A DNA stretch of 64,000 bases, from positions 31,374,501 through 31,438,500 of the forward strand of contig OY727094.1 of assembly GCA_963402885.1 (NCBI GenBank), written 5' to 3'. The notes below the pieces were generated by a model. The model saw nothing but the letters and a program-made list of their open reading frames with translations. It made no database searches and was not told the DNA's origin. Source of the DNA: Antedon bifida (taxonomy: Eukaryota > Echinodermata > Crinoidea > Comatulida > Antedonidae). This document shows positions 1-64,000 of this stretch, piece by piece; positions within the stretch are counted from its first letter, which is position 1, and each line of letters begins with the position of its first letter. The position numbers were made by a program, and so were the translations under genes.

Positions 1-208
1 TTAAATTTATTTTTGTACAGTAGTTACTTAGGCCTAATAATAATTATTAATATTATTATGTAGGCCTAATAGGCCTCTGTCTGTTTTGCATTTTAATGTT
101 CCTTTCACTTGTAAATGTTGATTTAATTCACTTCTTGACTGCAATATGAAGATGTTTATACATATACCAGAATAAAATAAAATTATTATTATTTTTTTGT
201 TATTTCAG

Positions 209-3200
209 GTCACAGAAAGCCCTTATGAATACGAAAATCATGTGAAACTGATCAAATTCCTAAAAGAATCTGGGGAATTGGAAAAACTAAGAGATGCACG
301 GAATGCAATGGCCCAGATATTTCCTCTCACTGAAGGTATTTTATTAGATCTATACTATTGACTTTGATATGCCTATAATACTACTAGCATTCTCCCGACC
401 GACCGTATTTAAAGTATTATTTACATGCAAAAGTATTTATATTTAAGATCTTTTGTGTATTCACTTGCTATAAGGTCAAAGGTGAACTGTGCTGATTTTA
501 GAACCTCTTTTTGCTGTGCAACTGGCCTGACTTCCACAGAAACTAGTATCTATTTAGCCTATAGATCATTGTGCTTCTTTATTCAAGGGTATTTTGTCAT
601 ATGATTAACAATTTATTTATTTGCCATAGAGTTGTGGTTGGAATGGGTGCAAGATGAGATTAAGCTAGCCTCAACAGAAGATGAAAAGAAAGCAGTGCTG
701 GAGCTGCTTGACAGAGCTGTTTCTGATTACCTTTGTAAGGACCTTATTTCAGATTATAGTCACCATAAACACTTTATATACCATTTGCTATTACAGTAGT
801 TTGTATTCATAAAATGTAAATGTTTTCATTTCCATTCTCCCTTTATGCATACAGTAAGAGCATGGCATGAAGATCCTGACCGCCACAGAAACTAGTATCT
901 ATTTAGCCTATAGATCATTGCGCTTCTTCATGCAAGGGTTGACTTTGACTGGTAGTGTATGAACTACATTATTCCAGGGACAATAGTAGCAGATCCCGGA
1001 TTTTGAAATATTTGGGGGCCTACAATTTGAAAAAAGCTCTGAACCAATGTTCTATATTTTGCATTGTATTTTTTCCATATTTATAATAAAATCAGTTATG
1101 AAAATGAAATTGCCAGTTTATGGTTACCACAGCAGTTTTAGTATGAGATGCAAATGAAATTAATAAATGGAAATAATTAATATAATAATACATGTAATAC
1201 ATTTTTTTAAAATAGCTATTAGCCTTTGGCTAGAGTACTGTCAGTTCACCATTGGTGGCATTGGAACAGAAGCGGGTCTCGCTAAAGCACGGGATACATA
1301 TGAAAGGGCGGTCTCTGTTGCTGGTCTTCATGTTACTCGTGGTTCACTGATATGGGATTCTTACCGTGTTTTTGAAAATGCCATATTACAGAGTTTGCAG
1401 GTTTGTGCTTGGATCATAGAGATAGTATTAAACTACAAGGGTGACTATATATATTCTTATAGTGAGCTTTGATTGTGTTGGGAGTTGACACTCTAGTAGT
1501 TTAATAGCATCTTTGGTTCAGATTAAAGAATAAGATATAATGATAACGTAAGGTTTCCAATTAAAGACCACTTAAGTTTTCAGTATTTGTACAATCTCTA
1601 TAAGCACTAACTCAGGCTTATATTGATTACAGCCTCAGATTGGAGCTGTTCAAACAAGTGAAGAACAGACGAAATTAGAAGAACAAGAAAAGCGAATTGA
1701 AAGCCTCTTTAAAAGACAGCTTTCTACACCTCTTCTTAGTAAGTAAAAAAGTAGAATATTTAGTGAGATAATCAAAATCTGGCTCATGTGCACTGTAAAG
1801 AACCTAGTATATCTTTCGAGATGAGTAGGGGTTACCCCGGTGCACACACAGCCACTGTCACACACAGACACTTATCATAAACTCATCAAGAGGACCCTTG
1901 ATTTTAAGCATACACTGTTTGGGGTCACCCTCTATAAATAAGGTGAAATAAATAAATAAAAAATAATTTCTTTTAATTTCATAGGGTATCCACACAATAG
2001 TCAAGTGCTATTTGTTAGCAGTTGAACTTCTGTTAGTCTGTAGTTTGAAAAATTCTCTTCTGTGGGAAAAAAGGGGGCGTTTGTTTTGTTTGTTTGACCC
2101 CTAAACACCCCCTAACTACAAGCTTCTGGTTACATGATAACATACTATAATAGTTTTCTTCAAAATTACTTTATTTAAAATCTTTTTAATTAACAAAAAC
2201 TCACATTGTCATGTTTGCTACTTAGAAAGTATTTGATAATTTTCTTTATTTTTTCTACAGCCATGGAAGAAACCTATCTTGAATTTCAGGAGTTTTTGAC
2301 CGATGGCGTTGCTAAAGAAATCACGGATGATTACAACAAAGCATTATGTCAGCTTAAAGCTTATCATAAATATGAAATAGCTCTTGTAAGTTATTCATTT
2401 TTAAGTGATTTGTAGAATTTGTTTAAAAAAATGAATATTATACAAATAATTGTTTATGAGCGTAATGGTACAAATAATGGCATGAGGTCAATGATGAACG
2501 GTTATATTTCAACGAGGCGAAGCTCTGTCTACACTATCAAACTAGTTGACAAAAACGTGTGATGTGCCCAAATATGGTAGTGATGTGCCCAAATATGGTG
2601 GGGTTATATATGCATATATGGATATATATAAAAAAATTTTTTTTTCGCCCCACACAGTTTGATAGTGTAGACAGAGATTTAGAACAGTTGCACTCACAAA
2701 GACAATCAATCAAAAGTAAACATATAGAAATATGTACAGTATAAAAATAAGTGTGTATTTTTTCACTTCTGTCTCCTCTGTGTTTTAATAGAATAAAGCT
2801 GAAGCTCCTAGGCTAGCGGAGTATGAAAATTACATCAGAGCACTCCAGTCTAAGGGTGACATTAGAAGGCTACAATGTATATACGAACGAGCGCTTGTTG
2901 AAAACTGCCTGAATGCTTCTCTATGGCAGGCATATACTAAAGCTATGGTAAGTCTCATTGAATCAATTTTAATTAAACCTTTTCGTTTCGTTTATTTTCC
3001 ACTCATTTAAATGCATTTAAACAAACATATGTGTACAGAGTATAATATATGAGTGGAAGGAGGTCACAGTAAGTTCATTGAACTTTAAGTCGTGATCCCC
3101 GTATCAGTATAATAATAAAAATGCTACATTTTTAAAAATGCGGGTACATTTTGTTACTACTGTACATAAATACTTCTAGATTCATCCCTGATTGATTGAC

Positions 3201-6200
3201 TACCTGTGTGCAAAATATCTCAATTTATTTACCAATCTTCCCTTCAACAATGCAATTTCAGCATCAAACCCATGCTTTTTAAACCCATATGAACCTCAGA
3301 AAAATCCTGGATCTGTTACAGGATTTGAACCAAAAACCCTGGGATTGGTAAGCAAACATGTAAACGACCAAGCCATAGTACCACTATATTTTTATTTTAC
3401 TCTTAGGATGAGGATTATAGAGTGAATCACGAAAAAGAATTAAAAGACAATGAAAATGTGTTTTACCGGTACCATCAACCTCTGGAAGCAAGAGAAGAGA
3501 TGATGACAGATGTTGAAAGTCTCCAGAAACCAGAAAGAGGCTCAGTCGATAAAGAAAAAAACCAAAATGATTGTCAAAGCCTTCTGAACATTCATAAAAG
3601 AGCTGTTAGAAATTGTCCTTGGTCAGCATCGCTTTGGATTGGGTATCTGCGTGCAATGGAGAGATTAAAACAGCCACATACAGACATATTAGGTAAAAGC
3701 TATATCATAGTTGATATTTCAGACTTCTATATCTATTTTTCACTGTATTCAGAAGTAAAGTGTATGTACATTTGGAGTGGAGTTGTGGCTTGGTGGTTAT
3801 GATGCTTGGCTACCAGTCCTGGGTTCAAGTCCTGTCATTTCAGGTTTTTTCTAATGATAAATTACAACTCCACTTCTAACGACTTGTAATAAGGCTTTGT
3901 CTTATATAGAGCATCTTGTGTCTATGTTACCCGTCACAAGTTTTTTTGGAGGGAGACCTCCAAATGTTATTACTTTCTGGGTTTTGCCTCTTAATTTTTT
4001 TATATTTAAATTGTTATTTTGTTTACTTTGAAAGATAAGAAATAAATGTTATTATGAATGTTTGTCTTGTAAATGGGATTACCATCTTTAAGAGGAATAT
4101 TGATTGAATTCGCTTATGGTTATCCTTGGCAATTTGCCTAAATATATATAACGAATAGAAATAGAAATAATAACACAATTTGTTTTACATCCCTTGTTCC
4201 ACTTGACAGGTGTATGCGAAGAAGCTATTCTAGCTGGCTTCTCCAGTTCTAACGAGTACTTAGACTTTTGGACAGCGTGGCTAAATTATCTTAAAAGACG
4301 GATTCAATGGAAATCTACTGCAACTGTTGCCCTGCAAGAATTCCGTGACACAGTTCAGAGAGCAATTGATTTTATGAATCAATGTGAGTATTTTTATTTT
4401 TGAAGAAAAATTTGAACATAACATATTATACAAATAATGAATGTTTATTTGTTTTATTAAATTTATCTATCGTAAATCGTTGACGAATGCTAGGCCGGGA
4501 AGCTAGGCCATTTAAAAAAGACGGTGCTCCAACTTTAGACACGGAATAGAACAGTTATTGATGGCATGCACAACAAGTTGATTTCCATGGAAATTTCTCA
4601 AAATTGTTACAAAAAGCTGAACGTGCAGTAGAGCCATTAGTTAGTTGAAATTAGATGAAACTTGATGCGTAATACCAATCAAATTACATGAATACAATCA
4701 AGTGTATTATAAGGAAAAATAAACATTTTTTATTTTCTTTCATAATAAATTAATTTAGTAAATGTAATATATTTTCATTTTATACTCAGACTTTGGAGGC
4801 CAGGGAGACAGTTTGTATACTCTGCAAAAATACTGGGCTAAAGTTGAGGTAAATAATATGTTCCTAAATTTTGTTTAAAAAAAAGACAAAAGTTTTATTC
4901 AATGAAGGTTTAAAGATGTATTGTCCCCCAAAAAAATGAAAAATGAAGATTAGTAAAATCAGACTTTAAATAGGCCAGTTTCATAAAAGTTATTCACTTC
5001 TGTAAAAAAAAAGACCAAAACAAATTGTTATTTCACTTATAAAAAGACAAACAAACCAGTTAATTTTTACCAAAAACCATTGTCTGACAGACAATTGAGG
5101 TATTTTTTGCTTTAAATACATTTTTTTCAGGTAAATCTTTTTTTTTTCCGATCAAAGTTTTATTACACAACATGAAAATGGCATATTAAAAAAAAAATGT
5201 TTAAAAAAAATAGTTTAGGTTGACAAAGTATCTTTAAAGAAACTATGTTTTTCATCTCAGATGCATTACAATAATAACCTTGACTTTGGGCGAGAACAAT
5301 GGAACACTATTCTAACTGAAACTGAAAATGGATATAAGGCCCAATACTGGTTGGAGTATTACCAATTAGAACTGTAAGTATTGTCCCAGCCTTTTGAAAA
5401 AGTACAAGTCACCCATGATCGATTTCTGAAACAGAGGCAGTGGCGTAAAGCAGGTGGAAAAGGCCCCTGGTTTAGCACTACTATGGGGCCCTCCAACACT
5501 GGGTAGTTGCATTGGACGGCTCATGCTCTGGCTTAAGCTCTGGGGGCCCCTGGGTTTACCCAGTGAGCGCTCATAGCCATTACACCACTGAACAGAAGAC
5601 ATGCTCAGATCAAAATTATAATGTCAAATTATTATTAATAGAAAATATGGTGACTTGGAAACATGCCGTGAAGTGCTCTTACAAGCTGTTGACATGGAAA
5701 CAGACACGCCTCAGCAAATCTGTGAAACTCTACTAAACTTTGAGCGTGAGTATGGCTCGCTCAACTCGTTTGAAGAGTCTAACAGCAAGGTTCAGGTTAT
5801 ACTAGAAGCTGAGGAAAAACACAGGCTAAAGGTATTTATCAAGCGTTTTTGTAAATAAGATTTTCTTTTACTTTTCTTATCCATTTTATATTGTAACGTT
5901 AATCGGAAAATGCGTAGTGTTCCACATATAGTCTGTATCTGTCCTGAGCGGGTTTCTGCTCAACAGTCTGCTTTGTGTAAAGGGTTGTAATAAATAACAT
6001 AGATTCTATATTTTTGTTTTCCGCTTACCGTTACCACTCGTCTGTGTAAATTAGCCTTTATATTAATCATTATTGTTGAAATAATGACTTTTGGAATGCA
6101 GAGATATTGTAGAAAAACTTGTGAAAAATGTTTTTTTGTTTGTTTAGGCTGCAAAGAGGGCAGAAAAGAAAATGGCCAAAAGCGGTGGTGGTAAATTCTG

Positions 6201-9200
6201 GCAGAATAAGAGCAAAGCAGATGACGAGGGAATTGACCAAACAGACTATAAGCGTAGGGGGAAAGAAGACTACAAGCAGAAGGAGAGGTCAGGTGACAAA
6301 AGGGACCAATCAAAATGGAAGAAACCAGACAATAGAGGCGAAGGTAGAAAAGAATTTCATAATAAAGATATTGAGAAAAGGAAGAAGCAAGAAAAGAAGA
6401 AACAACCAGAAAAAAAGAATGGAAAAGCAGAGGAAACTAAGCGAGAACCAATGAAACGAAAGGTAAGAGTAAAGCTCTGTCTACACTGTCAAACTAGTTT
6501 TGACAAAAAAAATGTGAATGATGTACCCAAATATGGTAGTGATATGCCCAAATATATATAAGAACATCACATTTTTTTGTCACATATAAACTTTGATCGT
6601 GTAGACCGAGCTTAAAGGCAAAATTATGTGTGATGGACAGAATAACCTTTACTCCTTTCATGGTAGTGATATGACATCATCATGTCTATATATGGGTATA
6701 TCACATTTTTCAACAAGGTATTTGTTTGTTGACAGGCTGAAACAGAATCAGAAGTATCGGCTAAACACGCCAAAGTGGATGGTGATGGGTTCGTTGTACC
6801 ATCATTTCCAGTTTCTGCATCCCTCAAATCACCTTCCAAAGCAGCACAGAAGCCACAAGCTGCTTCCCAAGAAACCGAAGAGGCTATATCAGGAAATAAA
6901 GGTAAGTAATAGTTCCGTTCAGCTTTATTTAACCCCAAAGGCTCAAGTCATAGTACAGTCAACTCTCCCAATACCGGACTCTCTTAAAACCAGAAACTGT
7001 CCCAAAACCAGACTTTTCTTAGGGACCAAAATGTCCCAAATTCCTTTTTACCATTAAAAACACATTCCGAATACCAGACTTTCCAAAGGTTTCCGGTATT
7101 GGGAGAGTGAACTGTAGTTCCTCCCTGGACCATGCACATAAAAAAAATATAATGTTTTAATATATTTGTATAGCATGTTCCACAAAAAATGTTTCAATGC
7201 GTTTTAGTGAAGTGGAGTTGTTTGTCTTCACCCAGGAGAATTAGTGTTTACTGGCATAGTATAATAATAAATAATAATAAATTATATTCTATTTTTTTCA
7301 TTACAAATAAAAGATTCTGAAATGGATGAAGGTGTACAAAAAGATACAATAAGTTACCGTGACGACTTAACAGTGTTTGTGAAAAATCTAAGTTATAACA
7401 TATCTGAAGAAAAGATACGAAGCGCGTTTGATATGGTAAGTTTTGATTTTATTTACTAGAAAATAATTGAATAAAATTAGAATATTAGATAAAAACCATT
7501 AATAAGATCATCATTAAAAAAATCCATCAATACAATTGTAATGCTACATACATTGTGTATACAATAATAATATTAGCAGTATTATTAGTATTATAATTAT
7601 TAAGACATAGTGTCCCCTTGAATAATATATATTTTCCAATTTTTTTTGTTGTATATGCCATTTTGATAATAATAGTTATTCACTTTGACCAAAAAATTGG
7701 ATTAATAACAACATTTATTTACCTGTAAAAAACTGTAATTTAAAACAAAAAATAGTCAAATTGGCTGCCAGCCAACAGGTTTTTGATTGAATTTAACCAT
7801 TTGTTTTGTCTTTTTATAAGTGAAAGCACTATTTTATTTTTATGTATTGTTTTTTTGTACGGATGTGATTAACTTTATTAAAGCTACAAAATGGCCTATT
7901 CAAATCTGATTTTAGTAGTCTTCATTTTTCATGCTTTTGGGGAACAATTCATCTGTAACATTTTTTCAACAGTGTGGTGAAATTACTGAGATTAGGATGA
8001 AAGTTGGAAATAAAAGCAAGTTCCGTGGTTACTGCTATGTTGAATTCAAAGATAAGGTACTTTTTTTTTTTATATGGGGTGTGGGTTTACAAGATGAGAT
8101 CTATCCTATTGCCATGTAGAGTTTAATAACATATGAACAGATATATTTTGTTTAATATTAAAGGCAACTGTGTTTGAAACTAAAATATAAAGTTTATTTT
8201 TTAGGAATCCGTAGAGAAAGCCTTAAAACGTGATCGCTATGAAATCGATGGACGACCGATTTACGTTGATCCTAGCGTAGACAAATCAAAAGGAGATCAA
8301 AAAACGACAAAACAATTCAAGGTAAATCGGTTACTACCTTCTTTTTGAAGTAACCATGTTTAGGTAACATGCCTCCCCTAACCTAGTGCCAGGGTTGTAA
8401 CTCACAACTTTCTCTACTCCACGCCATAAAGCTTCAAATGAGACTTAAGCTTTGTCTACATTATCAAACTAGTTTGACAAAAGAAAAGTGATATGGCAAA
8501 ATATGGTAGTAATATGACATCATCATGTCCATATATGGGCACATCACATATTTTTGTCACATAAAGTTTAATAGTGTAGACAGAGCTTTAGTTTATAAGA
8601 AATATAAAAATGAATAAAAATTAAATTATTTTTTTATTTATTTTATGTCATTAGTATGATACAAGTCTCGACAAAAAGAAGTTGTTTGTTTCTGGATTAC
8701 CACGATCGACGACCAAAGAAGATCTTGAGAAGATGTTTTCAAAGGTAAGAACCATTTGTGGTTGCTTAAGCTACACACTACTACTACACTATCAAACAAG
8801 TTTGACAAAATAAGTGTGATGTGCCCAAATATGGTAGTGATATGCTTAAATATGGTAGTGATATGACATCACCATGTCCATATATGGGCACATCACATTT
8901 TTTAGACAGAGCTTAAAGCTCAACCCACCGCCAGCATTACATGCTGGTTTGAACTGTGAATGATGTTATAATAGTAGATATGTATTACCAGTATTTTCAA
9001 TTATAATAATACATGTGATGGAGTATGAATTATGTTATGATTTAAAATATATTTCTCTTTCAGTATGGTGTTGTAAAAGATGTCCGAATAGTGACATATA
9101 GAAGTGGTGTACCAAAAGGTCTGGCATTCATCGAGTTTGAAAAAGAGGTAAAGAATTGAGAATACAGAGTAGGGGATCGTCTACAGAGTAGGGGATCGTC

Positions 9201-10370
9201 TACAGAGTAGGGGATTGTCTACAGAGTAGGGGATTGTCTACAGAGTAGGGGATTGTATACAGAGTAGGGGATCGTATACAGAGTAGGGGATCGTCTCTGG
9301 GTGTGCAGATCTGGTAGGCGCTACATTGCTGGCTAATGTGGGTCTGTGGAGGGCCTAATCTGAATTTCCTCAGTTTACAGTTAAGCTTGAGGACCTGAAT
9401 ACCTTTACCTTTTACAGTCAAACTTTACCTATTAAGTCTATGCCTCTATTAAGGGGGCACTTTCCAGTGAAATGATCCTAACTTTTGGTGTCCTCTGAAT
9501 ATGAGTCAAACTGTATTTAACGGTTCTCCCTTTCTTCAGTTATTCCTCATCATATAATTTAACATTTTTATTGCCAGAGCGAGGCATCAAGTGCCGTATT
9601 AGGAGCTGACGGTACTGTTATTGGCGAGCACACTGTTTCCGTTGCTATTAGTAACCCACCAACACGGAAACCACAAGCAGGAACGGCTAAGGAGTCTGCT
9701 GCACCTCCGGTTTCTCTTGGAGCTAAGTATGTATCGTTTTTACTCTTACTGTATATCAGAAAATGCTAACTTTCAAACTGTCCGGCTCTATTCCTGGTAC
9801 AAATATTCCAAAGAATTGCTCATCAATAATATTAGGGAGCTTTGCGTTATTGGGGCTAGGATCTACAGCTCTATCTACACTATCAAACATCATGTGACAA
9901 ATAAATGTGATGTGCCCATATATGGACATGATGATGTCATATCACTACCATATTTGGGAACATCACATTTTTTGTCAAGTGGGAAGCACATCCATGACAT
10001 AAGTTATTCCTTGGTTGTAGCAAAACAAAGGCTACCTACTCGTAGTGTAAACTATTATTGTGAGCATCCTCTATTTTAACTCTGAATAAAATATGCATCC
10101 AATTTTTAATTTAGGGCGTATGTGATCATCTTTAAAAAATTTATTATGTACTTTAATTTTTATTCTTACAGAGGTATCTCGGGACCACGAGGAAAAAGTA
10201 GAACACAGATTGCACTTGTTCCGAGAGCTGTAAAGCGCCCTCAACCTAACAAGCCTAAATCGATTGATAAAACTGAAACCATGGAAACAGATGCAACAGA
10301 AAAAGCCGACGCATCTGTGAAGGCAAAATTAACAAATGCTGATTTTGCAAAAATGTTATTAAAAAAGTAG
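209..10370 (+). CDS. SART3: SART3 homologue (U4/U6 snRNP recycling factor), exons 2-to-last; N-terminus outside window
   Basis: Twenty exons join in phase to 983 residues plus stop: 209-335, 630-734, 1216-1400, 1633-1738, 2261-2385, 2792-2947, 3407-3692, 4210-4383, 4790-4848, 5261-5373, 5642-5831, 6148-6462, 6736-6901, 7314-7435, 7973-8056, 8205-8321, 8655-8744, 9064-9147, 9578-9726, 10172-10370. All introns are GT-AG. The first eleven exons encode half-a-TPR (HAT) repeats, with recognisable segments such as FPLTEELWLEW and WLEY. Exon 12 is a Lys/Arg/Glu-rich nuclear-localisation type linker. Exons 14-16 form RRM1 (VFVKNL; FRGYCYVEF), exons 17-19 form RRM2 (KLFVSGLP; PKGLAFIEF), and the last exon ends with the LSm-binding motif NADFAKMLLKK. 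The family reanneals U4 and U6 snRNAs in the nucleus and recruits USP15/USP4 for histone and splicing-factor deubiquitination. About 110 N-terminal residues of the human protein have no counterpart here, so they lie upstream. Exon 7 carries an extra charged stretch relative to human. Exon ends were chosen by eye; exon 14's acceptor has a weak pyrimidine tract. Confidence 0.95.
534..939. repeat. Local direct duplication in a SART3 intron (two ~57-bp copies)
   Basis: The stretch at 534-590 (beginning CCACAGAAACTAGTATCTAT) recurs at 883-939 with a few mismatches. The two copies flank SART3 exon 630-734, one in each neighbouring intron. Nothing coding is seen in them. Confidence 0.85.
2520..2681. 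mobile_element. MITE-1 copy (intron of SART3)
   Basis: MITE-1 is a non-coding inverted-repeat element defined here by its copies in this window. The consensus left end is TAAAGCTCTGTCTACACTAT followed by CAAACTAGTTTGAC, and the right end is its reverse complement ending AGAGCTTTA. The outer TA is present at both ends of well-kept copies, which suggests TA target duplication as in Tc1/mariner-type MITEs. The middle repeats GTGCCCAAATATGG and TGACATCATCATG. This copy has two CCAAATATGG sites (2568-2577, 2589-2598) and a divergent AT-rich centre. Confidence 0.85.
3300..3385 (-). mobile_element. tRNA-derived SINE head (minus)
   Basis: Read on the minus strand it has an A-box-like TGGCTTGGTCG (3365-3375) and a B-box GGTTCAAATCC (3321-3331) at tRNA-like spacing. 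It ends about 20 bp before the acceptor of SART3 exon 3407-3692. The tail is not clear, so only the head is called. Confidence 0.55.
3775..3845 (+). mobile_element. tRNA-derived SINE head (plus)
   Basis: It has an A-box-like TGGCTTGGTGG (3786-3796) and a B-box GGTTCAAGTCC (3822-3832). It resembles the minus-strand head at 3300-3385 and lies on the other side of the same SART3 exon. The body may extend further to the right, but no tail can be fixed. Confidence 0.6.
4909..5240 (-). mobile_element. MITE-2 copy (minus orientation), just upstream of a SART3 exon
   Basis: MITE-2 is a non-coding element of about 330 bp with inverted ends of the form TTTAAAGATGTATTGTCC. Inner landmarks are TTCATTTTTCATG near one end and a GGCTGCCAGCCAA segment in other copies. 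Here the left end is intact (4909) and the right end reads GACAAAGTATCTTTAAAG (to 5240). The acceptor AG of the following SART3 exon is at 5259-5260. Confidence 0.75.
5438..5590. mobile_element. hAT-type MITE with 8-bp target duplication
   Basis: The ends are inverted: CAGTGGCGTA at the left and TACACCACTG at the right. The flanks read AACAGAGG (5430-5437) and AACAGAAG (5591-5598), an 8-bp target duplication with one mismatch. CAGTG ends plus an 8-bp duplication are the hallmark of hAT transposons. No transposase is encoded in 153 bp. It lies in a SART3 intron. Confidence 0.8.
6471..6615. mobile_element. MITE-1 copy (intron of SART3)
   Basis: Both ends are present, with small changes (TGTCAAAC at the left, GTAGACCGAGCTTA at the right). 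One CCAAATATGG site is kept. The left end begins nine bases after the donor of exon 6148-6462. Confidence 0.85.
6659..6710. mobile_element. MITE-1 internal fragment
   Basis: Only the centre is left: TGGTAGTGATATGACATCAT, then a CATGTCTATATATGGGTATA-like stretch and TATCACATTTTT. The CArG-like site is mutated to CTATATATGG. It sits just upstream of the acceptor of exon 6736-6901. Confidence 0.65.
6956..7114. mobile_element. pogo/Tc1-like MITE flanked by TA
   Basis: The left end CAGTCAACTCTCCCAATACC and the right end GGTATTGGGAGAGTGAACTG are near-perfect inverted repeats, each flanked by TA (6954-6955 and 7115-7116). The CAGT start, TA target and length fit non-autonomous pogo/Tigger-like elements. 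No open frame is seen inside. Confidence 0.8.
7600..7955 (+). mobile_element. MITE-2 copy (decayed), just upstream of a SART3 exon
   Basis: The body matches the copy at 36992-37335 closely around AATTGGCTGCCAGCCAA and TTACCTGTAAAAAACTGTAA. Both terminal repeats are eroded (GACATAGTGTCCCC at the left, GGGGAACAATTCATCT at the right). The following exon starts at 7973. Confidence 0.7.
8447..8590. mobile_element. MITE-1 copy (intron of SART3)
   Basis: Both ends are present (AAGCTTTGTCTACATTATCA; GTGTAGACAGAGCTTTA). The centre carries TGACATCATCATG and one perfect CCATATATGG. Confidence 0.85.
8768..8915. mobile_element. MITE-1 copy, ends damaged
   Basis: The left end is scrambled (AAGCTACACACTACTACTAC) and the right arm has lost its CAAACTTTAT stretch. 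The centre has CCAAATATGG and CCATATATGG sites. Confidence 0.75.
9163..9295. repeat. 19-bp minisatellite, seven units, next to a SART3 splice donor
   Basis: The unit is CTACAGAGTAGGGGATCGT with C/T and C/A variation. It begins 15 bases after the donor of exon 9064-9147. Each unit gives one GGGG run on the transcribed (sense) strand. Confidence 0.95.
9867..9979. mobile_element. MITE-1 copy, right end lost
   Basis: The left arm (AGCTCTATCTACACTATCAA) and the centre are present, in the opposite orientation to most neighbours (CCATATATGG then TGATGTCATATCA). The right arm stops after TTTTTTGTCAA. Confidence 0.75.
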
Positions 10371-10424
10371 TGTGAACAAAAAATAAATTGTCAATGGACG
10401 TGGATTTTTTAATTTTTTAAAAGA

Positions 10425-10430
10425 AATAAA
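10425..10430 (+). terminator. Candidate SART3 polyadenylation signal
   Basis: AATAAA lies 55 bases after the stop. Further AATAAA hexamers occur at 10382-10387, 10566-10571 and 10908-10913. Which one is used cannot be read from the sequence; all sit before the septin start codon at 11382. Confidence 0.4.
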
Positions 10431-11381
10431 TTATTTTAAGCATTTTATACGATTTTAAACTCTGAGGAAGTTTTAAAAAGTTGTTCACTAGTCCTATATA
10501 TGAACAAGCAACTGTCCATAAGTTGAACATAAATATTTGCCGAATTTTAAGAGTGTTCATGACATAATAAATCTTTCGTTGTATAGCACCTTAATGGTCA
10601 CTAGTTAGGTTCCCACTGACCACGGAGGTTACTTCCATGCACTGACCCTCTAATATTAGACTGTTACTGACCATACAATGTACTGACCTTCGATAAAGGT
10701 GGACAGTGAGGATCGGTAAATTGGTTAAAATGCTGAAAACCCTTAAAATGAAAGGCAAATATAGTTAACAGATTAATTTTAGTAAAACTATACATTGTCG
10801 GTATAAGCAAGGCAAATCTATTGCCTTGGTATAAGGCTGCATTTTATTTTTTTTTAATGGTGAAACTATCGCTGTTGTATGAAGTTGTAGAACTCATTGT
10901 ATGTCAGAATAAACATTCACTGAGTCTACATCGAAATGCGTATTGTTTAATTTAGTATCAAAAATTAGATCATTTCATTTTAACTGTCAAAGGTGTGTGT
11001 CTCTCACTTTCCCCTGATTCATGAGATGGATTTCAGTTAGATGAACGTACAAACATTATTATATGACATTTTGTACATGCTCCTTATCTTTTTTTTTATA
11101 AAAAAACTCTATTAATATTTTCATTATTAAACAATAGGCCTACAAATTATTGATACTGTTTGGATGAATGTCAATGAATATTGGTTTACTCCAGAGGGCG
11201 TAAACTGATCAAAATTGTTGATGGGAGTGTACTCTGCCTGCTGCGGTGTGGTGTGGGAGTGTTGGATTTCTACTGGACAAGGACAAAGTTTAGTTGTGAA
11301 AATTGCTGTTTCGTTCTACGTTTAAGCTTCTTTTTTATTTTAATTTATAACACGGTGCTCCTACCTAATTCCTGAATAATT

Positions 11382-14300
11382 ATGGCTTTGTCAGATAAAT
11401 CAAATGTAAGTAAATTTTGTGGTAAACACGTTTTAGCCTAGGCCCAGCTAGGCCTAGGCTAGGCCCAGACTTACTTCGCCGAAAATGTCCTTTGACAGCG
11501 GACATGGATCGTGTCATCAAGTAAGATGAGAAGTTTCCTCGATTCTAAAAATGGATGAAATGAATCATCTATTAATAGTTTACCTTAAACACCATATTGA
11601 TAGGCCTATAGTATGCCAGATTGTAATATATTAATTAATTTATATATAAGAGGTTGATAACAATATCAATAAATGATGAATTTATGAAAAGAATTTCCAA
11701 ATAATTTTACAGTACCTTCATGCCATTAAAACTAGTCTATTTATATCAAAGTGTAGTGTAGGAGGCTACAGTACTTTATATACAATATAAATCAAGTATT
11801 GTATAATATAATATTACAATATAACGTTTGTTCTGGTTGTGTTGACTTCTTTTATTCATAAACCAGTCAATTTCAAGCTTGGCTGACTCTCTTGTACTTT
11901 TTTTACATACCAAAAATAACTTTAACAATTTAATTTACAGCAAAAGCAGTATACAACAATGTTCCAATTTCTGGTGATATCTAAATTCAAATTTCTCTTT
12001 GTATGCATTTTCCATTCATTGCGTACATTTTACACAAAAAAAACCTGCTGTATAAAGTACAGTTATGAATTTCTGTAATGAATGAAAAGTTATGTTGGGC
12101 AGGACCATATCCCATATACACTTCAAGTTTAGGTCAGTCGAAATATTACCAGTGGTGGATCCAGAAATGTAAAATAGGGGTCCCAGGGCCTAAAAGTAAT
12201 TAAATAAAGTGCTGAATCTTTTGCATTATTACAATTTGTAATGGCTATTCCAATGCCCCCCTCCCCCTTGATTACAATCAAGGTTTTATTATATATTCAA
12301 TTTCATTCATTCATTTACTCACATTTATTTTAAACATTCCAAAAAATTAAAAATAAGCATACAGTTAAATGGTACAATATTAGGAACTGTTTCAGGGATC
12401 CGAATTAGAAGTAAGCTCTGTCTACACTATCAAACTTTGTGACAAAAAAATGTGATGTGCCTACAGTATGGACATGGTGATGTCATATCACTACCATATT
12501 TGGGCATATCACACTTTTGTCAAACTAGTTTGATAGTGTAGACAGAGCTTTATATCAATAATATAAACACACTAAATAGGTGTTTCACATGTTTTTTCAC
12601 AGTTCACTAATCCAGAGACACCTGGCTATGTAGGCTTTGCGAATCTACCCAATCAGGTGCACCGAAAATCAGTTAAAAAGGGGTTTGAATTTACGCTTAT
12701 GGTTGTTGGTAAGTATTTTAAATTGATTGCCGAAACCTAACCTGAACCTATTTGCACTGTTGACATACATCATCATGGCTTTGACGCATCAATTATTTTC
12801 TGTTTTAATAAACGAACATGTTTAGCGGAGTAGCACTAATGTCAATTTGGCTGCAAGGTCTCTGATCTAACCATTGAAGACAGGAAACTAAAAATTACTG
12901 GTTATTCATCCTAAAGTGTCTATTGACACTTTCAAATGTCTAGCTATATACCCAACATTTTTGTATGTTCCTTGAGGAACCATACACAAACAAAGCTTTG
13001 TTGTATACACACAGGTGAACTTTTCAACCAAATCAATAAATAATAATTCATATTCATTAAAAAATGAAATATGTTGTGTTTCAAATTAAATAAAAGCCAG
13101 TAAGATGAGATATGAAGTAGATGTGGTAATTAGAATTTAATTGAAATCTAAAGCTCTTTCTACACTATATCAAACTTTATGTGACAAAAAAATGTGCTTT
13201 GCCTATGGACATTATCAGATGTCATATCACTGCCATATTTGGGTATATCACTACCATATTTGGGCGCATCGCACTTTTTTTGTCAAACCATGGAGGAAAT
13301 ATCCTCGTTTATAAACACGACACCTAAATGGCACAGTAGTTTAGACCCTGTGTTTTAAAATCATTTGAACCTCAATTTTTAGTAATTTTAGCCTGTGTGT
13401 TTTTGTTTTATTTTGTCTTTTACTTTTGTATTGCATAAAAAAAATGCATAAAAATGTCATAGTATAGACCTATTGACATAGATAAATTAACTAAAATGTT
13501 TTTACCATTATATTTCAACAATTTTTAATTTTGGCTAATGACCGATTCATTTGACTAAATAAAAAAATTGGACTTTAGCCATTTTGGCTATAGATAAACT
13601 GATTTGACTAAAAAAAATATTTTGACTTTCGCCAAATGGCTAAACAAAATGAAATGTTAGTGCTACCCCAGCATAGGTACTCTTAACCTTGAATAAACTG
13701 AAACCAGATGTGATTATGAAGTTGAATTATGTTAGGAGATAGTCTTCATAATTTAGGTATAGTTTCAATATCAATTAATATTTTAGCATACTGTATATCC
13801 TCCATACACTACTAGAATATTATTAATTATTGATAATTACACTAGATCTTTTTAATTCAGTGCCGAAACTTATTTGCAGGCCAATGCGGGGTCTGATAGC
13901 AAACTACTTATTAATCATATTTATTGTTTGTTTTATCTGGAGGTTCAGACTTAAAGCCATTATGGCTTATTGAAATCTCCTTGCACAATGAAATGTATTA
14001 TTTAATATTTATCATTACAAATGTATAATATGTTGTGTGAAATAAACTACACAAAAACTACAACATCTGAACATGTGGAATACTGCTGTAATTTTAATAA
14101 ATAAAGTAATTATTTTAATTTTTTTTAATAAATAAAGTAATTATTTTCTCATGGCAAAATAATATAGACCAGAGTGTAATGTCTGTAGACATACAGTATA
14201 GTACTCATATTCTTCAAAGGATAAATTTGAATTTGATATTTCCATGAGCCATTAGGTTGTTAAATGGATAAATTTGATATGTTCATGATGGCCAATTATG

Positions 14301-17300
14301 AAGATATGACTGGAAACATTATTTCACTTGATAGAACCATTATCCCTGTAGAATAAACTGTAGATGGTACAGTATACTGTATAATTAGTCCATTATTGAG
14401 AGAGAGAGAAACAAAAGTGTACAGAAACGACTGACAAATAACAATTTACTGTTATGCGATTACTTGATAAACAGCATATTTGTTATAAGATATTCATGTT
14501 ATTAAAAATATCTATCTATGAACTGTTTTGAATTGTTTTTGAAACATTAATTAATATTATGCTATGATATTAGACCAAGTGCAGTTACTAAGCAATGAAA
14601 CCACTTCAAGTTTAAAGATGTATGGTATAATTTTTTTTAATATGCCATTTTAATGTCACATAATAGTTATACACACTCAAAACAAAATTATGTACATGAA
14701 AAAGCTGTAATTGAAATTAATGCAAAAAAATAGTCAACATTTTTGGGTATTTTGGTTTAATTTAAACCGTTTATTTGTCTTTTTTAAAGTGAAAACATTA
14801 TTTAAAACATTTTTTTTTGTACGGAGTGATTAACATTATAACTGCGAAATGGCGTATTAAAATTCTTTTTTCATTAATCTTCATTTTTCATGTTTTTCAT
14901 ATCAGATACTTACTGTAAAGCAAGTATAGTATTTAGAAGGTAGTAATACTGTACAGTAGTACAGTGATAAGATGTTACATAATAATCAAACCTTTTGTTC
15001 AACTATAAAATTAGCGACATAATCATTTTTTAATGTGATTTTTTTTTTTAGTGAATGCAACATATTAAAAATGACCTGTAACCCCCTACCATTTACATTA
15101 TGACAAAAAGCTGTTTAAATTTAAGTGGTGAAGACGTATTTCCTCTTATGTCTATGAATCATCTGTCAATAAACTACAACTAGTAAACAGGGAATTGCCA
15201 TTTGCCCTTTGGTACAATTACAGCATTATAGTCAGATAGAATATTGAGGATATTAAATATAGTTGGTTTTACTTGCTTACTTTACTCTAATGATTTGATT
15301 TCAATGTTCAATTTTATCTTGTAAAGTAAAACAAATTTAATACAAAATATGATATCACTTTCAGTACATCAGTACTGACCTTTTAGTTACCTCATAATCC
15401 AAATTATTGTAGATCTCTGGTATCTTGCTACAGGTGGAATTTCTTACTTGTAATGACATATTTCTACTCTGACGAATTTTGAAGTGTTGTCAATGTAAAG
15501 CTCTGTCTACACTATCAAACTAGTTTGATGATCCCAAATAGGTTAGCGATATTATCATCATGCTCATATATGGTAGTGTAGATAGAGCTTTAAGAAGTAT
15601 ATTTATGTCATAGTAAGTAAAGACAAATTAACTTTCCTCCTCCTGTAGTAATGCAAAGACTCGTCACAGTTGCTGTAGTTAAATTATCATCTTGTCTTGT
15701 CATCAAAATTTATAATTTGCATCAATTGCCTGTCTACAAATATCCACATTATAGTTACTTTACATATTTATTATCCCAACTCCCTGATTATCTTACATTT
15801 ATGATATTTTTCAGGTGAGTCTGGTCTTGGTAAATCTACTCTAGTGAACAGTTTGTTTCTTACTGATTTATATCCAGAAAGACAAATCCCAAGTGCTGCA
15901 GGTAACTATATATTAAAACAATATGAAATATCACCCTGTAATTGTTGCTTCTGCTGATACCCCTGTTTTTGTGATTCTGCTACTATTATGCTGCTACCAT
16001 TGTTGCTGCTGCTTTTATGCAACTGTTGTGTTGCTGCTACCCCTGTTTTTGTGCTTCTGCTAATATTATGCTGCTACCATTGTTGCTGCTGCTTTTATGC
16101 AACTGTTGTGTTGCTGCTACCCCTGTTTTTGTGCTTCTGCTAATATTATGCTGCTACCATTGTTGCTGCTGCTTTTATGCAACTGTTGTGTTGCTGCTAC
16201 CCCTGTTTTTGTGCTTCTGCTAATATTATGCTGCTAGCATTGTTGCTTCTGCTTTTATGCAACTGTTGTGTTGCTGCTACCCCTGTTTTTGTGCTTCTGC
16301 TAATATTATGCTGCTAGCATTGTTGCTGCTGCTTTTATGCAACTGTTGTGTTGCTGCTACCCCTGTTTTTGTGCTTCTACTACTATTATGCTGCTAGCAT
16401 TGTTGCTGCTGCTTCTGTTGTGTTGTTGCTGCTATGGCTGTTTTGGGTTGCTGCTACTATTGTGCTACTGCTTATGTACTGCTGCTTTTATGCAACTGTT
16501 GTTGTGTTGCTGCTACAAACTGCTCATTTTGAGTTCTGTTGATATTGTTGCTGCTGTTGCTTATGTACTGTTGCTTACTATGCAACTGTTATGCTGGTCT
16601 CTTTGCCTTTGTTGTGTTGCGATTTGGGTTTATTCTTGCAGTTGATGTTGCCATCCATTACTCCGATTGCTTTGGCTGATACTTTACTGTACCAATTGTT
16701 TAATTGCCTAGTTTCTGCTCCTAAATGTTGATTCTACTGTACTCTTATTGTAGATAAAATAGACAAAACTGTAAGCATTGATGCATCAACTGTTGAAATA
16801 GAGGAGAGGGGAGTAAGGCTTCGGTTGACAGTGGTAGACACACCAGGATACGGTGACGCCATTAACAATCAAGATTGGTATGTATTATATAAACTGCCCC
16901 AAGAAGTTGCTAATGCCACTAAATAGTGATACAGTAGCTTAAAGGAAAGTATCTCAAATGTAGCCACTCTCACAACCTCTTGGTACTTGGTGCATTGCAG
17001 CTTGGTGCATTGCAGCTCAAAATGGAGTTATACTGGGATTGTTCAGAAACGTATATAAAATTTAAAGGAAAACTTAGAGAAAAAAAATTGCATTAAAACT
17101 GGTCTTGATTTAAATAAGCCTCTTTGTCGGGCTGTGTAGTGTGTAGTATTGGCAGATCCAGGATTTTGAAAAGAATAATGTAAAAACCAGCTAGTACCAA
17201 GCATAAAGTGTTAAGCTCTGTCTATACTATCAAACTAGTTTGACAAAAAACGTGTGAAGTACCCAAATATTTAGTGATTGACAACATCATGTCCATATAT

Positions 17301-20300
17301 GGGCACATCACATGTTTTTGTCACATAAAGTTTGATAGTGTAGACAGAGCTTTAGATGCATTTACAAAGTAGACAGAGCTTAATATTTGATATTTCTTTC
17401 TTTCTAACTTTTTTTGTACAGTTTCAAACCTATCCTGAAATACATCGACGACCAATATGAGAAGTACTTAAACGATGAGAGTGGTTTGAACAGAAGACAC
17501 ATAGTGGACAATCGAGTACATTGTTGTTTCTATTTTATCTCACCCACAGGACATGGGTAAGGCTATTGTAATATATAAAGCTCTGTCCACACTATAAAAC
17601 TAGTTTGACAAACAAGTGTGATGTGCCCAAATATGGTAGTAATATGGCCAAATATGGTAGTGATATGACATCATCATGTCCATATATGGGCACATCACAT
17701 TTTTTTGTCACATAAAGTTTGATTGATAGTGTAGACAGAGCTTTAGATGCGTCTACAAAGTCTTGAGGATTTCCATGGATAGCTCAGTCATTAATCTTTA
17801 CTTCACAAGTTTTTATTGATTTTCATCTGGATTTAACTTTGTACTTTACACGGTCGCTTGGAACTATGTAGTGACCTTTCAGATATATCTTTTATGAAAA
17901 TGTATATATCATGCTGCGTTCATGCAAACATTTAATGTGTTATCCATTCAGTTTGCATGAGCTTGACTATCTTCCGGTTCTCGGTTTCCATGGTGCTTCA
18001 TTTTTTAAACACAGCCATAATATCTTTTTTTTGGCCATTATTTTCAGCGGTTTTGTAAACTCTTTATATAATTGCATGAAAGTTTTTACAAAATTATTTA
18101 TTATGTTGATAAGTCGCCTTCAATTGTAATTTTTTTTATCATAGATTGAAACCACTTGATGTTGAGTTTATGAGGGCGCTTCATAACAAAGTGAACATCG
18201 TGCCAGTGATTGCAAAGTCCGACACTCTCACTAAACGTGAGATACAAATGCTGAAAGCTAAGGTAAAGATATTGTGATAGTGGGTTAAACCTAATTATGT
18301 TATGAAACTTGTGAGATGTTAAGTTGTGGGTCCTGTGTATAAAACCGACATGTGGGCACAAAAAATTCTGTGGCCATATTCACCATTTACACTTAGGCTA
18401 AGGAACACTTACCCTTAAAATAAAAAAAAATCTAAATGAATACAATTTAAGGGAAATACTGTACTTAAATATTTATTGAGTTAAGTGAAATACCTAATAT
18501 TAATTTTCAAGGGAAATATCTCACTTAAATACGGCCACTGTATTAGAAGCAAACAAGTTCCCAAAGAGAAGAAAACAACATTCAATAAACTTAGCTACTA
18601 ATTTAGCAGTCAGGGGAAAAATGGCAAAATTTTTCCTACTTTCTAGGATTTTTATCAGATAATCTATATTGTTTTGACTACTCTTGTAACATGACAACAG
18701 TGCTGATTTTGCCATTTTTCCTCTAACTGTTTAGCAGGTTGTTGATGGTACACCAGGAATTTGTCACTAATAGTGTATAATGTTATAACATTCCATAAAT
18801 TACATCCATAAAAATGATAAGACATTTCTGTTTATAATATATATTGTTTTGACTACTCTTGTAACATGACAACAGTGCTGATTTTGCCATTTTTCCTCTA
18901 ACTGTTACATTACATCCATAAAAATGATAAGACATTTCTGTTTTTATAAACTTAATAGATTATGAATGAAATTGATGACAATGGCATCAAAGTTTATCAT
19001 CTTCCTGACAGCGACTCGGATGAGGATGAAGATTTCAAAGAGCAAAACAACTCATTAAAAGTGAGTAGAAACTTATCGTTTAACATGTTTTCTCAAATTA
19101 TTGTTATTGACGCCACAATGAATGTAACCATTTTCAAATACCAGATAATGTTGGAGATAAGCCAGAAATAATACAAATCATTTTGTCTCTCTGTTGAATG
19201 TGTACCCCACCTGTTCCAAACCTGCCACGACACTTTAATAAACACAACGTCCAATCAACTAACTGTATAATTAATCAATACGTCAGATTGATTGCCGGAA
19301 AACCGGTTGAGCTGATCAAAGTGTTATCAATTTGACATTCACTTAGCCATGCTTTTAGACCACAATTGTTTAGAACTTTATTCATTCACAATTACAATGT
19401 TCAATAGTACCAACAGAAGCAGTGTGGATTTCAGTATCCACCATACAAGACAACATTCATGACCAAAAACAAATTGAAATAAAATATGTACATAATAAAA
19501 AAAATATCAATATGGGTCGCCCACGACCAGTCAGCACCTCCGGTGGGGCACTCTCCTGCGGGGAAAAGGGTGAGATGCCCCTTTACTTTAATAGTGACGT
19601 TGTAACTGTAAATAAGGTGTAAAGTGGAGTGCCATGTATGGAATGCTACGAATGCCTTTAATCCATTCCAGAGTGGTATGAAACGACAAAAACATCTTGT
19701 AAATATTAATAATGTACAATACAACATTTATGAGAAAAAATCTAGATGTGCGTTATTCAAATCTGTGAAATCCATGGTTCTGTGATATAACTGCTGGTTC
19801 TGTGATATAACTGCTGGTTCTGTGATATAACTGCTGGTTCAAATCCTGTTCGAGACAACAATATCTTTGGTTCAAATCTTGAGACATTCTATTGTGTAAC
19901 AACAATGTCTTTCATCACACATGCTCATCAAATGTTACTTTTGTTTTCAGCAAAGTGTACCATTTGCGGTATGTGGTTCAAGCCAATTGATAGAAGTCAA
20001 AGGAAAGAAGGTCAGAGGTCGGTTGTATCCATGGGGAGTTGTAGAAGGTAAGCAACATATCATTTTTTGCTTTTACATTTTTTTTTTACAATCAAAATAA
20101 GAGTAACAAAATATCATTTTTTAGGTTTTTAATAAATTTCATGTTCTAATTTAAATCTTTTTTTTTTCTAGTTGAGAATCCTGATCATTGTGATTTCATT
20201 ATGTTACGTAGCATGCTTATGTAAGTTCTGGATTTTTTTAATTGTTGGCGCCCTTCGTTCCGACGACGCTGCAAACTTAAAAGCGTGATTCCAAAGCAAA

Positions 20301-23300
20301 GTTGCTTTTCATTTTGTCCAATCTACCCACACACACACACACACAGATATCTTACATGTAATAAGCCTAGGCATGTAATTAGCCTTATTATTCTCCAGCT
20401 GCAGTAGTAGGCCAAATGTTTGGCTACTGTCTCTATGGTATTGTAGATGTTTTACTTGATTGTTAGCAAGTATGAAATCTGTGCCTTTAAACCTAGCATT
20501 GAACTGGTCTACCGCCCTCACTTGTTAGGGTGTTTTACCTCATGTTTGTTAATATAGAATAATTTGTTGTTTTTTGCTTTATATTAAATTATTAGTTTAT
20601 TTATTTGCTTAATTTTTAACAATGATATCTTGTTTATTTATTAACTAAATTATTTGACTTTAGAACTCATATGCAAGATTTACAAGAGGTGACCCATGAG
20701 GTTCACTACGAAAACTTCCGTTCCGAAAGGTTAGCAAAAAGTGGAGGGGGCACTGCTGCTGTTAAGACCAGGTAGTGTAAAAATGTTTAATTAGACTTAA
20801 TATACTACAAGTTATATGTATTTTCCTTGGAAAAAATCAATTGACCCATTCTCTTGATTTGTTAATGAAGTTAAAAATTTAATTGAAATATTACAATACA
20901 ATACATACTATTTTTATGAATTCTACAAATAATTGATGAGGTTTTTTGTCTTTTGTTATATAGCGCTGGTAAACGAAAAGAAAGTTCTTCAGATAAGGAC
21001 CAAATCCTACAGCAAAAGGAAGAAGAGGTAGGTCATTTTAAAGCTCTGTCCACACTATCAAACTTGATGATGTCAGATCACTACCATGTTTGCTACCTTT
21101 TTTTGTCAAACTAGTTTGATATGTAGACAGAGCTTTACCTATATGTTTGTTTGGGTGATAAAAAAAATGCAAAAAGAATTTGATGGAAAGTGACCAATGT
21201 ATATCGCCCCAAAGACTTAGAGGTTGCACATCTTCCCGTCTTGCTTAACAATCCAAAAAAAGAGTTTGAATATTTTGCAATGTCGCCATCTAGAATAAAA
21301 TTGAAATTTTCTTAGAAAGAACGTCAATTTCAAAATTTAAAGAATCAAATATTTATCTCCATTAACATCATGTTTACTTTAAAAAAAGAATATATGGAAT
21401 TTTAATTTGTCATTTATTTATTTTTGCACAAGTCAAGGGGCATTAGATAAGTGTACCATACCACCACAAATATTTCAATCTAATTTTTTTTTTTCAATGT
21501 GGTTTTGTCAAATCTTGTTTTTTCAGTTCATTTTATGTGTTTTTTTTTTCTATTTATAAATATGTCATGTACTGTTTTTATGTTGGCCAAGGTTAGCCTA
21601 TGTGCCAGAGACATTTATCAACAGGTGTCTGGGCAAACCTCATCACAATTGTTATTTAGTCCATGCCTATGTCCTCGCTTGTGGATTTCCCCCGATTGAA
21701 TGCGTTGATCCGAGTGAAATACTCTCTGCACACGCCTACGTTTGGACATCTTAAGGCAACTCGGGTTTCGTAAGACTTAGAAGTTGAAAGGTTAATTGAT
21801 TTATTACAACACAGATGTGCAAGGTCAAAGTCAAAGACTGAGCATGTGTTTTTTTTTTGTTTGGTCTGTCTGTCTGTCCTTGTGAGTCAATCCAATTGGA
21901 ATGTAACGTGTCTGAAATTAGGTGTCTATTATATAGCGCTGTTTTTGAACATAAAAACGCATGTTAACTTTCCAAAATGTGGTGTTACATGGTTTAATTT
22001 CCGGCCTACTTGTATGATTCTCATTTTATACTACAATAAAATAGATGGTGCTTTTCATTATCATTGTTGCCATAATAATATCATGATGGAATTATGTATA
22101 CGGATGAGGAGGTAAATGTTGCAGTATCTATAAATAGCAACACATTTTTTTTTCTGTTTGGATGAAATTTTAAAATCATTGGGATATTGATTGAAAATAA
22201 CTGTGTCTTGGTTAAGCCCTGTCTTACACTATTAAACTTTATGTGACAAAAAATGTGATGTGCCCAAATATGGACATGATAATGTCATATCACTACCATA
22301 TTTGGGCATATCACCACCATATTTGGGCACATCACACTTTTTTTTTATCAAACTAGTTTGATAGTGTAGACAGAGCTTTAGATAGAAGCCCATCTTTTTA
22401 TGATATGATTTGAATGATAATGTTTTACATTGGTTGATTACCCACGCTAGTACATAGACAAAATGTGTAGATTTTGTGCCTTGCTAATCAACCCTGACTT
22501 CTGTATAACCTATGTCTTCACACATTCTATGTTTACCGTTGATCCATCCCGGATATCCAGTTGACAGGCCGTAGCATAAACCAGCCCTCTTCACAAGTTG
22601 AAATTTGCGTAAAAAGGCAGATGCGAGTGGTGGCCATAACCAGGCCCAGCTGCCGATGTGGACACACTCACCCCTTTAGGGTAATCAACCTCAAAAATGT
22701 CAAACTTCATTTCAAAATGTTTCAATCAAAATTTTGAAAATGTATTGTAACAATTTTCTTGAGGATTTTTATATATTTTCAACGTTATTATGTTTATGTA
22801 AATCAGATTAGATTTAATATTTCAATAGTTAACACCTTTACGTGTCCCAGAAATTTCCTGTTAGTTTGTTATTTTTTCCGTTTTTTCATTCCTCTCTCAT
22901 ACAAATTCTTTGCCAAAGTTATGATTCTTGCAATTTCAAAATGGCGGAAATTTATGAATAAGTATCTAAGGAATTTGATAAAAAAGGATAATAAATTACA
23001 TTGAACATTGAATAGTATGATTCCAGTTAGTATTCCTTTGAATCTATTGTCTAATAAAAATAAATTTAAAAAAACAATATTTCTACAAATTTGTCATGTT
23101 TTGGAAATGACAACAACAATTGTGTGCCTCCCTATATTATGAGAGATTTGAGTATTTTTTGTATTCTTTGAGAAAGGATAAAAAGATGTTTTTGGAGTAT
23201 TTTATTTTTGATATTTCTACAAATGTGTCATGTTTTGGAAATGACAACAATCGTGTGCCTCCCTATATTATGGGAGATTTGAGTATTTTTTGTATTCTTT

Positions 23301-26300
23301 GAGAAAGGATAAAAAAATGTTTTTGGAGTATTTTATTTTTAATATTTCTACAAATTTGTCATGTTTTGGAAATTACAATAACAATTTTGTGCCTCTCAAT
23401 ATTATGGGAGATCTGAGTATTTTTTGTATTCTTTGAGAAAGGATAAAAAGATGTTTTTGGAGTATTTTTATATGTAAAATATTCAATTACTTAATTCCTC
23501 TTTCTCTGCTGCAATGACATTCCAATGTAAAATGTGGTCTGATTTGTTCTAAAGGATGTAAGACCATCCTAACATCTTGCAGGTCAATTAGAACCAATTA
23601 AGAAATACTTTGTACTATTCCAGGTTATTTACCAAATTTGGCACGGGAGCGCCTTAACTTAAAATCTCATTCACCTGTTCCCATCAGTAACATGCACCGA
23701 CTCTGCACACATGCTAAAAATGTACTCTCAAACAATACACACACTCGTAATGAAAGCCCTCAACGTGATGAGTGTCACGTAGACGCTGAATTATATAACT
23801 CGGTCTATCCAGGTCTTAGTCGGGCGCTTTGTGACGAATTATATTTCGGTAATTATGAAAGTGAAAATGTTCGCATTATGTAAGCAGAATTTGATATTTT
23901 GAGCTTTAAAAATTCAGACATATAGCACATTAGATTAATAAATAACATAATTCAAAAGCAATGTTCTTGTTCTGATTTTAGAAGAAAAGCTGAAAGTTTT
24001 CTATGAATCTGTTGTCTCGCTTCCAAAAATTAATATTTTACTATTTATTTCATTGATGAGTCATGCATGACTGAATCTGCAATGTCTCAACAAACTTTTT
24101 ATTTTATTTCAGTGTACATCTTAACAGTGAGATCACTTACATGATGTCTTATACATAAAATATATATAAATATCAAAACAAAGAGTACAGAAACTTGATA
24201 AAATAGAACTAAAATTAGATTTACAAACTTAAAACTATTTCCCATCATTTGTTTTCGAGTATGATGAAATATACATAGATAATATACTGACAATAAACTA
24301 AAATGAATCTTTACACTATACTATGTGTCAAAACACTTATTATTATTTTAACTTTATTACTAATAATTTTGGTCCAACAAAAACCTTAATTTTGATTGTA
24401 AATAAAGTGTCCCCTTAATAGAAGTGGCCCTCTACTGAATACAATTGCTTTGTGTGACTTTGTACTAAGTTTGGTTAGTACCTGTACCTGTATATACAAA
24501 CTAGGTTTTTTCAGTAAAAAATCTATTTTAAAAAAAACTGGTATTTTTTTCATTTTGCTTTCTACATTATAAACAAAATTGTTATCCAAATGAGTATTTC
24601 AACCTCAATTTTTATCTTATTTTAAATTTTCTTTACTTTTCAAGTTGACTTTCCAACGGTATTCAATTCGGATAAAGCTTAACTTTAGTACTTTATTACT
24701 TCTAGCAGTTGTTTTATATAAGATTAAATTGTAAAATGCTTGTTGACATTAGGGAAAGTTATTTGTCGGTAGTGGGAGTTAAGGAAATAGAGGAATAAAA
24801 CTCAAGGAAACAAACATTTAATAAGTTTGAAGCGATGCCAATCAGCGGACCTTCCGAAAGAAAAAAAACACTTTGCCTATTCCCAAGCAGAAGGCCTAAC
24901 ACAGTTTTGTTAGTTTCCAATATAAATCAAATTTAGAAATCTGTTGAGTGAGTTGAAACAAAGTTCAGTGTAAATTGCAAGTTATATGTTGGCCACAAGT
25001 CATTGACTCAGACAAAAACCTGTCGCTGCTGCCGACATCACTCAATTTCATTTTACGCTTATTTATATAACTTTCAAGTACTGTATAAAGCTTCTTGTAG
25101 TTACGGAGTAGTGCCAGAATTCACGTAGCTATAGAAAATTGCGAAATATTCAACTTTATTCTCGCATAATAGCTTAGAATGGCGGTTAGACACAAGTGGA
25201 AAATGTCTTTCTCAACTAAGTAAAAAAGAAAAAAACTGCATAGAAATTCCAAGAACGTTTTGGCATTTGTATGTTGCATATGAATGCCAATAAATCATTT
25301 AAAATATTCAATTTTAATATTATTTTTCATTTTTGTTCACCATTTTAAAATCTTTGGGAACAATATTATTAATGAATTCACTTATGATTATCTTTCGCAA
25401 CCAAGATGTTGTTTTTCATCTTTTCAGGTCTATATCTGCCTTCATTCTCAGATCCAATCACTTTTATTTTTATTTATCAATTGCTTTAAATATATAATTT
25501 TTTTTTAATAAGTTTGTAAATAAGACATAAGAAAACTTTATTATCTCCAACAATCTGAAGAAATTGCAAGCACAAACATACATAAAAATTAAGAGATATA
25601 AAAATTTAAAAAGAACAATGTTGTAAAAATTGCTTAAAATATATGAAAACAAATTTTCTTCATCTATAATTTCAATAATTGTGATTTCATCAAATAATAA
25701 TAATAATCAAGGTGGCACACCATTTGACCCATTACTTTTACTTCTCATGTCATACTTTTATTATTTTGTATAAAGTATTACTTTTGGTACATGGTTTGTT
25801 CATCTCCATCTTTTAACCCTGAGCAAAATATTTATTGATTATATTAAAATATTTGTGGACATTTAGAAAGCTACATTAAATCAGTACTGGTGCAATCAGA
25901 TGAATTAATAATAAACAGTACTATTAACACCCTCCTGGAATGTTAAGGGTCAAGATTTTTTAGCTGTGGGGTCAAGGTAGATAGGGGTGTTAAGCCTATA
26001 ATACTGGTAGTGGTGTATAAACATCATTTTTCCATTCTACCACACAAGATGGAGTTCCCTCAAGAGGGTAAACTTAACTAATTCCGTCTACAAATATAGT
26101 TATTATATATTAGTGTAGTTTTACAGTTTACCAAGTAATTTTTGATTGATGGTATAATGTTATGACTTAATTTAATTTGTTTTATTGTATTCACAAAGGT
26201 AAATCATACACATACTCAGACAGTAAGATTACAGACATTCATACAATATAGGGTTAAAGACCCTTGAAATATGTAATTGTTATGACCAAGGCCTGCTACA

Positions 26301-26992
26301 TTTTCTGTTCTTGCCAAAAACTATGATAACTACCAAAATGCCCTTGAAGAATTACATTTAGAGACCCTTTCTTTACATAGGGCCAACCTGTGCATAAGTT
26401 TTGCAAAAAAAGAAAGCAAAAATGAACGTTTTAGTCATTGGCTACCAAAATCCAAAAATGTTTCATCAATACAACTTAGGAATGAAAGGAAATACAAAAT
26501 CCCTGTAGCAAAAACTGAAAGATTTAAAAATAGTTCTGTCCTCTATTTGGTGAAATTATTAGAAAATAGTAGTAAGTAATTATATTAAACATTGGTGTAT
26601 ACTGTACCCCAATTGCGGGCTTTTTTTTCATTTTACCTTTGATATACAGTATATATATATATCTTTGTAAATTGTGATTATCTTTTTATTGTTCCATATT
26701 TTGTAAGGAATACGTCAAATTCAGCACTTATTCTGCCTTTGTATTTTTATGTTTTATTGAATAAAGATAAAGAGATATAAATAGGAATTACCTTACCTAA
26801 TGTACTGTAAATGTTTAATTTTTACTTCTTGTTTTAAAACTTATCAACTAAATGGCATTTCAGTTTTTCTTCTGATTTGGACTTTTTAAAGCTAAATAAA
26901 TAATTTGTTTTATTTTTTTTCAGTTGAGGCGAATGCAAGAAATGGTGGCTCAAATGCAGGCCCAGATGGCCAAGAAAGGGCAAGATGTCTAA
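11382..26992 (+). CDS. SEPTIN2: Septin, SEPTIN2-type GTPase
   Basis: Twelve exons join in phase to 360 residues, matching the usual SEPTIN2 length: 11382-11405, 12603-12708, 15815-15901, 16754-16877, 17422-17556, 18145-18262, 18959-19060, 19951-20047, 20172-20220, 20664-20771, 20964-21027, 26924-26992. The N-terminus reaches [20 protein letters not shown], a SEPTIN2-group signature. GTPase motifs are G1 GESGLGKST (residues 44-52), G3 DTPG (101-104) and G4 AKSD (182-185; AKAD in human). The septin unique element includes [10 protein letters not shown]. The C-terminus is a short heptad-like stretch (KEEELRRMQEM) that predicts a coiled coil. Septins build hetero-oligomeric filaments at the cleavage furrow, cilium base and cell cortex, and SEPTIN2-group subunits have weak GTPase activity. 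The first coding exon holds only eight residues. The stop codon falls inside a 19-bp tandem repeat. The last intron is nearly 5.9 kb. It lies in the same direction as SART3, about 1 kb behind it. Confidence 0.96.
12413..12552. mobile_element. MITE-1 copy (septin intron 1)
   Basis: Both arms are intact. It carries TGATGTCATATCACTACCAT and one CCATATTTGG site. Confidence 0.85.
13150..13289. mobile_element. MITE-1 copy, right end lost (septin intron 2)
   Basis: The left arm is AAGCTCTTTCTACACTATAT. Two CCATATTTGG sites are present. The right arm stops after TTTTTGTCAAAC. Confidence 0.8.
14611..14905 (+). mobile_element. MITE-2 copy (septin intron 2)
   Basis: The left end TTTAAAGATGTATGGTATAA is clear and the body keeps TTTTTTGTACGGAGTGATTAA and CTTCATTTTTCATG. 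The right end is degraded. The GGCTGCCAGCC segment has been lost. Confidence 0.65.
15497..15593. mobile_element. MITE-1 short copy (septin intron 2)
   Basis: Both ends are present (TAAAGCTCTGTCTACACTAT; GTGTAGATAGAGCTTTA) but the centre is shortened to about half. Confidence 0.8.
15943..16422. repeat. 80-bp minisatellite, about six units, in septin intron 3
   Basis: The unit contains CTGCTACCCCTGTTTTTGTG, TTATGCTGCTA and TTATGCAACTGTTGTGTTG and repeats every 80 bases. The TGC-rich bias continues to about 16660 without clear units. It starts about 40 bp after the donor at 15901. Cys/Leu-rich open frames across it are artefacts of the composition; 80 is not a multiple of three. Confidence 0.95.
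17213..17354. mobile_element. MITE-1 copy (septin intron 4)
   Basis: Both arms are nearly perfect. The centre has ACAACATCATGTCC and one CCATATATGG site. Confidence 0.85.
17577..17745. mobile_element. MITE-1 copy, full length (septin intron 5)
   Basis: This is among the longest copies, with TA at both ends. It holds two CCAAATATGG sites and one CCATATATGG site plus TGACATCATCATG. Its left end begins 20 bases after the donor of exon 17422-17556. Confidence 0.9.
18664..18948. repeat. Local duplication in septin intron 6
   Basis: Block A (TTGTTTTGACTACTCTTGTA through CCATTTTTCCTCTAACTGTT) occurs at about 18668-18733 and again at 18844-18906. Block B (TTACATCCATAAAAATGATA through ACATTTCTG) follows each copy of A, at about 18800-18832 and 18910-18941. 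The second copy lacks the spacer between A and B and ends just before the acceptor of exon 18959-19060. Confidence 0.85.
19776..19840. repeat. 20-bp tandem repeat, three units plus part
   Basis: The unit is GGTTCTGTGATATAACTGCT. The partial fourth unit runs into GGTTCAAATCC, a B-box-like sequence, so the repeat may have grown out of a decayed tRNA-derived SINE. Confidence 0.9.
20327..20345. repeat. (CA)n microsatellite
   Basis: A short, uninterrupted run of about nine CA units lies in septin intron 9. Confidence 0.9.
21040..21137. mobile_element. MITE-1 short copy (septin intron 11)
   Basis: Both ends are present, and TA flanks each end. The centre is reduced to TGATGATGTCAGATCACTAC. It begins about 12 bases after the donor of exon 20964-21027. 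Confidence 0.85.
22214..22380. mobile_element. MITE-1 copy, full length (septin intron 11)
   Basis: The left arm is AAGCCCTGTCTTACACTATT and the right arm is perfect. It contains CCAAATATGG and two CCATATTTGG sites. Confidence 0.85.
23076..23472. repeat. Tandem repeat, three units of 131-134 bp, in septin intron 11
   Basis: Each unit begins ATATTTCTACAAATTTGTCA and includes CCTATATTATGGGAGATTTG and GAGAAAGGATAAAAAGATGT. Unit starts are at 23076, 23210 and 23341. Open frames inside follow the repeat and are not taken as genes. Confidence 0.95.
23624..23883 (+). other. Orphan open frame with exon-like features inside septin intron 11
   Basis: A plausible acceptor (ACTATTCCAG) ends at 23623. 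From there one frame stays open for 86 codons to the TAA at 23881-23883, with higher GC than its flanks and a varied composition (His, Cys, Tyr, acidic C-terminus). An AATAAA follows at about 23936. The frame needs one base from a preceding exon, whereas septin exon 11 ends in phase 0. Spliced to exon 11 it would instead read twelve residues and stop. No family is recognised. Confidence 0.25.
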
Positions 26993-27047
26993 GAAAAAGC
27001 AAGATGTCTCAGTAAGGGCAAGATATTTAAACAAGGGCAAGATATCT
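26972..27047 (+). repeat. 19-bp tandem repeat spanning the septin stop codon
   Basis: Four consecutive 19-bp units (first unit AAGAAAGGGCAAGATGTCT) are clear by eye. Unit 1 encodes the last septin residues (KKGQDV) and the TAA lies at the junction of units 1 and 2. Confidence 0.9.
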
Positions 27048-27444
27048 AAGGATAGCACTTGCAAATAGTTGCATTTCTTGTCCAAAAATAATCATGTTGG
27101 TTTTATCTTGTAACAAAGAAACGATGCTAAAAGAAGAGTCTTTTGAGAAATGACCAAAATTCTTAAATTTACATTATGTTTCCGTCAAATATAAATAATT
27201 AGTTTTACTATGATTACTTTTTTTATAATTAAAATCGTCATCATCAAATTGTTTTCATCGTCTTTCGCATCATCGTCATGGTTATCATACAGTAATATTC
27301 TTCTGATCCTTTAAAATTCACCATCACAGACTGTCAATGTTTCAAGAAAATCACAAAATGTGGATAATTTGTTGTTGTATAAACATTTCTACTACAGATC
27401 TATCAAAAAATATATTTGCTTTAAGTAATGATTTTGGTTTGATA

Positions 27445-27450
27445 AATAAA
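27445..27450 (+). terminator. Candidate septin polyadenylation signal
   Basis: AATAAA about 450 bases after the stop, followed by a T-rich stretch. It is a plausible 3' end for the septin transcript. Confidence 0.45.
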
Positions 27451-27968
27451 GTCTAAAGTTTTTTTTTTTAATTTAAGAATGAAAAATGAAAAGTAACTAA
27501 ATGATTATATAAAATGTGGAAACATATTTATTTTTGTTATTATTCATTAATCCAATATTTTAAAATTTTATTTTAAACACCATATTTGGTCATTTTTCTA
27601 ACGACAACTCTTAGATTGTGCACACAGATGCATTTTAAAATATTTATAACAAAAATTGTATTAAAAACAGTAAATAAACACTTTCTATTTAATTTCATAG
27701 TTCGCCCGATTATACATTGATTTTGTATTAATAGGTGGGAAAGTTTAATGAACTTACTCTACCTTTTGTAAGTCTAATATATTAAGCGATTATATAATAA
27801 TTATATATGCAGCATTTTTAGTTGTAGTTAGTGGCGGTGTAGTGAAACCGAAGATTTTCCATTATACCGTATTAAAACCGGGCAAAATAGAATTAAAGTT
27901 TAATTTTGTTACCGAGATAAAATAGAAATATTACCAATATAATACATCTCCATTGATTGCTCACACTA

Positions 27969-28113
27969 AAGCATGGTTCTCACTAAGACTCGATGACGTA
28001 TGCAAGTATTTGACCAATCAAATCAACCGATCATCCTAACTGTTGCTGTGTTTAGTCAAAATTACATATCTTCCATGGTTACTCACACATCCTTTGCGTT
28101 GCGTATGAACAGC
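27969..28113. mobile_element. MITE-3 copy, decayed
   Basis: It keeps GCATGGTTCTCACTAAGACT at the left, TTTGACCAATCAAATC inside and CCTTTGCGTTGCGTATGAAC at the right, aligning by eye with the copies at 32283 and 37879. Confidence 0.5.
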
Positions 28114-28731
28114 CAAAATATTTTTTTTATTCTTCGGTAGCACCGTCACTAAAGATTGTAGGCCTATTTGTTGTCTTGTAGCATAGTGGTCGCAAACGTA
28201 ATAACGTTTACTTCATGTGTTAAAGTATTAATATTTATTTGTAGCTAACTGTTAGTTTTAGATAAGTTTTTGTATGTTTGGTGCTTCCCATGAAATCGTC
28301 GTATTCACCAATATTATATTGGCCAATTATAAACTTAATATTGGTTTCCTTTAATGTGTACTCAATTGTATATACATTTTGTTTTTATAATATTCATATC
28401 ACGATCACGATCTTCGCGGCTATGTATTCTTTCATTTACGTTGCTGATCTGAAATGTCCGTAAATATTTTTACGCGTAAGTAAGAAAACTGAAATTTCTC
28501 TAAACGGCTGATTGTATTTATACATAATGTTTTGTTACCAATCCATATTATGCTTGAATAAAATAACTACTATACCATTAATGTAAACAAGAATTTGTTT
28601 AATTTATTAAGAAAGTGTTTACCTAAGTTCTTCTTGCGTGAAAAATGTACTTTTACAAATCTTTTGCTAGTAGTAGGCCTACGTCGGAAGAGTTTACGTG
28701 TATCAAGTTGTAATTCTCGAAATATACCTGT

Positions 28732-29030
28732 GCGAAACAAGTTTTGCCTGCCTGAATCCATGCTGTAACTTCGTGAAACAAGTTTTTACCGAAGTGCAAC
28801 GCGTTTTACCAAAGTGCAACAAGTTTTTACCGAAGTTTGAAAGGTTTTTACGTTTGTGCAACGAGTTTTTACCGAAGTAAAAGTTTTTACGTTTGTGAAA
28901 CAAGTTTTTACCGAAGTGCAACGAGTTTTTACCGAAGTGCAACAAGTTTTTATCTTCGTGAAAAAAGCTGTTTTACCGAGATTTAACCAGTTTTACCAAA
29001 GTACAATTAGTTTTTACCGATTACAGAAAG
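28732..29030. repeat. 21-bp minisatellite with heptad coding potential
   Basis: The unit is GCAACGAGTTTTTACCGAAGT with variants such as AAACAAGTTTTTACCGAAGT, in about a dozen degenerate copies. Because 21 is seven codons, frames stay open on both strands (plus: VFTEVQR-like; minus: LHFGKNS-like). No start, splice or polyA context supports a gene. Confidence 0.85.
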
Positions 29031-32000
29031 ATTTAGGCTAACTTGCGCGAAAAAGTTTTCATTGAACTAGCAAAATCATAAGTATGTTAATTTCTACATT
29101 AGTCCTAGATTCTGCACAAACGTCTACTAAACCACTCAGCCTTGTAACCTTTCCCAGTTTGTACAATTCTCACCAGTAAACCTTATTCAAACCGCCAGTT
29201 CATATTCTCACTTTATAGAATAACACCACGATCATTCATCACTTAATGTATTAAGGGTGGTAGGTAAAAGATGATGTTATTTTTTATTCAAAGGGTTACC
29301 GTGTTGCCGTTGATCTCTGGAGATATGTGGATCAACAGTTTATGTGTAGACCGGATTAGTTACGGATTAAGAGATAATCTCTGCAACTGTGAGCAATTAA
29401 GAATGTTATGTGATACTAATCGTAGGTTTTGAAGAACTCGGTTTTGTTCTTGCCGTTTTTAACAAGAAAAATGGAAAAAGAAATGCTTACTTGAAGCGGT
29501 TGCACTACTTCTTGTGCGAGTGATAATTTTATTGTTTTATAATGTATGTAGGCCTATATGTATTGCCACATTTTACACAAAGTATAGTTTTGCAAAACAT
29601 AAAATATACGGTACTGTAATCAATATGCGAAATAAATAGAAGGTTCTCGCAGTAAATCAGTTGAATCTGGTCCAGATTGCGATATTTCTTTCTTACATAA
29701 GTTCTTACATAAGTCACAAAATAAACATGAATATTCATTACTCATATCCATAAGGTGTGACGTCCACATCAGTGTGGCTCCGGTATTTGCCTGGTTATGT
29801 GAATAAAATTATACATTTATGATCAATATAATATGCCTCCGATATATAAATATGGCATCTCTTATCAATTTTTAGAAAGTTGTTGCTGAAACAATGTTAA
29901 TGAAGCACAACGTTTTGGGCTTGTCTGTCTATTTTTAATTTATAATTCAGTTAAATGTGACTCCCCTTTCGGCCCTGACGTTTGTTGAAACAATGCTATT
30001 GATCCCTAATTGCTTTACCCCTGTAAATCAATTTATGATTTATATAATTCAGGTAAGTGTGGGGTGAGTTATAGACCTCTTTAGGCCATGAAATTATCGC
30101 TGAACAATGTTACTGAACCCTAAAATCTGATCTCTTGGTTAAATTCGTTAACAAATGCATGCAAACAAACAGTTTTTTTTCATCTGATATTGTAGCATTG
30201 AGCTATCATCTTTAAGTAGATTGGGATTGAGTGCGTTGGTATTCCGTTCAATTACACTTTTACGACTAACAATAGACTTGCCAACCGTTGAAATTATTCT
30301 CTTCTTTGCTAGACCCCAGTGGTAATGCCAAGGCTTTTATTACCGGATTGTGAGTTCGTCCAAAGGACATGGTATACACCTTAACGTTTAGGGTCACATA
30401 GAAGCATTTCCCCTCACCCTTGCCTGGCAATTACTTTGATGTATGCCGCCTGGTCTTACGTGATTGGTTGACAATTAGTAATGCCTTATCTTGTGATCTT
30501 GTTTCTTTCCTAAAATAGAAAAAATGTATCGGCATCTTCAAAGCAAATTAATGTTACTGTGCAGAAAGTATAACTTTATATTGTTTTGAATAAGGTTGTT
30601 TCAACAGCTTAACCTTGTTACAAACAGTACGTGTAATAGGACATGTCAAGCAAATTATGTAATGCTTATTATCGACTTTGTACATTAACATAATAATTGG
30701 AAGACTTTTGGAAGTTGGTGTTCACTTAAAAGTTATTTATCATTGTTCTAATGTACACCCTGTAACTTCAACTTGTGTTTGAATATTAAACGGATACTTT
30801 GATTAAAACAAAATTAAATATATATCATATAAAATATTATAAGAGAGACCTTTTTCTACGTTTGTTCGTTATATAAATTGTTGCTATTTCAAATTACCGG
30901 CATTTTACTGGGAAGGTTTAAAAACTACTTACAACAATCGAGTATCTTCCTAGTATTGAAACTATTTTTAAAAAATGTAATAATATGGGCGACCAATGTT
31001 TTTACTTTTTTTGTACATAATTTTTGTTGAATGTTGTCTGCCAAGAATGTACCGTACATTAAATGCATTTAAATCTCGCTTCTTTTGGTATACTATTTTA
31101 ATAGTATACCAAATAATAGTAAAATATTGTAAATATGAATTGTGAATAAATGTATAATGTATCTTTTAAAAAAATAAATAAATAAAAAATGATATGAAAC
31201 GTATGCAACACGTTTTTTAAAGGAAAAATTAGGAAGCCCAGCTGCATAAATGTGACCAATCCATGTGCGACTATACTGTACAGTATAGGAAGATGATGAT
31301 GATGATGGTGATATTGAAAATGTTGGAATCGAACCTATGCACACAAACAAGTTATACTGCATCATATTGCACCACATAACTTCCAACAAAAAGTGCCATC
31401 AATTGTAGGGTCATTGGTATGTGATTAGCATATAATGGTAGGAAATTAACATACAGGCTATGGAAACAAATAAGTAAACGTCTGAGAGTCTGTACAGAAA
31501 TGGTTAGTTCAAGTTGAAGACTGGTAGTGTAAGTACTGTATGTACATTTTGTTTTTACATTAAGATCGTTATAGACAATCAGATAGTAATTGATTGAAGA
31601 GAATATTTTAGATGTGTTATTTTTCAACATATTCCTGGAATGTTCACTTTTTTAATATTGTTATGTGATTACTGGAGGATGTGTCTTTATACAATATTGA
31701 TTGCCTAATGTGTTAAGTACGTCTTATTCTTTAACTCTTCGGCGATACATTATCTTTAAAAACTGTATAGAAAAAGTGAACATAGAAACTGCTAAGGAAC
31801 ATGCGCATGCTAAATAAAATAGTAAAAACAGACGATTGATGATAAATATTAATTTTAATAAAACACAGGCACGACATACGTTTGGTTTGGCTATACTGCA
31901 CATTATTTTGTATGTTTGTCTCCAAAGTAAACAAAAAAAGTCATATATATTAAATAAATCGTTACAATTCGTAGTTATTTTCTAACTAAATATGTTTATA

Positions 32001-32282
32001 CTAAGTAATATTATTATATATGCGTTGTCCCAAAACAATGAAATTTCAAACGCAATAGAAAACTTTGAAGCCAAATTAGACCTATAGTTTAATTTCACAA
32101 ATTCAAAATAAGGATACAAATTTATATTCAATACAATTTCTGATATTTTGCAGCATTGGTGCAAAACAAATAAAGTAAGTAAATGTAAATTTAAATTTCA
32201 GCATTATGGTTATTTTGCAGCAAATGATTAAACAAATTGGTAATACACTACATATCAGTCTCAGTTATTTACCCGGGTAATG

Positions 32283-32417
32283 CTTAGTTCCCACTAGAAC
32301 GAAAGGCAAGAGAGTTGACCAATGACTAGCGACATTTTGAATAATCCATCGCTTACGATTGGTCAACTCGCTTACGTTGCGCTTACGTCCTTGTGTTGCG
32401 TGCTAGTGGGAACTTAA
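32283..32417. mobile_element. MITE-3 copy
   Basis: MITE-3 is a non-coding element of about 150 bp with inverted ends of the type CTTGGTTCCCACTAG. Here the ends are GCTTAGTTCCCACTAG and CTAGTGGGAACTTAAG. Inside are TTGACCAATGACTAGCG and ATTGGTCAACTCGCTTACG, so a CCAAT-type box sits in each arm, followed by CTTACGTTGCGCTTACGTCC. Confidence 0.8.
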
Positions 32418-32927
32418 GATGATGACCTACCCACTAAAGTTAGCAATATTTTGGACACCAACCTAAACCGGGTAAAACAGTCTGAACGAGCCCTTAGTGA
32501 TACATGAAATGTCTATACATTTTTGCAGCGATGATCGAAACGGTTTTTACAAACACTCTTTAACGTTACAAATTACTATTTATATTTCAGTTGAAAAAAA
32601 AAACTGTCGAATCATTTAAACCCCAAGAGCACCGGTAACTTTATACTATGGAGAATAATATATTTAGCTGTGTACATTTTTTATCTATTTAAATATACTG
32701 TATTTGTATACTACAATACTATCAACAAAACATAGTGTACCTGAATAGGTCTTGTTGACGTCATAACTCGGTTATAAGAAAACTAAAACGTTGGACGGAT
32801 TCAATATTTACTATGATCGTTCTGATAACGAAAATATAAAAATACCTTAAGTGATGTGTCATATATACATAATGTACAAGTTCGTTACAAGTATATTGTA
32901 AATATTAATTAAAAACAACATAATTTC

Positions 32928-35900
32928 TCAGAGTCTAAGACCACCATTTGTAATTTTTAAGTAGAGAGATGGGTCCAGGCGTATGTACCTTTGTTGCAAA
33001 TCGTCCATAAAATAAAGAGGGTCTGAGATAAGTTCTGGGTCGAATCCTTCTTGGACCAACTGCGTTTTCTTTTGTTTGAAAGTGCACGTATGCTCCATTG
33101 ACGTCATCAAACGAATGAAGCGTGGACACGCGTAGTTGGGAAGTGATTTTGTCACATGATGAAATAATTTTTCGGGATCGATGGCACACTGGGGCTTCAT
33201 GATGATGGCTGCCATTCCAGCTTTACCGCAACAACCTAAAATGAATTATTATTATTCATAAATACATTAAGTAATGATTTAAACTTACACAAAGTGTGCA
33301 ATCAAGTAATGGGTACCGTACGGTAATAATAAACTAGGATTAGGTGGAGTGGGGGTGGGGGGAATGTGGATATTTTGTAGATTACCGAGAAAAAATATAG
33401 GACATTATGTTAAGTTCACCACTTAATTTCGTTCACAATTTACCTCGTGAAGGACCTCGCCCACGGACCCCTAATTTAAATTTCTTGGATCAGCCACTTA
33501 AGGTGGTGCTGATGAATTGAAACAATTTTAGATAGATATAAAACGCGCCTCAGGGTCATTTATAGTTCAGCAAATATGAATATATGTCGTGAGAGCTTGT
33601 TACAGAATAAATATTTGTGCAGTATAAATAAATTGTGGTGCGTGTATGGTGGGCTAGGAAAATGGTTGGCTATCGGGTGTATTTGAGGAGCCATTTGGGA
33701 CCATCGAAAACACATGAAATCAGTGGGCGTTAGAAAATAAATATTTACATAAATAGCCTCTTATATAAGTCAACCTGCACACAATTTAATACATTTTATA
33801 CAAAATAAGATAAATACTTAGGGGGAAGTTGAGAAGTCCCATGAGAAATAAATGTTTAGAATGTCTTAATATAATATTTACGTTTAGTTAGACAACCAAT
33901 ATTGACAAAACATCATGCGTCATATGCCAAATTCATTAAATTATTCCAGCTAGATTTTACCCATTGCTTTTAGGCCTATACATTATTTTGGTGGTTAAGC
34001 CTATTAGTTATATATTCAATTGGCGTAACGCTATCAGAAATGATTGTATACATGACTAACTCACACATGTGATAGGGGTAAAATAGGGTATGAATGGGAA
34101 TTAAAAATAAAAATACATTAGGCCTAAATAAGGTCATTATCATGTTATGTCCCGATAGGCCAGCTAGATAATGTTTAAAATACATTTATTATGTCTATAT
34201 TTAGATCTCTATAGAGAGAACCACGTGTTGCGTAATCATTATATATCTACTCTGGGAATCGAACCTGGCAAAAAATCAACAAAAATCTTGTTTGGTAAAG
34301 ATCGTTTATCGTGCGTTTATTGAAATGTGTAGAAGTATATCAGGGAAGAGTGAAATTACCCGAGTATAGCCCGAGTATATCCCGAGTATATCGGGTGAAG
34401 AAGTACATAATTACGTACCTGTAACATGTACGCCGTAAACATTTGTTTCTAAGATACCATCATATTCGTTGATTATTTGCGACACTTCTGTTGTCGCAAC
34501 ATTCTCTCCTTTCCATCTGTAAATTAAATAAAATTCCAAATTAAACATGCATACCAATTGATGGATGATGACGTGTGAAATGTAGAGCATTTTCACAATT
34601 GTTTAAGATTATCGATTGGTTATCATTATCATAGATTATCTATATATATTTGTATCGATTGTTTATGATTATCAAATGATGATGATTATCGATTACATTT
34701 GGTTAACGGTTGTTTATGATATTTGAGTGCTTAATATTATCGATTTTTTAAACTGATTATCGATTGTTTAAGATAATCGTTGTTTATGTTTATGGTTATT
34801 GATTGTTTATTATATTGATTGTTTACGATTATCGATTGTTTCTGATTATCGATTGTTATTATCGATTGTTTATGATTATTGATAGTTTATCATATTGGTT
34901 GTTTATGATTATCTATTGCTTACTATTATCAATTGCTTATGATTATCGATTGTTTGAAATACATCGTTGCAGCAATGTATGCTCTCAATATCAATATTAC
35001 GGCATCGAACTTCTATAAACTTAGTTGAATATTACTCTAAAATATTGAAAATAAAACTAGTTTATAGAGTAAATATTGTGATTTTATCAGTAGAATAATC
35101 CCTTAAGAGCTCAAGGTTAAGCCTTCAGTTTATCCTTTTTATTACCTACTTATTATTCCATTTTCAGGGAAATTATTCCTAAATATTATATACGTCATGT
35201 AATTGTTATATGTTGTATTTACTGTGCTGTTTTAAGGCCAATGCATTCCGTAATTAAAAGCATTTTAATCTAATTAATAATTTGATTAGGATTATCGTAA
35301 TCTACGATTTAGATCTTTTAAATTACTGAATATTAGAATACTTCATCACTTTGAGATTTGCGATTACCTGTTGAGCCTAGTAAAAGTAGTTTAATTTAAT
35401 TATAATTTCAAAGAGGATTTTTAATCATTAATAATTCCGTATTAAGTCGTCAAAATGATTTATTCAATCAATATTTATTGACTTTCTGATTTGATAATCT
35501 ATAATCGATTAAATGTCCATTGAAATTTTGTCCAGAATGGCAAGTAAATAAGATGTTTGCTCTATTAAGGGGACTCTTTTCCGTAAAACGAACAAGAAGA
35601 ATTATAAAAGATCAATCCCCCTTTCAGAGGACACCTACTGTAGAAGGAGAGGCTCTCCCCTTAACGAACAAGGGGATATTTTAACACTATACAGCCAACT
35701 CCGATTTAAGAACACCTCTATTACAGGGTCACTTTGTTGAGTCCGGAAGGGGCCTTCTTATTAATAAGGGTTCTACCGTACTTCTCTTATACAATGAAAT
35801 GAATACAAATCAGCTGTTTTTTTTTTAAACCAAGGTCATACTGGTTACAGTCCACTCCAAATGAACTTCTTTAAATTCACCACAACTAATTGGAACCATC

Positions 35901-38900
35901 TAATTTCCGATGTCTTTTCAAAAGTGTATATTGATACCAATGGGAAACGATAATACAAAAAAAATCGCTTAAGCCCCTTGATACTTCAACTTGATAACAT
36001 TTGACAAAATCGACTTGCGACAGACCTACTGCAAGCTAACATTATTATTAATTTAATTGTTGTGGCTTCATTCCAAGAAACTGTTCGTGGAAGGGTAAAA
36101 TAAAATTATTAGGTTATTCAGTAATATTTAGACTAACAAAGGTTATTATTCCCGTTCTACTTTTTATTCGTGGGCGAGTTTATGTAGAAGATTACTCGTA
36201 AAAATCTCTAAAACAAATTACTCAATAAAATTTACCTTAGGCCTAATGTAATTATTATATTTTACTAAAAATTTAAACAAATTGTTACTGGTTTGTTGGC
36301 TATTTATTTTTATTATTGATTGATTATTTAGTTGCCTATTGTGTTGGCTGATTTGATTTTGTGTGTGTTTCGGTGTTTTGGACTGATTGATTGATTGCAT
36401 TTATTTATTAACCAGAGTCACACACATACATAAAAAAGAAATATTTTTTACAAAAAAAAACCGCTCGACTTTTGACGCAACAGTTTTAATTATTGTTCTT
36501 TCTTCATTAAATTAATTAAAAACAAAAATGTATTGAAATTTTGTTTAATTTAAGAAATAATGATTGAGACGTGATATATTTTACTATGGGACGCCAAGAA
36601 ACTCCCATTTGGCGTTCCATATATAGTATATATCTTACCTGAATGTGTCTCCCAGTCTGTCTTTAAAGTATAGAAAGTGATCTCTGTCTCTTATGAAAAG
36701 GTCCCCGGTATTATAGTAAATATCATTTTCTCGAAGAACGTTCCTTATCAATTTATTTTCTGTTAATTCTTTATTTCCAACATAGCCTTCAACCGGAAAC
36801 ATTTTGTTGACGGGACACACAAGCAGACCGACTTCATCTACAATAATTTTAAAAAAAAACTGTTGTATAATTGAGTATTATGTAAGAAATCCGGGATTGT
36901 GTAGCGGGTTGGTCGCTAATTAAAACTACTTAAGTTGAAAATAAACTTAGTAACTGTGTTCAAGTAGATGAACCTTAATTGAGATATTTCCCTTAAAGAT
37001 GTATTGTCCATAAAAAAGAAATTTAAACATTTTTGTTGAATATGTCATTTTGATGTCATATAGGCCTAATAGTTATCCACTTTTTTATATATATAATTTT
37101 ATCCACAAAATTGGATCGAAACAAAATTTATTTACCTGAAAAAACTGTAATTTAAAGCAAACAGAAAAATATTCAAATTGGCTGCCAGCCAATGGATTTT
37201 TGATTGAATTTGACAATTTATTTTGTCAATTTTTACGGAAGGGATTAACTTTATTAAAACTACAAAATAACCTATTCAAAGTCTGATTTAATTAATCTTC
37301 ATTTTTCATGTTTTTGGAGACAAAACATCTTTAAGGGTTTTTTGGGGCTTTTTTTTGCAAATGTTGAATGCGACCGCTGGTCCGTAAATAGAGCAGGCTA
37401 TATAATTGAGATGTCATTAATTAAATCCTGTATACAACAAATTTTTGTTTTTCATGATAACTGCACAATACTGTCGTATTGTTATTCAGTTTCATATTAT
37501 TAGATTCGTTTTATATAATCCAGAACATTATTGTTAGTTCTTGTTGTAATTGAGTCAACAAACGAGTCGAATTGCTGTTTATAATAACGTATGGTTGTGG
37601 GAGAATGGATGGGGCCAACTCTGGGGACCATGACAAAGTTAGACTTCTAACGATTACTCACATCTTGTATTTAAAACAAATGAATCCCAATAGACAATAT
37701 GTAAAATTAGAAACAAATTTTACTTTGTATGGCCGATAATTAGTTGACTTTTACTAAAAGATACTGTGAGAGGAGAGTGAAAAAAAGCAAAGTCTATACA
37801 GATGTATGTATGTTCAGACTAGCAGATGTTATTTATATGAAGTTATATACTATCGCATACGTGTACAAACCATCTGCAAAGCTTGGTTCCCGGGACGCAA
37901 CGCAAAGCATAAACGTAAGTGATTTGACCAATCACAAGCGATGGATTGTTCGAACTGTCATTGTCATTGGTCAACACGCTTGCGTTGCCTTTACGTCATT
38001 GCGTTGCATCTCTAGTGGGAACCAAGTTTTAGTAACATCATTTTGTCTCAATTGCTTTTTTGTGTATATAAAATGTTTATACAAAAATAAGTCTAAGGAT
38101 ACGTACCAGGAGCGACCCGGATACAACGACCCTTTTCGTCTCTGACTGGTTGTGCTGTTTCATAATCGTATCTTATCAGTTCAATTGGACAAAATGTCTA
38201 AAAAAAGAAACACATAGTTTTATAAATATTATACTTTTACTGCTTAAACTTTTAAATTATAACTCTGTGCCTAATTTAATTTTATTAAAATGCATTATGA
38301 ATAATACCGATATAATAGCAAATATAAACACGAACATCCAAATCAATCTGAAACTTTTAAAGGTATATTAATATGCATGAATATGTGGCATCATCGTACT
38401 TAAACCACGGACCTATGATTAAACATATATTTGTTACATAACCTATTTGCATAAAGGATACTGTATATTGGGTGGAGAGTGAGGGTGAAATTGGGATTTT
38501 AGGGGTTGGGTGAAATTGAGATTTTAGGGGGTGGGGGAAGTTGCTACCTCTCCTGAAATTGGGATTTTAGGGGGTCGGGGAAGTTGCCATGGGTGGGGGG
38601 GGGGGTTTAAGTGTTTAACCTTACCCTCAATAACGGTGGCCAGCAGCCAACGGATCCTTGTTTGTTTACAATATTCATGATGCCAAAGTTGCTTTCCGTA
38701 GCACCATACGTCTCTACGATTTGATCAATTGCATAACGTTCTTTCACTTCTTGCCAAATGTCTGCCCCCAATCCATTTCCGACAGCTAAGCGCACTTTGT
38801 TAATGCAATCTGTAGTTTCCTGAAAAAGCGAAAAAGAATAAACATTACAAATTATGTTTTTTTAGGTACTATAATATATAACGCACTAGTCTAAAAATCG

Positions 38901-41900
38901 TTGTGCCCAAAGAAATGATGACACGTGCGTTCAAAGGTTGATAAAACATTGACGCGCGCGTACACTTTATGCCATGCAATCTCAGTCTTATTTGACTTTT
39001 TTTTAAATAGTTTTATCATTATTTCATGATCCCATCCTAAACTTGATTAAAGTTCAAAATATCTTTACAATCTTCAACACCTATAAAACATTCTTATTGA
39101 GTTGCCAAAAAAAGCCCCCACAAACAAAACAAACGGAGAGATGTATTAATAGAACAGTAGTAACTGAAAACCGCAAGGGCTTGCCTAGCTAATTTTAGTT
39201 GTCACCCATCACCACCTCCTACACGATTGTATTATAAACTTTGAGTAGACCTACATTTCTTCGATAATTCCTTAACGCCTCATTCTATATTTGGACTTTG
39301 CTTAGGCCTACACATTAAATTGACAATGCCATCACATCTTTCTATATTTAGACATTCAATCAAATTCGTTCTTCTTTGTAGCAAGGGCGCTATTAAAAGC
39401 AAATCGGATAATCAATCAATTATTTCATTTAGGTCAAACATTACAAAAAAAATACATAAACGATTCAATTGGGAATAGTAGTATCACAAACCCGCAAGTT
39501 GAGTATACCAAACCACAACAATATACAATGTATTGTTATGAAAAAAAAAACATTTCTTAATTCGTTGGAGCCTATGAGTACTAAATCATGTTTTTAAATA
39601 ATGTTATTATAGGCATGAGTCTGGTATATAACTTATGAAATATTTTTGGATTATAGGCCTATGAGAAATTAGAAATTCAGTCCCAGGTTATCAATATACC
39701 ACGCCCATTTTACCCCATGTGCCAGCAATATAAATTGTTTAATTTAAAGGGGTAGATCCATCCATTGATTGATATTTTTAAATTTATAACTATATAGTTT
39801 CGTTCAAAATCATTTGATAAGGCCTACAATTTATATTATAATTTGTAGGCCTATATTTAAATTACCATGTGTGTGTATTTGTTTCCAAACACAGTATTAT
39901 AAGGTCTGCTCCTCAGCAATAAAACAAATGTACTTGTATCATGTAAAGCTAATTAATGCATAGGAAAGGACTAAATTAAATAATATATCAGGGAAATGTA
40001 AAATGTAAATAAATAGGTCGTTGTGGTGGAAGAATGCCAACAAAATTTGATAAAATATTTTTGTATATTGTCTATTTTAATTGAATCAAATTGGGCAAGT
40101 CAGAAACGTGCCAACAAAAAAACCCTCTGGGGGGCCGTACACTAGGGGTTTGCGATTTTTTACGATGGTAATTATTCGATGTAAACAAGATCGTTTTATA
40201 GGGTATTAAATGTGAAATGTCCAGTTAGGCCTAAATGTTATTTGTTGCTTTAAAAATAAATTGGGTGAAAAACATTATAAGCTAACTACTGATATTTATG
40301 AATAGGCTTAATACTATTATGTTGGTAGGCAAATTATTCGTCATCATAATGCAAACCATTGATAATTATTTCACAGAACGAAACACACAGGGCCTACGCT
40401 TACAATCTGAAGCTCTGTCTACACTTCTAAATTTTATGTGACAAAAAAATGTGATGTGTCCATATATGGACATGATGATGTCATATCACTACCATATTTG
40501 GGCATATCACTACCATATTTAGGCACATCACACTTTTTTGTCAAACTAGTTTGATAGTGTAGACAGAGCTAAAGAGAGAGTTATACGGTACTGTATTGTA
40601 AGAAAAACAAAACTGGCGAAGTTACTGGATTTTAACCCAGGAAAATCGGATTGACAGACGAGCACCCTAACCAGCCAACCATAATTATGTTTACCTTTGG
40701 TCTTGCTAGGAGATACCGGAAAAGTTCGCCGACGTAAAGCACGACCGTTACGTTGTGTTTCCGGCAATCATCCCAGAATGTGGACGCTGAAAACTTGGAC
40801 CTCAGAACAATCGTTGCGCCTAAAAATATATTACATTGTCATTTTATTAGGTAAAATACAGTCATTATTATTATTTATTGACAAATAAAGTTAGTTCTAT
40901 AAAATTAATGATTGACGAATTTTATGACAATAACAAATTTACGAATGAAACAATTCTAGGAAAATGAATGCTAATTGTTTTTGCGAAAATTCATTTGCGC
41001 CATCAACGTTTGATATTTTTCTTCGTTTACTAAAAAATATTTTATTCACAGTGATAAAGATACACCAACTACAAAGACAGTGGCGCTTTGTTGAACACGC
41101 TGTATATACAGTAGTCCTACGTATAACTAGCGGAATGCAAGCTTTGTAACTTTGGACCAATCATAGGACGTTTTACAAGACTACGTCACGCGTATTAGTT
41201 ACTGCCATAACAATACCATAGAAACAAAACTCCAATACTTACCTTTGTTGATTGCGTTACTAAGACCGAAAAACAGAGCAGATATATGATAAAGAGGAAG
41301 TGTTATGTACATGACGTCATCGGCAGTAAAGTTGAAAAAGTTTAGAAGACTGCCACCCGCTAGGAGTTTGTAATGTGACAACTTGCTGGCTTTTGGTAAT
41401 CCTATATCCCAAGAGTAATAGAAAAGAATATAATAATTGTGTGATTATAGCATAACTTATGTCATTTTGAATGCTTCTTTTTGACAGGATGCCTCGAAGG
41501 CATATCCAATTGAGCCGAAAAGTGTGAAATCAAAGTTAATATAATAAAATGTACATAATTCGTTGACTTTTGTATTCAACTTAAGTTTTAAAGAAAGTTG
41601 ACGACTTTTGGCAGTTCAAACACATTGTTGTCAACTTTTTAAAATGGACGAAGTATTGATGCCCGGAATGGTAATGTGTTCCTACTTTTAAACGGTTATT
41701 GAATTAATATCTTTTTTATTTCTTTTCAAAACAATTTTTGAGTATTTAAATTTTGTTTAAGGAAATAATTGCAGTAGTGCAGTACAATCTTATAGGCGGA
41801 AAAAGTGTTTTAAATCACGTGATTTAATTTAGGACCAAACATTTAAATATTCACCTGTAGTCCCAGAAGTATAGATGTACACGACAGGGTCTCTAAAATT

Positions 41901-44900
41901 GAGACCCTTCCGCACGTCACGTGGCAGGTCCAAGTCACTAATGTCCCCCACAAGCGGATTCGCCTGCATGATATGCTTGGTTGTCGGAGGAGGCCAAGTG
42001 TTGTTGTTGTCGGATTCTTGTAACCAAATGGAAGTTCCACTCTGTATCAGATCCGGTAGAATCTGCTTGGTTAACTCCTGAAGTTGATCGCCTAAGAGGA
42101 CAAAATTGCTCTTATAAGTACGCTATTGACAATTTAATTTAGTGAAACAAATCGTGAATACCGCAAGTGGATACGATATAATCTTATGTAAGGTGATCTT
42201 GATTTCATCCTTTCAGAGTATAGATTATGCTCACTTAAGCTCATGCCACTAATATTTTGCCTTTGCAAAACCGACAGGTCCTTGGCGGCACGATGTGGAT
42301 AAAACACTGAGATTTAAACAAGTTTCTAAGATTGTAACTTTTTTTAAGCTTCGTAAAATACTAATAGTTTCAAAATGAATCGTCTCCTATTTAGGAGCAA
42401 ACTTCATTGTTGAAGGCTACTGCTCCTCCTGGCTCTAGTTTTTGCAATGTTCACGCATAAGGTGTGTGGTGCATACACTACAAATATCTTTTTTTTTGAC
42501 ATTTCAAACTAGCACTATTAGGTATATTTGTAATAATAATAATAATAATAACGGATAACTCTTTCGTCTATACTCGTGAGAGATTAATAAGAATGAATTT
42601 TTGGATTTTTTCAGAATATTTTATAACTTTAACTTTAAAAACATTTGACGATAAATTGGAAAAAAGGTAATAGTTTAAAATAGTATTCTAATTTAATTAC
42701 AATTTCCCTTTTCTTGATATACCAATTGTCCAGTCGATTAATGTGCTTAGTTAACCTTATACTTAGTAGCAATTAATATGTAGGCCTAAGGTTTCTGCTT
42801 TAGTGTCATACAATAATGCTGTAGAAAACGGCGCATTTCACTTATGTCTCCATTAAACTTTTAACTTAACTAAATTTCTTAGAAAGAGATCAAATGCCAC
42901 GTTATAAAAGTTCAGTATTACAATACAAACGGAAATATGCGCATTCTTCGAAACCTACAATTAATTTAATGACTTTTCTTGTTGGAAATGATATTCAAAA
43001 CATAACTTCCTATGGTATGCACACTCATCATAATTCTAGGCTAGGCTGCTTGAATGCAGAAAGAATGATAAACGTTAATTGTTCGAAATAATAAAAGTCA
43101 TGAACAACAATGCGTTATATTATAACCTTTAACTTAACTAGATAGTAGATATCAATAGAGAAATCTAGGCCTAATATAATACAGTAACTTAATATAGGCT
43201 AGATATCAATTGATCAATTATCAATAAGTTATCGGGCTGGATATCCGAATAGATCATAATTAATAGTAACTAGGCTAGATATCAATATTGATCAATTATC
43301 AATAATTCATCCGGCTGGATATCCGAATTAGATCATAATCAATATCTTATCTAAGCTAGAAACCAATAGATCAATTGTCAATAAATATAGATCTATATCA
43401 ATATTAATACAGTAATGTATATAGGCTAGATATCAATTATCAATAATTTATTATAATTTATCCGAATTCGGAATAGATCATATAATCAATTACTCATCTA
43501 GGCTAGAATCCAAGCTAGGTGATCGATCTCACTAACGTATCAATAGATCAATTAACAATAATGATCTAGGCCTATATTAGATCAATATCAAATAGGCCTA
43601 GATCCTCAATAGATCAATATAATAGATGTTTTATCGAGTTTTACAGCTAGAACGTTCAATTTGCACTGAACAAGCAATGGATGAACTTTAGATGACACCT
43701 AGATGGTATCTAAAGGAGTATTTCTATTACGACCACAGAAGCATCCGTGTTTACATCGGTACATTGTCATCACCCCCGTTGGTCAAATAAATTTTGATTA
43801 ATTGGCTTTCGTGAAGGTCCAGTGACCATGTTTCAAGGACGGTCAGATATTGACCTTGATCATGAACATGAACTATAACCCACTCGTGACTCGGTTTACT
43901 TTTCAATATGATTAGCCTTCCTTCGCTGAAAGAATGTTTGCTAAGACAACGTTTGTTATGGTCACTATTGTCACCCGCGTTATACGTCATAATCATTTAT
44001 CGAAATCATTATAATCAGTATCATGATCATTATCAGTATCTCCACTATTCATATTAGATTTTAGAATAACCGTCATTTTCAGCGTCGTTATCATAATCAT
44101 CATCATCGTCATCATCATCATGACGTCATCGTCGTTATCATCAACATCATCATCTTTATCATTATCAGATATATATATAACTCCAGCATATATGATAGCT
44201 GGGCAATTCAACCGAAGATACATACGGATAACCTGAATATAATGTCTCCCTTATGGACATTGTACGGATCTTCTAAACCGTATCCAGTTTGCCGCTTAAA
44301 CTTAAAAAACCCAAGTTTCCTGATGGTACTTATTATTATCGCTGGAGACGTTTCTCCGAACCCAGGACCAATCAGAAACCCATGTTCAATTTGTAAAAAA
44401 CCGATTGCGAAAACGCACAGGGCAATGAAATGCACTGAATGTAAATGTAACTACCATATCAAGTGCGGAAGAATAAATAAAATTGTATATGATAAGCAAC
44501 GGAACTCGAAAGATAATTGGTTATGTCAAGAATGCCTCTTCAATCAGCTTCCGAATGATGAATGCATCAGTGACATTAATATTCATGACGAATTTATTGC
44601 CGACACAAATAATGTGAATGAAACCCAACAAGATGGACATACATGTACAGAAGACATTTACGAGCATTTAAGCGAGGAATTCAACGTGTTTAACAAAGGC
44701 CTACATTTTATTCACCTTAATGCGCGGTCATTAGTTAATAAAATGTCTGAACTAAGGCACATCGCATCGAAGACCAAAGCTACTGTTATATCCATCAGCG
44801 AGTCGTGGCTGGACGAATCCATCACCGATAACGAGATCAAAATTGATGGATATACAGCGCTCAGGAAGGACAGAAACCGGTCTGGTGGTGGAGTTTGTAT

Positions 44901-47900
44901 CTACGTAAAAAATGAACGCGCCTTCACACGTAGAAATGATCTGGATATCGACGATTTTGAAGCAATTTGGATAAATATATATCTGCCTCGTTCAAAGGAA
45001 ATTGTGATTGGTACATGCTACCGCCCACCAAAACAGAATGTAACTTTATTTCAGAACAACTTTGAAGAAACTGTATCAAAAATCAAAGAGAGTAGTGAAA
45101 TTTATATTCTTGGTGACTTTAACATATGTACTTTAAATATTAATCCAGTATCGCAAAGATATAATGATTGCCTTATAAGAAATGGTTTTAGTAATGTTAT
45201 TAAGGATATAACTAGAATAGGAAAAGAAAAAAGCTCATGTTTGGACCACATTGTTACTAATGTACAAAATAATGTGAAGCAATCTGGAGTAATTAACATT
45301 GGCCTTAGTGACCATTTTCTTATTTATTGCACTAGAAAAATACCTAAGTCTCATGTTCATAAAAATGAACACAACTCCGCAAAATTACGATCTTTAAAAA
45401 ACTATAATGTAAATAACTATCTTGAAACACTTAACGATATCGATTGGTCTGTTGTCACTAATAATGTCGATGTAAATATCGCGTGGTTAACTCTTAAAGA
45501 TATCATCATTAAGGTGATCGACTCAATAGCGCCAATAAAAAAAGTTAGACTTAAACAAAACATAGCACCCTGGTTTACCTCCGAAATTGCCGATGAAATC
45601 AAAGTAAGAGACACACTTTTAAAACAATTCAAGAAAGATAAATCTAATCTAGATATATACAAATATTATTGTGCCTCTAGGAACAAAGCTCAGCGGCTGA
45701 TCAAAAAAGCTAAATCTAATTATTTTCTCAATAAGATTGATGAAAATAAAGACAACCCTAAAAAATTATGGAAAACCCTCAAACAGCTCGGATACGAGAA
45801 GAAATGTAAAACAAACACTAAAATCGTTCTCGATGACAATGGTAAACAAACTTTCTGTCCAAAAGGCGTTGCCTCTCGTTTTAATGAGTTTTTCACGAAT
45901 GTTGCGTCAACACTCGTCAAAAAACTCCCAAAATGCATAGGTTTTTTCACCATGTCCACTAACGATCTTCTTAAATACTACGTGAAATTAAAAGGAAAAA
46001 TGTTTAAGCTAGAGCCTGTTACCATAGAATTTGTTAAAACTCAACTCGAAAGCCTAAATGTAAACAAAAGCGTCGGTCTAGATAATATTCCCTCAAGATT
46101 CTTACGTGACGGTGCGATAATCTTGGCTGAACCGATAGCTCATATCATTAACCTTTCGTTTAAAACTAATTGTTTTCCTCATGATCTTAAAACTGCTAAA
46201 GTTACCCCTCTATTTAAGAAAAATACTAGAACAAATGTTGAGAATTATCGGCCGATTAGTATTCTGCCTACGGTATCTAAGATTCTTGAAAAATCTGTAG
46301 CTATACAAGTTGAAAGGTATCTTTCCAAAAATAATATACTTTATGCCTATCAATCCGGTTTTCGGCAGGCCCATTCAACTGAAAGCAACCTCATAAATCT
46401 CATCGACGGTTTAAAAAACAATAAGTCCAAAGGCCTTCTTACTGGAATGGTTCTAATTGACTTACAAAAAGCTTTCGATACCGTCGATCATGTGATTTTA
46501 ATTAACAAGCTAAAATGCATGGGTTTTAAGTGTACTGACTGGTTTCAATCTTATCTCGCTAACCGCACACAAGTTGTCAGTGTGAATGGTACCTGCTCTG
46601 AACCTCTTATAGTTACTCATGGTGTACCGCAAGGTAGCATCTTGGGCCCTATTCTTTTTCTATGTTATTTAAATGATATTGCTTCTTGTATTGATTCTGA
46701 TGTTCAATTATTGCTTTATGCTGATGATTCTACGATTCTGTATTCTCATCACGATGCCACCAAAATCGCTCATAAATTAAGTACTGTCCTAGCTAAGTGC
46801 CAGGACTGGTTAACTGAAAACAAATTATCTTTACATGTTGGCAAAACCGAAAGTATTATCTTTGGTAGCAGAGCGAAGCTTAACAAAGTAAAAGAGTTTT
46901 CTGTAGAATTAATGGGCCGTAGAATCAAAAGTACTAAGCAAGTTAAATATTTGGGTATTGATTTAGACCAATATGTATCATGTGATATCATTGCAACTAG
47001 TGTTATCAGTAAAGTTAAGTCAAGGTTGAAGTTTTTACATAGGCAAAGTTCGTGCTTGAATAAAAAATGTCGTAAACTATTAAGCACTGCTTTAATACAA
47101 TGTACATTTGACTATTCTGCCTCGGCATGGTACGGCGGTGTCAATAAGAATCTTAAACATAAATTACAAACTGCCCAAAACAAGATGGCACGTTTCATTT
47201 TAAATGTTGGTCCGAGGTCTCACATAGGTGCCAAAGAGCTTTCCGATCTTGGGTTTCTTAATGTCAGCCTCAGAAATAAGTTTTTAAGATTAAATTATGT
47301 TCACAAAATTCGTTATAACTTTAATACGCCTTCTTTCCTTAAGGATAACTTTTTGTTAATTTCTGATCATCACAACCATTTCACCAGGGGTACAACATTT
47401 AATTTTGTCACTCCTAAGGCTACTGGCGTTAATGATACGACTTTTTATTTCTTAGGTATCCGTGACTGGAACAGGCTCCCCAATTCACTCAAATCAATAC
47501 AAAATAATGCAACCTTCAAAATAAAACTTAAAGAATTTTTTAATAATGAACAGCTTGGTATTTCAGTTTAATTAAGCTATTTTTAATATTGTTTTTTTGA
47601 TGTTTTCTTGTCTTGTATGTATTTTCTTGTTTTTTCATTTTTACTGAGTCATACTTAACGATAATTGTACTAGGCCCAACCACTCACTTTTCAGTCATTA
47701 CGGATTGGACCCCATTGGAAATAAGTTTACTTTTTTGTCGACTTAATGGGTTATCCAGGTATTCTTTTTATACATTGTATATTTTAACTTTTATGTATGA
47801 ATATCAAATAAAATCAATCAATCAGAATCATCACCGTCGTCGTAATTATCATTCTTTATCACTGTCGCCATTGTCATCAATCACCATTTATACCAATAGT

Positions 47901-50209
47901 GCTGTAAACACAACGTCATCATAATACAATCATCATCTTCTATAACATATCATCTCATAATAACTGTCATAGCCCTCATAACAAAACATTACTAGTTTAA
48001 AACTGCCACAATAATTCAGCAATTGATTTAAAAACACTACTTACTTAACGATCTAGAATTATGCAAGGCTACTTTTATAACAAATACCACAACACACTTT
48101 TGTAAACTCTCATTTTCCAGATAAAACCCGGAAATAATTCAAATTTAAACGCGATAATAATAATTAGTTATACAACACAGGCCTATATAATCATTAAATT
48201 TAATCCGTATTCAATACCATACTTCCATTTCTCTTGATTCCACTAGGCAATAGCTAAGCTTGGTAACTGCATAAGTAGATTCTTAAAATACACGGGATAT
48301 GACATTATAATGATGATATAAGGCGAAATAGCTGCTAAGACTCTTCAATTTCAGATTTTAGATAAGCGCACTTATGGGTGGTATGATATTCTTAATATTA
48401 CATCTCAAATAATCACTTTCGTCAAGTTTTAGTATTAGCTTATTACTTGTTACTTGTTTGCATAGCTATCCCCATTATTGGGGACATTTCGCCGTCATTG
48501 ACATTATGTTGACATAGCACATCAATGAGAGACATTAATTTAATTAATTTTAATTAATGACAACAATATTTATACTGTAGTTTTATTATTCCTTTTTGTA
48601 TTATAACCATCAAAATATTATGTTTTTTTGTACCGTAGGTGTATAGTCCTGCCAAGGATATATGAAAGGATGATGCATGATTTTAAGATATTTAATTGAA
48701 AATAGATAGACCTATATTATGAGATGTATATCTGGACCTGGCCCTAGTTTCCCACCTTAAATCATAGCATTCAGATTGGAAGATGCAAAAACCGAAGCAT
48801 ATCCGTTGTTAAATCATGTCAATGTGTGATGCGTTAATATTAATATGGCATGTTTTGACAAACTCAGATTTATATTATTCGTGATTTCTAATTCCGGGTG
48901 TCCGCATATTAATTGTTTCCAGGCCTAAACTAGGCCTCATTCACGTACCACCCTTTCCCACATCCACGTTCCACCCCAGCCACAAGCTGGACTTCCCCAC
49001 ATCCTTGTTACGAACCAGGCCAATCAAGCTTCCCACATCCTCGTTCAACCCCCAGAAGTTCAACTTGAACCACCGAACTACGTGCCGTACAGAGCCTTGT
49101 AACAATTTCAATATAGGAAATAGCTCGTAAAGAGCGTTCAAATATGATATATAATAAATTAATGTTAATTATTATTAAGTGGCATTGATTGACTGATGTT
49201 TGGTCTCAATTTCGCTTTGGACTGCCTTCAATTTTGTTTTAGTTAGCGGATGTGTGTAGGTGATCGAACCATACGGAGAAGTACAAACGAATGAACCTCA
49301 AAAAATGTGATAAATGCAAGTTAATTCTTTCTATATTTTGACAGTTCAATAATGGTTGAAGGCTATTAAAACGTACAGTGTTATTATAGCATAAACGAAT
49401 CTTCTCGGTCGATGAAGGCCTTATCTTTCTTACGCCAACTGCCTTTGTATTCATTTCCTGCGTTCGCACAGAGTTACTTATGAGAGCGTAGTAAAGTAAT
49501 GTATATGTACTGTAATATATTATACTGCATTAGCTTCTGTAACAGCATCAGATCTGAGATGAAGTCCGAGTGGAGAAAACAACAATATGCCTATATTTCG
49601 GTCACAGTGAATCTCACTAATCCTACTCATACACACTCAAACGGTATACGGTGACGGCGTTTACGTAACAGAAGTAGTTTACATGTACGTAAATGGGAAT
49701 GTTCTAAGGTAGAAAAATGATAATGTCTTACCTTTACCAACTATCAGTGCTTTCGCTTGCCCTACTCGAAAACAATGCAGTAACGATTTGGCTTTTAAGT
49801 TATAGTTCAAAAGAGCACACCTGACACCAAGTTTGGCAAAACCCAGTAGGTTCCAAATAAATGCAGGTTCATTCATAAATAACAGTGCTACGACATCCCC
49901 CACTCTGAAGCCCATCTGTTGTGCCACCCTAGCAACTCTGTTCGCTGCTTTGTTGACATTTGCGTACGTATAGTTTTGATTTTGGTACACGAGAAAAACT
50001 TTATCGGGAGTATTTCGCGCGTTTTCTTCAAAAACATCAACTATCGTTCGTGGAATCTTCTGTGCTGCAAACTGCTTAAGTCGACGTGTTGTCTTCACTT
50101 TATCGGCGATGAACGTTATGTCAGTCCAGAGTCTAGGGTAGGCTAACTGTAGTGCTACCACCGACATGATAGCAAATACAATCGCTAACTCTATTATCAC
50201 CTCTATCAT
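32928..50209 (-). CDS. SLC27A2: Very-long-chain acyl-CoA synthetase / fatty acid transport protein, SLC27A2-like
   Basis: Nine minus-strand exons join in phase to 629 residues: 49732-50209, 41855-42091, 41243-41401, 40695-40819, 38625-38819, 38107-38197, 36639-36837, 34419-34516, 32928-33235. Residues 4-22 are hydrophobic, as in the family's N-terminal membrane anchor. The P-loop-like AMP-binding motif YTSGTTGLPKA is at about 233-243, YGATES at 371-376, TGDL-type NTGDL near 471-475, and the FATP signature [14 protein letters not shown] at 488-501. NVYGVHV and VRDEKG segments favour the SLC27A2/A6 branch over A1/A4. The family activates long and very long chain fatty acids to acyl-CoA with ATP at ER, peroxisomal or plasma membranes. 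The usual TGTFK near the C-terminus is TCTFK here; the following basic stretch KQKK is kept. The start is the first Met of the exon, and the acceptor 26 bases upstream (exon begins at 50235) implies a non-coding first exon. Intron 1 is 7.6 kb and hosts an antisense LINE. The paralogue within the SLC27A family is inferred. Confidence 0.95.
34600..34955. repeat. AT-rich minisatellite, degenerate GATTATCGATTGTTTAT units
   Basis: Units of about 15-18 bp built on ATTATCGATTGTTTATG recur some twenty times with drift. It lies in the SLC27A intron upstream (in gene direction) of exon 34419-34516. Confidence 0.9.
36383..36431 (-). mobile_element. Solo 3' tail of a LINE (minus)
   Basis: Read on the minus strand it is TGTGACTCTGGTTAATAAAT followed by AAATGCAATCAATCAATCA. 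It matches the 3' end at 60840-60868 (GTGTGACTCTGGTTAATAAA). Upstream body sequence is not evident, so this is a heavily 5'-truncated insertion. Confidence 0.55.
36992..37335 (+). mobile_element. MITE-2 copy, best preserved
   Basis: The terminal inverted repeats are CTTAAAGATGTATTGTCC and GGAGACAAAACATCTTTAAG. The body has GGCTGCCAGCCAA, TTTACGGAAGGGATTAACTT and CTTCATTTTTCATG. It lies in the SLC27A intron between exons 6 and 7. Confidence 0.85.
37879..38028. mobile_element. MITE-3 copy
   Basis: The ends are AAGCTTGGTTCCCGGGACGC and CTAGTGGGAACCAAGTT. The arms carry TTTGACCAATCACAAGCG and CATTGGTCAACACGCTTGCG, and the right arm has TTTACGTCATTGCGTTGCA. It ends about 80 bp from SLC27A exon 6 (38107-38197). 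Confidence 0.85.
38472..38612. repeat. G-rich minisatellite and G-run by an SLC27A splice donor
   Basis: Three or more units of TGAAATTGGGATTTTAGGGG with GGGG(T)GGGG spacers end in a run of ten or more G at about 38595-38606. The G-rich strand is plus, so the SLC27A transcript reads it as C-rich. The donor of exon 38625-38819 is 12 bases away. Confidence 0.85.
40410..40572. mobile_element. MITE-1 copy (SLC27A intron)
   Basis: Left arm AAGCTCTGTCTACACTTCTA, right arm TTTGATAGTGTAGACAGAGC. It holds CCATATATGG, CCATATTTGG and TGATGATGTCATATCACTAC. Confidence 0.85.
40622..40680 (-). mobile_element. tRNA-derived SINE head (minus)
   Basis: On the minus strand it reads TGGCTGGTTAGGGTGCTCG (A-box-like, 40659-40677) and GGGTTAAAATCC (B-box-like, 40628-40639). 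It lies 14 bases downstream of the donor of SLC27A exon 40695-40819. Confidence 0.5.
43140..43620. repeat. Degenerate tandem repeat of ~76-82 bp units
   Basis: Units contain TAGGCTAGATATCAAT, GATCAATTATCAATAA and GGCTGGATATCCGAAT, in that order, best seen at 43195-43270 and 43271-43352 and fading to the right. It lies in SLC27A intron 1. Confidence 0.85.
43985..44165. repeat. ATC-type trinucleotide tract left of the LINE
   Basis: This is an imperfect run of ATC/ATT/GTC triplets. Similar sequence resumes on the other side of the LINE at about 47826-47960. Open frames in it (Asp/Met-rich) are artefacts. Confidence 0.85.
44242..47571 (+). CDS. LINE polyprotein: 2A-like motif, PHD finger, APE endonuclease, reverse transcriptase
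   Basis: 1109 residues without interruption. A hydrophobic stretch (MVLIIIA, 28-34) leads into the 2A-like GDVSPNPGP (35-43). A PHD-type zinc finger follows (C48-x2-C51, C64-x2-C67, H72-x2-C75, C95-x2-C98). The apurinic-type endonuclease runs from HLNARS (about 156) through SESWLDE, YRPP and GDFN to SDHF (356-359). The reverse transcriptase has NYRPIS (about 668), [22 protein letters not shown] (794-799) and YADD (826-829), then KYLGIDLD. This order is typical of CR1/L2-group LINEs that nick target DNA and prime reverse transcription from it. There is no separate ORF1. The Met chosen is the first in frame that keeps the 2A-like leader. The exact clade cannot be fixed without a tree. Confidence 0.93.
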   Translation: MSPLWTLYGSSKPYPVCRLNLKNPSFLMVLIIIAGDVSPNPGPIRNPCSICKKPIAKTHRAMKCTECKCNYHIKCGRINKIVYDKQRNSKDNWLCQECLFNQLPNDECISDINIHDEFIADTNNVNETQQDGHTCTEDIYEHLSEEFNVFNKGLHFIHLNARSLVNKMSELRHIASKTKATVISISESWLDESITDNEIKIDGYTALRKDRNRSGGGVCIYVKNERAFTRRNDLDIDDFEAIWINIYLPRSKEIVIGTCYRPPKQNVTLFQNNFEETVSKIKESSEIYILGDFNICTLNINPVSQRYNDCLIRNGFSNVIKDITRIGKEKSSCLDHIVTNVQNNVKQSGVINIGLSDHFLIYCTRKIPKSHVHKNEHNSAKLRSLKNYNVNNYLETLNDIDWSVVTNNVDVNIAWLTLKDIIIKVIDSIAPIKKVRLKQNIAPWFTSEIADEIKVRDTLLKQFKKDKSNLDIYKYYCASRNKAQRLIKKAKSNYFLNKIDENKDNPKKLWKTLKQLGYEKKCKTNTKIVLDDNGKQTFCPKGVASRFNEFFTNVASTLVKKLPKCIGFFTMSTNDLLKYYVKLKGKMFKLEPVTIEFVKTQLESLNVNKSVGLDNIPSRFLRDGAIILAEPIAHIINLSFKTNCFPHDLKTAKVTPLFKKNTRTNVENYRPISILPTVSKILEKSVAIQVERYLSKNNILYAYQSGFRQAHSTESNLINLIDGLKNNKSKGLLTGMVLIDLQKAFDTVDHVILINKLKCMGFKCTDWFQSYLANRTQVVSVNGTCSEPLIVTHGVPQGSILGPILFLCYLNDIASCIDSDVQLLLYADDSTILYSHHDATKIAHKLSTVLAKCQDWLTENKLSLHVGKTESIIFGSRAKLNKVKEFSVELMGRRIKSTKQVKYLGIDLDQYVSCDIIATSVISKVKSRLKFLHRQSSCLNKKCRKLLSTALIQCTFDYSASAWYGGVNKNLKHKLQTAQNKMARFILNVGPRSHIGAKELSDLGFLNVSLRNKFLRLNYVHKIRYNFNTPSFLKDNFLLISDHHNHFTRGTTFNFVTPKATGVNDTTFYFLGIRDWNRLPNSLKSIQNNATFKIKLKEFFNNEQLGISV
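44344..44370 (+). other. 2A-like ribosome-skipping motif at the LINE N-terminus
   Basis: The codons encode GDVSPNPGP. The 2A consensus is D(V/I)ExNPG followed by P; here Glu is replaced by Ser. It follows a hydrophobic run, as in sea urchin LINE leaders reported to combine 2A and signal-peptide behaviour. If active, skipping would release a 42-residue leader and start the main product at Pro43. Activity of the Ser variant is not established by sequence. Confidence 0.7.
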
Positions 50210-50235
50210 AGTCGTTTGATATCACGAAACAATTT
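49732..50235 (-). other. First coding exon of the SLC27A gene with upstream 3' splice site
   Basis: On the minus strand, CTTCATTGCAG ends at 50236, then 26 untranslated bases run to the start codon at 50209. This indicates that transcription starts further upstream with a non-coding exon. Confidence 0.6.
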
Positions 50236-53200
50236 CTGCAATGAAGAAAAAATGTTTCAGTTAGATAATAAACTGAGTTTTACTTATCGTAAATAACTTT
50301 GGTATTTACTCCAATTATTTTTGTTTAGCTTATTGCATTTTGAAATGGGAGGGAGAAGGGGGTGGTATGGAATGGAACACTGGAAATTCGATGACTTGAC
50401 ACGCCTGTGATTTTCTTTTTAGACTAGAGGTTATCGAGGGGGCTGCATCAGCCTCAGATAAAATGTCAATTCGACTTAATAGTCCTATGTTTGTTATTTC
50501 CAGTACATCATTAACTTGTCAGTCGAATTACAGAAACTCTTCGTCAGGAAACTGTCTTATAGAATAAATTAAATTTAAGTTGCCCTTTTAATAATTTTGT
50601 ATAGTCATATATAGTTACAGGCAGCTGAAAATAATTCGTTATGAAATCTCGTATCAAACGACATGAAATTCGTCTCTTTTCATTTTTGGCAAGCTAACAT
50701 AACCGGCGACGGATGCTGGGAAAGTTTGGTGTACTTTTTCTGCTGATCTCTAGGGTTGAAGTTAAGAGCAAAAGAGAATTATTTACCAACCAAGAAACAT
50801 GGGATACCGGCGCGGTTAGGCCCGGGGTGAAGATTTCTATTAGCTTACAGCTGTAGGAGAAAAGGCTAGTGCGCACCGTGAGTAATAAAACACTGAGCTG
50901 GAGGTGGAGATGGTTCGGAGCCTTCAACCTCGAACCACAAACCCTATTGGAGCGGGTTGTATGCGAGTCGAGTTGCGCACCTCGCGAACCCAGCGCACCG
51001 AGAGTCAAATGAAACCGTGTGCCACGATGGAAGAAACATGTTGATCGACCAAATTATTTTTAGATGTTTAATTTACTTTTCAAATTACGTTCAAGTTCAT
51101 CCGCGATAACATTATGATTATTTTAAGTACAAGGTTAAGACAATATATTGAGTTGATGAACATTCAGTAAGGAAACGTAATTTAGTATGCAGGGCAGATA
51201 GAGGCCTACTTATTTAATAATAGTAATATTTAATATAAATTAAGAATTTTATAAAGTTTAAATTCATTTAAACAAGCAAAACTGTCACTATAGGAACAAA
51301 TTGTAAAAACGTTACCGTTACCGAAAACTTAGCCGCCAGAAATAACTTGTTACCTTTTGTCTTTTATGTTTTTTCACTTAGGCCTATTTGAAAATTTTTT
51401 TAAAAAGGGGGTTTTTAAAAATTGAAAAAATGAATATACATGTAGACATTAAAGTATAAAACCATAACAATTCACAAACTCTTATGCCTATATTTCTTCG
51501 TATACAGAAGTCCTTAAAAACACCAAAATATAAATATTTTTTAATCAATTGAGACAATGTACACGATTTACACGTATGTAACCGTACAGTACAGAACAAA
51601 GTATACACTCAAATATATTTTAGGCCATGTTAGTCAAGTCAATGTCGAAAATACATTTTCAGCTTTTTATCATTCTGTCAAACAGACATTATTTTGTAGA
51701 AGTGACATTTATGACAAATCAATAACTCATATGAATATATTTCAGGAAATAAAATAAATTGCTGAAAAAACTTGGACTCAATTCATTGCCAGAATTCTTG
51801 GCTTGTTAATGTGAAGTAAAGGTTGTTATGTGTTGCATTGTCCTTTGGCTAACTTTCAGATCACTTTCCCGTCCACCGTATTCTCCCTCTAGTTCCAACT
51901 ATACAGGATGTTGGGGTGGATATTTGAGGGTTATTTAATATAAAAAGAATGTTGCAGAAAATGTACATTGGCCAAACTTCGTGACAATATTTAAATGTGT
52001 ATTTTTAACAACGAATAACGAACACTTAATAGGTTGACTAAGATTTTGTTGTACTCTAAACAATATTAATTGAAACCGGTCAAAATATAAATACCCTGAC
52101 AAAATGTGTAATATTATTAAAAGTGTATTATTTCTAATTGTTTATCATCATGTGTTTGTTCGTTCTTTATATACAGACCACTTCCGTGATACTTTTTTTT
52201 TTATTGATTTGTATATCTAATTGGTTATTAATCATATTTTGTATTATTTATTTTTGGACGATTCTATTTGACTTAGCTTATAAAATATTTTCATAAAAAA
52301 AGGTTAATAATCCTTCACATTCTCACAGACCTAATTTCATTTATTTCATACCTATACGTTTTTGTTTTCGTCGCTAAAGTTACCTTGAATTCGTTGCATA
52401 TTTTGACCCAAACTACTCGTTAAATCGGAAACCAGCATAAGATATATGTACAGAATTACTTTGAATTAATTTCTCACCGTTCGATAACCTAATTTTTCTA
52501 ATTTCTTATAATAAAATGTAATCTAGTTATATAAATATAGGCCTATAGGTTGTAATAAAGTCTACGACTGCAGGAGGGAATCGCAGTTCTATTTGCTTTT
52601 GTTCATTCAGTTTGTCATTCACTGTTGTAGAATGTATATGCTTTGTTGTAATCAATGTGAGGTCCCCTAGTTATAATGCTGGATAATGTAACGAAGAAGG
52701 TGAACAAACTTAGAACAAAAACATTATGTGTATATCCGTTACCTCCTTAACGTTTTCTTTATTTCATTATAATTAAAGTAAGACCCTACCTTCCCCTACT
52801 AGAGAATTCCATTCACACGTCCTAAAGGTGTTCCTTAATGGGTGCCCCCTCGAATGGAGGTGTCCCAAAGCAGAGGTTGTACTGTAGTTATCAATTATTA
52901 ACATTTTTAATTTTGATAATAGTAAGCATGTTCTTGTTATAATTACGATAGTGCGTAGTACCGAACATTATACATTCGATCGTATCGTATTCCGAATACA
53001 CAAGCGTTAAAATGTCGAAATGTTGCAATGAAATATGATTATTATGTTTTTAGTTCAACAGGTAGATGAGGAAATACGTTTAATGATGGATGTAGTATAA
53101 TTTGAGAGGAATAGAGACGTTGAAAAACCTGGATAGCCTCGTGGGAGTTCTAAGTATCCTGTAGCACTTTGAAAATCCTGGATACACGTTGTGTGAGTTC

Positions 53201-53292
53201 TGTTGGCCTTAAATTCAATTGAAATTAATTATGAAATCGTGGTTCTTACCATCTTAGAAAGCCTAATAGGGCAGTTAAGGAAAGCCGTAACT

Positions 53293-53455
53293 GGCATCAT
53301 CATCATCATACATATCGTTATTATCATTATCTTCATCAAAATCATCCTTATAATAATTATTTTCACCATATTTATCAATATTGTCATCATCATTGTCATA
53401 ACCAGCATAATCGTCATTATCATTGCCATTTTCATCATCATCAATGGGATGTCAT
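53293..53455. repeat. ATC/ATT trinucleotide-rich tract
   Basis: Imperfect ATC and ATT triplets dominate. Ile-rich (plus) and Met-rich (minus) open frames across it reflect the triplets only. Confidence 0.85.
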
Positions 53456-53655
53456 TTATCCATACCAGTATCGTCATCTTACTTTTCTTTACTACTAACT
53501 TCATGTAACAGCATTATGTTACGGTGTTAATTAAATTTCGCATAATTTATTATAGGCCCCTACTGTAAATATACGAGAAGTATTACTGATGTGGGAGGTG
53601 GGTAAAATAAGTAACAATTCAAATTATGTAAAGCATCCAGTAACTTTCACCTATT

Positions 53656-54076
53656 GCGCACCCACCATAGATGATAGAGGTGCACCCACCATAATAGATG
53701 ATAGAGGTGCACCCACCATAATAGATGATAGAGGTGCACCTACCAAAGATGATAGAGCAATCACCATAATGATAGAGCACACAATAAATATGATAGAGCA
53801 CTCACCATAATGATAGAGTACCCACCATAGATGATAGACCACCATATCATAGATGATAGAGCACCATACCATAGATGGTAGAGCACCATACCATAGATGG
53901 TAGAGCACCATACCATAGATGATAGAGCACTATACCATGAGATGATAGATCACCATACCATAGATGATAGATCACCATACCATAGATGATAGAGCACTAT
54001 ACCATGAGATGATAGAGCACCCACCAACAAAGATGATAGAGCATTCACCATAATGATTGAGCACTCACCATAGCAC
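53656..54076. repeat. Minisatellite of 22-27 bp units built on ATAGATGATAGAG
   Basis: The left part has 27-bp units (GTGCACCCACCATAATAGAT...), the right part about 22-bp units (GCACCATACCATAGATGATA). The 27-bp units keep a plus frame open with GAPTIIDDR repeats. No gene context supports translation. Confidence 0.9.
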
Positions 54077-54492
54077 TGTTCAACGTTTTACCCGCATACT
54101 AACTATCCACCCCTCTCCCAATTAATAAAGACTTTTGTACATACATAATAGAAAGCTTATTTTCATCAAGAAGACTTACAATTTGTTACACCGTATATAA
54201 TTATTATCTGACTCTAATGGTTCGTTATTTGTTCAGTTCTAAAGACATTCGTTGGTTTGGTAATATTAATATATCGTATTTCTAATATTTGTTTGTTGTA
54301 ATTTAGGTTTATACGTAACTTTACTTTGTATGTAAATGTAATTGTATTCAAACTATTTGAAAACGTCAGTAATAAAATAAAATCGACATTATTATATTGA
54401 TATAATATTCAAAGTACTAACTGCATCATAAAATATTATTGTATTTTATTACTTGACTTTAATATTAAAAAAATAAAATTGCAATTACTTAC

Positions 54493-54662
54493 CAATAAAG
54501 TGTGTTTATGGTATTTAAAAAATCCAGAGGTATGAGTTAGGCTATCACGTTTTAAATGAAAGCGGGCCTGTTACTGGTACACTTGGCAATATCAGCTGAC
54601 AACAACCGGACAGTTATAGAGGGCTGAATGGTTCCCGTTGTCAACTACTGTCTCGTTTTATA
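54493..54662 (-). promoter_or_regulatory. Possible SLC27A promoter and non-coding first exon
   Basis: On the minus strand a TATA box TATAAAAC lies at 54655-54662. A strong donor, TTATTG then GTAAGTAAT, falls at 54493/54492. A transcript starting about 30 bases after the TATA box would have a first exon of roughly 130 bases that could join the acceptor at 50236. The stretch is also more GC-rich than its flanks. This is inference from signals alone. Confidence 0.35.
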
Positions 54663-55215
54663 GTGGCAATAGATTTCTCGTTGTGTAATCGAAATTGCTT
54701 CCAAGGTCAAGGGCATGTCACTGTAATGATTGATATGCCCGCCCATCTCTGACACTTGCCATACAGCAGAAACAGATGGACAATGTTAACTTTTTCCCCT
54801 TCTGGGATGGTTCCAAAAAATACATTAAGTATATACAAACAAGCCTCCCCGGTTCTTTTACAGAATAGTTCCCGACGAAAATGGAAATAGTTTATTATGG
54901 ATGTCTCTATCAATCAATCTGAAAGAGTGATTTAAGTAACGTTGACTTATCCTTTCTCATCCCATCACTTTTAACTTTGAAAGTACAGCATTGCGACCAG
55001 AAACATGTTAAAAAATAATAGGGTGGTCGGTATAAAATTCTCCCGTCATTAAATGGTGTGTAACGCCCTTGTATGTGTGACGTACATTACACCCCCATCC
55101 ATTTTTACCAACCGAATATTTCGGTTACTTAGTGAAACAAAAACAAAAAATTTAAAATCCAACCATAAAATGGGTGTTTAGGAGAGAGAAGTGCATGGTA
55201 TGTTTTAAGTTTGAT

Positions 55216-55373
55216 AAAGCTCTCTCTACACTATCCAACTTCATGTAACAAAAAATGTGATGTGCCCATATATGGACATGATGTTATAACACTACCATAT
55301 TTGGGCATATAACTACCATATTTGGGCACATCACACTTTTTTGTCAAACTGGTTTGATAGTGTAGACAGGGAG
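55216..55373. mobile_element. MITE-1 copy (intergenic)
   Basis: Left arm AAAGCTCTCTCTACACTATC, right arm GTTTGATAGTGTAGACAGGG. It has CCATATATGG and two CCATATTTGG sites. A stray GTGTAGACAGAGC at 55417-55429 may be part of a second right end. Confidence 0.85.
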
Positions 55374-58300
55374 TTGTAAAATAAGAGGAGATATCTCGAA
55401 GTTTGTTTCTTTTCTGGTGTAGACAGAGCGTACAAGGTTGATACAATACCGTAGTTACGCAGATTTAATTCACGTCGACGTTACGACGACGGAATCCTTA
55501 CAAAAGCATTTACCAATACTGTGTCGTAGTAAACGACACTTTTGATATGAAACGCCAAAGTATCACTCAGTAGTTTGTATTTTAGGCGTTCCATACTGTT
55601 GTTGTTTGTGCAACATTTCAAAGGTGAATGACATATTTTGTTACCACAAAATATGAAATAATATCGCGAGTTTCACCTCATTTGACGTAAAGGAAGTTGT
55701 ACATAAATTTATTACTGTTCTCATCCGGAAAATGAAAATACCAAATCGACGTTTTTGGAACGATTGATGTGCGACGGCATAACATTATTTGCAAAATGAA
55801 AGTAAATAAAAACAGTAAATTAATTTGATTTGATGTATTTATAGAATAATGCTGTACATTATTTGTGTGATTGACAAATAATTAAATTACTCGTGGGTGG
55901 AAGAAATCGCCACTCTTACAGTTCATGAAAAGTTCGAATTCTTTGTGAAACAACGAGTGAAGAGACACGGAGGAGGAGGTTCACTGGCACATACAAAATA
56001 AAATATTCACTTAAAACTGTTATGGACAAATTTTATGTATGCCTATATTTTTAGACTAAATTGTTAAAAAATAATTATAAATGTATAATTTTATAATAAA
56101 TAGAAGAACTTTACCAATTTGCTGCGAAAATTCGTTTCTATAAAATTATGAAATACCATTGAGTTCGATTCATGTTAGTACGGGTAAAAAAAAGTACAGT
56201 GGGTCACTACACTCGACCTATTTAAGCCAATAAGTCTACTCGAGTAAACCGAAAGGCACGATCAATCGTCTGTTATCTTACGGGGGAAAAGCCTCTTCGG
56301 TCGGCCGCCGTCTCACACATGGTGGCTAGCCTAAGCCTACTCTTGATTTTAATACGATTATAATGTCTTATAAGTGTCTTTTTGTTTCCTACCGCGTGAC
56401 ACGTACCGCCACCGTTTACTCAAGAATTTAAAACATAATTCTAAGTCGTAAAATGTTAAGTAAACGTTGAGCTTTAGTTAAGTGCTTAAGACGAGAGGCG
56501 ATGTAGATAAAAGCGTCCGACATTCTCCATCATATCTCTATATTTTCAAAATTATTAATTTTTTAAGAAAACACCATTAAAAATAATCCCCAAAAAACCC
56601 AAAATATCAAACCGCTGTTAAAAGAAAAGTGACGAATATATTGTTTTGTAACAGATCATGTAGGCTCCAAATTTAGAAAGAATGCGATTGAGGTAGGAGG
56701 AATCATGGTTTAGATTTACCTTTGATGAATAAGAATACGATGAAATGAAGTAAAAAGTTACCACAATACATTGGATGAGTAGAATCTTGCAATGGAATGT
56801 GCCATTAGACCGGATTCCGGGTAATATAACGGGAAGATGTGTATTGTTGTCAATAGATAAAGGAAATATAGATAATTATCTATAGGCCCTACATTCTATT
56901 TTAATTCCAACTAGGCGATTCAACGGATGTTTTGCATCTGTAGAATCATAATTACTAGGCTACTAGGTCTAAAATATATCTATGTATTTGCGAGTTATTG
57001 GTATTTGCTGTGGCCTATATCTGAGAGTTAAGCTAAGCTAAACCCACTAGGGAACATTCAAGACTACTAATAGTATACTGAATTCGGCGGAAATACACTT
57101 ATTTACAGCTTAACACACTGAATGATAACTGTTCCTATTGTTTTGTTAATAGATTCTCACTCCTTTTTCCACACATGCCACTGTGACGTCATCATCATTA
57201 CTCTGACCTTGGCTTGTATATGACGTATTAATGCCCGTTGCTGCTTTACTGTTTGTGAATATTGTAATTAAACAATGATTATAATTCACCCATTTATACC
57301 CTGACCCAATTTCTTTATGTGTATATTTATTCACATTCATTTGGATCACCCTAGCCTTGTTTGATCACATTTTTATAATTTAATGTTAATTAATGATTTA
57401 AATCAGTCCGTTGTGATTTGTGGATCGTTTGAGAAGTTACGTTATAATAATAATAAATTATTTGGAGTTTACACTTTTACAACAGTGGCACTCAACCAAA
57501 TGGAAGGTGCATCCAACAAAATAATTATACAAAATAAAACATGATATAGTAAACAACAATTACAATAAAAAGTCGAGATGATTGTTGGATGCTGAATGTT
57601 TTATATTTTAGGTGTTGCCCGTGAAAAATCAGCGGATCTCGTAATCATGTCTAGCGACAATAAACATTCTGGCGTATCGTGTCTATCGACGGCAACAGCC
57701 ACGTAACACAAAACTCTTAATATTAACCCTCTAACTCTCACTATACTACAGTATCATATGGGATGAAGATTGTTATTAGAAGACACGATACTGTAGAATG
57801 TGTATTGTCGCTAGACATGATACCGCTCGTATATCGGCTAGAAAAAACTACGGTTAGGCACCTTTAAATGTATATGATCTGCGCACTCAATTTCAAAACA
57901 TAAAATCTATTTCATCCTCGTACTTTTGAAGATGAAAAATACAGTAACTGAAAAAACGTTGTTTTTTTTCTCTTTTGTGGCGCAAACACCACTTTTATTC
58001 ACATTGTTTCCGGAAAGACATATTATTATCGTTATTTTTAGCTTTAATATCCCATTAGATTATATTTCGTTTATTCGATCGGCTTACGAGTGATTCAACC
58101 CGCCAATAAAATCAGGCTCACAGTATGTAAACACAATATTGTTTGTATATGTGTATCCATTTATAGAATATTGATTAATATTTTTTTTTTATTGATGTCC
58201 ATTATTAATTTGTTTACTTTAAAAGATAACATTTTAATAACCAATGGATATAAGTTATCAAGATCATGATTATTAATTGTCATACTCATTATCATCGTCA

Positions 58301-60714
58301 TCTTCACTTCCGATACTTTCTCTCTCATCACTATTCTGGCTGATCAATCATCATTCCTCAATAACTATATCAAAACATCAAAATTAAAGGTGGTCTGGTC
58401 ATGACAGTGAAAATCGTCAAACCACCGTAGTACAGTTGACTGACAACTATCCCTGACCCCAGCAATTGCGGTATCAGACAAACACATTCTTTCATTTCCT
58501 CATTTCGTATCCCAAAAGAAACTAACGAAATTCTCAATGTTTCAATTAACCCATGTAAATAAATAAATAAATAACAAAATACAACAAGTTACTGATAAAT
58601 CAAGCAATGTCATTGTATCTATTAATTTCTGCTGTTATATGTAAACAAAGCGTTTTGTTTACAATCGTGTAGTATCGACAGGCATTTCCGTTATCGATTC
58701 GTTTTCGGCCAGAATCGGAAATAATCGTGTGATATTTGTCACTTGAGCAGTCATTGGATAATAAACAGGTAGACGTCAATGAATTATTCCCACATTGTAT
58801 TTTGTATTTAATGTTTTTCTACAAATATTCTGATTACTGTGACTGGAGTATCGTACCAATGTCACAACAACATGTTGTATTAGGCCCATAACTTAGTGTC
58901 ACGTCGATGGTAAATAACAGTTTTATCGTATGTTATTATTCCAAAATTATTTTCCATTGGCTGTCTTTTTTCCCCAGATTTTAACCTCCTTTTGTTTTTT
59001 TTCCGCCAATCCTTAGTATAATGCTAAAGTGCAGTAGATGGATATTTCAGTATGTTCGTATTTCTGCTCGTTTGAAGGCCTATTTAGACAGTCTAGGCTG
59101 AAGTTTAAGTGGGCCTATTTTTTGGAAAATCATGCAAAATTAATCATCTGAAATATTAATTCTTTAAAATATATTATATAATAACTTTTCCTATATACAA
59201 TTGAGTTGAAAATTTGAAATGTGAAAACACACTGTTCGTTTTCAAAAAAAGTTTTCTGACGGTATATTGCAGAGGGCGGTATACCAATTGACAATTTCCT
59301 TTTCGAAGCCTTTCTTATAGGCCTAACCCTTCCTTTGGACATTTTAAGAAGACGCACCTTAATCAGTTAATCCCGCTTAGGGACACTTTGCTAGGTCCAG
59401 AAGGCGTCCCCTTAAGAGTTGAATACCGGGCAGTTAAACTTTTTTTTTAAATCAATAAAAATAATAAGTTAAATACAGCGCATGGAAGGTTCAACTATAA
59501 GACTATATATATTTAGGCTTGTCACAAAAAAACCCCAAAATTAAATGAAGGATGAACGCTGGCTAACCCCTCAAAAGTTCACTGTAATGTTATGCTTTAA
59601 AGTGTGCAGCTGTTGATGATCTATGTTTAGGTTGTTGAAAGATATCAAACATTTTACCAGTAAACACCGAAACCGTAAGTGACCACCATCTACTAGAGAT
59701 TAACACATGCGCACAAATGTAGATTACATGTCGTGAATACGTGTGCCAACTTTCAACGAATAGAAGGCGATGTTTACGGTTATCGAACTTTTTTTAAATT
59801 GCGAATTTAAGTGCGTTTAGTTAAACAAAAAAGCTACGTCCATTATCAGGTAACAAGATACTCCAGGTTATGCAACCGACGGCCGGAAATCTAAAATCCC
59901 CGAAGATTCAGAAAAATGTTACGATAGTGATGAAGAATGTCGTGGTGACGGAACGCGTAACCGAAGTCGTTTTTTAATTAATTTTATTTATCTCCACAGG
60001 ACACTGACCTCAGTAAAAAAAAATGTTAAAATTAGTTTGTTTTTTTTTACAAAATAAAATCGTATGTCTAAATAGGTTATTAGGCCAAAAGTGTATTGCA
60101 TCTTCTTCTTAGGCGGTCAACTGTAACATCAAGTACTTTACCGTTGCGCAACTTAAATTCAGAAGATTATGTTAGTGCAGCTTACCTTTTTACTAAACAA
60201 TGTGCGCAACGTGTAGGCCTACTTTGAAGATTTGTTGGTTAAATGAGAACCGATTTGAAGGCTCCTTTCCCGGGTGCATCCTTTGCTCGTCCCAGGCCAG
60301 CCATCAGCCACGCGTCGACTCCGTTTCTTACCATACACAACATGCCTTCACTCTCTGCTAACACACTATCTTCACGTGACCATAACAGTTATGTAAAACT
60401 GTTTTTTGTTATATTTATATAGATCAAATACACGATTTATGTATTTTCCTTAACGTATAATGCTATATAACACTCCGAATACAATTTCCTAAGTCCGTAT
60501 GTTTATTATTTCTATAGTAATTATGAAATATATTTTGTCTAATGTTTTAAAAAAAAATCGTAATAAAAAAACCAAATTCGTTATAATATGAATAAATAAT
60601 GATAAATAGATAGATGATTTTATTAAGGAACAAATATAACAATCAAAAATACAAATTTGTATACAACTTTTAAACATTTTAAATCATAGCTTGGATTTTG
60701 ATTTTTAATTTCTT

Positions 60715-60868
60715 CTGGACCCCAATGGAAATAAGTATTTTACTTTTTTGAGATATCCTTTTAACTCGAGTCTTACTGTTGTAGGCCTACCGATTTTTTA
60801 ATTGTTTTAAATTGTTGTATGTCTATTTGTGTGACTCTGGTTAATAAAGTAAATCAATCAATCAATAA
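60715..60868 (+). mobile_element. Solo LINE 3' end, copy 1
   Basis: GGACCCCAATGGAAATAAGT and TTTACTTTTTTG match the 3' UTR of the intact LINE (47706-47737). The end is AATAAAGTAAATCAATCAAT. Only the last ~150 bases are present. Confidence 0.75.
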
Positions 60869-60890
60869 ACAAAAACTAAAATCAGTAAAA

Positions 60891-61036
60891 TGGAACCCAA
60901 TTGAAATAAGTATTTTACTTTTTTGAGATCCTTTTAGCTCGAGTCTTACTGTTGTACTGATTTTTTTTATTATTTTATATATTATATTGTATGTATTTGT
61001 GTGACTTAATAAAGTAAATCAATCAATCAATCAATG
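60891..61036 (+). mobile_element. Solo LINE 3' end, copy 2
   Basis: It starts TGGAACCCAATTGAAATAAG and ends AATAAAGTAAATCAATCAAT like copy 1, which it follows by about 20 bases. The shared CTCGAGTCTTACTGTTGTA shows the two are closely related. Confidence 0.75.
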
Positions 61037-61600
61037 AACAAAAAAAATCAATAAATGAAATCAGTAAAATGGAGAATGGATTAGTAAGAATTCCAGGGCC
61101 AATAAATTAAAAACTATGTGTCGATTATTTTGCAATCTTTAGGTCAACGTTTTCCCCATTATTTTAACCCAGTCAAATTATTTTGATAGTCGTATTTTAA
61201 GCTCCATTTTCCCTCTTGTTAGGCACGAATAGATGCATTTTGTTTATATGAACTTTTATCAAACTCGCAAAAAGCTTATTAACTGACAGATTTGGCACCT
61301 TTCTTTAAATTTGATCCTTCGACGTCGAGGTAAACGAAGTTTAAAGAGGGGCCTCTCAAGGGTTGGCAAACATTTTTCGGAAAGGGTAAAAGCAGAAAGG
61401 GTAAACCAATGAAATATTTTTACATAATATCTTTTATTGCGAAGATTTATCTATCTTTGTTCTTGTTCTTATTCTTTATTGCCAATCAACAACAACAAAT
61501 AACAAACAACTAGAAAGTAAGTGGCAGGAAACACAAAAGGTAACTAAATCCCTTGACAAGAGCCTGTGAATCCTTTTACCAAGTAAGACAAGTGATAACA

Positions 61601-61646
61601 CGATCAATCAATCAATCGATCAATCAGTTGATCGATCGATTTATTT
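61601..61646 (-). mobile_element. Possible LINE 3' tail (minus), GATC/AATC repeats
   Basis: The plus strand reads CGATCAATCAATCAATCGAT through TTGATCGATCGATTTATTT. On the minus strand this is AAATAAATCGATCGATCAAC then AATC-type repeats, similar in form to the other LINE tails. A plain microsatellite is the alternative. Confidence 0.35.
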
Positions 61647-62534
61647 CATTTAAAGTCAAAAGAACTGATAGGGTCAGTATAGAAGCATGCTTTACAGTCC
61701 CTACAAAACATTAAGAAATAGTAGTAGAGGTCAATACTTTATTATTAGTTTTTCATTGGAAATATACACAGTAAACTCAATCACAATGTTTTTTTGCAAA
61801 ATTAGTCAAATAAAAAGAAGTGATCTTTCTTGTTATGTATCTCCTAAGTACCTATTTTACCTTAATATAGGCCGAATTGACTTAAAATGAAAGAGATTTG
61901 AACGAAAACAGTTATGTTAACATACAAAAATTAAAGTTTATATTCATCAAATCGCTATTAAGTATTATGCGGTAGCTAATTTGAAATATTATTTTCCGTA
62001 AATAAACAAAAACTTTGTTTCGATGGATTTAATTTGTGTTTATTAAATTGAATCCAACTAAAGGCGGTCGCAGTCAAATCATATTAGGCCTATATATTGT
62101 ATATACAGTAAACCAAAGACTTGTTAATAAGTTAATTAAATTACTGTCCACATGTTGTCGAGCCCGATGCAATCAATTGACTGTTGTATTAATGTAAGAG
62201 AATGGCAGTGTCTTCCACCACAACGGAATGTATTGAACCCTTGCGGCCGCCGAGTCCACCCCCAAACATTTACCGCAAAAATTCAGCGGCATTATGCCGA
62301 GCGCAGTAGCCCGTGTACTCCCCGGGGTGAGGCAGCGTACTTTTTACCAACCCCGACTCCCATAGAGATTTACGTTATCACGTCATTTAATTAATGCCTC
62401 AATCGGAAATTGTTTAATCTGGTATGGACTGGAATGCGGATACAGGTTTATGATGACAAAATAAATTGATGTTTTTGTGTATTTTTTAGTAACAGGTGGA
62501 AATTCATATTTATGAATATTTTAATATAATTGCA

Positions 62535-62645
62535 TCATGTCACCACATCAGAAGTGGTCGTAGGTTTGAATCCGGCCAGAGGACTACACTTCGGTTCCTA
62601 GATGGGCGTGAAAACTACACACAATACACAAGCTACGGATCATCA
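62535..62645 (+). mobile_element. tRNA-derived SINE-like fragment
   Basis: A B-box-like GGTTTGAATCC lies at 62562-62572, followed by CTAGATGGGCGTGAAAACTA. The A-box side is degraded, so the call rests on the B-box and its following sequence. Confidence 0.4.
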
Positions 62646-63588
62646 AAGTCGATTTCGACGCTTTGTTGTTGTTTTTTTGTGTAAGTTTGTTATTAAGTAG
62701 GCCTATTTAGTATGAATAATATGAGATTTTGTTTATGGCATTTTGTAATTAAAGATAAATGAATTATCAAATCACCTACGTCCGTACTCGGTGCATTTAG
62801 TTGAAACATAGTGGAAACCAATATTTATGCTATTTTCGTTCCGTTCGAATTCTCCTAATAATTGTACAGGCCTATCACATATAGGCTACTACTAATTGGT
62901 TTATTCTTAAAGGCGATTATTACACATACCCACGAACGTTATAACAAAACACTGCTGTTGAAGAAACGTTGGTAGGCCTACATCGTTCACTTTTAATGTC
63001 GTGGTTCAAATCATGCTACATACTGCCCCATCGTTGATAAACAATTAATGAAGTTTTTTTTCTTTCAAGACCTACTTTTTAAGGCATTACTGCAACACTA
63101 AAAATTATATGAAAACTGTTTATAGCAATTTATAGTTTATACGTGAATCGAGAAAACTTGAATTAGATTCCCAATGTTGCGATGGTCCAGGAATCGGTAA
63201 TTTAATTTTTACATTTATCAACTCTCAAGGACATAGACACAAATCACAGGCCGACTAGACATGTTGTTGATGATTACACAATATCCATGGTAGTCTATTT
63301 GAACTATCGTTCATGGAATTATAATTTTAATCTTAAATAAAATATACAATGCGATAACATATGACTTTAAATGTCATTTTAGTGAAATACCAGTTGCATG
63401 AAACAGTTCAAGTCGGTATAATGCGAAAATTAATGATGAAATTAAGAAAAATGGGACAAAAAGATTAACATCTTCAATTCTCGCAACAAACGAGGAAAAA
63501 CGATCCCTCTGTTGGGTTGAACAAAAACATACATCCCTGACATCTAACCTTTAAAATTGTATCACGAATTGAATTTAATCAATTTGAT

Positions 63589-63740
63589 TTACCGATATTA
63601 ATTATTTGTTGTATAGCTTTAAAATTGTCGAAGAAAAGAAGCATGTCTTTCTGAGCCTCAACCTTGGAAATGAAAGTATTCGGGGCTATTGCCAAACAAG
63701 TCACTGGACACAATCCAACATAACCAAGGTCAGTTGCAAG
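63589..63740 (-). other. Coding-like stretch on the minus strand, unrecognised
   Basis: One minus frame reads through a balanced composition (ATDLGYVGLCPVTCLAIAPN and FFDNFKAIQQIINI) and meets a possible donor (ATATCG then GTAAATC) near 63589. No good acceptor is visible upstream in gene direction. It could be an exon of a gene outside the window or a chance frame. Confidence 0.25.
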
Positions 63741-63928
63741 ATCAAATGAAGCAGAAAAGATTTTTATGTTTTTTTTATATAGATACAAGTGCACGTTTTC
63801 TCCATTTCCCCAGCCGTCCGTTCCCAGACGTTCTGTTTTTACGTGATGTGACCTTGTTGCGTTGGAAGTTTAGAAAAGTTCAACAAAGAAGTTAAAATTT
63901 TGGGGCCTATAAAGAAAACAAAACATCT

Positions 63929-64000
63929 AAAGCTCTGTCTACACTATCAAACTGTATGTGACAAAAAAAAGTGTGACGTGCGCATATATTGACACGATGA
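63929..64000. mobile_element. MITE-1 copy, cut by the window end
   Basis: It begins TAAAGCTCTGTCTACACTAT and continues into GTGACAAAAAAAAGTGTGACG. The right half lies outside. Confidence 0.8.

What the first reader, a model, noticed from the sequence alone, without database searches (positions are those of the whole stretch)
2520..22380. A MITE family that carries SRF-type CArG boxes into introns
Seen: MITE-1 copies repeatedly contain CCAAATATGG, CCATATATGG or CCATATTTGG, each matching CC(A/T)6GG exactly, up to three per copy (for example 17577-17745). They also carry TGACATCA/TGATGTCA, an ATF/AP-1-like palindrome. Known: CC(A/T)6GG is the binding consensus of serum response factor. Inference: this element may have spread SRF-like sites through the genome, including the introns of a septin, a cytoskeletal gene of the kind SRF often controls.
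Basis: partly seen in the sequence, partly recalled or inferred. Interest (0 to 1): 0.75.

Follow-up and report, generated by a model that had tools for sequence, protein, structure and literature searches.

The report
Mobile DNA copying SRF-type control sites
A short jumping DNA element carries up to three sequences matching the binding site of the muscle and growth regulator SRF and has copied them thousands of times through one animal genome, but they are wearing away almost like the DNA beside them, so most look like passengers rather than working switches.

Summary
The window has 27 CC(A/T)6GG sites against 5.3 expected; 23 lie in or beside copies of one ~167-bp fold-back MITE. Genome-wide, CCAAATATGG occurs 23,761 times against 450 for the reversed control; I estimate 24,000-30,000 pieces. 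The boxes are the core of a ~21-bp repeat unit, two direct copies in one arm and one inverted in the other, so the consensus needed one CArG origin (about 1% by chance), not three.

The host has SRF, 80 of 82 core residues identical to the solved protein. Binding is plausible but untested.

The functional inference is not supported. Genome-wide, the right-arm box is intact in 63.8% of places, its neighbours in 58.6% and 61.0%: a weak advantage at most. In 53 copies not chosen for the motif, boxes are no better kept than matched stretches. Two copies flank a septin exon, but six pieces lie in SART3. Best reading: CArG boxes spread as passengers of a transposon repeat unit, perhaps transposase-binding (inferred). 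Superfamily and target-site duplication are unresolved. Plant precedents exist: E2F-site MITEs and PHERES1 Helitrons.

The parts
2520..2681 (+). MITE copy, 2 CArG boxes (2568, 2589), within the SART3-like gene
   Evidence: (81.9% to consensus); gene:
6470..6613 (+). MITE copy, 1 CArG box (6527), within the SART3-like gene
6660..6710 (+). MITE fragment (consensus 80-130) with TGACATCA, no intact box
8447..8590 (+). MITE copy, 1 CArG box (8529)
8784..8903 (+). MITE copy, 2 CArG boxes (8825, 8878)
9864..9966 (-). MITE copy, 2 CArG boxes (9916, 9948)
12413..12552 (-). MITE copy, 1 CArG box (12494)
13149..13288 (-). MITE copy, 2 CArG boxes (13233, 13254)
15496..15528 (+). MITE end fragment (consensus 1-33), no box
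17213..17354 (+). MITE copy, 1 CArG box (17293), in the septin intron upstream of exon 17422-17556
17422..17556 (+). septin exon between two MITE copies
   Evidence: Pfam Septin 3.5e-19 for the frame 17408-17557; splice sites read by eye
17576..17745 (+). MITE copy, 3 CArG boxes (17627, 17648, 17680) and TGACATCA (17666); starts about 20 bp after the 5' splice site
21039..21137 (-). two MITE pieces (21039-21069, 21074-21137), no box, TGACATCA at 21068
22214..22380 (-). MITE copy, 3 CArG boxes (22264, 22296, 22317)
40410..40570 (-). MITE copy, 2 CArG boxes (40460, 40492); the stretch 40405-40570 folds as a long hairpin
55215..55369 (-). MITE copy, 3 CArG boxes (55266, 55295, 55316)
63928..64000 (-). 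MITE piece cut by the window end, no box

Best explanation
This is a non-autonomous fold-back DNA transposon (MITE) of about 167 bp, present in an estimated 24,000-30,000 pieces. Each arm is built on a ~21-bp unit whose shared part is GTGATRTGCCCAWATATGG. Two units stand head to tail in one arm and one inverted unit stands in the other, and the middle of the unit spells a CArG box (shown). The boxes therefore multiplied because the transposon multiplied (shown), and copies afterwards decayed nearly neutrally (shown for the right-arm box genome-wide and for 53 held copies). I infer that the units, 21 bp apart in one arm and 32 bp apart across the centre, served the transposon itself, most likely as internal binding sites for the transposase that moved it. 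SRF, whose DNA-binding core is almost identical to the solved SRF, can probably bind intact copies as a side effect (inferred). That would make them mostly idle or decoy sites, with at most a few taken up by nearby genes.
For: One repeat family holds 23 of 27 window CArG sites. CCAAATATGG 23,761 vs 450 reversed control; CC(W)6GG 65,912 vs 17,178. Arms are inverted repeats: 31 nt at 90% and 26 nt at 88% complementarity; DNA hairpin z = -8.4, 0 of 200 shuffles as stable. The three consensus boxes share flanks well beyond the 10-bp CArG. Neighbouring CArG sites under 130 bp apart in held DNA: 21 bp 28 times, 32 bp 22 times, 53 bp (= 21 + 32) 7 times, eight other spacings once each (most of these loci were chosen for likeness to a three-box copy). 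Masked-pattern decay: box 2234 of 3500 intact, left neighbour 2234 of 3814, right 9-mer 2234 of 3664. 880 of 1266 altered boxes are damaged in CC or GG. In 53 pieces not chosen for the motif, boxes differ from consensus at 4.0, 7.1 and 8.7% of sites against a 5.0% mean for 21 overlapping composition-matched 10-mers. SRF core 80 of 82 identical to PDB 1hbx.
Against: The right-arm box has about 16-18% fewer losses per site than its two neighbours; its 95% interval does not overlap the left one's. Adjusted for G/C content its loss is 0.74 of expectation against 0.93 and 0.88. This could be weak constraint, mutation context, or subfamily variants inflating the neighbours' losses. In the held copies A/T sites change less inside boxes (3.3%) than outside (4.7%), though G/C sites change more (11.6% vs 8.2%). 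In one search's listing 8 of 15 boxes altered only within W6 stayed A/T-only (hand count), against 42 of 136 A/T-site changes outside boxes. No transposase with these ends was found in 30 of 150 scored Harbinger-type matches, so transposase binding is inference.
Confidence: 0.6

Rival explanations
1. The transposon gained by carrying SRF sites: SRF binding opened chromatin or drove expression where transposition counts (germ line, early embryo), so the CArG units were selected in the mobile lineage though later copies decay.
For: Both decamers match CArG sites used in published work: CCAAATATGG is the SM22-alpha proximal CArG and CCATATATGG the Egr3 CArG. The unit has been duplicated. The host SRF core is almost unchanged. 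At least one CArG in a shuffled consensus occurs in only 1% and two or more in 0 of 20,000. The box is slightly better kept than its neighbours.
Against: The repeated unit extends well beyond the CArG and asymmetrically, which the SRF consensus does not require (recalled). One origin plus duplication explains all three boxes. Nothing here shows binding or expression.
Confidence: 0.13
2. Host uptake: many copies act as SRF-dependent enhancers, so the family rewired cytoskeletal or muscle gene control.
For: Box slightly better kept than neighbours; two copies lie in septin introns, one about 20 bp from a splice site.
Against: In 38 of 100 listed places the box is no longer CC(W)6GG (hand count). 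In unselected copies boxes are kept no better than matched stretches. Six of 17 window pieces lie in a SART3-like gene, not a cytoskeletal one.
Confidence: 0.08
3. Plain coincidence: the repeat unit resembles CArG by chance and has no binding role at all, the 21-bp units having arisen by slippage in an AT-rich fold-back element.
For: A 1% chance per consensus, with many known transcription-factor motifs and many repeat families to look through, makes one such match unremarkable.
Against: Unit repetition in both arms at regular spacing.
Confidence: 0.19

Closest known systems
E2F-site MITEs of Brassicaceae (Henaff et al. 2014, as told in the review PMC12595863; passages seen; the original not seen)
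   Same: MITEs multiply a 10-bp transcription-factor motif, most copies far from genes and possibly diluting the factor
   Different: Plant, E2F, with reported binding; here an animal, SRF consensus, no binding data
RC/Helitrons carrying PHERES1 CArG motifs, Arabidopsis (PMC6914339; abstract and section 7 read)
   Same: Transposons spread CArG boxes for a MADS-domain factor; motif present in family consensus, suggesting one ancestral gain
   Different: Helitron, plant MADS factor, ChIP-seq evidence and an expression effect; none of these here
CMITE of Acropora corals (PMC2872659; abstract seen)
   Same: Animal MITEs with a notable internal region, suspected to help transposition
   Different: Linked to piggyBac; the sequences were not compared here
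Galileo long TIRs with several transposase-binding sites (PMC3688188; search listing and start of abstract only)
   Same: Repeated binding sites inside long inverted repeats
   Different: P-element superfamily, THAP transposase, much longer repeats; only an analogy

Membership tests
MITE | Short (under ~600 bp), non-coding, high copy number | tested here: met
   167-bp consensus, too short to hold a transposase; 24,000-30,000 pieces estimated from 53 unselected pieces
MITE | Terminal inverted repeats | tested here: met
MITE | Target-site duplication | tested here: inconclusive
   45 of 66 rows had both ends readable; no boundary and length gave a clear excess; agreement of left and right W in 42 of those rows has Fisher p = 0.15
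PIF/Harbinger (Tourist-like) | 3-bp TWA duplication | tested here: inconclusive
   Ends mostly read TWA-AGCTC and GAGCT-TWA, but the left and right W often differ
PIF/Harbinger (Tourist-like) | Same terminal repeats on an autonomous element with a DDE_Tnp_4 transposase | tested here: inconclusive
   None flanking the transposase in 30 loci examined of 150 scored matches; one solo MITE copy in L070
Transposon-amplified transcription-factor sites | Motif present in the family consensus and enriched genome-wide through the repeat | tested here: met
Transposon-amplified transcription-factor sites | The factor binds the copies | not testable with these tools
   Only an SRF core 80 of 82 identical to PDB 1hbx was shown
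Host-exapted SRF enhancers | Boxes kept better than neighbouring element sequence | tested here: inconclusive
   16-18% fewer losses per site for one box genome-wide, no advantage in 53 held pieces

The most novel reading that the evidence does not exclude
An animal DNA transposon carries regularly spaced SRF sites because SRF binding helped it move, and by seeding over 20,000 exact SRF sites it turned a large part of the genome into an SRF sink and rewired a subset of cytoskeletal genes.
Probability: 0.1. Interest if true: 0.85.

Novelty: new member of a known kind. Interest (0 to 1): 0.4.

Why it matters
If SRF does bind these copies, one 315-Mb animal genome holds about 50 times more of one exact SRF decamer than of its reversed control, apparently nearly all from one transposon. 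That gives a natural test of how a conserved regulator copes with a flood of decoy sites, and whether a transposon can profit from or rewire the SRF network. If SRF does not bind them, it is a clear example of how repeats create misleading motif enrichment.

Tried and rejected
Target-site duplication: left boundaries -6 to +4, right boundaries -4 to +6 and lengths 2-9 were compared with cross-paired flanks; none stood out. Autonomous partner: Harbinger-type transposases were searched and 30 of 150 loci examined without these ends around the transposase; other superfamilies were not searched. An actin-gene search, to see whether host actin promoters use CArG boxes outside the element, did not complete and was dropped. 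A last genome-wide count of boxes that stay CC(W)6GG did not complete. The pattern with trailing Ns lost its Ns and served only as a 24-mer count of 4055; it was replaced. The decay masks cover the right-arm box only; the two left-arm boxes were tested only in held copies. The idea that three boxes per copy are three independent matches was rejected. Four TIR and unit strings gave no paper in the held library. Rows dropped: L009 (lies in the window), L041 (overlaps L040), and L008 hits overlapping L007, in the set used. One search's 66 rows include one L007/L008 duplicate. In one search, 1 of 42 and 5 of 45 altered stretches with more than three differences were dropped from the per-site rates.
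Full report
What is there. The window (G000:C7:31374501-31438500 of a 315.6-Mb genome in 27 contigs) holds 27 CC(A/T)6GG sites where 100 shuffles gave 5.3 on average and 12 at most. Of these, 23 lie within 25 bp of one of 17 MITE pieces. Pieces run over the whole window, not only 2520-22380. TGACATCA occurs 9 times against 3.1 expected, with 1 of 100 shuffles reaching 9; in the consensus it sits where the two arms meet. It is not a palindrome, being one base away from the ATF/CREB palindrome TGACGTCA (recalled).

Anatomy. From 66 near-full rows (one of them a duplicate, most of them chosen for likeness or for the motif) the consensus is about 167 bp. The ends are AAGCTCTGTCTACACTATCAAAC and its inverse. 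Inside lie two head-to-tail units of 21 bp, GTGATRTGCCCAAATATGGTA, then GTGATATGACATCATCATGT, then the inverted unit with CCATATATGG. Aligned on the box, the three units share GTGAT.TGCCCA.ATATGG, so the repeated thing is longer than a CArG box and asymmetric. Neighbouring CArG sites in held DNA are 21 bp apart 28 times, 32 bp 22 times and 53 bp 7 times. 53 is 21 + 32, a copy that lost its middle box. 21 and 32 bp are close to two and three turns of the helix (inference). One arm pair is 31 nt at 90% complementarity and the outer pair 26 nt at 88%. The single strand of 40405-40570 folds into a long hairpin, z -8.4, 0 of 200 shuffles as stable.

Scale. CCAAATATGG occurs 11,852 + 11,909 times genome-wide against 202 + 248 for the reversed pattern. 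CC(W)6GG occurs at 65,912 sites against 17,178 for GG(W)6CC. Some of that excess comes from elsewhere, for example a CCATAATAGG satellite at C1:451372-454581 in the listing. Using 53 pieces not chosen for the motif, I estimate 24,000 pieces from CCAAATATGG and 30,000 from a 34-mer. The second figure rests on 4 of 53 pieces. The window is richer in the element than the genome average: 17 CCAAATATGG or CCATATTTGG sites in 64 kb against about 5 expected from the genome count.

Can SRF read it? The genome encodes SRF in two exons on C14 (L040, L041). Its 82-residue core matches the solved SRF (1hbx; human, by recall) at 80 of 82 residues. The third Pfam match, L039, reads as MEF2 (family name recalled). 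CCAAATATGG is the proximal SM22-alpha CArG box (PMC7732823, one passage), and CCATATATGG is the Egr3 CArG box (PMC5746259, one passage). So binding is likely in vitro, by inference. L041, which reaches 1.2 kb before the SRF start, has no exact CArG, only two forms with one mismatch among the kinds I looked for.

Are the boxes kept? Test 1, genome-wide, right-arm box only. In the 34-mer G[ACATCATCAT]GT[CCATATATGG]G[CACATCACA]T, 2234 places are exact. Masking the box gives 3500 places, the left decamer 3814, the right 9-mer 3664. So the box is intact in 63.8 +/- 1.6%, the neighbours in 58.6 and 61.0%, and losses per site are 0.045, 0.054 and 0.055. Against expectation from G/C content the losses are 0.74, 0.93 and 0.88. 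The box is thus slightly better kept, by 16-18% per site. This is not clean evidence of constraint: the left decamer has visible subfamily variants, the right one adjoins a T-run, and mutation context was not modelled. In the 100 places listed for each, per-site rates in the box and in the right 9-mer do not differ significantly (G/C 8.6 vs 11.3%, p = 0.23; A/T 2.0 vs 3.2%, p = 0.25). Masking only the six A/T gives 2620, so 880 of 1266 altered boxes have damage in CC or GG, which destroys the consensus. In one search's listing of 100 places, 58 are unaltered, 4 altered but still CC(W)6GG, and 38 lost (hand count). In one search's listing, 15 of 100 are altered within W6 and 8 of these stay A/T-only, against 42 of 136 A/T-site changes outside boxes; the numbers are small.

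Test 2, held copies. In 53 pieces not chosen for the motif, the three boxes differ from consensus at 4.0, 7.1 and 8.7% of sites. 21 overlapping composition-matched 10-mers outside average 5.0% (range 2.8-8.9%). In the same set, G/C sites change at 11.6% in boxes and 8.2% outside, and A/T sites at 3.3% and 4.7%. Together the two tests give no strong preservation of CArG boxes; a weak effect is possible.

How surprising is a CArG in the consensus? Of 20,000 shuffles of the consensus, 1.0% hold at least one CArG and none hold two; the left half alone gives 0.9%. Since the boxes are copies of one unit, the relevant figure is about 1% for this one motif in this one family. Over many motifs and many repeat families that is unremarkable.

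Genes. Septin (SEPT2-like) exons: frames 15805-15954, 16732-16923, 17408-17557 and weakly, below Pfam's cut-off, 20150-20221. Copies 17213-17354 and 17576-17745 sit in the introns either side of exon 17422-17556, the second about 20 bp after the splice site (splice sites by eye). The six pieces at 2520-9966 lie among exons of a SART3-like gene. Frames 2792-3007, 3407-3799 and 5622-5855 match solved SART3 chains in order (2.1e-15, 3e-08, 6e-08). 10110-10367 matches LSM_int_assoc over its cut-off and 1167-1469 a HAT-repeat family over its cut-off. Pfam HAT matches to the first three frames are below cut-off. The statement about septin introns is therefore true for some copies only. Whether 12413-13288 and 22214-22380 lie in septin introns was not settled.

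Which transposon? The flanks mostly read TWA-AGCTC and GAGCT-TWA, but left and right W agree only weakly (42 rows, Fisher p = 0.15), and no target-site duplication stands out. DDE_Tnp_4 transposases are abundant (150 scored matches of 215 candidates), but 20 loci from two groups of near-equal score and 10 from other score groups show no such ends around the transposase; L070 holds one solo MITE copy. Superfamily unresolved.

Verdict. The boxes are real, their number is large, and those in the window come almost all from one transposon. The best-supported account is hitch-hiking inside a transposon repeat unit, likely transposase-binding (inferred), followed by near-neutral decay. Use by SRF is possible and untested. 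Plant cases of the same kind are in print: E2F sites in MITEs (review PMC12595863, passages) and CArG motifs in Helitrons bound by PHERES1 (PMC6914339, abstract and section 7). My listings showed no animal SRF-site transposon. They cover only the held open library, show the top 10-15 of 71-649 papers, and 'carg' in them also matches other words such as cargo.

Noticed in passing
G000:C8, about 21.5-22.2 Mb (loci L042-L045, L047-L053): Dense cluster of Harbinger-type transposase domains, many with identical scores and one TAA inside the match.
   Followed up: partly
G000:C1:451372-454581: Satellite-like run of CCATAATAGG at roughly 91-bp multiples, another repeat source of CArG sites (listing).
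   Followed up: no
L040:2986-3073: A diverged MITE piece (77% to consensus) lies about 1.4 kb past the second SRF core exon match.
   Followed up: no
window 44065-47568 (+): 1168-codon open frame with reverse transcriptase and endonuclease matches over cut-off and a PHD match below it: a LINE-type retrotransposon frame without a stop.
   Followed up: partly
window 15952-16590: Tandem repeat of about 80 bp immediately after the septin P-loop exon.
   Followed up: no
window 32931-50221 (-): Gene with an AMP-binding exon (49682-50221) and further minus-strand frames that look like a fatty-acid transport/acyl-CoA synthetase gene (name recalled; frame 36638-36877 had no Pfam match).
   Followed up: no
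L012, L018, L023, L033, L037, window 17746-17750: Many copies continue as TAGAT after the right end, hinting at a subfamily with longer ends or a palindromic target preference.
   Followed up: partly
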